DNA of 64,000 bases. Origin: Pseudobdellovibrionaceae bacterium (GTDB lineage Bacteria; Bdellovibrionota; Bdellovibrionia; Bdellovibrionales; Bdellovibrionaceae). The stretch is taken from assembly GCA_019637955.1 (NCBI GenBank), contig JAHBUS010000008.1, positions 124,001 through 188,000 on the forward strand. The letters run 5' to 3'. Made by a program: the position numbers and the translations under genes. The notes beneath the pieces were generated by a model. That model did not search any database and was not told the DNA's origin. It saw only the letters and a program-made list of their open reading frames with translations. Below, piece by piece: positions 1-64,000 of this stretch (the stretch's first letter is position 1; each line of letters opens with the position of its first letter).

Positions 1-615
1 ATCACCACGGATGTCCTGCGTCTGCTGACGGTTGTCGCCCAAGAGACGGTTGGTGAGCGTCGACTTTCCGACGCCCGAAGATCCCAGCATCGTGACCGTA
101 AGTCCGGGCTGAAGCGTCGCCTCGAGTTCGGAAACGCCGGCGCCGCTCCAACTTGAAATCAGATGGATCGGCACGCCTTGAAAGCGCGAGCCCAACATGG
201 ATGTGATGTCGTCCCAATTGGGACAGAGATCCGCCTTGGTCACGACCAAACGGGCGCGGGCCCCCGACGACAAGACCAGCGCCAGCAAACGCTCGAGCCT
301 TCGCGGATTCAAATCTTGGTTCGCGGACGTGACGATCCAAACGTCATCGACATTCGCCGCGAGTTCTTGATCTTTGCCGCCCCCGGGATCTCGCCGCTTC
401 AAGAGCGACGTGCGCTCTAAAATCCGATCAATCACCCACGGAACCGTTTGCGGATCGCGAATCACGACTCGATCGCCAACGATCGGATTTAAACTTTTTA
501 AAAACAAACCGGATTCGATGCGCGAGCCCCACTGAAGGCGCACGAATCCATGCGAGCGAAAAACCACCCGCGCGACGGCAGCGCTCTCGTCGCCGCCGTT
601 AGAAATAGAATGCAC
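1..615 (-). CDS. rsgA: Ribosome small-subunit-dependent GTPase A (RsgA), 3' end cut by window
   Basis: Circularly permuted GTPase that assists late 30S subunit maturation in the cytoplasm. The 205 codons present cover the OB-fold region (residues 10-65), the NVDDVWIVTSAN stretch typical of RsgA, a G4-like motif VTKADL, and then the P-loop GSSGVGKST followed by TQDIRGD. The order G4 then G1 is the hallmark of the YlqF/RsgA permutation. The start is a GTG at 613-615 preceded by AAGGAA about six bases upstream. No in-frame ATG fits the conserved N-terminus. The C-terminal zinc-binding domain lies outside the window. It stands alone with no visible operon partner upstream. Confidence 0.93.
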   Translation of the reverse strand, partial: MHSISNGGDESAAVARVVFRSHGFVRLQWGSRIESGLFLKSLNPIVGDRVVIRDPQTVPWVIDRILERTSLLKRRDPGGGKDQELAANVDDVWIVTSANQDLNPRRLERLLALVLSSGARARLVVTKADLCPNWDDITSMLGSRFQGVPIHLISSWSGAGVSELEATLQPGLTVTMLGSSGVGKSTLTNRLLGDNRQQTQDIRGD

Positions 616-834
616 TCGAAATTCCTTTACGAAAAAGGTCGTGATTCTCGATGAATGAATTTTTGTTTTAGAGCGGTGACGTGAACGTGATCAGAATCAC
701 AAAGACACGGCGGCACCGCGGTGAACAATCTCAAATTTCATAGGCGCCTCCGATGTGAAAGAGCTTCATGAACGAAGCTGAGACCAGGATAACAAAGCTC
801 CGAGCGGGTTTCCAGTCAATTTTTGTTGAAGGCC

Positions 835-1200
835 CTAAAAGGGCTTTAAGCGGTGAGGCTCCGCGCACTGGGGACAGCGAAACTCGAGCGGCCACTCAAA
901 GCTGACCGGCTTCAAGAGAATCTCAGAAGCGCAATTCAGGCACGTCACGCGCACGTCCTGCGTGAGCCGTTCGTTGCGCTTGCCCGCTTTGATTCCGAAA
1001 ATCACTGCGATCAGCAAAAACATCGGCACCAAAACAAAGTGAAAGACGGGAATCAGAACCGACACCAGCGCGAGTCCAAAGAAGAGCCCCCCGGTTTTCA
1101 TCACCTCACGAATTTTTTCGTCGGGACGAAGAGAGCGGACATCGGCCTGCACTTCGCTGGTGAGGTTCAGATTGGAAGGGCGTTCGCACTTGAGTCTCAT
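835..1200 (-). CDS. Small membrane protein with C-terminal zinc-ribbon-like motif
   Basis: 121 residues. An N-terminal polar segment containing one Cys is followed by two hydrophobic stretches (about 37-55 and 56-70) that could form a membrane hairpin, then a basic loop. The C-terminal domain has CLNC at about 96-99 and CPQC at about 114-117, spaced like a four-cysteine zinc ribbon. The ribbon would face the cytoplasm if the positive-inside rule holds at GIKAGKR. I do not recognise the family. It is divergent from the nuclease gene at 1311. A weak GC hairpin follows the stop codon. The 219 bases between it and rsgA hold no gene that I can support. Confidence 0.6.
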   Translation of the reverse strand: MRLKCERPSNLNLTSEVQADVRSLRPDEKIREVMKTGGLFFGLALVSVLIPVFHFVLVPMFLLIAVIFGIKAGKRNERLTQDVRVTCLNCASEILLKPVSFEWPLEFRCPQCAEPHRLKPF

Positions 1201-1310
1201 GCCTTAGTCATCGCCGAAGTTCGGATCTGTCGCAAAAACTTTTAATCCTGCACCACATCGAAGCGCCGCGGCACTGGCCATCAACGTGAACCTTGGTTAG
1301 CCTTCCAGGC

Positions 1311-1817
1311 ATGAGACGCGTTTTTCTTCTCCTCACTTTCATCGCGGCCACAGCTTGCGGGCAAAACCAAGCCCCCGCACCCGCGCGCGAGACGGCTTCA
1401 ACCTCAAGCGATGCCTGCGCGCATGACGCCACCACGTTTCGCTGCGTGAAATACCTGAAGAACTATGACGCGGACACCGTGACCGTGCAGATCCCGGGCG
1501 TGCATCCGCTCTTGGGCGAAAAAATTTCGGTTCGCGTCCGTCACATCGACGCTCCCGAAATCAAAGGCAAACTGCCTTGCGAGAAAGAAGCGGCGCGGAT
1601 CGCGCAGCGTTTGGTCGAAAATCAATTGAAACGCGCCAAGCGCATCGATTTGAAAAATGTCGATCGGGATAAGTACTTCCGCGTGCTCGCGGACATCGAG
1701 GTCGACGGCAAAGATCTCAAGGCCATCGTCGAAAAAAACCACCTCTCGGTGGCGTACGAAGGAGGCACCAAACAAAAGCTCAACTGGTGCTCGCGCTTGG
1801 GCCAAGTTAAAGAATAA
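1311..1817 (+). CDS. Staphylococcal-nuclease-like (TNase) lipoprotein
   Basis: Predicted secreted Ca-dependent DNA/RNA-cleaving nuclease of the SNase-like OB fold. The N-terminus MRRVFLLLTFIAATAC is a lipoprotein signal with the lipid-attachment cysteine at residue 16, so it is likely tethered to the membrane. The core contains YDADTVTVQI, VRVRHIDAPEIKGK (the DAPE segment with the catalytic Arg before it), LPCEKEAARIAQRLVE and DRDKYFRVLADIEVDGKDL, the usual order of nuclease motifs. The ATG at 1311 is chosen over an upstream TTG because it begins the signal peptide. No strong ribosome site is visible. It is monocistronic and convergent with the lipoprotein gene at 1884. Confidence 0.85.
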   Translation: MRRVFLLLTFIAATACGQNQAPAPARETASTSSDACAHDATTFRCVKYLKNYDADTVTVQIPGVHPLLGEKISVRVRHIDAPEIKGKLPCEKEAARIAQRLVENQLKRAKRIDLKNVDRDKYFRVLADIEVDGKDLKAIVEKNHLSVAYEGGTKQKLNWCSRLGQVKE

Positions 1818-1883
1818 GCCAAAGCCCGCCGTTTTTATCCAGAAAAGTCTCGGACACTCCGGAGGCAGGCTTCGGCTCAAAAG

Positions 1884-2621
1884 TTATTGCAGTTTCGAAA
1901 GACCGTCTTTCAAAGAGATCAAAGCCAAATTCGCGGCTTTTTCTTCGTCCAAAGTCAGCCCCGTTTTGCCGATCGACTCCTCCATCTCTTTTCCGTCGAG
2001 GGTTTCAAACCAGATCGGGTTTGCTTGCCCCATCTTGAAAACTTGGAAGAAGACCTTCGACTGAGGGTAGCGGTTGCCAACACCCATCACGGTCGTCCCG
2101 TTCAAGACAACATCGACCTTCGTGGCGATCACGGCATCGACCTTCAAGTCACGCATCAGCTTCTCGCGGTCCGCCTGGGGCAAAATGCGTAACGAGTCGA
2201 AGTCCATGAACTTGGCCACCATGAAGCGGTTTGAACCCGCCCCCGGAGGAAACTTGTTCTGGAAGCCTTCCATCGTCTTTTTGTATGCTTCTTGGTAGCT
2301 CGGATTCTCGGGCAGCTTTGCCGTGTCGAGCATCGACCACTTCAGGCGCTGACCGAACGCCTTGCTGATCTCCTTCAGCATACTGTCGGTCTGCGGAGAT
2401 TCTTTGGTGATCATCGAGCCGCCCGCTTTGCCGCTGACTTCACCCGAATTGCCGCTCAAAGAAATTCCCGAGCGCGCGGGCAGATCCGCCATAAAGCCGA
2501 CGACGGCCGCGCGGCGCACTTGACCGGTCAGTTCAACATTGCGGTCTTTGGTTTTGATACTTCCGCACGCCGTCAGCGCAAGGGCCGATCCGAAAAATAA
2601 GAAGCGAAGAGTTGTTTTCAT
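1884..2621 (-). CDS. Lipoprotein of unknown function
   Basis: About 245 residues with a clear lipoprotein signal (MKTTLRFLFFGSALALTAC). The remainder is soluble, mixed alpha/beta, and contains DAVIATKVDVVLNG and KVFFQVFKMG, reminiscent of periplasmic proteins that build a modified Rossmann-like fold. No family is recognised with certainty. Two ATG codons lie six bases apart. The second (2621) is preferred because GAGGGAG sits six bases before it, whereas the first would abut the ribosome site. It lies just downstream of the outer-membrane protein gene at 2633 (11-base gap, same strand), so the two are probably one operon acting in the envelope. Confidence 0.7.
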   Translation of the reverse strand: MKTTLRFLFFGSALALTACGSIKTKDRNVELTGQVRRAAVVGFMADLPARSGISLSGNSGEVSGKAGGSMITKESPQTDSMLKEISKAFGQRLKWSMLDTAKLPENPSYQEAYKKTMEGFQNKFPPGAGSNRFMVAKFMDFDSLRILPQADREKLMRDLKVDAVIATKVDVVLNGTTVMGVGNRYPQSKVFFQVFKMGQANPIWFETLDGKEMEESIGKTGLTLDEEKAANLALISLKDGLSKLQ

Positions 2622-2632
2622 CGTCATCTCCC

Positions 2633-3229
2633 TCAGAACGCAAATCCGTAAGCGAGGTTGATGGTCCAGCCTTCGGTGTTCGAGCTCTGGTCTTTGAACA
2701 CTTTCATGAGGCCGCGCGTGTAGGTGAAGTCCAAGGCCAAACGCTGCGACTCACCGATCGACCAAGACTTCACGATCCCAATGTAGGGGAGCATATCGAA
2801 GGTGTTGGTTTGATCTTTGATATCAGTTTCGCTGCCGCTGCCAAAAACTTGCGATTTCGCCTTGGCCGACATCAGCGCCGCGAGCGTCAAACCGCCGCGA
2901 GCCGCCCAAAACGAACGGTCTTCGCCCGACAAGCGGTACTGAACGCCGAGCGGAACCGCCAGGTAGTTCAATTCGTATTCAACACTTGCCAGAAGCGCAT
3001 CATCTTTCGCGCCTGCTTGCGAGTAGAGAAGTCCGGTTTCGTACTGCAAATCAGCGATGCTGGATTCGAAGTTGACGATGGCTCCGGCTTGAAGCCCCCC
3101 CCGCGAACCCGAGATATCGGATCCTTTGAGGCTCATGCTCGTCGCCCCCAACACGGGCGAGACGGTCATCGGCGCGGCCCCAGCGGCGACGCCCAGGCAA
3201 GACAACAAAATAACGAGTACATTTTTCAT
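2633..3229 (-). CDS. Outer-membrane beta-barrel protein (PorT/OmpW-like size class)
   Basis: About 198 residues. There is an N-terminal signal peptide (VLVILLSCLGVAAGAA), then alternating amphipathic strands with small/aromatic periodicity. The chain ends in INLAYGFAF: a terminal aromatic residue is the usual outer-membrane insertion signal. Features such as LQAGAIVNFES, LNYLAVPLGVQYRL and LALDFTYTRGLMKVF match the pattern of eight-stranded barrels. The start at 3229 (MKN) is used because AAGGAG lies seven bases upstream. An in-frame ATG six bases earlier would be too close. First gene of an apparent operon with the lipoprotein at 1884. Exact substrate or binding role is unknown. Confidence 0.72.
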   Translation of the reverse strand: MKNVLVILLSCLGVAAGAAPMTVSPVLGATSMSLKGSDISGSRGGLQAGAIVNFESSIADLQYETGLLYSQAGAKDDALLASVEYELNYLAVPLGVQYRLSGEDRSFWAARGGLTLAALMSAKAKSQVFGSGSETDIKDQTNTFDMLPYIGIVKSWSIGESQRLALDFTYTRGLMKVFKDQSSNTEGWTINLAYGFAF

Positions 3230-3401
3230 TCGCATTCTCCTTGTTTAGTGAAATGAAGTGTCCGTTGTGCGCGCAACCTATGAAATTGGTTTGATTTTCT
3301 CAAAGGATCACGGCCCGAAGCGTTCGCTTGGATTCGGAAGTTGCCCGGTAAATATCTGAAATGACTTGTGTCCTTTGGTGGCCTGAAGTAGTTCACCCGG
3401 C

Positions 3402-4229
3402 ATGCAAATCACCGAATTCAAAAGCATCTCCGAGGTCCTCGGGCATGAGCTGCAGAAGCGAAAAAAGCGCAATGGCAGCTACTCACTGCGCGCCTTCGCG
3501 CGCGATTTGAGCCTCAGTCCTTCGCGCCTGAGCGAGGTGATGAAGGGCGAACAAGGTCTTTCTGAAGAGTCCATTCACGCCATTTCAAAAAAAATCTCGC
3601 GCCGTCTCGCCGAGCAAAACTATCTCAAAGACATCGTGCTCGCGCAGTTCTCGAGAAACGAGAAGGTGCGCCTCGAGGCCCATAAGCGCATCGACGACGC
3701 TCGCAAGGTCGAATCCATCAAACGGATCAGCGACGACAACTTCGCGCTCATCGCCGATTGGTACCATGGCGCGATTCTGGAACTGATCCAGCTTCCCGAC
3801 TTTAAATCCGATGCCCTTTGGATTGCCAAGCGCCTCGGACTCAAATCCAGCGTCGCCGCGCTCGCCCTCGAGCGCTTGGAGCGCCTGGGTTTGATCCGAA
3901 AAAATCCCGCAGGTCAGTGGTGCGCGGTTCCCGAGGCTTCGGTCACGGCCGACGACGTGCCTTCCATCGCCCGCCGCCGCTACCACCAACAGATTCTCTC
4001 GATGCACGCCGAGTCGTTGCACGCGGATCCGATCGGGGAGCGCGAGTTCAATTCGGTGGTCATGGCGGTTCCCACCTCCAAGCTCCCCGAGCTGCGCGAA
4101 GAGATGCAGCAGTTTTTGATTCAGTTTTGGCAAAAGATCGAGCACGAACCAAAAGATGCGCTGTACTCGATCAGTCTTCAGTTTTGTCCCGTAAAAAACC
4201 GCCGCCCGGCAGGAGATTCGAATGTTTAA
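3402..4229 (+). CDS. TIGR02147/DUF4423 family DNA-binding regulator
   Basis: 275 residues of the TIGR02147 family, known mainly from Fibrobacter and Bdellovibrio relatives. Residues 20-70 form an Xre-like helix-turn-helix (SLRAFARDLSLSPSRLSEVMKG). The middle has the family core IADWYHGAILELIQL and a second winged helix, WIAKRLGLKSSVAALALERLERLGLI. The C-terminal domain contains the conserved REFNSVVMAVPTSKLPELREEMQQF. The role is inferred to be transcriptional control of adjacent secreted proteins. The stop codon overlaps the next gene by eight bases, so translation is probably coupled. The 165 bases upstream (3237-3401) must hold the promoter. I see no convincing boxes. Confidence 0.85.
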   Translation: MQITEFKSISEVLGHELQKRKKRNGSYSLRAFARDLSLSPSRLSEVMKGEQGLSEESIHAISKKISRRLAEQNYLKDIVLAQFSRNEKVRLEAHKRIDDARKVESIKRISDDNFALIADWYHGAILELIQLPDFKSDALWIAKRLGLKSSVAALALERLERLGLIRKNPAGQWCAVPEASVTADDVPSIARRRYHQQILSMHAESLHADPIGEREFNSVVMAVPTSKLPELREEMQQFLIQFWQKIEHEPKDALYSISLQFCPVKNRRPAGDSNV

Positions 4230-5061
4230 GTCCATCATCGCCGCTCTTCTCGTCACCGCGACAATCACCGCCCAAGCCGCTCCGATTTTTGTTCGCAACG
4301 GCGCGGGACGCTCCGAGTACTCGCTGATCTTTTCGCACCTGCATTTGGCTGACCTGCTTTCGGTTTGCGCAGATGGAAGATGCGCGCTCAGCGCCCCGGC
4401 CCGCACGCTGCTGGACGAGTTGCTCCGCCGCGCGGTCAGCGCGCCTGTACCGGTGTTCACCCAAACAGAATCTGACTTCAACGGTGCTTTTCTCGTGGAT
4501 AGCAAAAACAAAACGGTCACCTTTAAGCCAAGCACGCTCTGGAAAGACCGCGAGATGTCTCAGGCCTTGGACGTCAACGATTCGGTTTTGGTCTGGCTCG
4601 ATGTTCTCGCGTCGATTCGTCCGCTGAACCTGCAGGCTCTTCCCGAACTGAAGGCCGCGCTCCTGACGGCCCTCAATGCCAAGGTTCTGCGGACATTGGT
4701 GCAGATCTCGCCGATCAGCTCATTTGAAGCCCTCTCTTTGAAAAAGAGCGCCGCCGGAGATCTTCTGTACGTCCGCGATGCAAGTTTGGTCTCTCACGAT
4801 CTCACGCCGGCCTTATCGGCTGCGACGGACTGCCGGCAATCAGCCGAGAAACTCGAGATCAAATCCCTTCGCTGGGGCTCGGTCCCGCCGAGTTCAGACG
4901 CCGGAGACCTGCGTGTGCCTCTGGAGGCCACCGCTTCTTGGACTTGTGAAGGTCGCGTGCACCGCTCGCGTTTTCGTCTTGTGCTGGTGAGCTTTGCCAA
5001 CGATCAGGGCCTTGAAGTCATAGATCCCTCACAGACCCGAATTTTCGGGCAAGGAGAGTAA
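4222..5061 (+). CDS. Secreted protein of unknown function
   Basis: 279 residues starting with a signal peptide (MFKSIIAALLVTATITAQAAP) and continuing as a soluble periplasmic or exported chain. Two cysteines at about 50 and 55 and two more near 203 and 239 could form disulfides. No catalytic motif or recognised family is visible. The start overlaps the regulator gene by eight bases, with GGAGA in GCAGGAGATTCG before the ATG, and the next gene begins three bases after its stop. The three genes therefore look like one transcript. The regulator/secreted/secreted arrangement suggests a condition-dependent exported module. Confidence 0.65.
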   Translation: MFKSIIAALLVTATITAQAAPIFVRNGAGRSEYSLIFSHLHLADLLSVCADGRCALSAPARTLLDELLRRAVSAPVPVFTQTESDFNGAFLVDSKNKTVTFKPSTLWKDREMSQALDVNDSVLVWLDVLASIRPLNLQALPELKAALLTALNAKVLRTLVQISPISSFEALSLKKSAAGDLLYVRDASLVSHDLTPALSAATDCRQSAEKLEIKSLRWGSVPPSSDAGDLRVPLEATASWTCEGRVHRSRFRLVLVSFANDQGLEVIDPSQTRIFGQGE

Positions 5062-5064
5062 TCA

Positions 5065-6819
5065 ATGAAGTCTCTTTTGGTTCTATTGCTGACTCTCGGT
5101 TCCCTCAGCGCTCACGCCGATCCGATCGAGATGTTCAAGGGCCCTCAAAAAGAGGCTGAGATCCGTTGGGTGTGGAAATACCTAGGCGACTTCGCGCAGG
5201 CCTGTCTGACCCACGGCCGTGAATGCCAAGACCCTTCGATCAAACCGGTCCTCACGCAATTGATGCCGCTTCTCACAAAACCGGCCGCCGCACGCGCACG
5301 GCAATTGAGCTTTCTCTCGGAGCGCGCACGGCCTGATTTGTTTCGCGTCTCCACGCATGAGGCCCACCGGGTCGCCGTGACCGAGAACACTCCCGGATCA
5401 TTGATTTATCTGAATCAAGACCGCCTCGACATGCCCCTCTCCGCCTGGGTGGGCCTTCTCGTTCATGAATCCGTTCACCACCTGGGCTATCCCGACGACA
5501 ACTCGCGCCTTCCTGACCGCGTGGGCGCCGCCGTCGCGGCTTACATCGCCAGCGTCTGGCATGAGTCCACGCTTGAAGAATTCGCGCAGCCCGGATTTCG
5601 CGTCGTGATTTTTAGCGATCCCAGCGGCGCCCAGGCGATGCGCGCGCTCGTCAGTACCAACACCACCGTCAGCGACAACGACGCCCTTCCAAGCTCCCGC
5701 GTTCCGGTTTGCGAGCAAGGAGAGACGTTCTTGGGCCAGACCGCCTCGGCTCCCCTGTGGCGGGTGATGCATTTTCATTCCAGTGGATTGCGCATCCGCG
5801 TTCGTGGATCCTCGTTGGTTCAAAACCGCTGCCGCCAATCGTCGGGCACGGTGGTCGTTCGAAAGACCAACTTCTCCATCATTGCCGCTCTCGTCTACCA
5901 AACTCCCGTCGATCCCCAAGGGGCTTGGTGGGAGCAACCGTCGGTGATCGAAGGCGATTTGATGGCCGGCAACAATGACGGCCCCGAAGAAGATCTCGAT
6001 ATCTACAGAACTTTCCACATTGAATCCATCAAGGACAGTCAGGAAACCTACCATCCGGGCGAGATCTGGAAACGCGAGATGATTGTGGAATCCAGTGAAC
6101 CCGGATTTCAGCCCAAGACCTGCAACGCTTACCTAACGGCCTCTCGCTGGTTCGTTCACCGCAACGGCATCGGTCTCTTTGATTCCTTCCAAACGTGCGA
6201 ATTCAAATCCTTGGGCGCAAATCGATGGCACGTCACGATGGCCTTCACGTTTCCTCGCGAGGCCCGTCCCGATCTCTTCTCGCTGGCCTTTGTCGCTTTC
6301 TCTGACGGCCGTGAAAACAGATTCGCTCTGGCGAGCAAACCGCAGTTTGTCCGCATCGAGAACCCCCGCGCTCCCGTCGCTCTCAAGGCCACCCACTGGC
6401 GCGTCCAAGGCCTTAAGCCCAAGCTGCAGCTGGGAAATGCTCCCTTGAAAAACTCTTTCGTTCTCGAGAAGGGCCAGCAGTTTTGGCTGGAGCTCGACTT
6501 TAAAGGAACGCAGAAGCCTCTGCGCCAATTCTTGGACTTTGACTTCATCGTGAAATACCAGGGCTCGGCGATTCTCATGCCGCGAAATGTTCAGGCGGAT
6601 AAAATGCCCGATCAAGTTCTGGAAACTCAGATTGTCCCGTTCCCTGGCGGCTTCACGATCCGCTACCGGATGACCTTACCGGCCACGCTCTCGGGCGTTG
6701 AAGCTCTGGGTTTTAAATGGCGCCGGATCACGGTCGAAACCGACGACTATTCATGGACCGAAACCGAGCTTCCGAATCTGCTTGAAGCCATGTTCGTTCC
6801 CGAGAACTTCTCTCTTTAA
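5065..6819 (+). CDS. Large secreted protein with HESVHH zinc-peptidase-like motif
   Basis: 584 residues with signal peptide MKSLLVLLLTLGSLSAHADP. At residues 134-139 the sequence LLVHESVHHLGYPDD carries HExxH, followed by GYPD as in several metallopeptidases where a later Asp/Glu/His supplies the third ligand. A metal-dependent peptidase domain in the first 200 residues is therefore possible, not proven. The remainder (about 200-584) is beta-rich and looks like tandem Ig-like or sandwich modules. It starts three bases after the preceding secreted gene (AAGGAGAGTAATCA ribosome site) and ends just before a strong terminator, so it is the last gene of the unit. Confidence 0.65.
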   Translation: MKSLLVLLLTLGSLSAHADPIEMFKGPQKEAEIRWVWKYLGDFAQACLTHGRECQDPSIKPVLTQLMPLLTKPAAARARQLSFLSERARPDLFRVSTHEAHRVAVTENTPGSLIYLNQDRLDMPLSAWVGLLVHESVHHLGYPDDNSRLPDRVGAAVAAYIASVWHESTLEEFAQPGFRVVIFSDPSGAQAMRALVSTNTTVSDNDALPSSRVPVCEQGETFLGQTASAPLWRVMHFHSSGLRIRVRGSSLVQNRCRQSSGTVVVRKTNFSIIAALVYQTPVDPQGAWWEQPSVIEGDLMAGNNDGPEEDLDIYRTFHIESIKDSQETYHPGEIWKREMIVESSEPGFQPKTCNAYLTASRWFVHRNGIGLFDSFQTCEFKSLGANRWHVTMAFTFPREARPDLFSLAFVAFSDGRENRFALASKPQFVRIENPRAPVALKATHWRVQGLKPKLQLGNAPLKNSFVLEKGQQFWLELDFKGTQKPLRQFLDFDFIVKYQGSAILMPRNVQADKMPDQVLETQIVPFPGGFTIRYRMTLPATLSGVEALGFKWRRITVETDDYSWTETELPNLLEAMFVPENFSL

Positions 6820-6823
6820 AGAG

Positions 6824-6854
6824 AAAAAGCCCGCGTGTTGAGCGCGGGCTTTTT
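6824..6854. terminator. Bidirectional rho-independent terminator
   Basis: Perfect hairpin: AAAAAGCCCGCG, seven-base loop, CGCGGGCTTTTT. The A-run before and T-run after let it stop transcription from the 3402-6819 unit and from the converging gene at 6876. Confidence 0.92.
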
Positions 6855-6875
6855 GCCGTCGAATTATAGAATCTC

Positions 6876-7298
6876 TTAACGGCAGATCATTTGCGAACCG
6901 AAGTAGCCGTTCGCGTAGTAGTAGTAGCTGTAGCAACGCTGACCGTAGCCACCGTATCCACCGTAGTTGTTATAACCAGGGTAGTAACCTTGGTTGTAAC
7001 CGGGATAATAGCCCTGGCCGTAACCAGGATTGATCGGCAGGGTGCCTTGTTGGCAGTACTGAACGGGGAACTGCTGACCCTGAGCGTTTTGGCAGATAGT
7101 TCCGTTCATGTAGTAACCGGCAGTTCCACCTTGGCAATAAGTCATCGCCACGACCTGACCGTTGTTTTGATAACACTGGCCATTGTTGATCGAATAAGTC
7201 GGAGTGGAAGCCGTTCCACCGCCTCCGCCACCGCCCTGATTACAAGCGACAGCCAGGAGAGCAAACAATCCGCAGACGAGCATCGAAATTTGTTTCAT
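6876..7298 (-). CDS. Small cysteine-rich lipoprotein with Gly run and YPGYN repeats
   Basis: 140 residues. The lipoprotein signal (MKQISMLVCGLFALLAVAC) is followed by a flexible run of seven glycines. The body has four regularly spaced segments around CY-NGQ-V---YC, so internal duplication of a Cys-containing unit is likely. Toward the C-terminus come PGYGQGYYPGYNQGYYPGYNNYGGYGGYG repeats rich in Tyr and Gly. The protein ends with a CYSYYYY...CR segment. Probably a surface structural or adhesive lipoprotein. Such Tyr/Gly repeats are low complexity and give no specific function. The ATG at 7298 has AGAGG six bases upstream. The 232 bases before 7531 hold no clear gene. Confidence 0.7.
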   Translation of the reverse strand: MKQISMLVCGLFALLAVACNQGGGGGGGTASTPTYSINNGQCYQNNGQVVAMTYCQGGTAGYYMNGTICQNAQGQQFPVQYCQQGTLPINPGYGQGYYPGYNQGYYPGYNNYGGYGGYGQRCYSYYYYANGYFGSQMICR

Positions 7299-7530
7299 AC
7301 ACAACCTCTTTGTTTTTTTATCACGAGGCTCCCTAGAGCAAGCACAGCGCCAAGTGGTGCCAGCAACCGAAACCCTTGTTTTGGTAAGGGAATTTTGTTT
7401 TTAGTCCTTCCGTCTGAACTCTGGACATTTGACGAACTTTTTGAACAAGTGACCCAAAACGTCGCTCAGGCCCGCGCCTGTCGGTCTTTTTGAAGTACCC
7501 GCGACCGCGGAAAACCGCTATGTTCGAGGC

Positions 7531-10644
<3,114 letters not shown>

Positions 10645-10726
10645 AATTCAAGAAATACTCAAGAGCAAAACCCTCCCAACACAACGCCATCTTGAACCCT
10701 CGCTTTTTTCGCCTTATGATTTTTAA

Positions 10727-11389
10727 ATGCCTTCACTGCAGAGCCGCGTTCTCGCTTTAGATGATGACGCCAAATTTCTTGAGAACCTTGGCTTCGCCTT
10801 GCGCGACAGCTTCGAGTTGATTCCGGCGCACACGGTTGAGGTGGCCATGCAAAAGCTTGCGGCCAATCAAGTCGATGCCGTCATTCTCGACTACCACTTG
10901 GGCCTCGAAAACGGCCATTCGGTTCTCGATCAGATGCGAGATTTTGGGCACTCTCAGCCCGTGATCGTCGTCTCGGGAGTGGTCAATTTAGGAATGACGG
11001 TGGGGTTTTTGAAGCGGCGGGTTTTTGGCTTCCTCGAAAAACCCGTTTCTTTGTCGGAGCTGCATTCACTCCTCGTTGAAGCCATTTCAAGCACCGGCAG
11101 CATCGATCACGCCGAATTGGGCTATTCAGTGGATGCCAACACCCGCCAAGTCATGGTCAACGGCGTGGTGGTCAATTTAACCCCGACCGAGTATGAGATT
11201 TTGTCCTATTTCTTGCGCCATCGAAAACGCCAAGTTTTGAGAGAAGACCTGAGCGCACACCTTTGGGGCGAAAATAAGGTGAGCAAAAATGCTTTCGATA
11301 CTCACTTGTTGAATTTGAAGAAAAAGTTGCCGCCCTTTGCAGATCGACTCATTTCGATTTACGGTGTCGGCTATTGCTATGAAGTTTAA
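10727..11389 (+). CDS. OmpR-type response regulator
   Basis: 220 residues. The receiver domain (4-118) has acidic pair DDD near residue 12, the phospho-acceptor Asp55 in ILDYHLG, Ser in VVSG and Lys in LEKPVS. The C-terminal winged helix (about 125-220) contains LTPTEYEILSYFLRHRKRQVLREDLSAHLWG and NAFDTHLLNLKKKL, the Trans_reg_C pattern of DNA-binding regulators. Its last 11 bases overlap the start of the following histidine kinase gene, so the two form a coupled two-component pair. The switch target is unknown. Confidence 0.9.
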   Translation: MPSLQSRVLALDDDAKFLENLGFALRDSFELIPAHTVEVAMQKLAANQVDAVILDYHLGLENGHSVLDQMRDFGHSQPVIVVSGVVNLGMTVGFLKRRVFGFLEKPVSLSELHSLLVEAISSTGSIDHAELGYSVDANTRQVMVNGVVVNLTPTEYEILSYFLRHRKRQVLREDLSAHLWGENKVSKNAFDTHLLNLKKKLPPFADRLISIYGVGYCYEV

Positions 11390-12521
11390 ACGCAATCTTT
11401 ATCCCGTTCTGGTGGCGGTGCTTTTTGGTCTTTGTTCGCTCATTCACGGAGTGACCGAGACCTCGCGTCTCGCTCTGGAAAATCAAGCCCTCTTCTTCTA
11501 CGGAAAGATGTTCTTCGGCTTTGTGGGGATCGGCCTCGGCTACAAGTTTTACCGCGACGGGCTTTCGGATTTTTGGGCGGCGCTCTTCATGGCGAACTTC
11601 GGGGCCTACTGCGTTTACTACGTCTGGCTCGCGCCGTTGTACGAAATCGCTTTTTTGCAGGGTGCAATTGCGACATCCTTCTTCAGCATGCGTCGTCAGT
11701 GGATCTACCCGTTGATCTGGGGGTTCACGATGATTTGCATCATGGTCTCGTACCCTTTGCAAGACCGATGGGGCGTGGTTCTCCCCCCGGTCGACCGCTT
11801 GGACTGGTACTGGGCCTCGACCATCTTCTTCTTGATGGGATGGTTCATTCATAAATTCGCCATCGGCACGTATCGCAAAGATCAAGATCGCCTGCTGCGG
11901 TTCGGAGTCATCGGAAAAGAAACCACCCGGCTCACGCACGACCTGAAGGGCCTCCTCTCGTCGCCATTGATCATGGTCGATGCTTTACGAGATCAAAGCC
12001 AAAAGATTTCGCCAGACGTTTTGGAGAAGCAGCTTCTCTTGCTCGCCAATGATATGGAAAATGTACGCGAAGTTCTGCGCTCGATCCACCGACTGGTGAA
12101 CGTGGATGAACTGCGGGTCTCCGTCGATATCTTGGCCTCGCTTCAAAGCGCGATGAAGGTTCTGGAACGACGCCTGCAGGGCGTTCGCATTCAGCTCCCC
12201 GAACGTAAAACCGTCTATGGCAACGCGGATCGCATGCACTCGATTTTCTTTAATCTGTTTTTGAATTCGGTCGAGGCTTTTGAAACCAAAGCTCACAAAT
12301 CACCCGAAATCGTTGTCAGGTGGGAGGGAGCCACGTTGGTTTTTAGCGATAATGCCGGCGTCGAAGACAGCGACAAAGCGACGCGTTCAAGCAAAGATCA
12401 CGGATCGGGTTTGGGCTTGGAGTTGATCCGTTCGGACCTCCAGGAGATTGAGGCCAATTTCGATATCAACTTCAATCAGACGTCCACGGTGATCAAAATT
12501 CACTTTCCGACAGCCAAATAA
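11379..12521 (+). CDS. Membrane histidine kinase
   Basis: About 380 residues beginning MKFKRN within the stop region of the regulator gene. The N-terminal third has about five or six hydrophobic segments (residues 5-170), a membrane sensor without a large periplasmic domain. The transmitter follows: LTHDLKGLLSSPL holds the probable phospho-His, NADRMHSIFFNLFLNSVEAFE is the N-box, VFSDNAGVED is a divergent G1 and GSGLGLELI is G2. An upstream in-frame start at 11337 would extend into the regulator and lacks support. It likely phosphorylates the regulator encoded immediately upstream. A terminator follows its stop directly. Confidence 0.85.
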   Translation: MKFKRNLYPVLVAVLFGLCSLIHGVTETSRLALENQALFFYGKMFFGFVGIGLGYKFYRDGLSDFWAALFMANFGAYCVYYVWLAPLYEIAFLQGAIATSFFSMRRQWIYPLIWGFTMICIMVSYPLQDRWGVVLPPVDRLDWYWASTIFFLMGWFIHKFAIGTYRKDQDRLLRFGVIGKETTRLTHDLKGLLSSPLIMVDALRDQSQKISPDVLEKQLLLLANDMENVREVLRSIHRLVNVDELRVSVDILASLQSAMKVLERRLQGVRIQLPERKTVYGNADRMHSIFFNLFLNSVEAFETKAHKSPEIVVRWEGATLVFSDNAGVEDSDKATRSSKDHGSGLGLELIRSDLQEIEANFDINFNQTSTVIKIHFPTAK

Positions 12522-12549
12522 AAACGGCGCCTCTTTTGGGCGCCGTTTT
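12521..12549. terminator. Bidirectional rho-independent terminator
   Basis: AAAACGGCGCC, six-base loop, GGCGCCGTTTT. Perfect arms with A and T tracts on both sides. It ends the kinase operon and the convergent gene at 12572. Confidence 0.92.
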
Positions 12550-12571
12550 CAGACTACTCTATGACTTATTC

Positions 12572-13009
12572 TTACTTTTTCAGAACGAGCTTGAAGGAGA
12601 CGTTCTTCGAGGCGAAGTTTGCTTTGGCGGCTTTTTCGATCGTCGCCGTGAAATCTGCATGGCTTTTGTCGGCACATTTCGAAATATCGAGAACAACCTC
12701 GGTCAAACCCATGCCGTCATCTGTCTCCGACATCGAAACGATCGAGGCGCAAGTCAGCGCATTGATATTGTCATCAAAGCGCTGGCCGCCACAGCCGATA
12801 TTCGAGGGAACTTTATACTCGGCGGTGAAGGCCGCGAGACGGGGGCCCTTGGGCAGTCCGTAGCAACCGAGAATCGGTGCGCGCTCAACAAAATACTCTT
12901 CGCTTTGGATATTCTTAACGACCAAAAAGATTTTGTCGTGGCCATCAACAGTGGCCTTCGCGGTCAGACCGATCAGGGCGGTCGCAGCCACGAGGATCAT
13001 TTTTTTCAT
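12572..13009 (-). CDS. Small secreted protein, function unknown
   Basis: 145 residues with signal peptide MKKMILVAATALIGLTAKA. Four cysteines in the mature part (near LGCYG, IGCGG, LTCAS and SKCAD) suggest two disulfides in the periplasm or outside the cell. The C-terminus ENVSFKLVLKK-like tail (SKNVSFKLVLKK) is basic. No family recognised. The ATG at 13009 follows GGAGAAAAC, and an in-frame ATG 15 bases upstream lies before this ribosome site, so it is not preferred. This is the last chromosomal gene before the integrated elements. In the uninvaded chromosome it would sit just downstream of tRNA-Asn. Confidence 0.65.
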   Translation of the reverse strand: MKKMILVAATALIGLTAKATVDGHDKIFLVVKNIQSEEYFVERAPILGCYGLPKGPRLAAFTAEYKVPSNIGCGGQRFDDNINALTCASIVSMSETDDGMGLTEVVLDISKCADKSHADFTATIEKAAKANFASKNVSFKLVLKK

Positions 13010-13131
13010 GTTTTCTCCGTTCAAGTTTTAGGCGGCCTTGTCCTTCTTTCAGCAAACTTCCGGCAAGAAAGAACGAAGGCACGCTCAATGGTTCGTGGCG
13101 GAATAAAGCAAGACAGAGGCCGTTAGAAATG

Positions 13132-13156
13132 AAAAAACCAGCAGAGTGCTGGTTTT
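13132..13156 (-). terminator. Displaced terminator of tRNA-Asn
   Basis: Perfect 10-bp hairpin AAAACCAGCA / TGCTGGTTTT with a three-base loop and a six-T tract on the minus strand. It begins about 10 bases after the left att core. Joining the left flank to the tRNA-Asn gene at the shared core puts this hairpin immediately after the tRNA 3' CCA, in the correct orientation. So it is inferred to be the original tRNA terminator, now about 38.8 kb from its gene. Confidence 0.8.
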
Positions 13157-13160
13157 ATTG

Positions 13161-13199
13161 CTGAGAAAAATGGCTCACCAATGGTGAGTGGAAGCCGCC
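13161..13199. repeat. Left attachment junction (chromosome / element A)
   Basis: Contains the 15-base direct repeat AAAAATGGCTCACCA (13166-13180) also found at 40126-40140. The first ten bases of its core, AAATGGCTCA, recur at the tRNA-Asn 3' end (51926-51935). CTCACC/GGTGAG flank a three-base centre just right of the core. AGTGGAAGCCGCC at 13187-13199 is the right arm of the attP inverted repeat of element A (left arm at 40112-40124). Confidence 0.8.
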
Positions 13200-13200
13200 A

Positions 13201-13647
13201 TTGCTTCCTCCAACCACCATAACGAATACATTGCAGTTCGCAACAATAAAGTCGTTTCGGAACGAGTTTTTCCTCCGCGACAAATATCTCGATGAAGGCT
13301 GTTCTTTGGACGAAATTGCTGCCTTGACCGTTTCCTCCAAGAAGACCGTGCGCCGCTATTTGCTGCACTTCGGAATACCTTTACGACCCCAAGATGAAGT
13401 AAGGCCCTTGAAACAGGAACGCTTCGGGATGCGCCGGGTTAATGGTGCGCTCGTGGTCAATAAAGCGGAAGCTACAACTTTAGCAAGAATGCACGCCTTA
13501 CGGAATCAAGGCCGGTCAATTCGGGAGATCGTGGATATTCTAAATGACCTTAAGATTCCCACTCGTAAACGTGGAGCTAAATGGCATGTGAAAACCGTAT
13601 TTCAATGTCTGAAGCTTGTTTCTATGCCGAATAGTACAAATGCTTAG
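13201..13647 (+). CDS. C-terminal DNA-binding part of element A recombinase, separated by integration
   Basis: The frame is open from 13165 and reads through the att core as EKWLT. The recombinase at 38568 reads KKWLT over the same core. Joined at the core they give a continuous reading frame of about 679 codons. This piece has two helix-turn-helix-like segments: CSLDEIAALTVSSKKTVRRY, and RSIREIVDILNDLKIP followed by KWHVKTVFQCL, the second resembling the DNA-contacting end of the Recombinase domain (LN..GI.T...W...TV). In the integrated state the only starts are weak TTG codons such as 13201, so it may be silent. It ends convergently with the gene at 13644 (4-base overlap). Confidence 0.8.
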   Translation: MLPPTTITNTLQFATIKSFRNEFFLRDKYLDEGCSLDEIAALTVSSKKTVRRYLLHFGIPLRPQDEVRPLKQERFGMRRVNGALVVNKAEATTLARMHALRNQGRSIREIVDILNDLKIPTRKRGAKWHVKTVFQCLKLVSMPNSTNA

Positions 13648-14930
13648 CCTGAAGATCGTTTTGAGCGAACCAAGCCACGGGACTGTTCGTTCTTTTCCAT
13701 CTTCTGCTTTTCAGATAAGCCACGCGTCTTCATCTTGCGAAGGTCTTCAGGTGGCTGTCCGACAAGAAGGATGGGAACTTTCACTGTAACTGAAAGTTGA
13801 GTGTCGCCCTTCTCAAACAAGAAGGGCGTAGTACCTACGGAGTCGAAGGCTCTTTTTAGAGCGGAGTTTTTATACAAAACTTCCTTACCAATTCCGTCCT
13901 TCGCGGACTCTTCAATGAGAATGTCGTGATTGATGCCATGCTTACGAATTAAGGTGTCCAACTTCTTGACCAGAACGGCGACATGCCAACCGCTGATTTC
14001 ATCCTTCACATCGGAAGGGAAAATCAAATCAAGCTCCAAAAAGGAGCGGCCTGTCCGACGGAAATATCGAAAATCAAATACTCTCGTTGTGTTGCCACGC
14101 ATTTTCTCGTAATCGGAATTTTGCGTTGAAGGATTCCACTCGATAACAAGGAGATCCGAATTTAGCGTTCTCGCCGTTTCATAGATCCGATTGTTGTGAA
14201 GGTACTTTAGTTCAGTGCGTGTTTCTTTTGTGATGAGAAGACCTGATCGAAAAACAGCTTCGTCGATAGTCTCTTGTCGAACGAACCATGCGTCTACCGA
14301 CCGCCTGACATCATTTTTGAATTCGTCCATATAGATCTGAACGTCTGCACTTCCGGTTGTTGCGGAGAGAATTTTCTTATGGACATTTAAGTCTAAACAC
14401 CAAACCGAAATCGGATTCATGAAAATGGAAGAAATCGGCGATCCCGAAGTTCTGGATCGCAAACGTAAAAAACTCTCCCGAATTGTCGAAGGTCCTGCAT
14501 TTGACAGAAGTTCTCTTGGAAAACCAGACTTCGCAAATTTCCGGGTCGCATCGACCACAAGTGCTTCAATCTTGATACCACACAAGCCAAATACAATATG
14601 AGGAGCCAATAATATGTCCAATGCCTCCCGAACTTCACAAGGCAGCCAGTCCTCATTGGTAAATTGGTCCACATACGCAATATGACTGACAAGTTGTACC
14701 GCCAGTTCGGAAGATTCCGCTGAGTAAGAACCGTAGTAATTCACCACTTCGGGTATTTGGACAATCGAAGGTCTCTTGCTTTCCCTCTCCAAATCTTTTG
14801 GATCTATGAAAATGTCCAAGTGATCTCGTAATTGCGCACCCAAATTTGATGGGTTTGTTGCTGGTGTCCAAGCCGCCAAGAGTTCAAGCGCGGCTATTAA
14901 CGAAGAGTTGTTTGAAAGCGAATGGTCCAT
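13644..14930 (-). CDS. Unknown protein, 428 residues
   Basis: Long soluble protein without signal peptide or membrane segments. The central region (about 230-330) is basic and includes YLHNNRIYETAR and VFDFRYFRRTGRSFLELDLIFPS. The C-terminal tail is very basic (KMKTRGLSEKQKMEKN and KRSSG), suggesting nucleic-acid contact, which is only an inference. No family recognised. It reads toward the recombinase fragment and is divergent from the ParB-like operon. 197 bases separate the two starts and probably contain both promoters, including a TAGGC/GCCTA hairpin near 15061-15080. The ATG at 14930 is preferred to the adjacent GTG. Confidence 0.6.
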   Translation of the reverse strand: MDHSLSNNSSLIAALELLAAWTPATNPSNLGAQLRDHLDIFIDPKDLERESKRPSIVQIPEVVNYYGSYSAESSELAVQLVSHIAYVDQFTNEDWLPCEVREALDILLAPHIVFGLCGIKIEALVVDATRKFAKSGFPRELLSNAGPSTIRESFLRLRSRTSGSPISSIFMNPISVWCLDLNVHKKILSATTGSADVQIYMDEFKNDVRRSVDAWFVRQETIDEAVFRSGLLITKETRTELKYLHNNRIYETARTLNSDLLVIEWNPSTQNSDYEKMRGNTTRVFDFRYFRRTGRSFLELDLIFPSDVKDEISGWHVAVLVKKLDTLIRKHGINHDILIEESAKDGIGKEVLYKNSALKRAFDSVGTTPFLFEKGDTQLSVTVKVPILLVGQPPEDLRKMKTRGLSEKQKMEKNEQSRGLVRSKRSSG

Positions 14931-15127
14931 CACAATAGTTTACCCTAGTTCCGGCGAGTTAGCCAAGGCGTCTCGGATTAAGACAATCACCAACTCCGGC
15001 TTCGAGCACCCTAGCCGAAGGCATTTTCCAAGCATCGAAAGGTATTTCCGTTTTGTTTGGATAGGCCTCTGAAGCCTAATGCCGCCATCCTCCCTATTAA
15101 CTACATCGTGGAGGTTAAGGAGACTCT

Positions 15128-16132
15128 ATGGGTGATTTCCAAAACAATCAGCCAGACATGGCATTGGCTACAATCCCTTCTGATGAACATGAGATTAGGT
15201 CAGCGAAGGCACGACCTCGAGACTCAGTAAGAAAACCGGCGCTGGTCAGCATTGATGTGAATGACATTGAAGCTGACGACTCTGGTAGGATTAGGAAAGC
15301 TGACTTAGAAATCCAGAAGTCGATTCGTCTCGGTCTTGAATACGGTCTTGAGCAACCTCCGATTATTGTGTGTCGGCGTCGAGATGGTGGAGGCCCTAGG
15401 TTCAAGCTGATTGATGGCCTGAACGTTCTGGCTGCGATTCGGAAGATGCCTAACTGCTACTCTGTCGTGGTCACGATTTTGGATGTCAGTTCCCGGGCCG
15501 AAGAAATTCAGGCAGAGTTCGACGCGAATATAAAGCATGGAAAACCAATCAAAGATAAAGACCGAGCCGCTTATGCAAAAGCATTTCTTAGCGCACTAAC
15601 GGCAGAAGAAGTTGAGAAAATATCCGGCAGGCAACTTGCTGAGAAATATCGGCTATCGCATACAACAGGGAACAAAATTCGAAATGAATTCCTGAGTGTC
15701 CATTGTGGACACTCGTCAGAATCAAAACCTGATGTTACCCAATCCCAAGCTACCTCTGAAACATCAAAATCAACCGCATTGACAAAGAAATCAGAAGGCA
15801 AGCGGCAATCCGGTTACGTGCCAAAGGTTAAAGATGGCCCCAAGCCAAAGGGTCTCAGCAATACGGCGTCGAAGGAACGACAACATCCCGCGATTCTGTT
15901 GGCCGAATCGCGGGATGTGGGCGAAATCAAAGACAACATGCTCTCTTTGGCGCTTTTGCCAACGGAATCTGCAACGTCACTCTTTGTCTGCGTTGTCGAA
16001 TACAGCGGCCCATCAGAGGAACTTGAGACGCGTGTAAGCGAGGCGATCGCCAAAGCAATCAAAGTGAAGAAGAACGGTGGTAAACGAGGCGCGGAATCCA
16101 TTTCCGAATCTGAAGATCCCAAAATCCACTGA
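15128..16132 (+). CDS. ParB/Sulfiredoxin-fold domain protein
   Basis: 334 residues. Residues about 40-150 resemble the ParB N-terminal domain: LVSIDVNDIEADDSGRI, PPIIVCRRRDGGGPRFKLIDGLNVLAAIRKM (the place of the G-x-R-R box is degenerate), VVVTILDVSSRAEEIQAEFDANI. A helical stretch follows with KISGRQLAEKYRLSHTTGNKIRNEFL, which looks like a helix-turn-helix. The rest is Ser/Lys-rich and low complexity until a C-terminal region near 260-320. Candidate partition or DNA-bound regulator of the element. The AAGGAG ribosome site at 15116-15121 fixes the ATG. First gene of a co-directional run that reaches the polymerase. Confidence 0.65.
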   Translation: MGDFQNNQPDMALATIPSDEHEIRSAKARPRDSVRKPALVSIDVNDIEADDSGRIRKADLEIQKSIRLGLEYGLEQPPIIVCRRRDGGGPRFKLIDGLNVLAAIRKMPNCYSVVVTILDVSSRAEEIQAEFDANIKHGKPIKDKDRAAYAKAFLSALTAEEVEKISGRQLAEKYRLSHTTGNKIRNEFLSVHCGHSSESKPDVTQSQATSETSKSTALTKKSEGKRQSGYVPKVKDGPKPKGLSNTASKERQHPAILLAESRDVGEIKDNMLSLALLPTESATSLFVCVVEYSGPSEELETRVSEAIAKAIKVKKNGGKRGAESISESEDPKIH

Positions 16133-16177
16133 TCTCAACGAGAAATTCCAAATCAAAAACAACAGAGGAACACACGA

Positions 16178-16528
16178 ATGTCTAACGACGAAAAATCGAA
16201 AAAGAAGTTGCTAACGCTCTCGGACCTTGAGCAAATCGAAATCAATGAACGCCTGCGACGATTGCATTTCAATGAGGAAAAAGTCAGAAAATATCTTCCA
16301 CCCGTAGCAAAGCTTTTCCACGAAGGCGGTCACAACAAGCCCACCGTCGGAGAGATCAAACACATTATGCATACTACCCATCTTCACCGTCATCTGGACC
16401 CGAATCAACTGGCCGACTTTCTGCGATTCAAAATTGGTCTTGAGCAGGAGAGATGGGGAAGCGAACTTATATTCGACATTTCTCGGTTAGCCTCCTTCTC
16501 CTTTGGGATCTACGACCTGAAGGAATAG
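16178..16528 (+). CDS. Small helical protein, unknown
   Basis: 116 residues, highly charged at the N-terminus, with His-rich GEIKHIMHTTHLHRHLDPNQLADFLRFKIG in the middle. Spacing of histidines (H..HTTHLHRH) could bind a metal, but nothing confirms this. Preceded by AGAGGAACACACGA with a reasonable ribosome site. Lies 45 bases after the ParB-like gene and 45 bases before the next ORF, on the same strand, so it is probably cotranscribed with the ParB-like and polymerase genes. No family recognised. Confidence 0.6.
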   Translation: MSNDEKSKKKLLTLSDLEQIEINERLRRLHFNEEKVRKYLPPVAKLFHEGGHNKPTVGEIKHIMHTTHLHRHLDPNQLADFLRFKIGLEQERWGSELIFDISRLASFSFGIYDLKE

Positions 16529-16573
16529 ACACGTCTTTCCAGAAGTTAGTCAGATACAAAACGAGACTTCTCT

Positions 16574-18271
16574 TTGGAGGTTGGCATCATCACGGGTGCC
16601 AATCTTCAATATGATATTGAAGGAGCACCTTTGAGAACAGAACTTGTCCACTTACGACTGAATCAAATCACGCATGACGTTTCATTAACACCAGAAGCAC
16701 ATGAGATCGACGAGTCCGGTCCAAACCCAGAGCGGATTCGCCAATACTTTCGACTTCAGGAAGATTTCAGTTTCGCAGGATGTCCGCTTGTTTGGAGAAC
16801 CATAGACGGCAAACATTTGCTTGCTGCGAACTATGATCTTCTGATTTCTCTTCGCCAGTTCTTCTTCAGGAAGCCCGAAACTTCTGTACCATGCACAGTT
16901 CTCCACGACGCTACGAAGGCCGAAGTCCTAGAATTTTCTCATCGAGCTATGCTGATTGCGAACATCGACATTGGAAACAAGAAAACCAAACCGCACTTTC
17001 GTAGACTTCTTCCGATAGTGAGTTACCTCGATGCCAGCCCTTCTGCGACCTTTGAGGATCTAAAACGATTTTTCAATCTTATAGGCAAGGCACGCACACC
17101 TTTAGCGGAGCAGTTGAGGAAAGACTTCCATCTCGCCCGCAGTTCGACAGCTATGTGCGGGATATTGGGTGTGAAATCTTTGAAGACAGAAGATCTAAAA
17201 CCGAACCTTGCAAAAGCGATTTACACACTCGACTTTGCGGCAAATTATTTGATCCCCGGGTTCAAACTCACCGACCCAGATGACATTGAGGCTCAAGAGC
17301 GATTTGTTCAATTCGACCAAGAGCTCCGGCAATACATCGAAGAAGAAGTCATTTCAGGTAGACGCCTCAAAAAAGACCTCGCCAAGCCTATGTATCAACA
17401 ATGCAATGAAAAGCGCGTGGCCGCGATATTTGAAAAATGGTCTGGAAAGAAGCTACCGCAAAAACAATCAAAGCAGTCTAAAATCAGCAATTCGCGATGG
17501 ACCATCGACTCTAGCGCAGGCGAAATCAAGATTGGTGAGTTTGCTTACGACAAGTCATACCTAGATCGCGAGAATGCAAAAAAGCACGTCGATGCTACAT
17601 ACCGTTTACTTATCATATATCAGGCGGAACAAAGCTTCCTGCGGCGGGCTGGACCCGTCAATCACGGAGAGGACTTCCGAAAGAAGGATGAGTTCGTCAA
17701 CAATCCTGAATTTGAAGCTTTTCGGTACTTTCAATTTATACGGGCCTACAAAGTTCTGAAGTTTTGTGACCCTTATTTATTGCTTCGGTCCATCGACTTA
17801 AGACCATCGTGGTTTGGTTTTGAATCCAGTAATCTCCTTGCAGAATCGAATTACGCCTTAGCATCTGAAAAGTTTGAGGAGTGGTGGACTACAAAGTTTC
17901 TACCGCAGGCACAACCAGAATTTACGGACATTACTCGACATCGACATTACGAAATTTACCATACAATCAAAGTCTTTCTCGGGACGAACTCGGTTCGTCC
18001 CGAGACAATCTGCTTGGACGATTTCATTCAACGCCTCTTTGCTTACGTCTTCAGGCGGCTTGACGATCTCCAAGAGGTCGAACGTAAAGAAGAACAAGCG
18101 ATTCGGCTACTGTTGGGTGACGCTTCAGTGGAGGAACGTACGCGAATCTTGAATGGCCTTCTGAAAAGCAAATGGAACGTGGCCGTAAATACTCGCGATT
18201 CAAATGAACTCGAACTTTCATTTGGCTCACCGGCAAAAGAACCGATTCACGACGACAGCGAAGCGCACTGA
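16574..18271 (+). CDS. Possible second ParB-like protein of the polymerase operon
   Basis: About 565 residues. The first 160 residues can be read as a divergent ParB-like domain: LVHLRLNQITHDVSL, RQYFRLQEDFSFAGCPLVWRTIDGKHLLAANYDLLISLRQFF, SVPCTVLHDATKAEVLEF, MLIANIDIGNKKTK (query, box and loop positions resemble ParB, though the catalytic Arg box is missing). The rest is helical and unrecognised. The start is uncertain. The open frame begins with TTG at 16574, and GGAGG lies inside the first codons, so a non-ATG start a few codons later is possible. It overlaps the polymerase ATG by one base at 18271, strong evidence for coupled expression. Confidence 0.55.
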   Translation: MEVGIITGANLQYDIEGAPLRTELVHLRLNQITHDVSLTPEAHEIDESGPNPERIRQYFRLQEDFSFAGCPLVWRTIDGKHLLAANYDLLISLRQFFFRKPETSVPCTVLHDATKAEVLEFSHRAMLIANIDIGNKKTKPHFRRLLPIVSYLDASPSATFEDLKRFFNLIGKARTPLAEQLRKDFHLARSSTAMCGILGVKSLKTEDLKPNLAKAIYTLDFAANYLIPGFKLTDPDDIEAQERFVQFDQELRQYIEEEVISGRRLKKDLAKPMYQQCNEKRVAAIFEKWSGKKLPQKQSKQSKISNSRWTIDSSAGEIKIGEFAYDKSYLDRENAKKHVDATYRLLIIYQAEQSFLRRAGPVNHGEDFRKKDEFVNNPEFEAFRYFQFIRAYKVLKFCDPYLLLRSIDLRPSWFGFESSNLLAESNYALASEKFEEWWTTKFLPQAQPEFTDITRHRHYEIYHTIKVFLGTNSVRPETICLDDFIQRLFAYVFRRLDDLQEVERKEEQAIRLLLGDASVEERTRILNGLLKSKWNVAVNTRDSNELELSFGSPAKEPIHDDSEAH

Positions 18272-20949
18272 TGGAAGTGCCAGTTTACTTCGACACCCAT
18301 TTCGACCTCGATCAATTCCTGGCTAACATACCCAAGTACATTGCTTTGGATATTGAAACCCCTAAAGGTGGTACGCGCCGCGAGGACGTTATCACAGCGG
18401 CACTAGTGGCATGTGAAGGTCCCAGTGAACCACGCCAGAAAGTTTGCTTTCACGTTGACCCGTACGTCTCTGGGACCGAAAGAGGAAGCGAACAATTAAA
18501 GCGGATTCTCGATGCCACTCTCTTCAATCCGAAATACGAGGGACAGGTTCTATTCCACAATGCCGACTATGATGTGCCCTTGCTATTGTCGCGGTACTAC
18601 AACAGCGCCGAAGCATCCTCCTATAAATTCCGGGCTAAAGACTTCTGTCGCGTTATAGATACGGCGGCCCTCTCGCGAACCTTGGACAACCGAAAATATG
18701 TGTTCCATGTCGATGAACTCGGTCGCCAGTGTCATGGACTGAAGTTTCTAACAGAAGAACACTTTGGGATTCGATATGGTGATGTCGTAGGTGATCGTAA
18801 CACGAGAGAGATTCCGATGACGGAGATGGTTACGTACAATGTTGAAGACTGCGATCACGACTTAAATATCTTCTTCAAATTTCAAAATATTGCTACACCC
18901 GCCGAATGGACCTATTTTACAGAAATAGAAATGCCTTTTGTGTGGGGCATCGTCGGCCTGAACTGGAGAGGTGTTGCGTTTGACCGAGCGCGGTCGATGC
19001 GTTTTGGCGACATCATTATGAAGGCGATCATGAAAGAGGAGAACGCGATCGCTGAAGGCTTTGGACGCCCCTTGAACCTGCAATCACATCATGATGTCGC
19101 ATCGGCATTTCGCAAAAATCCAAATCTGAAAGTCCTGCGTAACGGAAAACTGAAGCCAATTTTACTTCCGTTTGAAACTGACAAGGGCCAAGAGCAAGTG
19201 GACATTACCAGTATCAAATATCTACGGGATGGAATCGACTCAGAAGATCCAGATTCGCAGAAGACTCGTAATTCACTGAATCATCTCATCCGCGCTCTTG
19301 AGTTATGGCAAGCCTACGCCCACCTTGATCAGCTTCAGCGCCACGCAGTCCGCCTTGAAGACGGCACCTACCGAATTTTTCCTCGCTATACTATTGACGC
19401 CCGTACAGGCCGCGTGAAATGCGGAAGGCCGAATCTGCAAGCGTTGTCAAAGAAGGCGCTTGTCGATTCAGAAGTTTACGAAGAAGACCATCTTCTCCGT
19501 ATGATTCGAGACGATTTTCGTTCATTGCGAAGTCTCCTTACAGTTCAGATTCCAGATTCCCAAGAAATGCTCTCCGTGGACATTTCTGGTCTTGATCTCG
19601 GCGTTATGGCAGCGGCTCTTTTGGAATTCAATCCCGATAGTTATTGGGGTAAGTGTTTTCGACTTTATAGCGGGTTGTCTCCAGATACGCATTTCTCAAT
19701 CTTGCAGAAGGTTTTTCCGGAAGAATTCATGCAAGCATTCGCTGGTTATGCTGATGCCCTCGGACCGGGCTGGACACCTCAGAAGCTGTTGAACTTCTGG
19801 GTGACAAAAGAGATTGGTGGAAAGATCAAATTCATTGGTCACAACGACTCCCAGGAAGTCCATTCAGTTGACCTTAAAAATGTCTCAAGCAGTTCCCGTA
19901 AGCTGAACAAGACAATTCGCTCGGGCGGCAAGACTGACAATCTCGCAATTTCCTACGGCCTGGGTGCTCAACAGTACGCCATTTCCTTGATGGAAGCCCT
20001 TGGAAGACCTGTGAGTGAACAAGAGGCCAAAAGTCGGCTTCGCCGCTTCATGGGCACGTTCCCAGAACTCGTCGCTTTCAAGGATAAGGTGATGAACGCC
20101 GTATATGAAAATGGGTATCTTGATACCCCATTTGGTCGGCGCATCTATGCAGACGTTTACACGGAGTTGGTGAAAAGCTATGAGCAGGCAAAAGAACACG
20201 GAAAGCCGGATGTATTCGAGTTCATCATTAGCCACAATCAAAGTCACTTTTACGCAAAAGTAGAAGGTTGGCAGCGAGCAGACCTACCGGTGGTTGAGGA
20301 CTTGAAGCTAGTTTCCGGCAAACACCTATTGGCTTTCAAAGAGGTTCATGCGCTCTATAAACTAGATCCGCAAACCTTCGCTTTGAAAGACAATCCCGAT
20401 TATTCGCGGCGAAGGCGCAAATCAGAGTCTAATCCAATTGACCAACTGAAGTATGAAAAGTCCTTAATCGAAATTACAGAGGATATTGATAAACTTGCGT
20501 CTCTTGGTATCGCCTGGGAACCACCTGCCGAAGCACTGAGACAGCTTTGGGATCACGAAGGGCTTTTTGCGATTCGAGACAAACAAGTTGTTCTTTATCG
20601 CGTGAATTTGCCAACTCCTGCGGCTCGGTACTTTCACAAATTCAGGAAGTTTTCGAGTCTCGCCTCAAGTCAATTCGCTATTCATTGCCAGGCGGTCGCT
20701 GCGATCGCCGCGAAGATCACTTTCAATACCATCCAGCAAAATTTGGAGGAATTGACTGAAACCGCTCATCTCGTCCTGTTCCCACATGACCAATATGTGA
20801 CAGAGGCGAGCAAGGCTGAGAGGGAAGTTGTAACGAAAATCTTCGCGAGTGCTGTTGCCGCCGATAAGCCTGGGTTGTTTCCACCAAATCAGGGATTTGG
20901 ATTCACTGGCGAGGTCGAAGGACCTTCGCCCAATTTCACTCTGAGCTAA
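18271..20949 (+). CDS. Divergent family A DNA polymerase with 3'-5' exonuclease
   Basis: 892 residues. The exonuclease domain is intact: ExoI D27/E29 in ALDIETP, ExoII HNADYDVPLL (N97, D101), ExoIII YNVEDCDHD (Y189, D193). The polymerase domain is recognisable but altered. Motif A reads VDISGLDLGVMA (Asp437 kept, usual Glu replaced by Asp, following Arg by Gly). Motif B contains RKLNK...NLAISYGLGAQQYA with extra residues inside the O-helix. Motif C is HDQ (Asp840) instead of HDE. There is no 5' nuclease domain. It likely copies element DNA, but fidelity and sugar selection may differ from PolI. The start ATG overlaps the preceding stop. Confidence 0.85.
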   Translation: MEVPVYFDTHFDLDQFLANIPKYIALDIETPKGGTRREDVITAALVACEGPSEPRQKVCFHVDPYVSGTERGSEQLKRILDATLFNPKYEGQVLFHNADYDVPLLLSRYYNSAEASSYKFRAKDFCRVIDTAALSRTLDNRKYVFHVDELGRQCHGLKFLTEEHFGIRYGDVVGDRNTREIPMTEMVTYNVEDCDHDLNIFFKFQNIATPAEWTYFTEIEMPFVWGIVGLNWRGVAFDRARSMRFGDIIMKAIMKEENAIAEGFGRPLNLQSHHDVASAFRKNPNLKVLRNGKLKPILLPFETDKGQEQVDITSIKYLRDGIDSEDPDSQKTRNSLNHLIRALELWQAYAHLDQLQRHAVRLEDGTYRIFPRYTIDARTGRVKCGRPNLQALSKKALVDSEVYEEDHLLRMIRDDFRSLRSLLTVQIPDSQEMLSVDISGLDLGVMAAALLEFNPDSYWGKCFRLYSGLSPDTHFSILQKVFPEEFMQAFAGYADALGPGWTPQKLLNFWVTKEIGGKIKFIGHNDSQEVHSVDLKNVSSSSRKLNKTIRSGGKTDNLAISYGLGAQQYAISLMEALGRPVSEQEAKSRLRRFMGTFPELVAFKDKVMNAVYENGYLDTPFGRRIYADVYTELVKSYEQAKEHGKPDVFEFIISHNQSHFYAKVEGWQRADLPVVEDLKLVSGKHLLAFKEVHALYKLDPQTFALKDNPDYSRRRRKSESNPIDQLKYEKSLIEITEDIDKLASLGIAWEPPAEALRQLWDHEGLFAIRDKQVVLYRVNLPTPAARYFHKFRKFSSLASSQFAIHCQAVAAIAAKITFNTIQQNLEELTETAHLVLFPHDQYVTEASKAEREVVTKIFASAVAADKPGLFPPNQGFGFTGEVEGPSPNFTLS

Positions 20950-21000
20950 ACGAACACGAACTCTGTCCGATTTAATCGGCACGTCTCAATAAAAAGTCTC

Positions 21001-22254
21001 ATGGAAGAGACTTTGATATCGCCCTCTCAATCTACTTCAGAAATAGGATTTTCCCCGTTTTCTATTGATAAGCTTGAATTGAAACTTCCATTTCGAGTCA
21101 GTGATCCACCTGCAACAACAATAACGCGGCCAATGTCAACGGGCCTGCGAAGAGTTTGCCGTGGAAGAGATTTACGAATCAGTCCCCATGGAGACGTTTC
21201 CTTGGTGAAGGACTGCTGGATTACCAATGGTCATAAATTTGTTTGCCAATATCTTGGCGTCAGTTATGCCAAAAAATCTAAGACTTCAAATTTTTACGAA
21301 CAGTCAGATCTTACTGATTTGGCTTTGCACGTAGATAAAAACACCATCAGAGAAAATCTGATTCCATTCATTGTCGGTCGAATCCAACTATTGTTCTCAG
21401 AGAACCTCCAGGATCTCCCTCTATGTTGGCATCCGACAGCCATACGCAACATCGAAGTCTGCAAGGACCATCATCTTCTTCTTCCCTTTGAAGACTTGAG
21501 AAACTTGCTTTGTCAGGCGGCATCTTCGATCGAAGGAGAGCCGATTGAGGTCGGCGAAGTCCGTGCGACATCCACCGTTCCATTTCATTTCAAATGGACT
21601 GCCCGTTGCGTGTCGCTCCCACTGAAAGGCAAAGGAATTATTCGCACATTGAAAGTCTATCCAAAACCGAACGGCATCCGCATGGAGCTACAAATACGGA
21701 AGCTAAAATTCAAGCCTTGGGTTTCAGAACAAAGTCCAGTTGATGAACTTTGCAACCAACTCTCGAAAGTGGCCGATGCGATGGTCGATTACCTTATGCG
21801 TATAGAAAACGAAATTAAGATTCTCTCTCCGCGACTGAACGAGCATGATCTTTCTGACTTTCGCGAGGCTGTAAATCTCTATCTTGATGTAGGCACTGAG
21901 CGCGGAAAAATCTTTGTAACATCAATAACCGGTCCAAGCGGCACTTATACGAACGGAAGGCATCAGCCTCCGATTCGGCCCACAGAATTCAAACGCCTTT
22001 CCGACCACGAGTTGGGGATCTGCTCAATAAAATTTGGGCAACCGGGTTTCCCCAATTCCCTGGTGCGTCGTCATGATTGGCGAACTCAGGTGGTGAAAAA
22101 GAAAATGTCCGCTGAGCAACTGTCGCGTCGTCGAAGCGAAATTCAAATTCAGTCGAGAAAACGAAAAGAATCTCAGCAAACAAGTGTTTGGGATCAATCA
22201 ATATCTCGACGGCAATTCATTTCTGGCACATTCCTTAGGAGGCTACTTGGATAA
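21001..22254 (+). CDS. Unknown protein, possible replication-initiation-type
   Basis: 417 residues. No family is certain. The part IRTLKVYPKPNGIRMELQIRKLKF resembles the K-x-Y-x-K...LRxE segment of plasmid/phage replication proteins, and a similar pattern (FKFKTYSKG...LRAEFKDK) occurs in the equivalent gene of element B at 48445. Residues about 340-400 are very basic (VKKKMSAEQLSRRRSEIQIQSRKRK), consistent with nucleic-acid binding. It lies 51 bases after the polymerase and overlaps a small gene at its end. Function remains inferred. Confidence 0.5.
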   Translation: MEETLISPSQSTSEIGFSPFSIDKLELKLPFRVSDPPATTITRPMSTGLRRVCRGRDLRISPHGDVSLVKDCWITNGHKFVCQYLGVSYAKKSKTSNFYEQSDLTDLALHVDKNTIRENLIPFIVGRIQLLFSENLQDLPLCWHPTAIRNIEVCKDHHLLLPFEDLRNLLCQAASSIEGEPIEVGEVRATSTVPFHFKWTARCVSLPLKGKGIIRTLKVYPKPNGIRMELQIRKLKFKPWVSEQSPVDELCNQLSKVADAMVDYLMRIENEIKILSPRLNEHDLSDFREAVNLYLDVGTERGKIFVTSITGPSGTYTNGRHQPPIRPTEFKRLSDHELGICSIKFGQPGFPNSLVRRHDWRTQVVKKKMSAEQLSRRRSEIQIQSRKRKESQQTSVWDQSISRRQFISGTFLRRLLG

Positions 22255-22411
22255 GAAGCAACAAGAAACTCATCGTTTAGCAACCGAAGACAATGAAGTT
22301 ATGAGTGACATCGAATTTACGGATCTCATCATCGACATCGCTCTTGGTCGAGTTGAGATCGCGACTAAGCCCAGCGAAGACGACCCTCGGAAAGACATAG
22401 TTCTACATTGA
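22247..22411 (+). CDS. Small acidic protein coupled to the upstream gene
   Basis: About 54 residues if started at the TTG at 22247, which has AGGAGG ending four bases upstream and overlaps the previous stop by eight bases. An internal ATG at 22301 would give 36 residues (MSDIEFTDLI). The sequence is acidic with one amphipathic helix, EFTDLIIDIALGRVEIA. No family recognised. Its end overlaps the convergent HTH gene by nine bases. Modest support: an overlapping ribosome site and coherent amphipathic sequence. Confidence 0.4.
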   Translation: MDKKQQETHRLATEDNEVMSDIEFTDLIIDIALGRVEIATKPSEDDPRKDIVLH

Positions 22412-22636
22412 ACGACGCTTTCGCCGTTGCCGCCCTTTATGTTTAGCCTCTACATACAGATCAGAAATTTCGCACCGAAGCGCCTTTGCCCACTTGCCCA
22501 GCGTGCTCAACTTCGGGTCGTAACCCTTGCGGAAGTACGGGCGAACGGCGGGCGGTTTCTTGCCCAGCACCGTTGCAAAGGCGTATTTCGTGATTTGATT
22601 TTCTTCGAGGTAGGCTTGTAGCTTGAGTTTTGTCAT
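22403..22636 (-). CDS. Small Cro/C1-type helix-turn-helix protein
   Basis: 77 residues. A helix-turn-helix occupies residues 4-65: LQAYLEENQITKYAFATVLGKKPPAVRPYFRKGYDPKLSTLGKWAKALRCEISDLY, i.e. the Xre fold with recognition helix PPAVRPYFRKG. The tail KHKGRQRRKRRSM is strongly basic. Probably a repressor of the local minus-strand or divergent genes. GGAGG lies a few bases before the ATG at 22636. It is followed convergently by the small gene ending at 22411. Confidence 0.75.
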   Translation of the reverse strand: MTKLKLQAYLEENQITKYAFATVLGKKPPAVRPYFRKGYDPKLSTLGKWAKALRCEISDLYVEAKHKGRQRRKRRSM

Positions 22637-22691
22637 GGAGGAAATTTGCCCAGATTGAATCCTAAGCCGTCAATTTGCACCGCATGGAAAT

Positions 22692-23447
22692 TTAGATGCG
22701 ACTGAAAAGTTCGGTCTGAGCATAGTCGTTCAATGCCGCAAGCCACTCCTCGCAGTTCTTCTTCAAACTTGCAGCATCGGCGGACTCAATTATTTCCAGC
22801 GTTTCTGCCCCAGCATCACGGAAAGAACCGAAAAGAACGTCCTCAGTAACTCCAAGCCTTAGGAGGTAACGAGCATTCTTCTTTGGCAAGTCGCCTTCAA
22901 GCGTGTCGATGATGTTTTGCCGGGTTCGCAGTTCGCGAGTTACTGGATCAATTTCAATCGTGTTGAAGTGCCACTCTTCTTTGTGGCGGACATAATTGCT
23001 GGCTATGTTTATCGACTCAGCCCAGGGAAGATCATTGAATTGTGGACCGACCTTACGAAATTCTTCAGCCCATTTGTGCGGCTGTTTTCTTGAATGCCGA
23101 GCTAACGTGCGCGAGTGCATCGCATAAGAACTCTTGATCCATCCTGAAACTTGAAGAATCAAGAAGTGGTAGAACATTGCCTTCTTGTTTTCGCTTTTGA
23201 TGAAGCGAACCATGAAAGGCTTGCGGCGGAAGACCTTCTGATAAACTTCGTCGTCATTGAGGTCAGGTTCTTTCTTCAGAACCCGCTTAGCAGCGACCCG
23301 ATAACCTTTCGTCATCGCTTGGTCGATTTTCTTGATTTCCCGAAACACGAAAGCCATCGACTTCACGAACTGTGCTGCACTCTCTTGAGATTTTTTCCCA
23401 AGAACGAGTGCCTGAATCGCCAATTGTGTTTCGGGTCGAAGTGCCAT
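22692..23447 (-). CDS. Unknown helical protein, possibly HEPN-like
   Basis: About 251 residues from the ATG at 23447 (AGGTGG before it). Upstream in-frame codons read into the recombinase gene and are not needed. Mostly alpha-helical. The segment SINIASNYVRHKEEWH resembles the helix with a basic-His motif seen in HEPN-type nucleic-acid-binding proteins, but the RxxxxH signature is not exact. It sits 79 bases downstream of the tyrosine recombinase on the same strand and may be expressed with it. Confidence 0.5.
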   Translation of the reverse strand: MALRPETQLAIQALVLGKKSQESAAQFVKSMAFVFREIKKIDQAMTKGYRVAAKRVLKKEPDLNDDEVYQKVFRRKPFMVRFIKSENKKAMFYHFLILQVSGWIKSSYAMHSRTLARHSRKQPHKWAEEFRKVGPQFNDLPWAESINIASNYVRHKEEWHFNTIEIDPVTRELRTRQNIIDTLEGDLPKKNARYLLRLGVTEDVLFGSFRDAGAETLEIIESADAASLKKNCEEWLAALNDYAQTELFSRI

Positions 23448-23526
23448 TGAACCACCTACATCACACTTATCGGCTTTCCAGATAAACAGTGAATGGATAC
23501 GATTCAGACTTTGGTCCCGCCGAACG

Positions 23527-24495
23527 CTAATCTTTAACGCCTTTCGCCACGTCCCGGCGCAGGAGTTCTTCGATTTTCTTTTCCGGAACGCCTGCGGCCC
23601 GCTGAAGGTTGTGGGCATAGATGATGGTCGTTGCGATGTTTGCATGACGAGCCATTTGCTGTGTTTCTTGAAGGGTTGCGCCTGCGAGAAGACTTAGCGT
23701 CACCGCTGTATGACGAAACGAGTGCGTGGAGATTCGTGGGCTGTCGATGGAAACTCCGCGCAGCCGTTCCTTTGCGATTCTTCGGATAGCGCGAGTCGAA
23801 AGACGTTCGTGCCGGTTTCCATCGGAAGTTGAACCAAACAATGGTTCATCAGGCTTTGCATTCGGGCGCTCTGCCAGATACTCCAAAATTGGCGTGAGCG
23901 TTTCTTCGGTAAGTACAACAAACGCACTTTTTGAATCTTCGCCTTTGCCTTGTAAATGTAAAACAGCTTGGCCTGCCTCTTGACGCAAGTCCTCGATGTC
24001 GGCACGTGAAATCTCGATGGAGCGCGGACCAGTGCGGATCGCAAGATTCAAAAGTGCAAAATCTCTCTTTCCTTTCAGATCGGTCCGGTCAATAGAATCC
24101 AACAATCGGAAAATTTGCGGGATGGTGAGCGGGTCCTTACGGAAAGACCGTTCACGCTTAGCGCCTTTGATACCTTTGGCAATATTGGGATACAGCTTAG
24201 ATGCCTCCAAGAACTCGAAGAACATCCTTACCGCGACCAAATAAGCCGAAATGGTGTTCGCTTGCAATCTTCGACTGACAAGGGAGCGTTTGTAGTTGAT
24301 GAGGAGTTCGCGGCTGAATACTACTTTCGGAATATCCGTTATCCATTTTGTGAAGTCGCGCAGTCTCCGACGATATGACTCGACCGAAATCTCTTTCACA
24401 TCATGGGACTTCAGAAATTTCTCGATGAGTTCTTCGAGTGTCTTGTCGCCCGAGAGGACAACACTTTTGCTGGGAGTATGTGCTACATGATTCAT
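23527..24495 (-). CDS. Tyrosine recombinase (XerC/XerD type)
   Basis: 322 residues. N-terminal SAM-like domain: TLEELIEKFLKSHDVKEISVESYRRRLRDFTKWI. The catalytic domain has the first Arg in IRTGPRSIEISRADI, a Lys in LQGKGEDSK, HxxR in THSFRHTAVTLSLLAG, the second His in ARHANIATT and the nucleophile Tyr in IIYAHN, so all six catalytic positions appear intact. It cuts and rejoins DNA at short inverted sites. Here it may resolve element multimers or mark a nested unit (22403-24923). The AT-rich sequence just upstream (24496-24581) is too short for another gene. No direct repeats bounding a nested insertion were found by eye. Confidence 0.88.
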   Translation of the reverse strand: MNHVAHTPSKSVVLSGDKTLEELIEKFLKSHDVKEISVESYRRRLRDFTKWITDIPKVVFSRELLINYKRSLVSRRLQANTISAYLVAVRMFFEFLEASKLYPNIAKGIKGAKRERSFRKDPLTIPQIFRLLDSIDRTDLKGKRDFALLNLAIRTGPRSIEISRADIEDLRQEAGQAVLHLQGKGEDSKSAFVVLTEETLTPILEYLAERPNAKPDEPLFGSTSDGNRHERLSTRAIRRIAKERLRGVSIDSPRISTHSFRHTAVTLSLLAGATLQETQQMARHANIATTIIYAHNLQRAAGVPEKKIEELLRRDVAKGVKD

Positions 24496-24581
24496 ACTCC
24501 ATTAAAACATCCTGAGGAATCGCTCGGAATTTATCGAAGCCCGGAGAAAAAAGGGACACTAGACGAGATAACGGATACGTT

Positions 24582-24923
24582 TCACGACGATACGGGAGAA
24601 TTTAGATCGAGCACTGGTTTCAAATTCTTCAGATAATCTGCCGCCACAACTAAAGCCTCAGGTCGAAGTTTACAGAAGAACTCTCCATCTTCATCTTGAT
24701 ACCTCAAAATGTAGCGTTTAATCCAAAGTTCCAAGAACCCTTTCATGACTTCCTCTTGAAAGCCGCCAACCCGAGATGAAAGGTCATGGAGGCTGGTGAA
24801 GGTCTTCATTTTGTTCGGGTCCATCGCAATCAATTGCCACAAAATCGCCTGTGCCGAAGCCGAGAGAGCGGAAACACTGTCTCGTATTGGCAGTTCAAGA
24901 AACGCCTTTTCAATTTCGTCCAT
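24582..24923 (-). CDS. Small acidic helical protein, unknown
   Basis: About 113 residues from ATG 24923, which follows TGGAGGCGAT. The chain reads MDEIEKAFLELPIRDSVSALSASAQAILWQLIAMD and continues with FTSLHDLSSRVGGFQEEVMKGFLELWIKRYILRY. This resembles a winged-helix topology (helices, then RYQDEDGEFFCKL as a wing), so DNA binding is possible but unproven. It is 86 bases upstream of the tyrosine recombinase on the same strand and may be its first operon gene. The longer ORF to 25022 lacks a ribosome site. Confidence 0.55.
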   Translation of the reverse strand: MDEIEKAFLELPIRDSVSALSASAQAILWQLIAMDPNKMKTFTSLHDLSSRVGGFQEEVMKGFLELWIKRYILRYQDEDGEFFCKLRPEALVVAADYLKNLKPVLDLNSPVSS

Positions 24924-25145
24924 ATCGCCTCCAGATACTCGGAAGATAATTCTGAAATTCAAAAAGACCGTTACTTGCGGATATCGGATGTTTTCCAGGA
25001 ATATCCGTTCGACACATCCCATCGAAGGTGATTGATGAACCGCCAGGCAGCTTTGGGGTCCAGAAATGATTCACGTTTATCTCTACGTAGACGCGGCTGA
25101 GTTGGTATGCTATATTTCAAGAATCACAAATGGCATTTTATTGCC

Positions 25146-25186
25146 CCTGACGAGGCGAACCGTACCAGGCTACGAAAAGACGGCTC
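25146..25186 (+). ncRNA. Guanidine-III riboswitch (ykkC-III), copy 1
   Basis: 41 bases matching the known class pattern: CC-GACGAGG...CCGTACC-GG...AAAAGACGGC-C. CCTG at the 5' end pairs with CAGG, and GAACCGT with ACGGCTC (one mismatch), giving the two helices of the class pseudoknot. The ribosome site AAGGGAG follows directly and the LysE-family ATG is 12 bases after the aptamer, so ligand binding likely controls translation initiation. It differs from copy 2 (26504) at a single base. Confidence 0.9.
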
Positions 25187-25198
25187 TAAGGGAGTCGT

Positions 25199-25828
25199 AT
25201 GCTTATAAGCATCTTTCTTCAGGGTTTCTTCCTCCAAGCAAGCCTCATTCTCGCACTCGGCGCACAAAACATTTTCGTTCTTAACTCTGGTCTTCGAAGA
25301 GAAAGACACCTACTTGTCGCTCTCGTTTCTTCAGCATGCGACACACTTCTCATATTTTTCGGAGTCCTAGGCGTTGCGACGATCTTTGTCCAAGTTCCAA
25401 TTCTCAAGATTGGTTTAGGAATCGTCGGAGTTGGATTCCTTTTCTTCTACGGCATCTTGAAGCTGAAAGAGGCGAAGAATGGGGTTGAAATATCGCTAGA
25501 CGCAAAGTCTGCAGTTACAACTAAACAAGCGATTATCACGGCTCTGGGTTTTAGTTTGCTAAACCCTCACGTGTACTTGGATACAGTCGTCTTAGTTGGA
25601 GGCTACTCCTCCAAGTTTGCCAACTTGTATGAACGGTTCTTCTTCGGTGCGGGGGCATCAACTTTTTCTACGCTTTGGTTCTTCGCACTAGCACTGCTCG
25701 CTTCAGCAGGCAGTCGTCTTTTGCGAAATCCTAGAGCAATGCGAATTGTGGCTTTAGTTTCAGGGATCATTCTTGTGGCACTCGCAGGAAAATTAGGAAT
25801 AGATGTCGTGGCCTGGATTAAGGAATAA
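25199..25828 (+). CDS. LysE/ArgO-family exporter under guanidine control
   Basis: 209 residues with about six membrane helices. FLQASLILALGAQNIFVLNSGLRRER is the typical first helix of LysE-family amino-acid exporters (FxxGxxxSLILAIGAQNxFVL), and GFSLLNPHVYLDTVVLVGGYS matches the conserved fifth segment (LNPHxxLDTxxLxG). It exports small basic or amide compounds across the inner membrane by proton antiport in known members. Placement directly after a guanidine-III riboswitch suggests that guanidinium or a guanidino compound such as arginine is the substrate. The next gene starts 10 bases after its stop, so both are under the same riboswitch. Confidence 0.88.
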   Translation: MLISIFLQGFFLQASLILALGAQNIFVLNSGLRRERHLLVALVSSACDTLLIFFGVLGVATIFVQVPILKIGLGIVGVGFLFFYGILKLKEAKNGVEISLDAKSAVTTKQAIITALGFSLLNPHVYLDTVVLVGGYSSKFANLYERFFFGAGASTFSTLWFFALALLASAGSRLLRNPRAMRIVALVSGIILVALAGKLGIDVVAWIKE

Positions 25829-25838
25829 GGAGGATATT

Positions 25839-26465
25839 GTGTATCGACCAAAAGTCTTCGCTGAGGATAGAATCGAAGTCCTCCACCAATTCATTAGGCA
25901 GTACCCACTAGCGACAGTTGTTACATCTGGCCCCGAAGGGCTTCTGGCGAACCTTATTCCCGTGAGCCTTCATGAAATTGGAAAAAAAGGGACAATCCGC
26001 CTTCATCTTGCCAAAATGAATTCGCAGGCTGAAAGAATTCAGGCCGGAGATGAAATTCTTTTCGTATTCAACGGTCCTCAAGCCTACGTGACGCCGAGTT
26101 TCTATCCGTCAAAGCAGGTGAATGGAAAAGTAGTGCCCACTTGGAACTATTCAACGGTACAGGTGCGCGGAAAAGCCAAGGTGTTTGATGACCCTAATTG
26201 GGTTCTGCAACAAATTAACGACCTGACCTCCGCAATGGAAAAAGACCGAAGCGTTCCTTGGGGCGTGAGTGACGCGCCAGACGACTACATTCTTTCGCAA
26301 CTGAAAATTATCATCGGAATTGAAGTTGTGATTGAAGCAATCGAAGGCAAATTTAAGGTGAGTCAAAATCAGTCGGCAGAAAACAACAAGGGTGTGATCG
26401 ACGGGTTTATCAAAGAGGGAAACAAAGAAATGGCATCTTTAGTTGCTGAACGCCGTCGCTCATAG
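25839..26465 (+). CDS. PaiB-like FMN-binding protein
   Basis: 208 residues from GTG 25839, preceded by a perfect AGGAGG at five bases (an ATG at 25803 would lie inside the LysE gene). YRPKVFAEDRIEVLHQFIRQYPLATVVT, ANLIPV, LHLAKMN and FNGPQAYVTPSFYPSK...VPTWNYSTVQVRGKA are the hallmarks of the PaiB/FMN-binding negative regulator family (flavin split-barrel). Known members are implicated in polyamine or protease repression, with enzymatic capacity unclear. Co-placement with the exporter under a guanidine aptamer suggests a role in guanidine or polyamine-type stress. Confidence 0.86.
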   Translation: MYRPKVFAEDRIEVLHQFIRQYPLATVVTSGPEGLLANLIPVSLHEIGKKGTIRLHLAKMNSQAERIQAGDEILFVFNGPQAYVTPSFYPSKQVNGKVVPTWNYSTVQVRGKAKVFDDPNWVLQQINDLTSAMEKDRSVPWGVSDAPDDYILSQLKIIIGIEVVIEAIEGKFKVSQNQSAENNKGVIDGFIKEGNKEMASLVAERRRS

Positions 26466-26503
26466 ATTTAGAGTTCTCATAAAACCATTGGCAACTCATG
26501 CCA

Positions 26504-26544
26504 CCTGACGAGACGAACCGTACCAGGCTACGAAAAGACGGCTC
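26504..26544 (+). ncRNA. Guanidine-III riboswitch (ykkC-III), copy 2
   Basis: Same 41-base architecture as copy 1 with 40 of 41 bases identical (the tenth base is A instead of G). All pairing bases are retained. A purine-rich site CAAGGGGG follows, 12 bases before the SMR ATG. Near-identity suggests duplication within the element and a common ligand response of the two transcription units. Confidence 0.9.
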
Positions 26545-26556
26545 CAAGGGGGTTTT

Positions 26557-26886
26557 ATGTCTACAAGTGTTGCTTGGGTTCTTCTTTTTTTCGCTGGCCT
26601 CCTGGAAATTTGCTGGGCAGTCGGATTGAAATATACCGCAGGCTTTACGAAACTCGTTCCCAGCATTTTCACTCTCACAACTCTAGCAGCAAGTATGGTG
26701 TTACTTGCAAAGTCGAGTCAGGTTCTGCCGATTGGAACTGCCTACGGTGTTTGGGTTGGAATTGGGGCCCTAGGCGCTGCAATTCTCGGAATAGCGCTGT
26801 TCGACGAGTCCGCTTCTCCGCTTCGACTTTTCTTCCTTGCGCTGTTGCTTGTCGCGATAGTTGGGTTAAAGGCGACTTCGAAGTAG
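26557..26886 (+). CDS. gdx: SMR-family guanidinium exporter (SugE/Gdx type)
   Basis: 109 residues in four membrane helices, the size of small multidrug resistance dimers. The conserved proton/substrate Glu is in LLEICWAVGLKYTAGFTKL. The W-A-x-G-L-K pattern after it is typical of the Gdx (SugE) branch, which exports guanidinium, rather than the EmrE drug-pump branch. YGVWVGIGALGAAILG is the third helix. Inner-membrane antiporter working as an antiparallel dimer in known members. The guanidine-III riboswitch immediately upstream independently supports the substrate. Confidence 0.92.
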   Translation: MSTSVAWVLLFFAGLLEICWAVGLKYTAGFTKLVPSIFTLTTLAASMVLLAKSSQVLPIGTAYGVWVGIGALGAAILGIALFDESASPLRLFFLALLLVAIVGLKATSK

Positions 26887-27035
26887 GGCTCGGAGCGATG
26901 TCCAACCTATAGACCTTTCATACTCGGAAACTTGACAATTCCGGAGGTGAACTCAAATTTGCTTAAAACTATGGAGTTCAAAGGAAGTTTGCCCATGCAA
27001 TCGTCTCGGCTACTCCACGAGCAGGAGTCGTGCAC

Positions 27036-27596
27036 ATGGATCAAAGAAAGTTGAAAATCGCATACCATGAAGTCGGTCATGCGATCATGGCCTTGATCTG
27101 TCGGCAGCCAATCCGAAGCGTCTCGATCAAGGAAATGAATTCGCCACTTGGTACAGAGAAATATCTTGGGTCTACGATACTTGAACCGTTCGAGCAAAAA
27201 CAAACACTGACGATTAACGAACTAACTCGAAGAGTGATGATTTCACTTGGCGGCTTTGCCAGCGAAATTTTGTTGTTCGATGGTGTAACAGGCATGGGCG
27301 GCGATGACTTAACGGCTGCGGTCAAATGGACTGACCTCATGATGCAGTCCGAACAGTTTAGAAACTTAGCGGCATCTATGCCAGTTCCAGAACCAAGTCC
27401 ATTGGATACATTGATTGCGAACCCACTAGTTAGGGCGTTCATCGACTACCAAATTCACGTCTGTGTTGCGAGATTGAGGCCGCTTCGACCGGCCATTCAA
27501 CTAATTGGTCGAAGACTTTACGAGAGCGATGAACTTACAGGCGATCAAGTCGTCGAACTCTTTGATTCCTTTGTACGGTCGAAACAACCTGGCTGA
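27036..27596 (+). CDS. Stand-alone M41 (FtsH-like) peptidase domain
   Basis: 186 residues lacking any AAA ATPase or membrane segment. KIAYHEVGHAIMALI gives HExxH at residues 11-15, and GMGGDDLTAAVKWTDLMM supplies the Asp zinc ligand (Asp90 or Asp91) and following helix of family M41 (G-x-x-x-D-L-x-x-A-T). GGFASEILLFDG matches the conserved GGRAAEE segment. Usual FtsH is a 600-residue hexameric unfoldase-protease. This domain would have to act on exposed or local substrates or with a separate ATPase. ATG 27036 with AGGAG eight bases upstream is chosen over a GTG at 27030. Confidence 0.72.
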   Translation: MDQRKLKIAYHEVGHAIMALICRQPIRSVSIKEMNSPLGTEKYLGSTILEPFEQKQTLTINELTRRVMISLGGFASEILLFDGVTGMGGDDLTAAVKWTDLMMQSEQFRNLAASMPVPEPSPLDTLIANPLVRAFIDYQIHVCVARLRPLRPAIQLIGRRLYESDELTGDQVVELFDSFVRSKQPG

Positions 27597-27624
27597 CAAA
27601 AGAACACCTGCTTAGATTGACCGT

Positions 27625-28182
27625 ATGGATTCATCAGATTTTCTGCTGCCATCGGCATTCACAGCAATCGATTTGAAAATCGGACCTCAGAATGAAATTT
27701 TCATGGTCGATTTATCCCACTTTTCCTCGGGTAAACTTAGATGGCAAAAGACATTCAATCTTCAGCCATTATTTCATCCTTCGCCGCGCTTGATGAGCGT
27801 CTTAGGCTTGGATGCCGACACCTTTTCTAGCGATGGCTCGTGTAACATCGACATGATGGGCGAAATCATAGTTCTGATTGAGAACACGCCACTCGTGCTG
27901 CACTACTGTGGCAACTTCTTCTCCGTCATTCAGGAGAATTTCGGCTTGGTCTTTAAGCAAGAACCGCCAGATGTAACTGATCTGTATGAAGTGATGAAAC
28001 AAGCATATCCCGGAATGCCAAACTATAAAATTCAGACTCTTTGCGAACACTTTGGTATCCCGACAGCTCAAGAATCCTCACTTCTTTCCCGGCAAATCGG
28101 TGAACTTGCAATCATCGCTGAAGCGATTCAACGGGTCGATTTGGAGTCGCGCTTTGATTGGAAAGAGCCCACGCTCTTGTAA
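27625..28182 (+). CDS. Unknown protein, 185 residues
   Basis: Soluble, no signal. The C-terminal half includes YPGMPNYKIQTLCEHFGIPTAQE, which resembles the core of DnaQ/RNase T-type exonucleases (the YKLxTLxxxxGI segment), and SLLSRQIGELAIIAEAI. The catalytic acids of a DEDDh nuclease are not clear, so it would be a degenerate or unrelated fold. It is 28 bases downstream of the M41-like gene and probably cotranscribed. Its last 55 bases overlap the convergent ADP-ribosylglycohydrolase gene. Confidence 0.5.
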   Translation: MDSSDFLLPSAFTAIDLKIGPQNEIFMVDLSHFSSGKLRWQKTFNLQPLFHPSPRLMSVLGLDADTFSSDGSCNIDMMGEIIVLIENTPLVLHYCGNFFSVIQENFGLVFKQEPPDVTDLYEVMKQAYPGMPNYKIQTLCEHFGIPTAQESSLLSRQIGELAIIAEAIQRVDLESRFDWKEPTLL

Positions 28183-28925
28183 GAGCGGTTCAGGACTTCG
28201 ATAAATCTGTCTCTGAGAAACGGCATCGCTGCGGTTCTCAAGTCAGATGGAATTCCAAATAGTGCTTCGGCTATAGATCCGGTGATCGCGGCTACAGTGT
28301 CAGAGTCGCCGCCGATTGAAATGGCGTTGCGAATCGCATCTTCAAAATCTTGGGCCTCAAGAGCACAAGTGATCGCTTCGGGTACGGTGCCGTCGCAGGA
28401 TTCATTGAATTCGTAGCTGGGCCGGATTTCATCGACCCTTCGACCCAGGTCATATCTGTATTGCCTTTCAATCTGCTTGCGAATCTCCGCAGCAGTAGCA
28501 CCACTTAGAGCAAGCCAAATCGCCGTCGTCACTGCCGCCGCACCAAGAAGTCCGCGAGGATGATCATGAGTTACTTGCGTAATGTGTTCGGCTAATCGAA
28601 GGGCATCTTGATGATTCTTTGCTAGGTAAGCCGCTGGGCTCACTCGCATTGCCGCTCCGTTACCCCAGCTATTGTAGGGACCAGCGTTGTCGTCATGTAC
28701 CCATCGACGAAATCCAAACCCATAACTGCTTTCGTACTCGCGGCACCAGCGGCGTAAGTAGATTGCTGGGTCGCCTCCATCGAGAAGGCATTCCGCAAGT
28801 GCTAGTGTACAAATCGTATCATCCGTAAAGCGACAACGGTCCTGGAAGAATGGAAAGTCTTTTGTTTTGATATTGTCAAATTCGTAAACCGAGCCAACGA
28901 TATCGCCGATGACTGCGCCAAGCAT
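28128..28925 (-). CDS. ADP-ribosylglycohydrolase (DraG/ARH family), element A
   Basis: About 265 residues from ATG 28925 (MLGAVIGDIVGS, the usual N-terminus of the family). Metal-binding acids are present: RFTDDTICTLALAECL near the start and SIGGDSDTVAAITGSIAEALFG near the C-terminus, the two Mg-binding ends of the all-helical ARH fold. HPRGLLGAAAVTTAIW is also typical. It removes ADP-ribose from proteins, nucleic acids or small molecules. Substrate unknown. It is the last gene of the minus-strand cluster that contains SIR2. 162 bases with an inverted repeat separate the two. Confidence 0.88.
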   Translation of the reverse strand: MLGAVIGDIVGSVYEFDNIKTKDFPFFQDRCRFTDDTICTLALAECLLDGGDPAIYLRRWCREYESSYGFGFRRWVHDDNAGPYNSWGNGAAMRVSPAAYLAKNHQDALRLAEHITQVTHDHPRGLLGAAAVTTAIWLALSGATAAEIRKQIERQYRYDLGRRVDEIRPSYEFNESCDGTVPEAITCALEAQDFEDAIRNAISIGGDSDTVAAITGSIAEALFGIPSDLRTAAMPFLRDRFIEVLNRSYKSVGSFQSKRDSKSTR

Positions 28926-29038
28926 GCTTCCCTCTCTGTGCCTACTTAGAACCACAACTCAATAAAACATAGGGCGGAGTTTCAAACAATTTGCACCGCC
29001 TATGACTTGCAGACCTGGTATCGCAGTGATTTGAAGAA

Positions 29039-29061
29039 GGTTATATTCGACTTATATAACC
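29039..29061. promoter_or_regulatory. Inverted repeat between SIR2 and ADP-ribosylglycohydrolase genes
   Basis: GGTTATAT and ATATAACC, seven-base centre: a candidate operator or promoter element upstream of the gene starting at 28925. Closer to that gene, CATAGGGCGG (28967 region) and CCGCCTATG form a longer stem that could end SIR2 transcription. Confidence 0.35.
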
Positions 29062-29087
29062 CTGACTATGGGTAGCAGAATATAGCC

Positions 29088-30212
29088 TTATCGCGGGGCT
29101 ATGTGGGATTGCGGAGAATTCAGAAACTCAGCCGTCTTAATCGGCAGTGGAAAAACCTGCTTATGATACTGCCTGAACCCTTGAGGAATAGCTGAAATAG
29201 ACGGGTCCACAATCCACAACTTTCTCTTCGTGTTGTGCTCAATCCAATTTCTGATTCCAGCATTGATATGAAGGTCTCCGAAGCTATATCCAATGCAAAC
29301 AAGGTCAACCGCGTAATTGATGTCCGCACGGAAACGACTTAGCCACTCTTCTGGCAAGTTTTGAGGTTTCGCACTATCGAATTTATAAACACCCGCCACA
29401 TGGAGACGGCGCAAAAATTGAATTTCTCCGCCTTCATCGGTGACGACCGAATTTCCAAAGACATTCACACCATTCTTCTCGGGTGAGCCGAGCAAATTCA
29501 GGCACGTTAAATCGCCCTTCACCGAGCCCGTATTGACGCGAACGAACTCGGTCTGGTCCTTCATTATGAAAAAATCGAGACCACCATGAACCTTGTAGAG
29601 GCTCAGGCCATGGGTTCCTTCTTGATGCAGGTTGAGTTTGCCGGATTTCATCTCTGCAAGAGTGAATGTTGAAAACGGAACGGGCACCGAGTCTTTTGCC
29701 AAAATCGTTTTCTTTCGGTCGCCACCAAACCCGCTCTCAAGTGGAAGCGCAAAGTGCTCGCAGATGTCTTCAATAACAAGATCATGATTCAGGGAAAAAA
29801 TGCGAAGCGGCTTGTGAAGGGATGCAAGGTCTTTGATCCCTTTGTATTTCTCAACCCATGAGTCTCGCGCAACATGACTGCGATTCTGCTCCTGAAGAAG
29901 AATGTGATAGACGAGATCCGTAAGTCGCGTGCGTAATTCACTAAATTCTTGAAGCAAGTCACGATGCTCAAAGCGATATTGCGACAGATATAGCCAGCCC
30001 AAGATTTCTTCGTAGTTCATCTTTCCTTCGGAGATCACTTCCTCAAGAGCATCAACTGCGCGTGCGTTTATTGTTTTTCGATAGAATTTGAAGAGGCTTT
30101 TGTCCGCAAATACGTCGGTAAACTTTTTGGTCAGCGCCATCGCCAACGGCAAACCTGCGTCGTATGAAAAACCGGCACCCAAAAGCAGAACCATTCTTCT
30201 CGCTTCACTCAT
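29088..30212 (-). CDS. SIR2-family protein, defence candidate
   Basis: 374 residues with the SIR2-like NAD-binding fold throughout: MVLLLGAGFSYDAGLPLA (G-A-G-x-S at residues 12-16), FSLNHDLVIED (the N-x-D segment), LYKVHGGLDF (active-site His of the family) and LVCIGYSFGDLHINAGI. Prokaryotic SIR2 proteins of this type usually hydrolyse NAD during anti-phage responses (Thoeris ThsA, DSR, SIR2-HerA). No membrane or second effector domain is visible. It begins 13 bases after the BatD-like lipoprotein gene, so the two are probably one operon. Start at 30212 is supported by a GGTAAG site. A Met six codons later would also keep the fold. Confidence 0.85.
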   Translation of the reverse strand: MSEARRMVLLLGAGFSYDAGLPLAMALTKKFTDVFADKSLFKFYRKTINARAVDALEEVISEGKMNYEEILGWLYLSQYRFEHRDLLQEFSELRTRLTDLVYHILLQEQNRSHVARDSWVEKYKGIKDLASLHKPLRIFSLNHDLVIEDICEHFALPLESGFGGDRKKTILAKDSVPVPFSTFTLAEMKSGKLNLHQEGTHGLSLYKVHGGLDFFIMKDQTEFVRVNTGSVKGDLTCLNLLGSPEKNGVNVFGNSVVTDEGGEIQFLRRLHVAGVYKFDSAKPQNLPEEWLSRFRADINYAVDLVCIGYSFGDLHINAGIRNWIEHNTKRKLWIVDPSISAIPQGFRQYHKQVFPLPIKTAEFLNSPQSHIAPR

Positions 30213-30225
30213 GGCTTACCAACCG

Positions 30226-30984
30226 TCACTTTAACTTTGCATGACAGTCATGGTCGCGTCTAACGGCCATGTTGAAAACGGACTTCTTGTTTGCGCTAGT
30301 TGCGGATTCCGATGCAAATGCATTGTTGTACTTCTTCGTCAGCGGCTCGGGAAGTTCGGAAAGGTAGTCCACAAACTTACTGGTTGCCCAAAGGCGGTCT
30401 GCCACCGAAACATTTCTTAAAGTGTGATCATCGCCAAAGGCTAAATCATAAGGGCTCACTTTGTTTTTTGCCGCAAGACTGTGATACTGTTCGCCCACCG
30501 CATATCGCGACCAAAATTGCTTTTCGCATTTGTTTGTCTTTAGGAAATCTTTGTAAGTTTCTTTTGTCACTTCGACATTGACCGGAGATGTCCGGAACGT
30601 CTCACCTTGGACAGAGATCTCAGCGGGACCTATTGTAAATTTCCCGGCCTTCTTCGACGATAGGCTGTAGGTGCGCGTGTAGGTCCAATGCAGACGTTCA
30701 CCGATGAAGAAGCCCTTGCTCACATGAGAGCTATCGCCTAGACGTTCAAACTCTTTCAGATCCGGTAGTTTCGGCTCCGGGTCACGATTTTCAATTGTTA
30801 CGGGAAGCGTCCATTTCAGGTTTAATTCAAAGGACTCTCCAACTTCGACCGAGGGTTTATCTACGGAAGCATTGAGATTCAACTGCGACTGCCACGTCGC
30901 TGACTCAGCAGGCTTCGGCTCGGGTGTTGTCGCGCAAGCTGCAAGCACTAATGCAGAAGCTAGAATCGAGATTTGTATTTTCAT
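30226..30984 (-). CDS. Lipoprotein with BatD-like beta domain
   Basis: About 252 residues. Lipoprotein signal MKIQISILASALVLAAC. The mature part has a BatD N-terminal-like Ig fold: LNLNASVDKPSVEVGESFELNLKWT, LKEFERLGDSSHVSKGFFIG and WTYTRTYSLSSKKAGKFTIGPAEISVQGETFRTSPVNVEV. Family members span the periplasm with Bat/MoxR proteins. None are nearby here. The C-terminal third (YKDFLKTNKCEKQFW...) is different and helical. ATG 30984 follows GGAGGACATA. In an operon with SIR2 (13-base gap). A periplasmic partner for an NAD-targeting protein would be unusual. Confidence 0.7.
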   Translation of the reverse strand: MKIQISILASALVLAACATTPEPKPAESATWQSQLNLNASVDKPSVEVGESFELNLKWTLPVTIENRDPEPKLPDLKEFERLGDSSHVSKGFFIGERLHWTYTRTYSLSSKKAGKFTIGPAEISVQGETFRTSPVNVEVTKETYKDFLKTNKCEKQFWSRYAVGEQYHSLAAKNKVSPYDLAFGDDHTLRNVSVADRLWATSKFVDYLSELPEPLTKKYNNAFASESATSANKKSVFNMAVRRDHDCHAKLK

Positions 30985-31072
30985 TATGTCCTCCAGACCG
31001 AGTTGAATTGGCATCCTTTGCCTCAATCCAGTTATTCGGAGGAAATGCCAACATATCTCACGTTTTGTTTAC

Positions 31073-31408
31073 TTAAATGGTATCAGTTCCTCGACCCGTG
31101 TCTAGGTTCCCTGATCGCGCAGCCAAAGATACCGGTACGAGGTCTGGGAAAATGTCGATTCTAAATCCACTCGCCAAGGCGAAGCCCACAATTCCTAAAT
31201 CTAAAACCGCATGATCTAACGAAAGATCATCCCGAATCGAGGCCGCATAGAATTTTTCGGCAGCTTCTTCCAATGAAATGGGCGTTCCCGTTTCAAGTCT
31301 TAATAGCATTTCGACAGTGGCATCGTCGATCCAGCTAAATGTCGTTTGAATCCCATCAAGCACATGAGGTCGGATTTGATACTTGCGCATTTTGAAATTG
31401 GAATCCAT
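31073..31408 (-). CDS. Small cytoplasmic protein, unknown
   Basis: 111 residues: MDSNFKMRKYQIRPHVLDGIQTTFSWIDD and SLDHAVLDLGIVGFALASGFRIDIFPDLV. No signal and no recognised family. ATG 31408 has GGAGG about seven bases upstream. It follows the lipoprotein gene by 17 bases, same strand. Membership of the HTH-lipoprotein operon is likely. Confidence 0.5.
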   Translation of the reverse strand: MDSNFKMRKYQIRPHVLDGIQTTFSWIDDATVEMLLRLETGTPISLEEAAEKFYAASIRDDLSLDHAVLDLGIVGFALASGFRIDIFPDLVPVSLAARSGNLDTGRGTDTI

Positions 31409-31425
31409 GCCATTGCCTCCGTGAC

Positions 31426-32151
31426 TTACTGCTTGGTGAAATATCCAACGGTGCCGGAAGCTGCAAGCCCGCTCGATGTCCCAAGACGAAGAATGGAGCC
31501 GTTGGTGTAGAAAACACTGCTGGTATCGGTGACGCCAACTTTCGGTGCCGTCAGACTCGATGAGCCACTGTTCGCGTTGTAGGTGTCACAGGCACTTACG
31601 TCTTTATCGACTCCGACTTGCGAAGTGCCCGGCGTAAGACCGCAGTCATCATCAATTGCATTTGCGGCGTCCGTTGTCTGCGGCTGCTGAATGACCTGAA
31701 CGAGAAACGACGACAGCGTGTTGGCCGCAAAGGATGTTGGGGCCGTTCCTGCCGACCCGTAAGTGTAGTGGCGGGTTTCAATCATGTCCAAGTTCCCGGA
31801 GTAGCAAGTGGTGTCATTCACGTAAATTCGGATGACCATGAAAGCGTTGTAGCCATCAACAGCCATATTGATGATGTTCGAGGAATTGTTTCCCGCTACG
31901 CATCCCGAAGTCCATCCGCCTTGAAAGGAAACTCCGCCAGCGCCGCTCACGGATTGCATGGTGAAGTCTCCCGCGTTGACACTTGAACCCGATTGCATGA
32001 GCGCAATCGACCCGCCCGAACCGACGATATCATTCGGCCCGAGAGAAGGAATTCCATTCTCGCTAGAACTTGAGCCCGACGTAAATCCGTTGCTACAACC
32101 GCTAATTGCGAAGGCCGATGCGAAAAGGATGATTGATAGAATTGATCTCAC
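31426..32151 (-). CDS. Ser/Gly-rich lipoprotein coupled to HTH gene
   Basis: 241 residues with lipoprotein signal MRSILSIILFASAFAISGC. The body is rich in Ser, Gly, Asn and Thr, low in charge, with several cysteines (SGCVAG, TTCYSG, DDCGLT, SACDTY), typical of a surface-exposed lipoprotein in this lineage. Its ATG overlaps the HTH gene stop by four bases (ATGA), so translation is coupled. The same HTH-then-lipoprotein overlap occurs in element B (45350/45353). Function unknown. Confidence 0.6.
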   Translation of the reverse strand: MRSILSIILFASAFAISGCSNGFTSGSSSSENGIPSLGPNDIVGSGGSIALMQSGSSVNAGDFTMQSVSGAGGVSFQGGWTSGCVAGNNSSNIINMAVDGYNAFMVIRIYVNDTTCYSGNLDMIETRHYTYGSAGTAPTSFAANTLSSFLVQVIQQPQTTDAANAIDDDCGLTPGTSQVGVDKDVSACDTYNANSGSSSLTAPKVGVTDTSSVFYTNGSILRLGTSSGLAASGTVGYFTKQ

Positions 32152-32471
32152 TTGCGTCTCCCTTTGATTGCTTTGTTGATGGTCACATGAAGCCAGCCCT
32201 CGAAAAGTTCTTCTTTGGCGATTTCGCTCAACGTAGGTTCCCGGTCGTCTTCGCCGAAAAGCAGATACTCCATCGAAACACCGAAGAACTTCGCAAGCGT
32301 TCTGATGTGGGTAGGCTTATTGACTCCTGCCCCTGATCCCGCGAGATAGCCCGAAATCGTGGCTTGCGGTACACCGGTTACACGAGCGAGTTCGCTGACC
32401 TTGATTCCCTTTGGCCCATGCGCATCCATCAACGCTTTCAATGTGTGTGCTAACTTCAATTGATTACTCAT
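32148..32471 (-). CDS. Xre-type helix-turn-helix regulator of the lipoprotein operon
   Basis: 107 residues. N-terminal HTH: LAHTLKALMDAHGPKGIKVSELARVTGVPQATISGYLAG. FGVSMEYLLFGEDD closes the fold. The tail AKEELFEGWLHVTINKAIKGRRK is specific. Overlaps the lipoprotein gene (ATGA). Likely autoregulates through the repeated ATCGG-N4-CCGAT palindromes in the 32472-32706 region. That link is inference. Start at the ATG at 32471 (the GTG two codons before is less likely). Confidence 0.75.
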   Translation of the reverse strand: MSNQLKLAHTLKALMDAHGPKGIKVSELARVTGVPQATISGYLAGSGAGVNKPTHIRTLAKFFGVSMEYLLFGEDDREPTLSEIAKEELFEGWLHVTINKAIKGRRK

Positions 32472-32483
32472 ATCCACTCTCTT

Positions 32484-32613
32484 TTTCGGCGGATTCGTGC
32501 AACCACCGAAGTATTGATCGGTCCGCCGATTGATTTGAGTGGCGAAAGGAATTTGAATGCGGTCTTCGATGCAGATTCGATTCTTCCGCCGATTACTTCA
32601 ATCGGTCCACCGA
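32484..32613. promoter_or_regulatory. Repeated ATCGG/CCGAT operator-like boxes
   Basis: ATCGGTCCGCCGAT at 32517-32530, ATCGGTCCACCGA at 32601-32613, plus half sites TTCGGCGGATTC near 32485 and TCCGCCGATTA at 32585. A related palindrome ATCGGCCTGCCGAT lies at 37333-37346. Positioned between the divergent HTH gene and the CxxC gene at 32728, so it probably controls both. Confidence 0.5.
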
Positions 32614-32727
32614 GCATAATTTCGGAAAAAATCAGAACACGCGCCGCTGGCATCAGGAAGATGCTTCTCAGCCCGAAACGTCGAAATACGTGCGAGACGT
32701 TTTCAGGTGAAACGAGTGCGGTTTGCT

Positions 32728-32988
32728 ATGAAACGTGGGTGTCCTTCTTACCTTGGAAGCATGAGAAAGAAATCGTGCTACGGGTGTCATCACCGAAAAC
32801 CAGTGGAGCAATTCTACAGATCACGCAAGAGCCGCGATGGATTCACACGCTCTTGCATCACCTGTTGCCGCAAATACAATCGAGCATACTACTGGGCAAA
32901 CGTGGAACGACTGCGAGAGAAAAATAGGCTTGCCCTTCGCCGCCGCCGCTACTGGGAACGCATCGACCGGCAAGCCATAGACTGGTGA
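32728..32988 (+). CDS. Small CxxC...CxxC zinc-finger-like protein (orphan)
   Basis: About 86 residues. MRKKSCYGCHHRKPVEQFYRSRKSRDGFTRSCITCCRKYNRAYY: two CxxC pairs about 25 residues apart with a basic loop, then a strongly basic tail (RLREKNRLALRRRRYWER). Same layout as the proteins encoded just before both large serine recombinases (38288 and 49917), but here no recombinase follows. A Zn-binding nucleic-acid-contacting role is inferred. The start could also be the ATG at 32761 or a GTG at 32707. Confidence 0.6.
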   Translation: MKRGCPSYLGSMRKKSCYGCHHRKPVEQFYRSRKSRDGFTRSCITCCRKYNRAYYWANVERLREKNRLALRRRRYWERIDRQAIDW

Positions 32989-33036
32989 TTGATTCGTTGG
33001 AGTTAGTGCTTGCTCGAGAGAGAGCAAGCACCGAGA

Positions 33037-33642
33037 TCATCTCAAAGGAAGGCGCATCAAATTTTGGGCAGCTAGCGGGCCTCCGGGGAACTGATAAAGG
33101 CTTCCTCCACCGGCCAGTCCACCCAGGTCAATTGGCGCAAATCCCATTCGCTCAAAGATTCCTGCTACCTTTTGTTTCGAGCGCACATCCTCGCCGGATA
33201 TAAAGAGAACTCTCTGGCCGCTTTCCTGAGAAGCATCAGACTCAAGTGTCTCTGGAGGAAGGGTGTTCATGGCCTTGACCAGATTCGCACCCGGCACAAG
33301 TTCCTGTACTACTTCGCTCGACGTGCGCCCACCAAGATTTGCCAATTTAAAATCTGGAGCACTAATCGGGTTGTTGGTATCCACAACAATTCTTCCATTC
33401 CAAGAAGGCAGGTCTTTCAGTGCATCTTTCAATTTCGGCCACGGGACTGAAACAAAGACCACCTCCTGGCTTGCAGCCTCTTGTTTGGTTCCGGCATTGG
33501 CTCCTTTTCCAAGAGAATGGACGACGGCTTTCAAGGAATCAGGACCGCGACTGTTGCTGAGAACCACTTCATATCCGGCTCGTAATGCTTGTTTTGCAAT
33601 GGCTTGGGCGATGCCGCCTGCGCCAATAATTCCTAGTTTCAT
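33037..33642 (-). CDS. NADP-dependent reductase of the F420/NADP oxidoreductase family
   Basis: 201 residues. MKLGIIGAGGIAQAIAKQALRAGYEVVLSNSRG has the Rossmann GxGxxG and the Ser-Arg that reads the NADP 2'-phosphate. VVFVSVPWPKLKDAL, VVDTNNP and LVKAMNTL are conserved in NADPH-dependent F420 reductase-like proteins, many of which use other acceptors. Cytoplasmic. It lies 28 bases after the SDR gene, same strand. With the divergent LysR gene this forms a typical cargo cassette for detoxifying an electrophile or quinone. Confidence 0.82.
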   Translation of the reverse strand: MKLGIIGAGGIAQAIAKQALRAGYEVVLSNSRGPDSLKAVVHSLGKGANAGTKQEAASQEVVFVSVPWPKLKDALKDLPSWNGRIVVDTNNPISAPDFKLANLGGRTSSEVVQELVPGANLVKAMNTLPPETLESDASQESGQRVLFISGEDVRSKQKVAGIFERMGFAPIDLGGLAGGGSLYQFPGGPLAAQNLMRLPLR

Positions 33643-33670
33643 AACTTGCTCCTTTATATCGATTTACTTG

Positions 33671-34408
33671 TTAAGCTGTTTGGCCACCATCGGCCACGAT
33701 GCTTGTTCCGTTGATAAAACTTGCTTCACCTGAAGCAAGGAACGCCACGACACTTCCGATTTCTTCAGGTTTGCCGTATTTTTTGAACGGCATAAGTTGT
33801 TTCACTGTCGTAGCGAACTCAGTTCCATCGGGGTTCATGTCAGTAGCGGTAGGACCGGGATGGACCGCGTTGATCGTGATTTCACGTGGACCTAAATCTC
33901 TGGCAAGAGAGCTAGTGAGGCCAGCGACAGCCGCTTTGCTCATGACGTATGCGGAAGCACCGGGAAACGAGAAGAACTTCACTGTGTTACTTCCGATATT
34001 GATAATTCTGCCACCGGCTTTCATGTGCTTGAGGGCGGCTTGAATTGCGACAAAGACCGCTCTGACATTGATTTTGAAAGTCAGGTCAAAGTCTTCCAAA
34101 GACAGGTCATCAATCATGCCGCCTTTTGAAATCCCTGCGCTGTTAACGAGAATGTCCAAGCCGCCAAAAGTCTTTGCTGCTTGGTTCACTGCGTCTGTTA
34201 CTGCTTTGGGATCAGAACTATCGGCCAAGATAGCCAGTGCACGACCATCTTTGGCTTTGATCTCATTTACGATGTCTTCGGCGAATTTCTCGCTACCGAC
34301 ATAAGTAAATGCCACCGTGGCTCCTTCTTCAGCAAGTTTACGAACGATGCCCGCTCCGATTCCGCGAGAACCACCAGTTACCAGTGCGATTTTGTTTTTC
34401 AGTTTCAT
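33671..34408 (-). CDS. Short-chain dehydrogenase/reductase
   Basis: 245 residues of the classical SDR family. TGGSRGIGAGIVRKLAEEG (cofactor glycine motif), DILVNSAGI (NNAG equivalent), INIGS (catalytic Ser region) and YVMSKAAVAGL (YxxxK) are all present, as are the family's HPGPTATDM and DGGQTA ends. NADPH-dependent oxidoreductase acting on an unknown carbonyl. The ATG at 34408 (MKLKNK) follows AGGAGA. The longer ORF start is not supported. Divergent to LysR with 115 bases between them. Confidence 0.93.
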   Translation of the reverse strand: MKLKNKIALVTGGSRGIGAGIVRKLAEEGATVAFTYVGSEKFAEDIVNEIKAKDGRALAILADSSDPKAVTDAVNQAAKTFGGLDILVNSAGISKGGMIDDLSLEDFDLTFKINVRAVFVAIQAALKHMKAGGRIINIGSNTVKFFSFPGASAYVMSKAAVAGLTSSLARDLGPREITINAVHPGPTATDMNPDGTEFATTVKQLMPFKKYGKPEEIGSVVAFLASGEASFINGTSIVADGGQTA

Positions 34409-34523
34409 ATAGGTCTCCTTTGTTTGTTGTTTGTGCCTACTCAAATAAAGTATCGACTTTTTCGACTTTCTATTAGATAGATAAATTCAAATACTCTTTT
34501 CGCCATATCGAAAAGTGAGGCTT

Positions 34524-35417
34524 ATGGACTTAAACGAAGCTGTTGTTTTCATTAAGGTTGTTCAAAAAGGAAGTTTCACCAAGGCAGCCCAAGACCTTGG
34601 AATGCCTGTTTCCACGGTGAGTGAGAAGGTCACATCGCTCGAAAGAAGGCTGGGGGCGACTTTAATTCAAAGAACGACCAGAAAACTGAGTATCACTCCC
34701 GTGGGGCAAGCCTATTTCAAACGCTGCATTGTCGGATTGGAGGAATTTAAGGCGGCTGACTCGGAGGTCATCGCCAGTCGAGCGGAACCTCAGGGACTTC
34801 TGCGTATTACAGCGCCCATCGAGTTCGGCGTCGATATACTTCCGCCTCTCGTGGCAAATTACACGAAGAAGTTTCCAAAGACCGAAGTAGAGACTCTTCT
34901 AACTCAACGCAAAGTCGATTTCTTGAACGATGAAATTGACGCCGCTATTCGAGTCGGGAAACTGAACGACTCATCCCTGATCGCAAGGAAGGTTGGCACA
35001 TTTTCGTTTGTTCCAATGGCGTCACCCGAATACGTGAAGCTGTATGGCGCACCAAAGACTCCTGAGGATTTGGCGAAGCACACTTGCTTGGCCTTTGCAC
35101 CACTGGATTCAAGAGTTTGGAGTTTATCAGATGGACAGATGAATCTGAAAATCGAAGTTCACCCAAGACTCAGGGCTGATGAAACCGAAATACATAAGGG
35201 TCTCATTATGGAAGGTATGGGAATTGGCCTCGTCCCATCCTTCTGCGCGGAAAAAGAAATCAAAGCAGAACGCTTAGTCCGCGTTCTGCCTGGCTGGTAC
35301 TCGGGAGTCATTCCCGTGCACATCGTGTATCCTTCACAGCGATTCATGAATGCCAACTTATCGGCATTCATGAAAATTGCGCTGGAGTACCTTCAGCAGA
35401 AGTTCAACACGCGCTAA
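34524..35417 (+). CDS. LysR-family regulator
   Basis: 297 residues. The winged HTH (1-60) reads MDLNEAVVFIKVVQKGSFTKAAQDLGMPVSTVSEKVTSLERRLGATLIQRTTRKLSITPVG. The rest is the periplasmic-binding-like effector domain, GLLRITAPIEFGVDILPPLV through IEVHPRLRADE and GMGIGLVPSF. Divergent from the SDR gene, the typical LysR arrangement. CTTTTTCGA and TCGAAAAG flank the promoter region and may be its operator (inference). ATG 34524 preferred. Convergent with the primase gene (4-base overlap). Confidence 0.92.
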   Translation: MDLNEAVVFIKVVQKGSFTKAAQDLGMPVSTVSEKVTSLERRLGATLIQRTTRKLSITPVGQAYFKRCIVGLEEFKAADSEVIASRAEPQGLLRITAPIEFGVDILPPLVANYTKKFPKTEVETLLTQRKVDFLNDEIDAAIRVGKLNDSSLIARKVGTFSFVPMASPEYVKLYGAPKTPEDLAKHTCLAFAPLDSRVWSLSDGQMNLKIEVHPRLRADETEIHKGLIMEGMGIGLVPSFCAEKEIKAERLVRVLPGWYSGVIPVHIVYPSQRFMNANLSAFMKIALEYLQQKFNTR

Positions 35418-36250
35418 CTATCGATGATTGAGGTGCGCGGGAGCGTTGAATTGAACAGCTTTTCAAAGGGCCATGCTTTCTCGATTCGCCTGCGCGTGTG
35501 TTCCGGCCCCATCGTCTTCACGTAATCGCGAGGCTCTGGTAATCGACGATTCCAAACTCCTCTGGCGGGTATTCCTCTATTTCTGAGCATGTGAAGCAAT
35601 CGATAAAGACCGTACCAGCCAGCTTCATCTCCATCAAACCATGCGATGACTTCCACTCCTGTAGATTTCAGTTTCAACGCTTGCTCATCGGTGAAACCAG
35701 TTCCGAGAATGCTGACGACGTTTTGAATGCCCGACATGTAGAGAACGATTGCATCCAGCACGCCTTCGACAAGAATTACTTGCTTGGCCTCTTGAATGGC
35801 TACCTTTGCTTGATGAATGCCGTAGAATTTGGCTGTGTCACCGAAGACCGGCGACTTTATCGGTCCAAGATATTTGGGCGCACACGATGGAATCAAATTT
35901 CGGCCAACAAATCCCACGAAGTGTCCGCCTTCATTCTGAATGGGAAACATGATGTGACGGCGGAACACGGAGACATATTCGTTCGGCAAGTCTCGTCGCT
36001 CTCTTATCAGTCCGCACTCCACAGCGATGTCTCGTGTAAATCCTTGGCCTTGCAAAACCTTGGGGAACCCTGAAAAGCCTGGCTCTGCAAACCCGATTTT
36101 GAAGATGTCGATCGCTTCAACGCCGATCTCGCGATTCGTGAGCCAAAGCCTTACCGGATCGTCGTAGTGGAGAGATGTCAAAGCCTTGTGAAAATGGAGG
36201 GCCGCGAACGAATTGATTTCAAGAAGCCGGTTACTACGTTCCTCAGTCAT
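35414..36250 (-). CDS. Toprim-domain primase (DnaG-type core)
   Basis: About 278 residues from ATG 36250, which overlaps the stop of the upstream ATPase gene (ATGA). The Toprim motifs are clear: VILVEGVLDAIVLYMSG (catalytic Glu) and VEVIAWFDGDEAGWYGLYRLL (DxD). NEGGHFVGFVGRN and KYLGP are the DnaG basic region. The N-terminal CHC2 zinc finger and the helicase-binding C-terminal domain of DnaG are absent, so it is a compact primase of the kind found in phages and integrative elements. Probably primes element replication together with the ATPase. Confidence 0.85.
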   Translation of the reverse strand: MTEERSNRLLEINSFAALHFHKALTSLHYDDPVRLWLTNREIGVEAIDIFKIGFAEPGFSGFPKVLQGQGFTRDIAVECGLIRERRDLPNEYVSVFRRHIMFPIQNEGGHFVGFVGRNLIPSCAPKYLGPIKSPVFGDTAKFYGIHQAKVAIQEAKQVILVEGVLDAIVLYMSGIQNVVSILGTGFTDEQALKLKSTGVEVIAWFDGDEAGWYGLYRLLHMLRNRGIPARGVWNRRLPEPRDYVKTMGPEHTRRRIEKAWPFEKLFNSTLPRTSIIDS

Positions 36251-36936
36251 GATTCTTCCTGACTGTCCCGCATTTCCCGAATCATTCTGGCTTTCTTCAT
36301 GCTTCCAGCGATAGTTCGGCACGATTGAGTTTGCTCCAGCAGATTTTCGGAGCAAAGCCTGAGGTCTTCGTCCTCCTGAGGTTCGTAGCCAAATTCATGT
36401 ACGAAGTAGAACTTTGAAAGCGTCAGTATATCGTGCTCACTCATGGGTCCAATGTGTGCGAGAATCGCCTCATTATCCGGTTGGTTCACACCGACAAATC
36501 GGTCCATCGTCATCACGGTTTTGCAACCAGTCTTAGCAAGGCTCATCAGGAACTGATTCCATGAGTGCGGGTTTTCACTGCGTTGCAAGAGTTGAGCGAC
36601 ATCTAGTCTGAAGAACTCGTACTCCTGGGCAAGAACAGAAACGTCGATTTCGTCGATTGAAATTTTCATGCTTTGAAGCAGATTCAGCAAGTATTCGGCA
36701 GAGAGGTGCATGGCTTTCAGATTCTTCAAGTACGTCAGTCGGTACATCAAGTGGTCTTTCCCCATGCCGCAGTCGCCGGTCAGAACAAGCGGTCGGTCCG
36801 TTTGCTTCGTCAGATAGTCGTTTACGGCGTCGATAGCAGCTTCGTTACAGTGAAGACGTAAAAAGGTCCTCCGTTCAAAACTTGAACTGCTTCCTCTTTC
36901 CTTGATTCTTTCGATGAACTCGTTTGTCCTGCTCAT
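36247..36936 (-). CDS. DnaA/DnaC-like ATPase, probable helicase loader
   Basis: 229 residues. P-loop LVLTGDCGMGKDHLMYRLTYL (in DnaA and DnaC the pattern is GxxGxGKTHL, here Asp replaces Thr), with a Walker B-like FFRLDVAQLLQ and a sensor segment KTVMTMDRFVG. The C-terminal helix is NLLEQTQSCRTIAGSMKKARMI, as in DnaA domain III. The DnaA-specific DNA-binding domain IV is missing. Most likely a loader for the host or element replicative helicase. Translationally coupled to the primase gene. The 137 bases upstream contain the operator-like repeat of the next regulator gene and probably the promoter. Confidence 0.72.
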   Translation of the reverse strand: MSRTNEFIERIKERGSSSSFERRTFLRLHCNEAAIDAVNDYLTKQTDRPLVLTGDCGMGKDHLMYRLTYLKNLKAMHLSAEYLLNLLQSMKISIDEIDVSVLAQEYEFFRLDVAQLLQRSENPHSWNQFLMSLAKTGCKTVMTMDRFVGVNQPDNEAILAHIGPMSEHDILTLSKFYFVHEFGYEPQEDEDLRLCSENLLEQTQSCRTIAGSMKKARMIREMRDSQEES

Positions 36937-37020
36937 TTAGCCTCCCCGAAAAGGGGCGGGAAAAAACCATGCCCTGACGTGGTTCGTCAATTTGCAGCAG
37001 GTCAAGGGCATACCTTAATC

Positions 37021-37056
37021 TCTTACTCTGTGTCTGTGTTACTTAGAGTAAGAGTT
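37021..37056. promoter_or_regulatory. Inverted repeat and GAGTAAGAGTT box upstream of HTH gene
   Basis: TCTTACTCT (37021-37029) and AGAGTAAGA (37045-37053) form perfect 9-bp arms, 15-base spacer. GAGTAAGAGTT at 37046-37056 recurs exactly at 37364-37374. Both lie in front of transcription units (HTH 37073 and receiver 37484), as expected for autoregulation. Confidence 0.5.
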
Positions 37057-37072
37057 TTCGATACTTATAGAG

Positions 37073-37333
37073 GTGAGCAGTAGAGGATTCGAAAACGTAC
37101 CACCAAAATATCGTAGGAAAGCTGAAGCCCAGCTTGAAGTTCTTGGCAGAACAATCCAAGAAAGACGTGAACATTTAAATCTTACCCAAGAACAGTTGGC
37201 GGAACGGCTCAACATCAGCGTTGCCATGGTTCAATATATCGAACAGCAACGGCGCGTTCCAAGTCTCAAGGTTCTTTTGGCGGCTTGTGCTGCTCTGGAT
37301 CTTCAGTTCTCGCTCAAACCTGAGCGAAAGTGA
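37073..37333 (+). CDS. Xre-type helix-turn-helix regulator
   Basis: 86 residues: LGRTIQERREHLNLTQEQLAERLNISVAMVQYIEQQRRVPSLKVLLAACAALDLQFSLKP is a textbook Cro/C1 HTH. The N-terminal 25 residues are basic. It starts with GTG at 37073. Likely a repressor of the ATPase/primase unit on the other strand and of the receiver/HTH/recombinase unit downstream, given that the shared GAGTAAGAGTT boxes lie on both sides. Its stop codon touches the palindrome ATCGGCCTGCCGAT. Confidence 0.82.
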   Translation: MSSRGFENVPPKYRRKAEAQLEVLGRTIQERREHLNLTQEQLAERLNISVAMVQYIEQQRRVPSLKVLLAACAALDLQFSLKPERK

Positions 37334-37374
37334 TCGGCCTGCCGATTAAACTGATCGTACTCCGAGTAAGAGTT
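37333..37374. promoter_or_regulatory. ATCGG-N4-CCGAT palindrome plus second GAGTAAGAGTT box
   Basis: ATCGGCCTGCCGAT at 37333-37346 matches the boxes at 32517. TACTC-C-GAGTA at 37358-37368 overlaps GAGTAAGAGTT at 37364-37374. These lie 110 bases ahead of the receiver gene. Confidence 0.45.
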
Positions 37375-37483
37375 CATAATTGCGTCATAAACTACATCTG
37401 TGTTATAATCTCGGCACATTCCGGGAAATGAAGGAGATCAAAAGAGAGCAATCATCGACCGGTGCTTTGAAAGGAGCCTGCAC

Positions 37484-37849
37484 ATGGGTGCAAATATCCT
37501 CGTGGTTGATGATCAGCCTGAAATGCGATTCTTAATCGCTGCGAATCTGCGTCGCCTCTTCAATTTCCAAATCGTCGAAACTGACAGTGTGCAAAGTGCT
37601 ATCAAGCACCTACAGTCGGCTAAATTCGAACTCATCGTCTCCGACTTAATAATGCCCAATGGTTCAGGAATAGATTTATTCAACTATGTTGAAGAGAACC
37701 CTGAGTTTGACGGTCACTTCATTCTCTTTACTTCAGCCGTAGATCGTGTACCTCCAGATGATAAAGAACGAGTCATCGTCATTGATAAACGTCATATGCC
37801 TGAATTGCTCAGCGCAATTGAATTTCTTGGACTAAATAATGGGCGCTAA
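37484..37849 (+). CDS. Single-domain receiver protein
   Basis: 121 residues. Receiver fold only: ILVVDDQPEMRF (acidic pair), FELIVSDLIMPNGSG (phospho-Asp), FILFTSA (Thr/Ser) and VIVIDKRHMPELL (conserved Lys). No output domain. Overlaps the following HTH gene by 11 bases, so the pair might act as a split response regulator, receiver plus DNA-binding partner. Any kinase would have to be encoded elsewhere. AAAGGAG lies 8-10 bases before the ATG. Confidence 0.82.
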   Translation: MGANILVVDDQPEMRFLIAANLRRLFNFQIVETDSVQSAIKHLQSAKFELIVSDLIMPNGSGIDLFNYVEENPEFDGHFILFTSAVDRVPPDDKERVIVIDKRHMPELLSAIEFLGLNNGR

Positions 37850-38207
37850 TCAAGTTCCGGCAGAACTGTGGCCTTTTCTATCACGTTACCTTCGACAAGC
37901 AAGAACGGCCCGTAGTCTCACGCTCACTCAAGCTGCTGAACGCATTGGTATTCCTGCCGAGACTCTCGAATCAATGGAGAGTGGAACAACCGCCGTGCCG
38001 TTTGAACTGGTGGTTTCCATTATCGAGGATCACTACGGCGGCGCTAGAGGCGATGCTGTCGAAGGGCTTCTTCGTCGTTTGGCTGCCGAAAGGAAACGCT
38101 GTACAAAGGAAACTGAGCGACGCAAACACTTGTCTCTAATCGGTGATGACCCAAAGCCATGGGAAAAAATCGACTTCGGCCAGGTGACTCAAGGAGTTTT
38201 GCGATAG
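37839..38207 (+). CDS. HTH protein coupled to the receiver
   Basis: 122 residues with an Xre-type HTH: LSRYLRQARTARSLTLTQAAERIGIPAETLESMESGTTAVPFELVVSIIEDH. The C-terminal part is basic (RRLAAERKRCTKETERRKH) and may bind DNA or dimerise. Overlaps the receiver by 11 bases and is followed after 80 bases by the CxxC/recombinase pair. An inferred role in deciding when the recombinase is expressed is reasonable given position, but untested. Confidence 0.72.
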   Translation: MGANQVPAELWPFLSRYLRQARTARSLTLTQAAERIGIPAETLESMESGTTAVPFELVVSIIEDHYGGARGDAVEGLLRRLAAERKRCTKETERRKHLSLIGDDPKPWEKIDFGQVTQGVLR

Positions 38208-38287
38208 CGCAGGGTCTCCGATAGTTTCCAAATCACGTCTTCTATCCGCTCTTGGTTTGGAGAAATTCATGGCGTTGATATGCCTCG

Positions 38288-38590
38288 ATGGATCGCGGCG
38301 GAGCGGAACGATGTTCCAACAATCAAACAAAGAAATGCAGCAAATGTAGAAGGATGCTGCCGCTATCTGAATTCTATCCGAAGGGCGGACGCCTTAGCTC
38401 TGCATGCCGCGCATGTGAACTTGCGCAGAAAAGGAAGGCGCGGTTAAAAAAGAAATCTCGGAGGAAGAGGAAGCCCGCAAATTTCATCGACCCTAATGCG
38501 ATACGCGTCTTAACTGTGAACCTCCCAGACATTCACAAAGTGAACAACTACTTGGGAGAAATTCAGAATGAAGACACCAAAAACAACTAG
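38288..38590 (+). CDS. CxxC zinc-finger-like protein coupled to recombinase A
   Basis: 100 residues: KKCSKCRRMLPLSEFYPKGGRLSSACRACELAQKRKARLKKKSRRKRKPAN. Two CxxC pairs with a basic tail, the same architecture as the gene before recombinase B (49917), though little identity beyond it. The stop lies 23 bases inside the recombinase gene, so translation is probably coupled. Inferred accessory or directionality factor for the recombinase, which has lost the cysteines of its own zinc-ribbon region. Confidence 0.7.
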   Translation: MDRGGAERCSNNQTKKCSKCRRMLPLSEFYPKGGRLSSACRACELAQKRKARLKKKSRRKRKPANFIDPNAIRVLTVNLPDIHKVNNYLGEIQNEDTKNN

Positions 38591-40181
38591 TTCCGAATTA
38601 TTTGGCGCCCTCTATGGTCGCGCATCTACACAAGAGTTAGCCGAGCGCGAAACTCTTCGACAGCAAAAAAATCTTGGTATCGAAAGTGCCGAACGCCTTA
38701 CCAAGCAGACCGGTAGAAAACATGTTATCAGACACTTTCTGATAGAAGAGACAGGTGTTAGCGGCAGCTCCACAAAGAAAAGGATTAAGTTTCAGGAGCT
38801 ACAACGCCTAGTGAAAGAACAAAAAGTATCTTTCGTAATTGCAAAAGAGATCAGTCGTCTCAGTCGTTCTTTGCGCGACTTTTTGCAATTCTGCGAACTA
38901 TGCCGTGAGCATAAGGTCGCTTTACACATAGGTAATCTTCCAGGCTGCGACCCGAACACGGCGACAGGCCAAATGATGCTCGCGGTAATTGGAGCAATCG
39001 CACAGTTTGAAAGAGAACTTGCAATTGAACGTGTGAAAACTACGGTTCGATCTGCTGCATTTAATAACTTTAAGATTAACGGGAGTCGGCCAGTTCTAGG
39101 TTTCCGTCGAAATCCACAAGAAAGAGGTAGATGGGTTACGATCCCGGGGGAACTTCAGAAAATCGAACTACTGATGCGAGACTTTTTAAGTCATGGCTCG
39201 ATGGCAAAAACTGTGGAAAAGGCAAAAGAGGAAGGGATTACGAAGCTAAGTGGTAAACCTTTTAACTGCACCTCTCTTCGGAGCTATTTCAAAAACAGAA
39301 AGTACATTGGTGAAATGCTCGTCAAAGAAATTGGGAATGATGAGATAAAGAAACCTGTGCGTCTTCCATTTGGCGAAGCGATAGACCGATCATTGTTCGA
39401 AAAGGTGCAGAATCAGCTCGACCAAAATGATGAACTGAAAAGAAAAAATCAGCATCGGCTTGGCAAGCGGATCTATATTCTCCATGGCGTCCTAGTTACC
39501 GAATCCGGTGCAAGATACGCGGGCACTTCGAGTCCAGGGAGGAATAAAGTAAAGTACGCTTACTATGTGGAGAGGAAGACGAACACGAAAGTTGAAGCTG
39601 CACTCTTGGAGGAAAAGGTTCTTGCAAGCCTAGCGAACTCTTTGGCTAGTGAGGAAGCTATGGAGAGTCATACTCAAGAAATCATCAAAAATCACAAGGC
39701 ACAAATTGAAGAACTGTTGAGAGAGTCAGAATCATTAAAGACAGAAATGCTATCCCTCCAGGATCGAGAAATGAAAATCATCTTGGGTCTCACCAACTCA
39801 AATCAAAATATGGGTCCGGATTTGATCGAACTCCTCAATAAGCAGGCTAAAGAAGTCGCGGCAGAAAAAGATCGTGTTTTAACTCGCCAATCCGACGTGA
39901 ACTCGATGCTAGAAGAATTCGAAAGTTTCGACTTGGATCTTAAGAAACACCGTGCACGAGCACACGAAATTATAAAACAGATCAGGAAAGCGGAGCCACT
40001 TCGTCAACGACACTTCATTCGCCAAGTAGTTGAAAAAATTGAACTAAAGAAGACTGGCGAGGTCCGTGTTTATTGGAGATTTGCGAGGGTGTTCACCGCT
40101 ATGGAGGAACAGGTGGCCTCCAGTAAAAAATGGCTCACCACTCAGACGACATCGCTGGCTTGGTGTCCGGACTCAATATAA
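38568..40181 (+). CDS. Large serine recombinase A, N-terminal part (interrupted by its own att site)
   Basis: 537 residues as read. Resolvase domain: LYGRASTQE with nucleophile Ser20, EISRLSRSLRDF (catalytic Arg residues), QMMLAVIGAIAQFERELAIERVKT. Recombinase domain about 175-300 (RPVLGFRRNPQERG, FNCTSLRSYFKNRKYIGEM). Then a zinc-ribbon position without Cys (YILHGVLVTESGARYAGT), and a long coiled coil from about 360 to 480. The frame passes the att core at 40128 (KKWLT) and ends after 13 residues encoded by element B (TQTTSLAWCPDSI). In the circular element it would instead continue with the 155-residue C-terminal part stored at 13180-13647. Confidence 0.92.
   Translation: MKTPKTTSSELFGALYGRASTQELAERETLRQQKNLGIESAERLTKQTGRKHVIRHFLIEETGVSGSSTKKRIKFQELQRLVKEQKVSFVIAKEISRLSRSLRDFLQFCELCREHKVALHIGNLPGCDPNTATGQMMLAVIGAIAQFERELAIERVKTTVRSAAFNNFKINGSRPVLGFRRNPQERGRWVTIPGELQKIELLMRDFLSHGSMAKTVEKAKEEGITKLSGKPFNCTSLRSYFKNRKYIGEMLVKEIGNDEIKKPVRLPFGEAIDRSLFEKVQNQLDQNDELKRKNQHRLGKRIYILHGVLVTESGARYAGTSSPGRNKVKYAYYVERKTNTKVEAALLEEKVLASLANSLASEEAMESHTQEIIKNHKAQIEELLRESESLKTEMLSLQDREMKIILGLTNSNQNMGPDLIELLNKQAKEVAAEKDRVLTRQSDVNSMLEEFESFDLDLKKHRARAHEIIKQIRKAEPLRQRHFIRQVVEKIELKKTGEVRVYWRFARVFTAMEEQVASSKKWLTTQTTSLAWCPDSI
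40112..40158. repeat. Middle attachment junction (element A / element B)
   Basis: Core AAATGGCTCA (40128-40137). Left of it GGTGGCCTCCAGT (40112-40124) is the left arm of attP A. Right of it CATCGCTGG (40150-40158) is the right arm of attP B, whose left arm is CCAGCGATG at 51911-51919. The site is therefore a hybrid of two elements. Confidence 0.8.
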
Positions 40182-40621
40182 CTCTCGAAGCAGTCGTTGA
40201 GCAAGCGCATCAAGATAAAAATTCAAAGAAGATTAGGGCTTTAGCTCGGACCGCATCCACACACGCCGAGATCGCAGCGAAGCTCGGCATCGGTAGGTCC
40301 ACCGTTTCCGAGTCCTTACGACGGAACGGGCTGCGGATTGAAAAGCTCAAGCCTCACTTCGGCCATCCAGGTCATGGCCTCAGGTTTGGATGGCGGGTTG
40401 GGACCAACGGGTTGGAACCGTGTCCGCTTGCGCGACGAGCCATTGACCGCATGATCCGCCTACGCCGGGATGGTCAAACCTATCGTGAAATTGCCGCTAT
40501 CCTTGACGCCGAAGGCTTCCAAACGCTCACCCGTTCCCCTTGGGCTGCCGCTACCGTTCTAGGGATCATCAGGCGCGAGGGTTCTCTAAGTAAGACAAGT
40601 CATGCCCGGAGTCCTCCCTAA
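40130..40621 (+). CDS. C-terminal DNA-binding part of element B recombinase, separated by integration
   Basis: 163 residues beginning at an ATG that is part of the att core (ATGGCTCA). Recombinase B reads ATG GCT CA over the same bases at 51928, so joining gives one frame of about 747 codons. Two HTH-like segments: TASTHAEIAAKLGIGRSTVSESLRRNGL, and QTYREIAAILDAEGFQ followed by SPWAAATVLGIIRREG (Recombinase-domain-like end). Because the core supplies its own ATG, it could also be made as a free 163-residue DNA-binding protein when integrated. No strong ribosome site precedes it. Confidence 0.8.
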   Translation: MAHHSDDIAGLVSGLNITLEAVVEQAHQDKNSKKIRALARTASTHAEIAAKLGIGRSTVSESLRRNGLRIEKLKPHFGHPGHGLRFGWRVGTNGLEPCPLARRAIDRMIRLRRDGQTYREIAAILDAEGFQTLTRSPWAAATVLGIIRREGSLSKTSHARSPP

Positions 40622-40753
40622 ACGCTGTTTGCAGGTTTTGGGACATGTTCCTCGTGAACCCCGCAGATGAATAGGGATGAGTTCTTTGCATGGGCCTGAA
40701 GTCAGTGGGGCAAACGCGCGCCGCACCAGACTCAATCAACCAGAAAGCAGAAG

Positions 40754-41644
40754 ATGATGGAACTTCCAACAAAAGCAGCTTCTTCACTTGAGAGCCGCGC
40801 TCTCGGCATGGCACTCGGACATGCTGTCGGCGACGCTTTCGGAGCAACCCGAGAGTTCGCAGAGCCCGATCCCACTTTCTCACATACCGAAATAGTCGGC
40901 GGCGGCACCTTCGGCTGGCGAGCCGGACAGCCGACCGACGATACCGACCTTGCGATGATAGTCCTTCGTTCGATGCCTAGTCGAACAGAGTTCGATTTGA
41001 AGGCCATGCGCTCGCTCTTGATCGAATGGCATGAATGCGAACCCATCGACATAGGCGTGACCATCCGACAGGCGATCGTGCGATTGAAGCGTGGAGCTGC
41101 GCTTGGAGGAGATCCAGAGACTCACAGCGAGGCGAACGGATCGCTGATGCGGGTTGCTGGCCTCTCTCTGCTGGATCTGCCGTGGATGCCTCCATTCTTA
41201 AAAATCTTAGAGGACCAAACACGACTCACCCACGGGCATGAGAACTGCGTCCTTGCCGACCGCATCCTCATTTCCGGATTGCGGGCTGGGTTGCGCGGCG
41301 GAGATCGCAAGGAAGTCATCCGCGCGATGCGGCTCTCGGCCCACGGTAACAAATGGCCGTTCGATATTTCGGGTGTAGCGACTCTCTCGTGGGACCAATT
41401 GCCCACGACCGGCTGGGTCTGCGATACGCTTCATGCGGCGTTCTGGTCGATCGTGAACTGTAGATCTTTCGAGGAAGCAATGGTTAAACTCGCCGCTCGC
41501 GGCGGGGATGCTGACACGACGTGTGCGGTCGCTGGGGCCCTGTTCGGATCGTTCAGTGGCGTCGATAATCTCCCTACTCGATGGCTGAACGTCATCGAAG
41601 CAAAAGAAGAAATCGAACACCTCGTCGAGTCACTGCTGCGATAA
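40754..41644 (+). CDS. ADP-ribosylglycohydrolase (DraG/ARH family), element B
   Basis: 296 residues. ALGMALGHAVGDAFG is the family N-terminus. QPTDDTDLAMIVLRSM carries the TDDT metal site. KLAARGGDADTTCAVAGALFGSFSGVDNLP is the C-terminal GGDADT site. Hence both binuclear Mg ligand groups are intact. Not closely similar to the element A enzyme at 28128 beyond these motifs. It hydrolyses ADP-ribose linkages. It may reverse host or phage ADP-ribosylation. Expressed alone, 132 bases after the recombinase fragment. Confidence 0.9.
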   Translation: MMELPTKAASSLESRALGMALGHAVGDAFGATREFAEPDPTFSHTEIVGGGTFGWRAGQPTDDTDLAMIVLRSMPSRTEFDLKAMRSLLIEWHECEPIDIGVTIRQAIVRLKRGAALGGDPETHSEANGSLMRVAGLSLLDLPWMPPFLKILEDQTRLTHGHENCVLADRILISGLRAGLRGGDRKEVIRAMRLSAHGNKWPFDISGVATLSWDQLPTTGWVCDTLHAAFWSIVNCRSFEEAMVKLAARGGDADTTCAVAGALFGSFSGVDNLPTRWLNVIEAKEEIEHLVESLLR

Positions 41645-41696
41645 CGCTCGGTCGGTTCACACTGAAGATTCATGTTGTTTCTGCCGATAAGTAACC

Positions 41697-42002
41697 ATGC
41701 AACGTGTTCGTTTCAAATCCTACTGGGCACTGGCGACAAACGGAAAGCTCGTTCAGTTCGACACGAGCACCTTCGATGAGAGCAACCTACAGGAAATGCT
41801 GGCCCAGCCCCCTGAGCTTAAAGCTTTGTGCTTTCAAGCGGCTCATCAAATTCACGGCAAGTACGCTTACTCTCTATTCAAATCATCAGATCCTGAAGAT
41901 ATGAAACGCCTGATTGCTTTCGTGAATCTTGGCTTCGCCAAGGCCCTGGCCTCCCTCGGGTACAGATGTCTGCCGAAGGCCGATGAGATCGAGTTCCTTT
42001 AG
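41697..42002 (+). CDS. Small protein, unknown
   Basis: 101 residues: MQRVRFKSYWALATNGKLVQFDTSTFDESNLQEMLAQPPELKALCF and LIAFVNLGFAKALASLGYRCLPKADEIEFL. Compact alpha/beta without signal, resembling a small KTSC-like or immunity-type protein, but no family is certain. It follows the ADP-ribosylglycohydrolase by 52 bases on the same strand. Ends just before the convergent small gene at 42059. Confidence 0.5.
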   Translation: MQRVRFKSYWALATNGKLVQFDTSTFDESNLQEMLAQPPELKALCFQAAHQIHGKYAYSLFKSSDPEDMKRLIAFVNLGFAKALASLGYRCLPKADEIEFL

Positions 42003-42058
42003 TGGGGCCTGAGCTATCCTTCGCCTCCGATGCGACAGGCGTTCGTAGCAAGGTTTCA

Positions 42059-42358
42059 TTAAGATCGAAAAGAGAAAACGTCCTCAAAAGCAAACTCAAC
42101 GTGAAATCCTTCAGCTTCGATAAGATCCAAAAAACCGGGAGTCTGAAGAAAGCGCATCCTCTCCCATTCGCCAGCGTCCACCGCCTCGGTGATGTACTCC
42201 CACCGCAAGGCCCAGGCGGCTGCGACGGAGATTGGTGTTGCTCGTGGCATCAGGAGAATCTTCTGAAGTAGGTCCCGTCCGCCATCACCATCAAGTATGT
42301 CTGCCTTGCGGGTGGTCCCATCTTCACGGCAGATAACGACTGGCCTCCAAAACTTCAG
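42059..42358 (-). CDS. Small protein with probable CTG start, last gene of HTH-lipoprotein operon
   Basis: The frame is open for about 100 codons. GGAGG at 42363-42367 sits four bases before a CTG at 42358, giving MKFWRPVVICREDGTTRKADILDGDGGRDLLQKILLMPRA and onward. The first ATG (42250) has no ribosome site and would remove the coherent N-terminal third. The 3' part reads WALRWEYITEAVDAGEWERMRFLQTPGF. Follows the coiled-coil gene directly (stop at 42367). No family recognised. CTG starts are rare, so the assignment needs experimental confirmation. Confidence 0.45.
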   Translation of the reverse strand: MKFWRPVVICREDGTTRKADILDGDGGRDLLQKILLMPRATPISVAAAWALRWEYITEAVDAGEWERMRFLQTPGFLDLIEAEGFHVEFAFEDVFSFRS

Positions 42359-42366
42359 ATCGCCTC

Positions 42367-43941
42367 CTATGCCGCGCGTGTTTCCGCCCGCGATACGCTG
42401 TTCAGGTAGGCCGCTGTCGTCGTCAACTGACTCACCAACTTTTCGTTGATGGATCCAGCGTCCGTGCCGATGTGGTTCTGCACGGATTTCAAAGCGTTGC
42501 GCTCCATTGCGCTCATCGACGAGTTGTTTGCTTGCTGACCAAGCGCGGACATTACGCGAGCAACCTCTGCGTTCGTCTCTTTAACGGCTTGAAGTGCCTT
42601 CAATGATTCGCCTTGATCGCGAAGCTCATCGAGTGTTGAGGTTGCAACGGCTGCGACATCGCTGAACGACTGGCCGAGTCGTTTTCTTGCTGCGAGCCCA
42701 CACCATCCCGTTCGGAAGATCACGTCAGGCGTCAGAGCCTGAAAGCGAGATGCCGAAGCCACGATGATCTCCGCAACTTTCTCCGCACGACTGCTTGCAA
42801 CCAAAACCTCGACGACGCTCGCATGAGCCCCATCAAGAACTTTGAAGGCGTCGATCCTTTGACAGAGCGACTTCAGGGTCGCGGAGTTGGCCTCAGAAAA
42901 CAGCACCGTCATGACTTCCATGTCTTTCCGAGCGGCAAGCCAGAACGCAGCCTCAAACTCCGCGTCGCGAAGCGGACCCTTTGGGAGATGAAGAGCGATT
43001 CGCTCAAGAAGGCCGAAGACCGTCGTTAGCCGACCATGCGGCTCCTTCAGGGTCCCAAGACTCGGAAAATTTCCGAGATCGAACAAAGTTGAACTTAACG
43101 AGCGGCGAACGAGCATCGTCAAGGCCAGGACGATGCCGCCGACACCGAGGAAGGCGCAACCAAAGGCGACAAAAAAGTTCAGTCTCGTCGGCACCCAAGC
43201 GGCCAAAGTCATGAGCACGATCGCACCCATCAGGACACGCGGTGATGGAAAGACTCGCAGAAGGCCCAGCGCCTTACGCATACTCGTCACACTGAACGCG
43301 CCAACCTGCGCCGATTTCTTTTGGATGGATTCGGCCCGCTCCAAGAGCTTCGTGGCCTTCTCGATTTCATCTTGACCAAACTTGATGGCTTTCAGATCGG
43401 CTTCTGCCGTGAGCTTTCTCCAATCGTCAACCGCCCGGGAAAACGGCAAGCCGACAACCACTTCGGAAGCAACACCCGCGAAGTCTTCAATCGAAAGGCC
43501 GTACTTCTCCATCAGCGCGAGTTTCATTTGATCCGGAGGGCAAGTCTGATCTGGAAGAAGAAAGCCACACTCGTTCTTGATGAGCGTGTCACGGAAGCTC
43601 TGCGCGGCCTCTTCGACCGTAAGACTTCTTTGAAGAGCGATGTTCTCGACGGTTCGTAACTGATCGAGATGGATGCCAAGATTTTTTTGTCGAATCATCT
43701 CGATGCGGGCGAGCTTGGACTGTCGTTCTTCCTCGACGGCGACGGCATGTCGTCGTTGACGTTCAACGGACTCCGCTTGCTCGCGGCGATCTCGTTCGCG
43801 TTCTTCGGAAGCCATCCGTTGCTGCTCAATTTGTCTCAATGCCGCCAGATCACGAGCCGCCGAGTCTAAGTCCATCGCCGCTTTAACCTTGGCTCCGCCC
43901 ACCAGAATGTCAGTAAAAAGATTGTCATTTTTCTTCGGCAT
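42367..43941 (-). CDS. Coiled-coil protein with central membrane hairpin
   Basis: 524 residues from ATG 43941 (MPKKND), one base after the previous stop. Residues about 30-100 form a long charged coiled coil (LRQIEQQRMASEERERDRREQ...). Two hydrophobic segments near 240-285 (VLMGAIVLMTLAAWV and FFVAFGCAFLGVGGIVLALTMLV) make a hairpin in the inner membrane. The C-terminal 200 residues are soluble helices. Topology resembles envelope-anchored scaffold proteins. No known family. Part of the operon with the lipoprotein and secreted protein, so an envelope-spanning assembly is conceivable (inference). Confidence 0.6.
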   Translation of the reverse strand: MPKKNDNLFTDILVGGAKVKAAMDLDSAARDLAALRQIEQQRMASEERERDRREQAESVERQRRHAVAVEEERQSKLARIEMIRQKNLGIHLDQLRTVENIALQRSLTVEEAAQSFRDTLIKNECGFLLPDQTCPPDQMKLALMEKYGLSIEDFAGVASEVVVGLPFSRAVDDWRKLTAEADLKAIKFGQDEIEKATKLLERAESIQKKSAQVGAFSVTSMRKALGLLRVFPSPRVLMGAIVLMTLAAWVPTRLNFFVAFGCAFLGVGGIVLALTMLVRRSLSSTLFDLGNFPSLGTLKEPHGRLTTVFGLLERIALHLPKGPLRDAEFEAAFWLAARKDMEVMTVLFSEANSATLKSLCQRIDAFKVLDGAHASVVEVLVASSRAEKVAEIIVASASRFQALTPDVIFRTGWCGLAARKRLGQSFSDVAAVATSTLDELRDQGESLKALQAVKETNAEVARVMSALGQQANNSSMSAMERNALKSVQNHIGTDAGSINEKLVSQLTTTAAYLNSVSRAETRAA

Positions 43942-43942
43942 C

Positions 43943-44653
43943 TTACTTCCCAAACTTCTTCGCGAGGCCGTCGAAACATCGTGGATTCGTGTCGGGGAAT
44001 CGGTTCGTCGCAGTCACCGACCGGCGAGGGAAGCAGCGTTCGCAAGTCGCCTTGTCCTTATAGAAACCCGCGACACCGAAGGCTGCGTTGTCGAACGACG
44101 CCGGGCACGAAAGAAACAAGATACCTTTGTCCGCGTAGAGTTCTTCGACCGAGCAGCCATGTTTTAGGTGCTCATCGGCAGACGCAGGCTTGCATGGATT
44201 TTTGGAAGACTCGTAGGCCGTTCCCGCAAAAGTCCAACTGAATCCAGACCAGTCCGAGGTTGCTTTGATTTCCGTCACCATCTTTTCGTAGCGGAGGCGG
44301 TCAGCTTCCGTCTTTCCCTTTTGATCGACGGACTTCTGGGACTTCGATTTCGCTTCGGCATCCTTGAGCCAAGCCATGTCGTAGTTGGTTCCATCGAACT
44401 TCTTCAGGCGTCCTGCTGCGGTATCCGCCATCGAAGGGTAAACCTTCGCATAGGAACCTTCGAGGACTCCACACGCACAGGTCTTGTGAAGATCCAAAAA
44501 CTCAAGCGCTCGGGCTTTGTCTTCTACACCCTTGATCGGGCCGAAGCTGCGCGTGAGTTCTTTCGCCTTCGCAACGCAGGCTTGAGGATCACAAGCAAGT
44601 GCCGGGACAGCCCAAGACAGAATCAAAACCGCCATCATCTTAGTGGTTTTCAT
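43943..44653 (-). CDS. Secreted Cys-rich protein
   Basis: 236 residues with signal peptide MKTTKMMAVLILSWAVPALA. Mature protein has about ten cysteines (CDPQAC, CACG, NPC, HGCS, LSCP, TCERCFP, RCF), so it is probably stabilised by disulfides outside the inner membrane. Lys-rich charged middle. No recognised family. Its start overlaps the upstream lipoprotein gene by 14 bases, and its stop is one base before the coiled-coil gene's ATG. Confidence 0.6.
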   Translation of the reverse strand: MKTTKMMAVLILSWAVPALACDPQACVAKAKELTRSFGPIKGVEDKARALEFLDLHKTCACGVLEGSYAKVYPSMADTAAGRLKKFDGTNYDMAWLKDAEAKSKSQKSVDQKGKTEADRLRYEKMVTEIKATSDWSGFSWTFAGTAYESSKNPCKPASADEHLKHGCSVEELYADKGILFLSCPASFDNAAFGVAGFYKDKATCERCFPRRSVTATNRFPDTNPRCFDGLAKKFGK

Positions 44654-45353
44654 CAGTAGATCCTTCCTTCATTTCTTCGGCGCTCCGCCGAAGGGTATCG
44701 AAATCTTTTTGACGTTGATCTTCGGATGTCGCGGGAGCGCGGTTCAGAGCACGAACCCGCTTGGCCCTCTCCTCGGATTCGAGCATGTGGCTGGCGAGGG
44801 GCTCAAGAACCGGCGGGCGGTTAAACTCTTTCGGGAAGTTTTCCATCAGCGCGTTGGTCACTTGATCCCAATCGGGATCTCGTCCGATCGCCCACGGCAC
44901 CGAGTTTTCACCCTCAACGGAATACTCCACGCGCCCGTCGAGTGCGTTCACGAACGAAAGCGTCTGGCGGCAATATTTGCGGTATTCACCGAAGAAGAGG
45001 CTCTGCGCTTGCCAGCAACTTGACGAGGGTACGATCACGCCAGCAGCACCGGTCATCTTACCGAGATGCGCCAGCCTCTCCGCATCGCTGAACCGCTCGA
45101 AATCGTTGCCAGGACGAAACTGGCGATCCTGCTCGCGGATCGCGGCTTCCCATCCGGGACCGCGATCGACGACGACGAACTTGGATCGACCGTTGAGCGT
45201 CAGTGCCTTCTGAATCTGAGCCACGTCGCCTGGCGAAACCGTTCCCCCATAGACGAAGACACGCGTCGCAGGATCGGTGCTTGTGTTGCGTAGAACCTTG
45301 GTCGAAGAACAACCGGCAAGTATCAGGAGAATCAGTGCGATGAAGTTTTTCAT
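44640..45353 (-). CDS. Lipoprotein coupled to HTH gene
   Basis: 237 residues with lipoprotein signal MKNFIALILLILAGC. The mature part, TRVFVYGGTVSPGDVAQIQKALTLNGRSKFVVVDRGPGWEAAIREQDRQF and GKMTGAAGVIVPSSSCW, resembles CsgG/TolB-N-like lipoproteins (beta-alpha-beta with a conserved hydrophobic VVVDR). This similarity is weak. Its ATG overlaps the HTH stop (ATGA), like the pair in element A. A scaffold or channel role in the envelope is possible but unproven. Confidence 0.6.
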   Translation of the reverse strand: MKNFIALILLILAGCSSTKVLRNTSTDPATRVFVYGGTVSPGDVAQIQKALTLNGRSKFVVVDRGPGWEAAIREQDRQFRPGNDFERFSDAERLAHLGKMTGAAGVIVPSSSCWQAQSLFFGEYRKYCRQTLSFVNALDGRVEYSVEGENSVPWAIGRDPDWDQVTNALMENFPKEFNRPPVLEPLASHMLESEERAKRVRALNRAPATSEDQRQKDFDTLRRSAEEMKEGSTDENH

Positions 45354-45637
45354 TTCAGCCTCTCGATGTGAACACGGTAGCTACGTTTCTCGTCCTCGAA
45401 GGTGACGGCGCTGATAATTTTGCGATCGTCCTCTTTTCCGAGCAGGAGTTGTTCGAGGCTGATACCGAGGTAGGCTGCAAGCTTCGCGACCGCCTTGATG
45501 TTCTTGAGGCTTGGAAGGCGTCGAGCCGCGACCCAGTCGGCGAGAAGCGATTTGCTGATCCCAAGTTCACGCGCAATTTTCGATAGGTTCTGACCTTCGA
45601 GTCGTTCTCGAAGGATGTCGGATATTTTTGTTTCCAT
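45350..45637 (-). CDS. Xre-type HTH regulator of lipoprotein operon B
   Basis: 95 residues from METKISDILRERLEGQNLSKIARELGISKSLLADWVAARRLPSLKNIKAVAKLAAYLGISLEQLLLGKEDD: a Cro/C1 HTH with the LGISLEQLLLG closure, as in 32148 (FGVSMEYLLFG). The start could also be the ATG at 45658 (AAGGTGCGGAAC before it). First gene of the five-gene unit down to 42059. Probably autoregulates. Upstream 45638-45731 contains the end region of the resolvase gene. Confidence 0.72.
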   Translation of the reverse strand: METKISDILRERLEGQNLSKIARELGISKSLLADWVAARRLPSLKNIKAVAKLAAYLGISLEQLLLGKEDDRKIISAVTFEDEKRSYRVHIERLK

Positions 45638-45731
45638 AAGAATTTTTTCGGCTCGCATGTTCCGCACCTTGACCGTTATCCGATTCGCCAACCAGATCGT
45701 TCGAACTTGCGATCAAACCAGCGTCCCAAAA

Positions 45732-46424
45732 TCATCTGTTTTCAGTCCCACTTTTGATGCCGGTTTTGACGCGAGCTTTTTCCTGATTTTCTTGGGGAGG
45801 GTTTTGATCCACCCGGCAAATCCGAAGGACAGTGCTTTTTGAGATGTTCAAAGACTTGGCGGTCTGCCGAATACTCGATCCCGAGGCTCGCAGTTTCTTT
45901 ACGGCGTCAATGAGATCCGGATTCACCTTCGATGGCCGCCCGCACTTCCAGCCGGTTGTCGCAGCGGCGGCCTTCCGAACTGCAAGTGCCGTCCGGATTC
46001 GATCGCGCAGCAAGTCGCGTTCGATCGTCACGAGCAGCCCAATCATGGTCACCATGCCCTTTGCGAATGGCGTGTCGTTGAACTCTATGCCCTCGCGGAT
46101 TGAGACGAGCGACACGCCGACCTGTTGGAGTTCATGAAGCGTGTTGAGAAGATGCCGAACGTCACGAGCTATCCGCGAGAGTTCCATAACGATCAAGACC
46201 TTGAATGTTCCGCGCTTCGCATCCGCGAGCATTTCGTCGAGGCCTTTACGGCGTTCGGTCGCACCCGAAATACCCTCATCGGCGTAGACCTTGACGAGAT
46301 CAAAGCCACGAGATTCGGCGACCTGCTTGATCGGCTCGATCTGATTTGCGAGATCCTGACCGTGTACAACTGTGCTGATACGACCGTAGGCCGCAGCCCG
46401 TAGTCGTTTTGCTGTGATTGTCAT
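45732..46424 (-). CDS. Small serine recombinase (resolvase/invertase)
   Basis: 230 residues. Catalytic domain: AAAYGRISTVVHGQDLANQ with Ser17, YADEGISGATERRKGLDEMLADAKRG, MELSRIARDVRHLL (Arg pair), FAKGMVTMIGLLVTIERDLLRDRIRTAL (E helix). The C-terminal HTH is SSIRQTAKSLNISKSTVLRICR. Typical of Tn3 resolvases and DNA invertases, acting at short sites. It may resolve multimers of element B. No inverted gene segment is evident nearby. The ATG overlaps the preceding gene's stop (TAATG). Confidence 0.92.
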   Translation of the reverse strand: MTITAKRLRAAAYGRISTVVHGQDLANQIEPIKQVAESRGFDLVKVYADEGISGATERRKGLDEMLADAKRGTFKVLIVMELSRIARDVRHLLNTLHELQQVGVSLVSIREGIEFNDTPFAKGMVTMIGLLVTIERDLLRDRIRTALAVRKAAAATTGWKCGRPSKVNPDLIDAVKKLRASGSSIRQTAKSLNISKSTVLRICRVDQNPPQENQEKARVKTGIKSGTENR

Positions 46425-46756
46425 TACGCGGCTTCCTTCACAAGAAGACGACGACTTACCGAAGGCGGCGTGTTCGCTAAGATTGCTTCGGTAGCTTCAG
46501 CACCGATCACTTCGGCGCAGACGGATTTCCAAGGAACATTTCGGCGTTCCACAGTCTTGATCTGCACGGCGTGGCGGCTGATAACTGTCGCACCGGCTTC
46601 GATCTGGCTGAGGAGGGAATTTTCTAATTCGACAAGGGCGTTCTCGGCCATTTCAAGCCTACGCTTTTGCGCATCGTATGCCCTACGGAGAGCCAGCAAA
46701 TGCTCAAGCTCGCGATCGGTTATAGCCGTTTTGGTCAACACTCTTTGGGTTCTCAA
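46424..46756 (-). CDS. Small coiled-coil protein preceding the resolvase
   Basis: 110 residues. An N-terminal coiled coil (DRELEHLLALRRAYDAQKRRLEMAENALVELENSLLSQIEAG) is followed by a small domain, KTVERRNVPWKSVCAEVIGAEATEAILANTPPSVSRRLLVKEAA. No family assigned. Translationally coupled to the resolvase (TAATG), so it may be a partner or modulator. Its promoter lies in the palindromic region 46796-46841. Confidence 0.6.
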   Translation of the reverse strand: MRTQRVLTKTAITDRELEHLLALRRAYDAQKRRLEMAENALVELENSLLSQIEAGATVISRHAVQIKTVERRNVPWKSVCAEVIGAEATEAILANTPPSVSRRLLVKEAA

Positions 46757-46795
46757 AAGACCTCCATCGTTCGATCTAGCTCCATCTTGACATTT

Positions 46796-46841
46796 TGCAT
46801 TATATTTTGCAATATGAACTGCAAATGCGTAATATAATGCA
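46796..46841. promoter_or_regulatory. Palindromic divergent promoter/operator
   Basis: TGCATTATATT (46796-46806) and AATATAATGCA (46831-46841) are perfect 11-bp arms. Each contains a consensus TATAAT on one strand, so the two -10 boxes face outward to the RHH gene (46864) and to the coiled-coil/resolvase genes (46756). TTGCA/TGCAA is nested inside. Probable binding site of the RHH protein. Confidence 0.6.
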
Positions 46842-46863
46842 GATGAGCGGTCGGAGGTGAGAC

Positions 46864-47052
46864 ATGTCTAAGATTGAGGCAAAAGAAATTCTGAAGCGCA
46901 TAAGAAGCAAAGAAAAACCCGAGAAGGCAAATGTCACCTTCAGGCTGTCTACAAATCTCATGGACAACTTCAAGAAAGCCTGCGCGAAACAGGGAGTAAC
47001 ACCAACTGCCGTTCTCGAAGAGATGATCCAGTCTTTCCTACAGAGCCTTTAG
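46864..47052 (+). CDS. Ribbon-helix-helix protein
   Basis: 62 residues. KANVTFRLSTNLMDNFKKACAKQGVTPTAVLEEMIQSFLQSL fits the CopG/MetJ-like ribbon-helix-helix: a beta strand, an alpha helix, then a turn and helix. Small DNA-binding dimer. GGAGGTGAGAC precedes the ATG. Its position beside a perfect palindrome suggests autorepression and control of the divergent resolvase genes. The 4-base overlap with the convergent gene at 47049 is only at the ends. Confidence 0.75.
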   Translation: MSKIEAKEILKRIRSKEKPEKANVTFRLSTNLMDNFKKACAKQGVTPTAVLEEMIQSFLQSL

Positions 47053-48104
47053 CGGCGCTTAGATGAAAGGCGTGCGGGAGAATACATCGAGAGCATAAGC
47101 CCCATAAAGAAGTGCTCAAACAACTGCCGTCTAAGCTTTCGCGCCCTTGCGCTTCGGCCACGAACTTGGGTCTGGATGCCCGCGTAACGGAGAGTGCTCA
47201 GTAGATATTTTTGCCGAGATTTTCCTCGAAGACAGCTTAAGTTCGATCGCGCCAACGCGTTGATGAGCAGAAGCACTGACCGGATTTCCCTAGGCCGATC
47301 TGTGATGTCTTTCGTTTGAAACCACCAACCTTTACGGTGTACTGCCCATTGGACGTGTCTGTATCCGCGACGCACTTTACTCGCTGATAGATCATCTTGA
47401 TCGTAGTCCTTAAACCTTGTCTCACGAGTCACTACAGTTTCAACCTGCCCAACCGAGGGAGCGTCGATCGTCTGTACGCTAAATGAAACACCCTGACTTC
47501 GTACCTGGAAAATTTCTTGTGAGTTTGGAGCTACGATCGACCTTGCCATGCCTCGCGAAAGAGACGCTCCACCAATGACTTCGGCTGAACCCAAGTATGA
47601 ACTCGGGACCGATGCCGCGATAACCAATCCATTCAATAGATCGTTCAACCTGCCTGCCTGAACACGGTCGGACACCGTATTGCCCTTTGACGCTACGATT
47701 GGAAACGCAAGTACGCCGTCGGCCAAGCCACGAGCCAACTCTCTACACTCCCGCGCGGAAAGCCTGTGGGAAACGTCTCGTCGCAAGCTTGAAGATCCGT
47801 CCCAAGCCTTTGCGCTTTGAAACGCCGGGGCCAAACGAAAAAGTCCAATGACGGATCGCGAATGACCTTTGGAACATCGGACGGTAAAGATGCTAGGTCG
47901 CGCATGGTCGGTACGAAGCTTCCAATAGGTCCGAAACTCCGAGGTCTTCCAAGCACCTTGGTCGCAGGTGTCACAGGCCGGAAACCCACCGAAAACTGCG
48001 GTCGCCAACTCGATGAACTCAAAGATCACCAAGTCGTCTTGGCAAGATTCTTTACTATCATTCGTTTTGCTCCGGGGCCTCCGGACAGCTTTTTCTTTTC
48101 TCAA
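47049..48104 (-). CDS. Unknown protein with cysteine cluster
   Basis: 351 residues. FPACDTCDQGAWKTSEFRTYWKL and SIFTVRCSKGHSRSVIG contain C-x2-C and C-x-x-G-H groups that could bind one zinc. The C-terminal third is strongly basic (KSRQKYLLSTLRYAGIQTQVRGRSARARKLRRQLFEHF). This resembles proteins acting on nucleic acid, but no catalytic motif is clear. Convergent with RHH gene. Upstream 48105-48444 is noncoding. Confidence 0.55.
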   Translation of the reverse strand: MRKEKAVRRPRSKTNDSKESCQDDLVIFEFIELATAVFGGFPACDTCDQGAWKTSEFRTYWKLRTDHARPSIFTVRCSKGHSRSVIGLFRLAPAFQSAKAWDGSSSLRRDVSHRLSARECRELARGLADGVLAFPIVASKGNTVSDRVQAGRLNDLLNGLVIAASVPSSYLGSAEVIGGASLSRGMARSIVAPNSQEIFQVRSQGVSFSVQTIDAPSVGQVETVVTRETRFKDYDQDDLSASKVRRGYRHVQWAVHRKGWWFQTKDITDRPREIRSVLLLINALARSNLSCLRGKSRQKYLLSTLRYAGIQTQVRGRSARARKLRRQLFEHFFMGLMLSMYSPARLSSKRR

Positions 48105-48444
48105 GGCTCTAAACTCACTGAGAAAAGCCTATATTTATACTGATACTTTTTGAAGTTTCTATTGATACATGACCATCAGGTCAGTTCGATTTCTTTTCCT
48201 ATCCGACAGAAAATGGAGGTGAAAGGCAGGAAGAAAGCTTGGAACTAGTTAACTTGGGACTTTGCACAAAACCCGGAAACCCCGGACGAAGACTCGGGCA
48301 ATGCCAGATGATTGCTCCCCGCGTCGGCTTCCAAGTCATTGATATTTCGAGGACTCATTCCCACGTCTATCCAGATCAAACCCGTCTAGAGAGTACCTTA
48401 GGTACATACCTCATCTTGTCCCTCACAAGACATGCGTGGTTCGC
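48105..48444. promoter_or_regulatory. Intergenic region between divergent genes; possible origin or operator
   Basis: Contains an AT-rich stretch with two GATAC copies about 24 bases apart (48140-48170), GC-rich CCGG-containing runs (48270-48295), and a perfect palindrome GTACC-TTA-GGTAC at 48393-48405, 39 bases before the ATG at 48445. No convincing gene: the 69-residue plus-strand ORF at 48239 has no ribosome site. A replication origin beside a replication-like gene is a possibility only. Confidence 0.3.
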
Positions 48445-49920
48445 ATGAAGACCAACCCCATGCTCGACACCGAAGACGGTTTCGTCTCCTTACCACTCGC
48501 TGATGTCCAAGCATTTGGATTCGATCTGATCAGCGCCAGCTTTTGCTTCAAACCAACATCATCGCAACAGCGAACCCATCTTGAAAATATGTCGATGACC
48601 TCGGCGTTTAACGTCTTTCTTCAAAGTACAAAGAGGCTTCGTCTTCAGAAAAAAGATGGAGACGAGTGGTTTGACCTTCGGGAGCATCTTCCCCTCAAAA
48701 AGCTTTATGGTTTCAGGGTCACCAACTGCTCGAACTTAAAATTTTTTATTAAGTCCAACTACAACGATGCCCCCTATCTACACGCAGAGTGGAGCATCCC
48801 CAGGTACTCCGAAGCCATCGCAGGTCCGGCCTTGATCGACAAGTCCCTCGCGCGTCGTATCCGGCAGGAACTAAGAAGCACCTCAAAGAAGAGTCAGACA
48901 AATCTAATCCTTAAAAGCATGGTGCGATACCTCGAAGAGACGCCCACGCACCTGTTGAACGTGGGGCTTACTACCAGTTTCGATCAACTGCTTGGGTTCA
49001 CGCGGGCTTTCTTAGATTCCGTCCCCGCGCTGGCAAGTTGTGAGATCACCATAGACATAGAAAGCGTCGAAGCCATGCTCGATCTTTTGATGCCCAAGGA
49101 CGTGATCTCCCAGGGGGCAGTTCAATCAATCATGCAGAAGAGCCTTCACTTGGTGAAGGATCTCTCCGGTTTCGAGATTTCCGGTATTGCCTCGAACAAT
49201 GCCCAAGAGGATCGTCCGCTTACTACAACCTTTCATGACCATTTGGCCTTCCATCGAAGGTCGTTCAAGTTCAAAACATACTCGAAGGGAAATTACGGTG
49301 GAACCAGTCATCTTCGGGCGGAGTTCAAAGACAAGGAGAAATACAGACTTGGAGTTTGCAAGAGCGGCCTCGAAGCAGCAGCGGCTTTAAAGCGCAGCCG
49401 ATCTTGGAAGAGCATCTCTCTGGTGTCTGAAAGCTTCTCAAAACGCCTGGAAGCCAAGCTACAAGCTGAAGACGTTACGCCAAGCATCGCGCTGATCGAA
49501 CGAGTCCTGCGAGAAGCCGGTTTGTCAAAACCAGAGATCACAGCACTTCTTCGCGGAACGTCGCTGGAGATCAAACCCGAGATCAACCTTTCTCTCGTGC
49601 GAACTTGCTGTGATTTCAAGAAAAGAACGTCGGCCCGCCTGAAGCCTTCCCTTCAAAACCTTGTGTTAGGAGAACTGGCGGGGCGCGAGCGTTTTGAATC
49701 CAGCGTTAAGTCTCCGTACAAAATGCCAAGAATTTTGGCGGACAAGCCGCATCAGTTCAGCAAGGCTTTGTGCATCGCCCGCACTCGCGGGATCGAACAA
49801 GTAACTGCCCAAAACGTGCGGTCCCAAAACCCTCCGTGGGTTCTGGGCAAAAGTGCGCTTTCTGATTTCATCAAAGAGTTCCGCCGATGGTGGGCGCACT
49901 TCAGCGAGAGGTCATCATGA
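48445..49920 (+). CDS. Possible replication protein, 491 residues
   Basis: Large soluble protein. Segments PYLHAEWSIPRYSEAIAG, FDHLAFHRRSFKFKTYSKGNYGGTSHLRAEFKDKEKYRLGV-like (FKFKTYSKG...LRAEFKDK) resemble the substrate and K-x-Y-x-K...LRxE motifs of phage/plasmid replication initiators. Element A's protein at 21001 has a similar LKVYPKPNGIRMELQIRK segment. Otherwise unrecognised. Its stop overlaps the CxxC gene start (ATGA), so replication and recombination genes are likely one transcript. Start at ATG 48445; a GTG at 48436 is an alternative. Confidence 0.5.
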   Translation: MKTNPMLDTEDGFVSLPLADVQAFGFDLISASFCFKPTSSQQRTHLENMSMTSAFNVFLQSTKRLRLQKKDGDEWFDLREHLPLKKLYGFRVTNCSNLKFFIKSNYNDAPYLHAEWSIPRYSEAIAGPALIDKSLARRIRQELRSTSKKSQTNLILKSMVRYLEETPTHLLNVGLTTSFDQLLGFTRAFLDSVPALASCEITIDIESVEAMLDLLMPKDVISQGAVQSIMQKSLHLVKDLSGFEISGIASNNAQEDRPLTTTFHDHLAFHRRSFKFKTYSKGNYGGTSHLRAEFKDKEKYRLGVCKSGLEAAAALKRSRSWKSISLVSESFSKRLEAKLQAEDVTPSIALIERVLREAGLSKPEITALLRGTSLEIKPEINLSLVRTCCDFKKRTSARLKPSLQNLVLGELAGRERFESSVKSPYKMPRILADKPHQFSKALCIARTRGIEQVTAQNVRSQNPPWVLGKSALSDFIKEFRRWWAHFSERSS

Positions 49921-50189
49921 CCTCAAAAGTTTGTTCTGGTTGCCGCATCATGAAGGGACTTCAGAAGTTCCATGTGCAAGCGCGTGGTCTTCACGGCAGG
50001 GAAAGCCGTTGCAAGGAGTGCGTTGGAATGAGAAAAGGCCGTCGCCAAGGGCAGCAACGAAGACGCCGAAGCGACGACTACATTTTCAAATCAGATACGG
50101 TTGGCCTGCCTTCTCCGGAATCGCTACAAGATGTCGCGTTTAGTATGGCTGAAACTTTGAAAGGAGTTTTGGACGATGAGAAGTTTTAA
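49917..50189 (+). CDS. CxxC zinc-finger-like protein coupled to recombinase B
   Basis: 90 residues: MTSKVCSGCRIMKGLQKFHVQARGLHGRESRCKECVGMRKGRRQGQQRRRRSDDYIF. Two CxxC pairs about 25 residues apart and an Arg-rich segment, like the protein before recombinase A. Overlaps the upstream gene (ATGA) and the recombinase (14 bases). AGAGG lies five to six bases before the ATG. Inferred to be an accessory or directionality factor of the recombinase. Confidence 0.7.
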   Translation: MTSKVCSGCRIMKGLQKFHVQARGLHGRESRCKECVGMRKGRRQGQQRRRRSDDYIFKSDTVGLPSPESLQDVAFSMAETLKGVLDDEKF

Positions 50190-51993
50190 CAAGCTATCCA
50201 GGAAAGAACAGAAGAAGATCATCGAGGAGACATGCAACTCTCTCCAGCAACTTGGTGAATACTACCAATCCAACTGGAAGCCCGTCGATGAAAGCTGGCC
50301 CATCGTTGATGGCGCGGCCTACGTTCGCCTTTCAACTCCAGAACAATTTCTCGTCGATCGCGGTTCAGCGGAGCAGCAAGTCCACATCGCTGTGGACGAA
50401 GCTCGCAGCCGTTCGCAATACGACAAGATGAACTACCGGATCACGGAGTTCTTCATTGAGCGACCCGTCACTGGAAAATCTGAAAGCCGCGAACAGCTAG
50501 ATCGACTCCAACGTGCGATCGGCAAGAAAAAAGTTCGATTTGTGGTGATCAAAGAACTCGCCCGCATCTTCCGCGAGTCGGGTCTGTGGAAGCAGTTTTT
50601 TAAGCACTGCCAAGCGAGCGAGTGCGAAATCATCATACGATCCTTTCCGTTCAACCCGAATGATCCAACACAGATCCTTCAACTCGACATCCTCGCCGCC
50701 TTCGCCGAATACGAGTCCAGCGTTAATTCGAAGCGGGGACGCGAAAGCCACTTTTCCTCGATGCAGTCTGCTGGGAAATTTAATTCGACTCACAAACTCC
50801 TCGGCCTCGATCAGCTTGAGATCAACGGAACTCCCAAGGTCGGCCTCTACACCCCCAACAAGGCGGAGTTAGAAGTCGTGATCTGGATCATGCAGACGTT
50901 CGTGTCCTACGGCTCGTATCAAGTGACGCTCGCAAAGATCGACGAGCGGATGATAAAAACGAAGACCGAAAAAAACTTCGGCAAACACTCGCTCACAAAT
51001 CTTCTCACGAACAAAAAGTACATCGGCTGCTGGGAGGTTAACCTTAAAAACAAGGGCAAAAACGAACACAAGTTGATGCCCTACGAGCGGTATCTCAAAG
51101 TTTCCTTGCCTCATGGTTGCGTGGTTCCCCCAGAACTCTGGGAGGCTGTGCAAGCAACGATCGTCCGCCTCAAGGGAAGCAAATCAAAAAACACACGACT
51201 GGATCGCATCTATCCCCTTTCGGGTTTGCTGGAATATGAAGATGGTTCTGCGTTCCAAGGAAATGGCTCTTGGGGCAAATCAAAGACAAAAAGATTGAAC
51301 TACTACCACTGTCCAAGAAAGAAACTCCGCCTCCCTGCGGAACTCGTCGAAGCCGAGGCCTTGGCGATGGCCAGTAGCGTACTCTCCAAGTCCGATGCCT
51401 TCAAAGACAGTCTGAAAAGCCGTTTGCGCAACTCGAAAACAGCTTCCGAGCATCTCCAGAATCAGGCGGAGCACTTGCGGCGGGAGATTGGTGGTCTACA
51501 GCAACAACAGGTCGATCTTGATAGACGCTTGGACTTTCTCCTTTCGGACGGTAAGTCCGATGACTCTGCACTTACGGACATCAGGAACGACTTCATCAAC
51601 GAGCGCAGAAAAATAAAAAAGGAAGTCACTGATCGCGAGGCCGCAATCACTAAGATTGGGGAGAAGCGCGACCTGCTACTTTCCCAAGGGGTGAGTCTGA
51701 AATCGCTGACCTCAAACGCTAGGGAGGTTGTCCGCCTGGTTGCAACCAACGATCCCGCCGCTCTCAAGAACGCTTACAAGCAGCTTTTTAAAAAAGTCCT
51801 CGTGGGCAAGGACGAGAAAACAGGGACGTGGACTCTGAAGTTCCTCTTCAAAGACCAATTCAGCGAAAGCATTGAGGAATTTGCAAAAGATGTTAACGGT
51901 ACGGACAAGACCAGCGATGAGAAAGAAATGGCTCAGGAGGAGGGACTCGAACCCCCGACCAAGCGGTTAACAGCCGCTTGCTCTACCGACTGA
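50176..51993 (+). CDS. Large serine recombinase B, N-terminal part (ends inside tRNA-Asn)
   Basis: 605 residues as read. About 45 residues precede the resolvase domain: GAAYVRLSTPEQ with nucleophile Ser53, KELARIFRESGLWKQFF, DILAAFAEYESSVNSKRGRE. Recombinase domain about 190-300 (THKLLGLDQLEING, FGKHSLTNLLTNKKYIGCWE). The zinc-ribbon position (LSGLLEYEDGSAF...YYHCPRKK) has lost most cysteines. Coiled coil about 400-510. From residue 585 the sequence is the att core (MAQ), then translation of tRNA-Asn antisense (EEGLEPPTKRLTAACSTD). In the circle it would continue into the 163-residue part at 40130. Confidence 0.92.
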   Translation: MRSFNKLSRKEQKKIIEETCNSLQQLGEYYQSNWKPVDESWPIVDGAAYVRLSTPEQFLVDRGSAEQQVHIAVDEARSRSQYDKMNYRITEFFIERPVTGKSESREQLDRLQRAIGKKKVRFVVIKELARIFRESGLWKQFFKHCQASECEIIIRSFPFNPNDPTQILQLDILAAFAEYESSVNSKRGRESHFSSMQSAGKFNSTHKLLGLDQLEINGTPKVGLYTPNKAELEVVIWIMQTFVSYGSYQVTLAKIDERMIKTKTEKNFGKHSLTNLLTNKKYIGCWEVNLKNKGKNEHKLMPYERYLKVSLPHGCVVPPELWEAVQATIVRLKGSKSKNTRLDRIYPLSGLLEYEDGSAFQGNGSWGKSKTKRLNYYHCPRKKLRLPAELVEAEALAMASSVLSKSDAFKDSLKSRLRNSKTASEHLQNQAEHLRREIGGLQQQQVDLDRRLDFLLSDGKSDDSALTDIRNDFINERRKIKKEVTDREAAITKIGEKRDLLLSQGVSLKSLTSNAREVVRLVATNDPAALKNAYKQLFKKVLVGKDEKTGTWTLKFLFKDQFSESIEEFAKDVNGTDKTSDEKEMAQEEGLEPPTKRLTAACSTD

Positions 51994-52004
51994 GCTACTC
52001 CTGA
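51929..52004 (-). tRNA. tRNA-Asn(GUU), attachment target
   Basis: 76 bases including encoded CCA. Acceptor stem TCAGGAG pairs perfectly with CTCCTGA. Discriminator G. Anticodon loop CTGTTAA gives GUU. The att core overlaps its last seven bases (TGAGCCA) and integration keeps the 3' end intact. Transcription now runs past the CCA antisense into recombinase B instead of its own terminator. Confidence 0.95.
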
Positions 52005-52042
52005 ACGTCGAAAAGCCAAATTATTCAAAACCGGGCGGATCG

Positions 52043-52291
52043 TCAACGACCGTTTGCAGATCCGGTCGGGGTCGGGCTTGCGCTGGGCGGCGCTTCAATC
52101 ACCACGCGGGCTTTGCGCTCAACGCCTTCGCCGTCGGGGTTCATCATGCCTTGGACATTGGGAGAGCTTTCGAACTCGCCCGACTGAAAATAACCCATCG
52201 CCCAGACGATCCCGATCAGCGCGAGCAGCATCAGACCCAAACGCATCCAAAAGTACGGTTGATCGGGGCTGACTTTGTTGTTCTGTTTCAT
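52043..52291 (-). CDS. Small single-span membrane protein
   Basis: 82 residues from ATG 52291 (MKQNNKVSPDQPYFWMRLGLMLLALIGIVWAMGYFQSGEF). One membrane helix near 16-34. The outside tail is Pro/Ser/Thr-rich (EAPPSASPTPTGSANGR). Function unknown. Lies between two tRNA genes on the same strand. The longer ORF would run into tRNA-Arg. Confidence 0.55.
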   Translation of the reverse strand: MKQNNKVSPDQPYFWMRLGLMLLALIGIVWAMGYFQSGEFESSPNVQGMMNPDGEGVERKARVVIEAPPSASPTPTGSANGR

Positions 52292-52320
52292 GATGGGCCG
52301 GGATTTCGGGGAAGAGAAAT

Positions 52321-52397
52321 TGGCGCACTCGGGAGGATTCGAACCACCGACCACCTGATTCGTAGTCAGGTACTCTATCCAGCTGAGCTACGAGTGC
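52321..52397 (-). tRNA. tRNA-Arg(ACG)
   Basis: 77 bases with encoded CCA. Acceptor GCACTCG pairs with CGAGTGC. Anticodon loop CTACGAA gives ACG (read as ICG after deamination). D-loop and T-loop (GGTTCGAATCC) are normal. Confidence 0.95.
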
Positions 52398-52490
52398 GCT
52401 GGAGACGGCAAGTTAGTGGAAAGCTTCGTGGAAATCAAGGTTTTGCCATTTGGATGCAAAATGTTTATCTTAAGATCCATTGGAGGGTTC

Positions 52491-53081
52491 ATGAAACCTC
52501 AAGACGTTTGGGTCCACTGCTTCACCGAAGCCCAAAAAACAATCACCGACTTCCTTAAAAGCCCGGAACAAATCGAAAAATGCGTCCAATTCTCGCAAGT
52601 TCTGATCGACACCTTTAAAAAAGGCGGGACCGTCTTTTCGTGCGGAAATGGCGGCTCGCATTGTGACGCTATGCATTTTGCCGAAGAGATGACCGGCCGT
52701 TACCGCAAAGACCGACGCCCGTTAGGTGCCCTGGCTCTTGGCGACGCCAGCCACGTGACCTGTGTCTCGAACGACTATGGATTTCAGTACATCTTTTCTC
52801 GTCAAGTCGAGGGTTTGGCCCGCCCGGGTGATGCCTTGATCGGCCTCTCGACCAGTGGCAACTCGGAAAACGTGGTCCAAGCCTTTTTGGCGGCGAAAGC
52901 CAAGGGCGTAAAAACCATCGCCCTGCTGGGGCGTGACGGCGGAAAGCTCAAAGACATGGCCGATCTCGCGATCGTGGTGCCCGCTCAGACGAGCGACCGC
53001 ATCCAGGAAGTGCATATCAAGCTCATCCACACGGTCATCGAGACGGTGGAGCGCGAGATTTTCCCCGAAAATTACCGGTAA
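52491..53081 (+). CDS. gmhA: Phosphoheptose isomerase (SIS domain)
   Basis: 196 residues. Converts sedoheptulose 7-phosphate to heptose 7-phosphate for LPS inner core. The SIS fold is complete: SCGNGGSHCDAMHFAEEMTGRYRKDRRPLGALAL, FSRQVEGLARPGDALIGLSTSGNSENVV and HIKLIHTVIETVE. The H-E-x-T of GmhA (E in FAEEMTGRY, H in QEVHIKLIH) is conserved. ATG 52491 has GGAGG eight bases before it. An earlier in-frame ATG at 52416 lacks a site and would overlap the tRNA leader. Confidence 0.93.
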   Translation: MKPQDVWVHCFTEAQKTITDFLKSPEQIEKCVQFSQVLIDTFKKGGTVFSCGNGGSHCDAMHFAEEMTGRYRKDRRPLGALALGDASHVTCVSNDYGFQYIFSRQVEGLARPGDALIGLSTSGNSENVVQAFLAAKAKGVKTIALLGRDGGKLKDMADLAIVVPAQTSDRIQEVHIKLIHTVIETVEREIFPENYR

Positions 53082-53147
53082 CGTCGCGGCTTGCTTTGAC
53101 TGTAGGCCCGTGGCAAGAATGAAACCAGAGCTCTAGTTCTGACCTGC

Positions 53148-53240
<93 letters not shown>

Positions 53241-53438
53241 ATTTTTCTTCTTTCTTCAAACTTTTTTTCTTTAGTAGTTCGCGTGAAATTCATATGGAGA
53301 GTTCGCAACATGGCGAAAACTCCTCCGAGGCAATCTTAAATCCCGGTTAAAAATGACTAAAGCCATTCGCTTTGATCTTCATTTGTCGCCGATCAAGCCG
53401 ATAGGTCATTCAGCGCGAGACCGCGTATCGGAGGAAAA

Positions 53439-53837
53439 GTGAAATTCCAGTCCCGTTCGAAAATTCTACTCGTTGAAGACAATATCGAATTCGCGGAGAT
53501 CTTAAAAGAACACCTCGAGGCCACGACTGAATTTCAAGTGATGCACTTTCGAACGGCCCAAAGCGCTCTTGAACATTTGCGTGAAAGCCCTCACCGAATC
53601 GTGGGCGTCATTTCAGATCTGTATATGAGAGGCATGGATGGCATTGAGTTTGCCACTCGCTTGCGACAAAGCCATTCGGGCGCGCACATCCCTCTTATTT
53701 TCGTCTCTGGCGGCGACCCGATGGTCTTCGACAGCATGCTGAAAGAGTTTGCCATCACCGGCTTTTTCCAAAAGCCCGTGAACATCGAAAAAATCGAAAA
53801 TGCCGTGAACCTCAACTTCAAAACAGCCGCCGCCTGA
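53439..53837 (+). CDS. Single-domain response regulator
   Basis: 132 residues from GTG 53439 (GAGGAAAA ribosome site). Receiver only: ILLVEDNIEFAE, GVISDLYMRGMDG (phospho-Asp), LIFVSGG and FFQKPVNIEKI (Lys). Likely a CheY-like signalling partner. No associated kinase nearby. Promoter sequences not identified in the 198 bases between it and tRNA-Ser. Confidence 0.85.
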   Translation: MKFQSRSKILLVEDNIEFAEILKEHLEATTEFQVMHFRTAQSALEHLRESPHRIVGVISDLYMRGMDGIEFATRLRQSHSGAHIPLIFVSGGDPMVFDSMLKEFAITGFFQKPVNIEKIENAVNLNFKTAAA

Positions 53838-53957
53838 CAAAAACAAGACGTCCGAACCCTTGTATTTTCTCAGTTTCGGCGGGACGTCGGCTTCTTCTTT
53901 GCGGGAGCTGATAAAATATGCGAACCCTTGCCACCGGCTCTCACCTAAGGAGTTCGC

Positions 53958-54806
53958 ATGCACCCCAAAACGGTCTCGGTCGCGGTTTTCGCTCTTCTCG
54001 CCTGCCTCAGTTTTTTTGCCCAGGCTCATGGGGGCCCTGCCGAGGAACCCTCGCCCGAGTGGATTGAAGCGTGGACCCCCTTCGCTTCCGCGCCCTACGA
54101 TCTCGATGAAGAGGCCGAGCGCAAAATTGGTCCTTGGCTCGATTTGCGCACCGGCGGCGTTGCCACCGGGCCGATGCAGTCCACGGCCGATGGCGCGCAG
54201 GGCGCCTTGGTCGACGGCACCTTGCTCCCCGCGAAAGGCTTGGGATTTCGACGCGTCAGCGGTGCCGAAGAGGCCTGGGGCACGGGCCACATGATCTCTC
54301 TCATTGAAAATGCGGCGGCGTTCTTAACCACGCAAATTTGGCCCGGAATGACGGTCGCGGTCGGCGACATCGCCATGCAATTCGGCGGCAAATACGGTCC
54401 GCACAAAAGCCACCAGAATGGCCTTGATGCCGATATCCTTTTTATCGGCAATCAAAGCTGGAAGTCGGTTCTTGATGACAAAGGCCAGGTCACCGAACGT
54501 TTCAACCCCGAGATGAACTGGGCGTTCTGGCGCTCGATGTTCGATCAAAAGATCGTCGAGAACGGCAAAACCATCTCGGTGATTTCAATGATCTTAGTCG
54601 CGCCCGAAATTAAAAATTTTCTCTGCACCTGGGGGACGAAAAACGGCGTCTTTAAAAACGCGGACGATCTTGAGATGATGAAGAGAATCCGTCCCACCGA
54701 AGGGCATGACGATCACATGCACATCCGCCTGCGCTGCTCGCCCCATCATCCATTGTGCCGCCGCGAAGGCATCGCTTCGGACTTAGGCTGCCCGGCGTCT
54801 CCATAA
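53958..54806 (+). CDS. mepA: Penicillin-insensitive murein endopeptidase
   Basis: 282 residues with signal peptide. Periplasmic zinc endopeptidase cutting D-Ala-DAP crosslinks. GDIAMQFGGKYGPHKSHQNGLDADILFI holds zinc His and Asp. TEGHDDHMHIRLRCSPHHPLC supplies HxH and the family cysteines. VAPEIKNFLC is also conserved. ATG 53958 follows AAGGAG. Its 3' end overlaps the convergent transporter by 24 bases. Useful for cell-wall remodelling during growth or, in predators, prey invasion (inference). Confidence 0.93.
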   Translation: MHPKTVSVAVFALLACLSFFAQAHGGPAEEPSPEWIEAWTPFASAPYDLDEEAERKIGPWLDLRTGGVATGPMQSTADGAQGALVDGTLLPAKGLGFRRVSGAEEAWGTGHMISLIENAAAFLTTQIWPGMTVAVGDIAMQFGGKYGPHKSHQNGLDADILFIGNQSWKSVLDDKGQVTERFNPEMNWAFWRSMFDQKIVENGKTISVISMILVAPEIKNFLCTWGTKNGVFKNADDLEMMKRIRPTEGHDDHMHIRLRCSPHHPLCRREGIASDLGCPASP

Positions 54807-55967
54807 GAAAAACACATGGGCCACCGATCCCACGATCAACGCCCAGAGAGCCGGGCCGATACCGTAAAGCGTGAGGCCTGAGGCCGCGATCAAAAACGTC
54901 AGAAACGCGGCCTCTTTTTCCTGCTCATTCGATAAAGCATTCTGCAAACAGGTCGCCGTGGTTGAAACGAACGCGAACCCCGCGATGGCCAAGACCATCT
55001 CCGAAGGAAACGCGCCGAAGATCGAGCCGACCGTTCCCGCCATCAAGCCGATCGCCAGATAAATCAAACCCGAGACCACGCCCGTGATGTAACGGCGGCT
55101 CGGATCTTCATGCGCCTCGGGCCCATTGCCGATCGCGGCCGTGATGGCGGCCATGTTGATCGTGAACCCGCCGTAAAAAGACGTGAGCATGTTGACGAAG
55201 CCGGACGACGCCATCAAAGAAGACACCGGCGGCTCATAACCATTGGCCCGCATGACGCTGATCCCGGTCAGGTTCTGCGAGGCCATGGTCACGACAAAGA
55301 TGGGAAGTCCCAGGCTCAAAATCGCGGTGAGCGAAAACTCGGGCCACACAAAATAAAATCGTGTGGCCTGAATTTGGACGCCTTCAAAATGCATCAAGCC
55401 CGAAAGCCCCGCCGCCACGACGCCGGTGACAAGAACGAGCAGCATGGTCAGGCGAGGCGCCCACTTGCGGCCCACCAAGTAAGCGATCAGCATCGAACCG
55501 ATCAGGAGAGGCTGCGTCTTCACCGAGGCAAACGTGTCCAAACAAAAACGCACAAGAACGCCCGCCAAAAGAGCCGAGGCCATCGCGATGGGAATGCGGT
55601 TCATGATTTTCGCAAACAGACCCGTGGCCCCGCACAGAAAGATCAAAAAAGCCGAAAATAGAAAAGCGCCCGTGGCTTCGTGGACCGTGAAACCGTTATT
55701 TCCAGTCACCAAAATGGCGGCCGCGGCCGTTGACCAAGCCAAAAGCACCGGCATCCGGTAGCGAACAGAAAGGATCAAGGTCAAAAAGCCCAAGCCGATG
55801 GCGTGAGAACCCATCCAGGAGCTGGAATCCTCGGCGCTCAGGCCAAACACGCGCGCGGCTTGGTAGACCAAAACCGCCGAGCTGGTAAAGCCCACCAGAA
55901 CGATGATGAGACCGGCGACCACCGCCGAAACAGACATGTCTTTACGGATTTGCGAGAGAAGGGACAT
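54783..55967 (-). CDS. BenE-family transporter
   Basis: 394 residues, about 12 membrane helices. SVSAVVAGLIIVLVGFTSSAVLVYQAA is the BenE N-terminus. AWSTAAAAILV, VVTMASQNLTGISVMRANGYEP and SFYGGFTINMAAITAAIGNGPEAHEDPSRRYITGV match the benzoate/H+ symporter family. Inner-membrane proton-coupled uptake of benzoate or similar aromatics, but no catabolic genes adjoin, so the substrate is open. ATG 55967 (MSLLSQ) is chosen at the conserved start. Earlier ATGs lie upstream without conserved sequence. Confidence 0.9.
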   Translation of the reverse strand: MSLLSQIRKDMSVSAVVAGLIIVLVGFTSSAVLVYQAARVFGLSAEDSSSWMGSHAIGLGFLTLILSVRYRMPVLLAWSTAAAAILVTGNNGFTVHEATGAFLFSAFLIFLCGATGLFAKIMNRIPIAMASALLAGVLVRFCLDTFASVKTQPLLIGSMLIAYLVGRKWAPRLTMLLVLVTGVVAAGLSGLMHFEGVQIQATRFYFVWPEFSLTAILSLGLPIFVVTMASQNLTGISVMRANGYEPPVSSLMASSGFVNMLTSFYGGFTINMAAITAAIGNGPEAHEDPSRRYITGVVSGLIYLAIGLMAGTVGSIFGAFPSEMVLAIAGFAFVSTTATCLQNALSNEQEKEAAFLTFLIAASGLTLYGIGPALWALIVGSVAHVFFLWRRRAA

Positions 55968-56058
55968 CGTGGCCCCAGCATAGGTGAAGGGGCGGGTAAA
56001 AATCATGCGGAAATAAAAATTCCGTGTGTGCGTCGGGGTTTTCTGGCATGAGGTGCCC

Positions 56059-56787
56059 ATGATTCGCTCAATCGCTCTTTCGACATTCGCCTTCACATTA
56101 TTGCTTTCAAACGCGGGCCACGCGGATTACCAGTGGGGTTTCGGCAACATCAGTCTGAATCACCTCGATTGGAGCCAGGGCACCGAAGACAAATCGACCA
56201 AAAAAGACTTCACTTACCTCGAGATCGAGGGCGGCGCGCAGCACACCTGGGGTGAGCTCTACGGATTTTTCGATATCGAGAACGTCGGTAAGACGGGCGA
56301 CGACGTGCGCACCGCCTCGAAAGCAAACTTGCGTTACTATCTTGGTCAAACCGGCTTCAGTGTTTACGCGCATGCCTACGCGTTTAGCGCGCTGGGATTT
56401 AGCGAGCAAAACCGCGTCTTGGGATTGGGTTATCAAGTCGGCGGCGAAGGCTGGTCGTTCAAACCGTTCTTGGGTTTTCACGACGTCTCGCAAACGTATT
56501 TTAGCGGTTCAAACGGCTACATGGGCGGCTGGGTCTTGATCTACATTTTCAAAATCAAAGGCCATGAATTTATGTTCGCCGATTGGCACGAGTATGAGTT
56601 CGACCGCAAAGAGGCTTATGCCGCCGGCAATGGCGCCAGTAAAGTCAGTCACAACGGCGCGGCCTCGATCTGGTGGACGGCCGTCAAAGAAATGAGTCTG
56701 GGCCTTCAATACCGCTACGCTCAAGACAAGCTCGGAACTCCCGGATCGCAAAGTGCCGTGATCAGCACCATCCGTTACAATTTTTAA
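56059..56787 (+). CDS. Tsx/OmpK-family nucleoside-specific outer-membrane channel
   Basis: 242 residues with signal peptide MIRSIALSTFAFTLLLSNAGHA. The mature start DYQWGFGNISLNHLDWSQGTE is the conserved Tsx/OmpK signature. The C-terminus SAVISTIRYNF ends in Phe as expected for a barrel. FTYLEIEGGAQHTWGELYGFFDIE is also typical. Transports nucleosides or serves as a phage receptor in known members. Begins 91 bases from the divergent BenE ATG. 56059 chosen over 56026. Confidence 0.88.
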   Translation: MIRSIALSTFAFTLLLSNAGHADYQWGFGNISLNHLDWSQGTEDKSTKKDFTYLEIEGGAQHTWGELYGFFDIENVGKTGDDVRTASKANLRYYLGQTGFSVYAHAYAFSALGFSEQNRVLGLGYQVGGEGWSFKPFLGFHDVSQTYFSGSNGYMGGWVLIYIFKIKGHEFMFADWHEYEFDRKEAYAAGNGASKVSHNGAASIWWTAVKEMSLGLQYRYAQDKLGTPGSQSAVISTIRYNF

Positions 56788-56793
56788 ATTGGA

Positions 56794-57519
56794 TTAATGC
56801 CAATATTCGTCGTCATCGAGATCATCCTCGATGCGGCCTTCGACTTCGGCGACTGGCGGCCCCTCATCGTCAGGCTCAACGATGGTTTCGGTCACGATCG
56901 CCGCCAGAATGCGGTCGCGGTTTAAAGCATAGTAACCGAACGAACTCACAACACCGGCGACAAAACCGTAGAAGTGCGCCAGATAACTCACTTCGGGTTT
57001 GTAAGACTCCGGTAAAAACAAACCCACGGCAATGATCAGAACTTTGAACAAACGGCGGCGCACCGATTCGCGGCGCTCGATCAAAAGATAGAGCGTCAGC
57101 CAAGCGGCTCCCATCCAGTACACCACGCCCGAAACGCCGATCAGATCCACCTGCGATGGCATCGTCAGGATGGTCGCCATGTTGACGAGGCCGCCGACAA
57201 AAAAGCCCGTCACCGGAAAGTACCAAGGCCCGAAATAGCCAAACAAAAAATAACTCAAAGGCACGAATAAAAAGAGGTTGCTAAAGAGATGGCCCCAATC
57301 CGCATGCGCGATCAGTGCCGTCCACGCGCGCCAGTATTCGTGCTTTTGGTAAAACGCGTCCTTCGAGACCGGCATCAAATCGCGAAGGCCCATGAAGTCG
57401 GCATGAAAGGCGGCGTTGGCCAAACTGAGAATGAACACCGCCAGCAGCATCAGCTCCAGCGCGCCCGCATGCGGACGGCGTGTGAGCCAATTTTCTTTGA
57501 CGACGGTGAAACTACTCAT
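56794..57519 (-). CDS. Rhomboid-family intramembrane serine protease
   Basis: 241 residues. Six membrane helices. Helix 2 has HADWGHLFSNLFLFVPL (rhomboid H-x-x-x-N). The nucleophile is in GVSGVVYWMGAAWL (GxSG). The partner His is in YLAHFYGFVAGV. So the catalytic dyad is complete. Acidic C-terminal tail (EPDDEGPPVAEVEGRIEDDLDDDEYWH). Cleaves membrane helices of unknown substrate. Start at MSSFTV; the ATG nine codons upstream is not needed. Confidence 0.9.
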   Translation of the reverse strand: MSSFTVVKENWLTRRPHAGALELMLLAVFILSLANAAFHADFMGLRDLMPVSKDAFYQKHEYWRAWTALIAHADWGHLFSNLFLFVPLSYFLFGYFGPWYFPVTGFFVGGLVNMATILTMPSQVDLIGVSGVVYWMGAAWLTLYLLIERRESVRRRLFKVLIIAVGLFLPESYKPEVSYLAHFYGFVAGVVSSFGYYALNRDRILAAIVTETIVEPDDEGPPVAEVEGRIEDDLDDDEYWH

Positions 57520-57586
57520 GAACCCCAAGATGTTGCTGGATGGCAAAAAGGCAAGCCAAAGACCCGCCTTTATTTTTTAAACGATC

Positions 57587-59653
57587 CTAGAGCTTGTCAG
57601 CCTCAAGAACAAAGACCCACTCCTTGGCCAATTGCTTTAAAAGCTCAAATCGTCCCGAAGCACCGGAGTGGCCCGATTTCAAATCGGTGAAAAAGAGAAG
57701 CAGATTCTTATCGGTTTTGACTTCGCGGAGTTTGGCCACCCACTTCGCCGGTTCCCAATACTGCACTTGCGAGTCGTGATAACCGGTGGTGACGAAAATG
57801 TGCGGATAGGCCTGCGCCTTGACGTTGTCGTAGGGCGAGTAGGACTTGATCACGTCGTAGTATTTTTTGTCATTGGGATTTCCCCATTCGCGGTACTCGC
57901 TTGCCGTCAGCGGAATGGTTTCGTCAAGCATGGTCGTCAGCGCATCGACATAGGGAACTTCGGCCAGAACGCTCTTGAACAGATCCGGGCGCAAATTGAT
58001 CACGGCGCCCATCAAAAGGCCGCCCGCGCTTCCGCCCTGCGCCGACAGGCGTTTGGGAGCCACGTACTTTTCTTTGATGAGGTACTCACCGGCCGCGATA
58101 AAGTCGGTGAACGTGTTCATCTTTTTTTCGAGTCGACCGTTGTCGTACCACTGACGTCCCATCTCGGAGCCGCCGCGAATGTGCGCCTGCGCGTAGACAA
58201 AACCCCGATCGACGAGACTGAAAACCGTCTCATCAAAACCAGGTTCCGTCGATAAACCGTAGGAGCCGTAGCCGTACAGCAGGCCGGGCGCCCGACCGTC
58301 GAGCTCCAGGTCTTTTTTCATCACAATTGAGAGCGGAATTTGCGTTCCGTCTTTTGCCGTCGCCCAAAGGCGCTTGGTCACGTATTTGCTCTGATCGTAG
58401 CCGGGCACCTTGTCAATTTTAAGAACTTCGCGCTTTTGGTTGGCCACGTTTTCTTCATAGACGGTGTAAGGCTGAATCAAAGACGAGTACAAAAAGCGCA
58501 CCTGCGCCGAAGCAAAGTCGGGAAGGTTCATGCCCGAAACGACATAAGCTTCATCAGGAAACGCCAGCAAACGGCCCGCTTTTGTCTTGGGATCAAAGAT
58601 ACGGATCTGCGTGAGACCTTTTTCGCGTTCTGAAAGAACCCAAAAGTCTTTGTACGCGTCCACGCTCTGAAGAAGCAGACCCTTGCGCTCGGGAATCACT
58701 TCCGTCCACGCCTCCTTTTTGCGAGCCTCCACGTTGGCGCGCATCAAACGGAACTCAGGCGCCTTCCAGTTGGTGAGAATCAAAAAGTCGGAGCCCGAAT
58801 CTTCAAGCCCATACTCGTGGTTGGCCTCTCGAGGGGAAAAAATCTGCCAGTGTCCCGTGGGTGTTTTGGCATCAAGGTAATGCCATTCGCTTGAGTCGCG
58901 CGTTGAGGACACCAAAAACAAATAACGGTTGGTGCGGCTTTTGGCGACGCCGATATCGAAAGTGATGTCCTTTTCTTCAAAAATGAGAACGGGTTCTTTG
59001 TCCGCATCGACGTTGATCCGGTACATCTGATTTGACCGAAGCGTGTCGGGATCTTGCTTGACGTAGAAGACCGTTTTTCCATCCTCGGCCCAAACGAACG
59101 AGGGGGTGATATTGCCGGCAATTTTTTTGCGCTTCTTTGTTTTGATGTCGTGAACAAAAAGATCGTAAAAACGGCGCCCCACGGTATCAATGGCGTAGAG
59201 AAAGCGCTGATGGTCCGGCGACATTTCAAGCCGAGAGGCATCGTAGTAATCCTTCCCCTTGGCCTCTTTGTTCTCGTCCAAAAGAATTTCTTCTTTCGCG
59301 GCTTCGCGATCAGCGATGCGGCAATGGATCGGGTACTCTTTGTTTTTGACGTAACGGACGTAGTACTTGAAATCGCCGTCCTTGACCGGGACCGAGCTTT
59401 CGTCCTTGTTCATGCGCGACTTCATCTCGTTGTAGATGGTCTTTTCCAGAGCCGCAAACGGCTTCAGCGTCTCTTGAACCCGTTTGTTCTCCTGCTTGAG
59501 GTAATCCAGAACCGGCTTGCTGTCGCGTTCTTTCATCCAGTAGTAATCGTCGATGCGAACATCGCCATGTTTTTCGAGTTGGTGGGGCTTTTTCATTTGA
59601 GCTCCGGTGGTCAAAGGCAAAATCAGCAACAACAAAAACGCGAACCGTTTCAT
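57587..59653 (-). CDS. S9A prolyl oligopeptidase / oligopeptidase B-like
   Basis: 688 residues with signal peptide MKRFAFLLLLILPLTTGA, so exported. The N-terminal beta-propeller (about 70-410) and a C-terminal alpha/beta hydrolase contain GYGSYGLSTEPGFD, nucleophile Ser in SAQGGSAGGLLMGAV, Asp in TGYHDSQVQYWEP and His in KSGHSGASGRF. GGSEMGRQWYDNGRLEKKMNTFTDFIAAGEYL is typical of oligopeptidase B and its relatives. Cleaves after basic residues or Pro in short peptides. AAGGAG before ATG 59653. Terminator not seen. Confidence 0.92.
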   Translation of the reverse strand: MKRFAFLLLLILPLTTGAQMKKPHQLEKHGDVRIDDYYWMKERDSKPVLDYLKQENKRVQETLKPFAALEKTIYNEMKSRMNKDESSVPVKDGDFKYYVRYVKNKEYPIHCRIADREAAKEEILLDENKEAKGKDYYDASRLEMSPDHQRFLYAIDTVGRRFYDLFVHDIKTKKRKKIAGNITPSFVWAEDGKTVFYVKQDPDTLRSNQMYRINVDADKEPVLIFEEKDITFDIGVAKSRTNRYLFLVSSTRDSSEWHYLDAKTPTGHWQIFSPREANHEYGLEDSGSDFLILTNWKAPEFRLMRANVEARKKEAWTEVIPERKGLLLQSVDAYKDFWVLSEREKGLTQIRIFDPKTKAGRLLAFPDEAYVVSGMNLPDFASAQVRFLYSSLIQPYTVYEENVANQKREVLKIDKVPGYDQSKYVTKRLWATAKDGTQIPLSIVMKKDLELDGRAPGLLYGYGSYGLSTEPGFDETVFSLVDRGFVYAQAHIRGGSEMGRQWYDNGRLEKKMNTFTDFIAAGEYLIKEKYVAPKRLSAQGGSAGGLLMGAVINLRPDLFKSVLAEVPYVDALTTMLDETIPLTASEYREWGNPNDKKYYDVIKSYSPYDNVKAQAYPHIFVTTGYHDSQVQYWEPAKWVAKLREVKTDKNLLLFFTDLKSGHSGASGRFELLKQLAKEWVFVLEADKL

Positions 59654-59778
59654 TCCGGCTCCTTCGGCTGGAAGTGGAACAACAGCCGTCCAGCGTGGCA
59701 CAAGGCCTAGGCCCTGTCTAACGGGAAACTCGACCTCCGTCGATTTTGAAACAGCGCCATTTCTGTTACGATAAAAAT

Positions 59779-60927
59779 GTGAGAACGCATCTGATCCGCG
59801 CCGGATTCATCCTCAGTCTTTTGACCGCTTGCCAAGCGCCCGTGCGCGATCTCGAAGCCGAAACCAGTTCGCTGGCCGTGTGGCAAATCGAAACCGGCAC
59901 GACTCACGCCTGCGCCCGCGGCGGGGAAGCGCTTTACTGCTGGGGCGAGAACGCTTCGGGTCAACTCGGCGACGGCTCCCTGACGGATCACGCTCTTCCG
60001 CAAAAAGTTTTGGTCTCCGAGAACTTTCAAACGTTCGCCCTGGGAGGCGAACATTCTTGTGCGCTCGACCGCGAAGGCGCCGCTTGGTGCTGGGGCGGAA
60101 ATTCGGCCTCTCAACTCGGCGATGGTGGCACCACTAGTCGCGCCACGCCCGCCAAGGTCAACCAAGGCAGCGTCCGCTTTGCATCTCTCAGCTCCGGCCT
60201 CGCGACGGTTTGCGCGCTCGCCACCGACCGGCGTCTTTACTGTTGGGGCGAGAACGGTGCGGGCGAGACGGCCAACGGCACCGCGGGCTCCGCGCTGACG
60301 ACGCCGACCATGACCGCGGTGACCAGCCAGTTTCTGCAAATCTCCATGGGCACCTCGCACGGATGCGGGATCACCCCGCAAAACATTTTGAAGTGCTGGG
60401 GGCTCAATGCCCATTTTCAATTGGGTGATGGCACGGTCACAAGCCGGCCTTCGCCGATCGTCGCCGACTCAAGTCTCAAATTTCGAGCGCTCTCGGGTGG
60501 CGGCTCGCACAGCTGCGCGCTTCTGCTGGACGGACGGCCCAAATGTTGGGGCCTCAACTCCTCAGGTCAGATCGGAGATTCAACAACCGTGATCAAGGCC
60601 GTGGCCGCCGACGTCACCACGAGCGAAAAATTCGCGTCCCTGTCGTCGGGCGCGGATCATACCTGCGCCCTCAATGCCGCCGGACAAGCTTTTTGCTGGG
60701 GTTCGAATCAGTACGGGCAAATTGGTGACGGGACGTTGGCTTCGCACGACGAGCCCGTCGCCGTCGATATCGGAACTGTCTACGAAACAATCAAAGCGGG
60801 GGCGCAATTCACTTGCGGCGTCACTTCGCATAAACAACTGCGCTGCTGGGGCCGCAACCACAAAGGCCAATTGGGTCTGGGATCGAACACGGATCAAGCC
60901 TTACCCCAAACGGTCGCGCTTCCCTGA
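59779..60927 (+). CDS. RCC1-repeat lipoprotein
   Basis: About 382 residues. Lipoprotein signal ...LIRAGFILSLLTAC. About seven RCC1 repeats follow, each around C-x-W-G-x-N-x-x-G-Q-L-G-D-G (e.g. LYCWGENASGQLGDGSLTDHALPQKV), so the whole mature chain is a seven-blade beta-propeller. Surface or periplasmic binding protein with unknown ligand. Start: GTG at 59779 begins the signal sequence. The open frame continues 11 codons upstream to TTG 59746 without a ribosome site. Confidence 0.85.
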   Translation: MRTHLIRAGFILSLLTACQAPVRDLEAETSSLAVWQIETGTTHACARGGEALYCWGENASGQLGDGSLTDHALPQKVLVSENFQTFALGGEHSCALDREGAAWCWGGNSASQLGDGGTTSRATPAKVNQGSVRFASLSSGLATVCALATDRRLYCWGENGAGETANGTAGSALTTPTMTAVTSQFLQISMGTSHGCGITPQNILKCWGLNAHFQLGDGTVTSRPSPIVADSSLKFRALSGGGSHSCALLLDGRPKCWGLNSSGQIGDSTTVIKAVAADVTTSEKFASLSSGADHTCALNAAGQAFCWGSNQYGQIGDGTLASHDEPVAVDIGTVYETIKAGAQFTCGVTSHKQLRCWGRNHKGQLGLGSNTDQALPQTVALP

Positions 60928-61071
60928 CTCTCAACGTGACCATTTTGGTCACCGCTCTATCCTTCTTATAAGGTGCTTTCCCTGAAGTTCAAGCCAACGC
61001 CGTTTCGCGCGTTCAACTGCTGGAATTGATTTTTGCTATGAGATCCGAACCATCCATCGGAGGACCTCGAA

Positions 61072-62151
61072 ATGAAAAAGACATCCCTGGCCTTGGCCGC
61101 CTTGATCGCCACTTTTGCCGGCGCCGCCTTGGCCGACAACGTCGACGCGTACAGCGCGACTTATTACGCTGAGACTCAAGATCAAGTCCGTCTTTTTTTG
61201 AAAACCGAGATCAATGGCAAGTCGCTACTGGTTCCGAAATTCACCGTTCCTTCGGAGTCGATCCTTTCGCTCGATATCCGCGAAATGAGCGAGGCCATCA
61301 ACTATCAGAAAATCTCACCCGAACGCGTGAATCAAGAGTACTCCGAGAATGAGTCGGGAGCGGGCGCGCGCATGTCGCGCGGTGGCTGGATCTGCGGAAT
61401 CCGCGTGATCGATATCTTGGATGAAGATCTTCGCGAGTCCGAAATGCTCGAGCGCGACGACTATTGTTTGTCCCAAACCATGATCAAAAATCTCAAAGTC
61501 ATGGACGGGAACAGCGAGCCCGTGAAGGAAGCGGTTAAGCTTCAGAACGAGCAGCAAGATGACCGCCTCCTAAAGTCGGTCTCCAACACGCTGAACCGCA
61601 TTGATGCCGATGCCCAGTGGCGCATCGACAACATGCCTCACGAAATCGCTGACATCGGCGGACGTATGATCAGTCCCATCAAAAACTGCGGCAACGGTTG
61701 TTTGAAAGCAAATAGCGAATTCGGTATGCGCCGCCATCCCGTTTTACGCCGCACGCGCCTGCACAAAGGCATCGACCTCAAAGCGGCGACCGGCACTCAA
61801 GTTGTCGCCGTCTATGACGGAAAAGTTCTGGCGAACCGCACGGAGTCCCGCCGCGGCCGGCTCAAGGGTTACGGTTATTACACGATCGTCGTCTATCCCA
61901 CCAAAGGCATGCAAACGCTCTACGCGCACTTGTCGAAGCAAAGCCTGCGTAACGGGACTCCCGTCAAGCAAGGACAGACCGTCGCCCTTTCGGGCGCGAC
62001 CGGGATCGGCACCGGACCCCACCTTCACTTTGAAACTCACACGGTCAGCCGCGGCGTGATGTCGGTGAAGAATCCTCGTCTCTTTATGAGCCATCTCTTC
62101 GCGCGCGTCGCTTCGTTCTTCAAATTTTTCGACCTGACAAAATCAACGTAA
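61072..62151 (+). CDS. M23 (LytM) peptidase
   Basis: 359 residues with signal peptide MKKTSLALAALIATFAGAALA. The N-terminal 200 residues are a lineage-specific domain with an acidic segment. The LytM domain starts at about 210: SEFGMRRHPVLRRTRLHKGIDLKAATGT supplies H-x-x-x-D, and GTGPHLHFETH supplies the HxH zinc site. YAHLSKQSLRNGTPVKQGQTV is also canonical. Cleaves peptidoglycan crossbridges in the periplasm, or acts as a divisome activator if inactive, but all ligands are here. GGAGGACCTCGAA precedes the ATG. Confidence 0.92.
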   Translation: MKKTSLALAALIATFAGAALADNVDAYSATYYAETQDQVRLFLKTEINGKSLLVPKFTVPSESILSLDIREMSEAINYQKISPERVNQEYSENESGAGARMSRGGWICGIRVIDILDEDLRESEMLERDDYCLSQTMIKNLKVMDGNSEPVKEAVKLQNEQQDDRLLKSVSNTLNRIDADAQWRIDNMPHEIADIGGRMISPIKNCGNGCLKANSEFGMRRHPVLRRTRLHKGIDLKAATGTQVVAVYDGKVLANRTESRRGRLKGYGYYTIVVYPTKGMQTLYAHLSKQSLRNGTPVKQGQTVALSGATGIGTGPHLHFETHTVSRGVMSVKNPRLFMSHLFARVASFFKFFDLTKST

Positions 62152-62183
62152 GCGGTTCTCGGCCGTGATTCGTCTCACTCTAA

Positions 62184-62214
62184 GAAAGAGGGCCAAAAGC
62201 CCTCTTTCTTTTTG
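62184..62214 (+). terminator. Rho-independent terminator after the M23 gene
   Basis: AAAGAGGGC, five-base loop, GCCCTCTTT followed by CTTTTT. Stops transcription from 61072-62151. Confidence 0.92.
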
Positions 62215-62250
62215 GGCTTAAGTCTCCGAACATAAAGGTCTGGGGGATGA

Positions 62251-62796
62251 ATGAGTTCCAAGTTTTGGGGACGCTATTTGCCATTGTGCCTATCGGCCGT
62301 GATGACCCTTCTGCTTTTTCAAAACTGCGGAAAGTCGTTTCAGACGATCGAGGTCGGACCGTCGACCGCGGTTTTTCAATCGACCCAGCCCGAGGGGCTT
62401 GATCTTTCTCACGGCAAAGTCTTTCTCATCACCCGAAAATCCAGCGGCGCGGTTCGTAACGTCTTAGACGCCGAGGTCTACTTGGACTTTAATACGATCA
62501 ACACGCGTCGTTCCGATCCCCTCTGTTGGGGGTATTCGCACCTCACTTACAACACCCGCAACGCACTTGAGACCCATATTTACGATCTCGAAGATGCCCA
62601 ATCGCAAGTGTCGGCCGAAATCGCGGCGCGCGCGGCGGGATCAGATTTTCAAGTTCTGATTATTGCCGAGAGCAACGTCACGTTCAATCCGTCGACCTTG
62701 CCCGCCGGGACGCAGCTTCTGGTCGGCTCGGCAAGCGCGGCGAAAACGATGATCGAATCTTTCGTCACGAACCCGGAGTCGGTGGTCTGCCAATAA
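62251..62796 (+). CDS. Lipoprotein of unknown function
   Basis: 181 residues: MSSKFWGRYLPLCLSAVMTLLLFQNC with lipid Cys at residue 26, the FQNCG motif common in Bdellovibrio lipoproteins. The mature part (GKVFLITRKSSGAVRNVLDAEVYLDF...) looks alpha/beta. No family known. GGGGG precedes the ATG. The last 32 bases overlap the convergent gene at 62765. Confidence 0.6.
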   Translation: MSSKFWGRYLPLCLSAVMTLLLFQNCGKSFQTIEVGPSTAVFQSTQPEGLDLSHGKVFLITRKSSGAVRNVLDAEVYLDFNTINTRRSDPLCWGYSHLTYNTRNALETHIYDLEDAQSQVSAEIAARAAGSDFQVLIIAESNVTFNPSTLPAGTQLLVGSASAAKTMIESFVTNPESVVCQ

Positions 62797-63217
62797 GCGC
62801 TGGAAAGAGTTTCGAAAGAACCCAGACCGGTCCGATCAAAAGAAAAAGCAGATCTTGAAAGAACGAGGGCTTTTTGCCCTCCACCTTGTGTCCGTAGAAC
62901 TGACCAATCCAGGCCAAGACGAAAACGAAGAGGCTGACCCAGCGAAGCTGCGGAATCCAAGGAAACGTCGCGAACATCACGAGCGTCATCGCCGTCATCG
63001 CCAGCACGACCCGTACATTTTCAAAGAACGCATAATAGACCAGGGCCGCGAACGTGATCGCGTGCGCCAAGGTCAGGCCCTCGGTGAGCCCGAAGGTGTA
63101 GGCAAATCCGAGCAAGCTCCACATGATCGCCGGAACGCAGAGATTGTGGAGCTTGATGTTCACGGGATTTTGGTGAGATTCGGCGTACTCACTCAGGTAA
63201 GTCTCTAAACGTTTCAT
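62765..63217 (-). CDS. Mpo1-like / DUF962 membrane protein
   Basis: 150 residues. MKRLETYLSEYAESHQNPVNIKLHNLCVPAIMWSLLGF is the DUF962 N-terminus (H-x-x-x-N...H-x-x-G-x-P). WIGQFYGHKVEGKKPSFFQDLLFLLIGPVWVLSKLF is the conserved C-terminus. About four membrane helices. Yeast Mpo1 oxidises 2-hydroxy fatty acids. The bacterial role is unknown. Start at the conserved MKRLE (63217). Confidence 0.85.
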   Translation of the reverse strand: MKRLETYLSEYAESHQNPVNIKLHNLCVPAIMWSLLGFAYTFGLTEGLTLAHAITFAALVYYAFFENVRVVLAMTAMTLVMFATFPWIPQLRWVSLFVFVLAWIGQFYGHKVEGKKPSFFQDLLFLLIGPVWVLSKLFPALIGRPPTPGS

Positions 63218-63286
63218 GCCTTTATCATAGCCCAGAACCCGATTTTGCCAATGAAAAGGGCCCGGTTTTTGAATTGAGTCCAGGGC

Positions 63287-64000
63287 ATGAGGCTGTGGCT
63301 GCATGGACTTCTCATTACGACGTTTTGGATGTCAAACCTTTGGGCGGAGGTGCGCCTTTTGGTCTGGCAACCCACTCCCTCGCATCCGCGCTTTCTTTTG
63401 CCCGTGAAAGAAGGCGAAACCAACCGCCAGGCGGTGGAGTCGTACCGAGCCCTTTTGCACAGTGGGACCGAGCTCAAAGAGGTGCTCCCGCCTTCGGTTT
63501 TCCAAAATAGCGAGGGCTCTTACAGCGAACTCCCCAAGGGCCGCGACAAGTCTCTTTTTATCGCGAACAACGCCGGGGATCACCGCATCGACGCGGCCCG
63601 GGTGCAAAAATTCATGGCCCAGCTCCCGCAGACCGACAACTATGTCCTGGCGCTCGGCGCGGCCGAACGTCTTCGCCCCGGCGCGCGCGCGCAATTCTAC
63701 GACAAGATTGTTTCTGAGTTCGCGGGTCTCGTCGCCATGGGCGGTGATGACGTAACTCCCAAGATGTACCGCGAGCCCGTCACTTACGCGCGCGGCTTTA
63801 ATGGCGCGCGCGACGCGCTCGAAATTGAGCTGATCCGGGCGTACGTGAAGGCTGAAAAGGGATTTATGTTCGGCGTTTGCCGTGGCCACCAGATCACGAG
63901 CGTCGCCTTAGGATACAAAATGGTGCAAGACATTCCGATCGAAATCCAGTCGCCCACACGTCATGCTGACAATGATCACGTCGTTCGTCAGCTGACCACC
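63287..64000 (+). CDS. Secreted class I glutamine-amidotransferase-like hydrolase (C26), 3' end cut by window
   Basis: 238 codons without stop to the window edge. A signal peptide at residues 1-21 (MRLWLHGLLITTFWMSNLWAE) is unusual for this family. Core: VAMGGDDVTPKMYRE (GGxDvxPxxY of gamma-glutamyl-GABA hydrolases), DALEIELIRAYVK and FMFGVCRGHQITSVALG with nucleophile Cys198. The partner His/Glu would lie beyond the end. Hydrolyses gamma-glutamyl amides in known cytoplasmic members (PuuD). An exported form suggests a different substrate. Confidence 0.82.
   Translation, partial: MRLWLHGLLITTFWMSNLWAEVRLLVWQPTPSHPRFLLPVKEGETNRQAVESYRALLHSGTELKEVLPPSVFQNSEGSYSELPKGRDKSLFIANNAGDHRIDAARVQKFMAQLPQTDNYVLALGAAERLRPGARAQFYDKIVSEFAGLVAMGGDDVTPKMYREPVTYARGFNGARDALEIELIRAYVKAEKGFMFGVCRGHQITSVALGYKMVQDIPIEIQSPTRHADNDHVVRQLTT

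Follow-up and report, generated by a model that had tools for sequence, protein, structure and literature searches.

The 64,000-nucleotide stretch of Pseudobdellovibrionaceae DNA analysed here (henceforth the window) contains three exact copies of the 10-bp sequence AAATGGCTCA on the forward strand, at 13168..13177, 40128..40137 and 51926..51935. This putative att core is common to the 3' end of a tRNA-Asn gene and to the ends of two elements. The copy at 13168 forms the junction between the chromosome and the left end of an element that we call A, the copy at 40128 is the boundary between A and a further element, B, and the copy at 51926 is the right end of B and ends within the 3' end of tRNA-Asn(gtt) (51929..52004, reverse strand), the presumed integration target, which is left whole. 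This layout indicates two mobile elements, A (13168-40127) and B (40128-51925), arranged in tandem at a single tRNA-Asn 3' end, and the genes they carry indicate that both were integrated by large serine integrases from one family. An empty-site check by way of the gene to the left of element A found that this flank is not conserved in relatives.

Each element carries a large serine recombinase (LSR) gene at its right end, on the forward strand. In the integrated form, integrase A (38568..40181) has 537 residues and integrase B (50176..51993) has 605, and in both a Resolvase catalytic domain (PF00239, E 1.4e-25 for A and 1.3e-15 for B) is followed by a Recombinase domain (PF07508, E 5.8e-9 for A and 3.3e-13 for B). 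The final 21 residues of integrase B are antisense tRNA (MAQEEGLEPPTKRLTAACSTD). The start of integrase A is overlapped by a small gene encoding a basic zinc-ribbon protein with a CxxC...CxxC arrangement (38288..38590, forward strand), and a homolog of this gene overlaps the start of integrase B (49887..50189, forward strand). At the left end of each element lies a further forward-strand reading frame that we call ext: ext A (13168..13647, 159 codons past the core) encodes a helix-turn-helix (HTH) and a Recombinase-like domain, and ext B (40130..40621, 163 residues) encodes an HTH_23 domain and a partial PF07508 domain. Element B also holds a small resolvase/invertase gene on the reverse strand (45732..46424, PF00239 and HTH_7).

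It had been predicted that recombinase B and the reading frame at 40130 would form one frame of about 747 codons when joined through the core. Joining 50176..51935 to the sequence from 40138 onward indeed gives exactly 747 codons; past the core at 40128 the matching frame stays open for 163 codons, while the other two frames close after 17 and 23. The equivalent join for element A (38568..40137 with the sequence from 13178 onward) gives 679 codons, with the matching frame open for 159 codons and the other frames closing after 17 and 5. When the partners are swapped, integrase B runs into a stop about 6 codons into the left end of element A, and integrase A meets one after 17 codons in the left end of element B. 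The core is read as ATG GCT CA in B and as AAA TGG CTC in A, the two phases that had been claimed. These joins indicate that integration cuts the integrase gene at its own attP and in doing so severs ext, the detached C-terminal part of the protein.

We next asked the same of other genomes, defining a pair as a lone ext ORF plus a downstream integrase on the same strand, with the frame of each member fixed by homology. The two members had a tRNA 3' end in common (6-26 nt through TGG) in 26 of 26 pairs. Within this set, the same G068 integrase figures in two pairs, the core is 6 nt long in four pairs, and three targets were assigned from the core in the absence of a complete tRNA gene. The frames of ext and integrase agreed in all 26. 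A shuffle control was chosen because one phase is the commonest: when ext was reassigned at random among the LSRs 200,000 times, the best arrangement had 22 of the 26 in frame and none reached 26. The pairs cover at least nine target tRNA types (Asn, Asp, Glu, Gln, Arg, Pro, Met, Val and Ala), and all three phases are used by elements at the tRNA-Asn core, with ext always matched. Cores of 6-26 nt at tRNA 3' ends in these elements would fit short-core attP x attB integration. The arrangement, as reconstructed in 26 elements, is thus not a local oddity of the window, and the prediction that recombinase coding sequence contains attP is supported.

The original prediction had further supposed that the C-terminal parts of the two recombinases share only layout, and that each recombinase had evolved the split independently. 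Neither supposition survives. An ext profile from which ext B was left out recovers it with E 1.1e-16 (Z=1000), and direct blastp of ext A against ext B gives E 2e-4; the two are homologous, and A and B, though divergent, belong to a single family spread through the Bdellovibrionota. On the integrase tree, phase requires five changes, in which LSR and ext always changed together, and the distances among LSRs and among exts are correlated (Mantel r 0.69, 0 of 5000 permutations). In both detached parts an HTH precedes the first half of the PF07508 Recombinase domain, although for ext A both matches fall under Pfam's own cut-offs. The second HTH, said earlier to resemble the end of the Recombinase domain, aligns to positions 6-52 of the 102 in the PF07508 profile, that is, to its start.

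Assignment of the 40130 part to recombinase B did not depend on the window. In genome G083, both lineages stand in tandem at tRNA-Asn in the reverse order, with the A-type element adjoining the tRNA. The closest match to ext B is the ext of the B-type element of G083 (E 9e-16), and the closest to ext A is that of its A-type element (51% identical). Because these matches hold with the order of the elements reversed, they independently place the 40130 part with B and not with A, as had been proposed.

Reading frames in which integrase and ext are contiguous were also found. The Oligoflexia genome G167 has three different ones, of 738, 767 and 793 codons, and in all three AATGGGGT, which resembles the tRNA-His 3' end of relatives, lies exactly at the LSR/ext junction. 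These ORFs may represent circles or same-phase tandem junctions; the contigs that carry them are linear in sequence, with no terminal overlap. Other candidates for contiguous homologs were rejected: G005:C46 (784 aa) and G068 (579 aa) sit at same-phase tandem junctions, where the fused ORF consists of the upstream integrase and the ext of the next element, and the ORF of G029:C100 (771 aa) continues into a run of N. Since chimeric ORFs arise at same-phase tandem junctions, a 40130 part fused to recombinase A would not contradict its pairing with B. A tblastn search of plasmid records with joined B returned four weak partial matches and no ext-bearing integrase; phage records gave matches to integrase A only, likewise with no ext-bearing integrase, and none was found in viral contigs.

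How does ext relate to the rest of the enzyme? For L130, a contiguous homolog of 730 residues, AlphaFold2 models (mean pLDDT 79) an ordered integrase that extends to about residue 517, followed by a disordered stretch from 518 to 582 (pLDDT about 30) and then by the ordered helical domains of ext. The att-like core maps to approximately residue 560, within the disordered linker of the model, so the recombination site would be encoded where the protein sequence is free. The closest solved structure to the integrase part is SPbeta YokA/SprA with its factor YotN/SprB (PDB 9dxd and 9dxh), which has no ext. The L130 model matches 9dxh with E 1.2e-16 over 561 columns, coiled coil included; it is through this model that the integrase fold and a zinc-ribbon/coiled-coil C-terminal part were recognised, the zinc-ribbon cysteines of integrase B being degenerate. 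Positions 67-508 of the ext-less LSR profile align to residues 62-516 of the 545 in the YokA chain. Because the ext-less profile covers most of YokA, ext is best seen as an addition to an already complete enzyme: A and B are large serine recombinases of normal size with a detachable C-terminal double-HTH domain. A fold search with ext alone gave weak bipartite-HTH matches only (Pax6, E 4e-3, TM 0.33), at low model confidence. To our knowledge, the SPbeta integrase gene is not split by attP.

The dN/dS values of ext in three pairs of 52-87% identity were 0.19, 0.06 and 0.16, with dS saturated in two of the pairs, which indicates that ext is under purifying selection. The original prediction had argued that the split must be functional since it arose in two independent cases; the independence is lost, but selection on the split stands, given the 26 in-frame elements and the low dN/dS of ext. 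Most ext copies have no ATG ahead of the HTH, and lone translation is therefore unlikely. Selection on ext together with the lack of an ATG of its own suggests that selection acts on the full-length protein and hence on the circular form.

We propose, with a probability of just under 60%, that attP lies within the integrase gene such that the circle encodes an ext-bearing integration form, and that the loss of ext ends integration and leaves an integrase of normal size, probably for excision. Here, attP would sit in the stretch coding for the disordered linker between the complete integrase, with its catalytic, recombinase, zinc-ribbon and coiled-coil parts, and ext as an extra double-HTH DNA-binding domain. 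The sequence shows that on the circle the integrase gene would read through attP into ext, and that upon integration at the tRNA 3' end ext comes to lie at the opposite end of the element while the integrase gains a short antisense-tRNA tail. The full-length form, made from the circle only, would then integrate, with ext binding the arms of attP or attB, and loss of ext would stop re-integration or reset direction. The truncated form would probably carry out attL x attR excision together with a small partner encoded immediately upstream, and the integrase gene would both report and set the state of its own element.

A conserved small gene overlapping the integrase start could provide such a partner. 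In the Asn/Asp/Glu group, which includes A and B, it encodes a CxxC-CxxC zinc-ribbon protein of about 100 residues, and in the Met/Arg/Gln/Val/Pro group a protein of about 70 residues with an AT-hook-like KRGRPxK end is encoded at the integrase start. We regard these small proteins as the best candidates for directionality (or accessory) factors. Canonical serine integrases integrate as the enzyme alone and excise as the enzyme plus a factor; if ext acted like such a factor, the roles of the two forms would be reversed. More tentatively, and at somewhat less than even odds, we suggest that the full-length form, present on the circle only, integrates and the truncated form, present in the integrated state only, excises, such that the state of the DNA, and not a separate factor alone, would set direction, and that arrays in the same phase would swap ext.

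The architecture of the gene equals that of the archaeal SSV-type suicidal tyrosine integrases, called exclusively archaeal in a review (PMC8371274), in which attP also lies in the integrase gene, integration splits the gene to the ends of the element and tRNA genes are targeted; the split forms are inactive and rescue in trans is reported (PMC8371274). If the truncated form were likewise inactive here, exit would require a second element to provide full-length integrase in trans. Such an enzyme could come from tandem arrays and same-phase chimeric junctions (G005:C46, G068 and G083), and solo ext remnants without an integrase (L014 and L016) suggest stranded elements. However, the archaeal enzymes are tyrosine recombinases of the Phage_integr_3 type, whereas integrases A and B are serine recombinases, and the archaeal cut splits off the catalytic domain, whereas integration of A and B removes just the extra DNA-binding domain, so that the truncated form holds all the parts of a complete serine integrase. 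We consider a dead truncated form unlikely. It is still less likely that ext is dispensable, with both forms alike and attP in the gene by happenstance. The completeness of the ext-less integrase and the relatives from other phyla that seem to do without ext would suit such an incidental layout, but not the agreement of frame in 26 of 26 pairs despite several frame changes, the purifying selection on ext or the coevolution of LSR and ext.

Two further alternatives give ext a role of its own. Arrays are common here, and the listing of PDB chain 9dxd gives YokA linked to its factor YotN, which implies that a fusion of factor and integrase is feasible; ext might accordingly be a built-in directionality factor, with the full-length form excising and the truncated form integrating newcomers at an occupied tRNA, thereby building arrays. 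In that case, synthesis of the full-length form would be confined to a state that offers nothing to excise, and the separate small partner gene is better placed as the factor, which leaves this alternative very improbable. We give the least credence to ext being translated alone in the integrated state as a separate DNA-binding regulator: the core supplies an ATG in the ATG GCT CA phase (element B of the window, G061 and G083a), but most ext copies in other phases lack one before the HTH, and what precedes ext is simply the chromosome at that site.

Among bacterial systems, Dehalococcoides DsiB is an ssrA-specific serine recombinase whose 3' end overlaps att in the tmRNA gene and which, like integrase B, has a second small serine recombinase nearby (PMC3146451). 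Its authors suggested in 2011 that its full function may depend on the circle or on a neighbouring island that supplies the 3' fragment (PMC3146451). No 3' fragment was identified or joined there (PMC3146451), whereas here the fragment was found in frame 26 times; DsiB is moreover CcrB-like, with no C-terminal HTH domain described (PMC3146451). An integrase from Dehalococcoides sp. (L188) is a relative of the integrases studied here. Integration-dependent immunity of mycobacteriophages such as BPs (PMC4557955) also involves att in a coding gene and a change in the C-terminus and behaviour of the product upon integration, but there it is the repressor gene that changes and not that of the integrase. 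We found no bacterial serine integrase family with a severed fragment identified in the open-access literature. The integrases described here would represent a widespread bacterial, serine-type self-splitting integrase in which the enzyme stays whole and a DNA-binding module is lost, a kind said to be exclusively archaeal and tyrosine-type. They would offer a natural system for studying direction control in serine integrases and possibly integrases for genome engineering, with many tRNA gene targets and self-alteration after use. The arrangement would also account for the recombinases with antisense-tRNA peptide ends and the lone HTH proteins of 150-200 aa in these genomes.

The ext profile detected ext in 40 of the 66 genomes from this family and in 137 of 291 from a phylum sample, and in nearly all cases ext forms an ORF of 150-250 codons standing alone; its hosts are Bdellovibrionota, bacteria of predatory type. 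Related integrases likewise come mainly from Bdellovibrionota (Bdellovibrionaceae, Bacteriovoracaceae and Oligoflexia), and others from Chloroflexi, Planctomycetota, Omnitrophota and genomes labelled Lysobacteraceae. A tRNA or tmRNA gene lies near or over the 3' end of 46 of the 82 related integrase ORFs. Relatives from Chloroflexi, Planctomycetota and Omnitrophota that overlap tRNA-Asn or tRNA-Gln had no ext within 10-60 kb, and thus attP within the gene does not always come with ext. One group targeting tRNA-Leu has a distinct, shorter ext of about 90 residues.

Each integrase gene of the window is overlapped at its start by a small zinc-ribbon gene (38288-38590 at integrase A, 49887-50189 at integrase B). 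The two genes are mutually homologous and are kept in at least nine further elements, and we consider them candidate directionality factors. Several of these integrase-ext elements also come with a small resolvase/invertase (45732-46424 in the window; 5904-6539 and 13233-13859 in the related loci L013 and L017, respectively), much as DsiA adjoins the ssrA-specific recombinase DsiB in Dehalococcoides.

Element B carries, immediately inside it, an ADP-ribosylglycohydrolase gene (40754-41644) as cargo. Among the products of element A is a DNA polymerase A-like protein that includes a 3'-5' exonuclease domain (18271-20949). By eye, it resembles the product of a 717-codon ORF adjoining a contiguous integrase-ext gene on contig G167:C159 of an Oligoflexia genome. 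Element A possibly also harbors a nested element, based on a tyrosine recombinase gene (23527-24495) and a nearby pair of 84-bp repeats (25126-25209 and 26484-26567, 81% identical).

In a different genus (G083:C3; L080, L081, and L082), both element lineages lie in tandem at tRNA-Asn, in the order opposite to that of the window. At two loci, L014 (1349-1864) and L016 (1750-2217), an ext ORF stands alone near tRNA-Asn, with no integrase; these ORFs are probably remnants of elements that were lost or decayed. A second, shorter ext type of ~90 codons with a single HTH is in frame with Leu-targeting integrases (L189, at 1092 and 8143; L185, at 606; G312:C2, L316-L318), in some cases in two copies.
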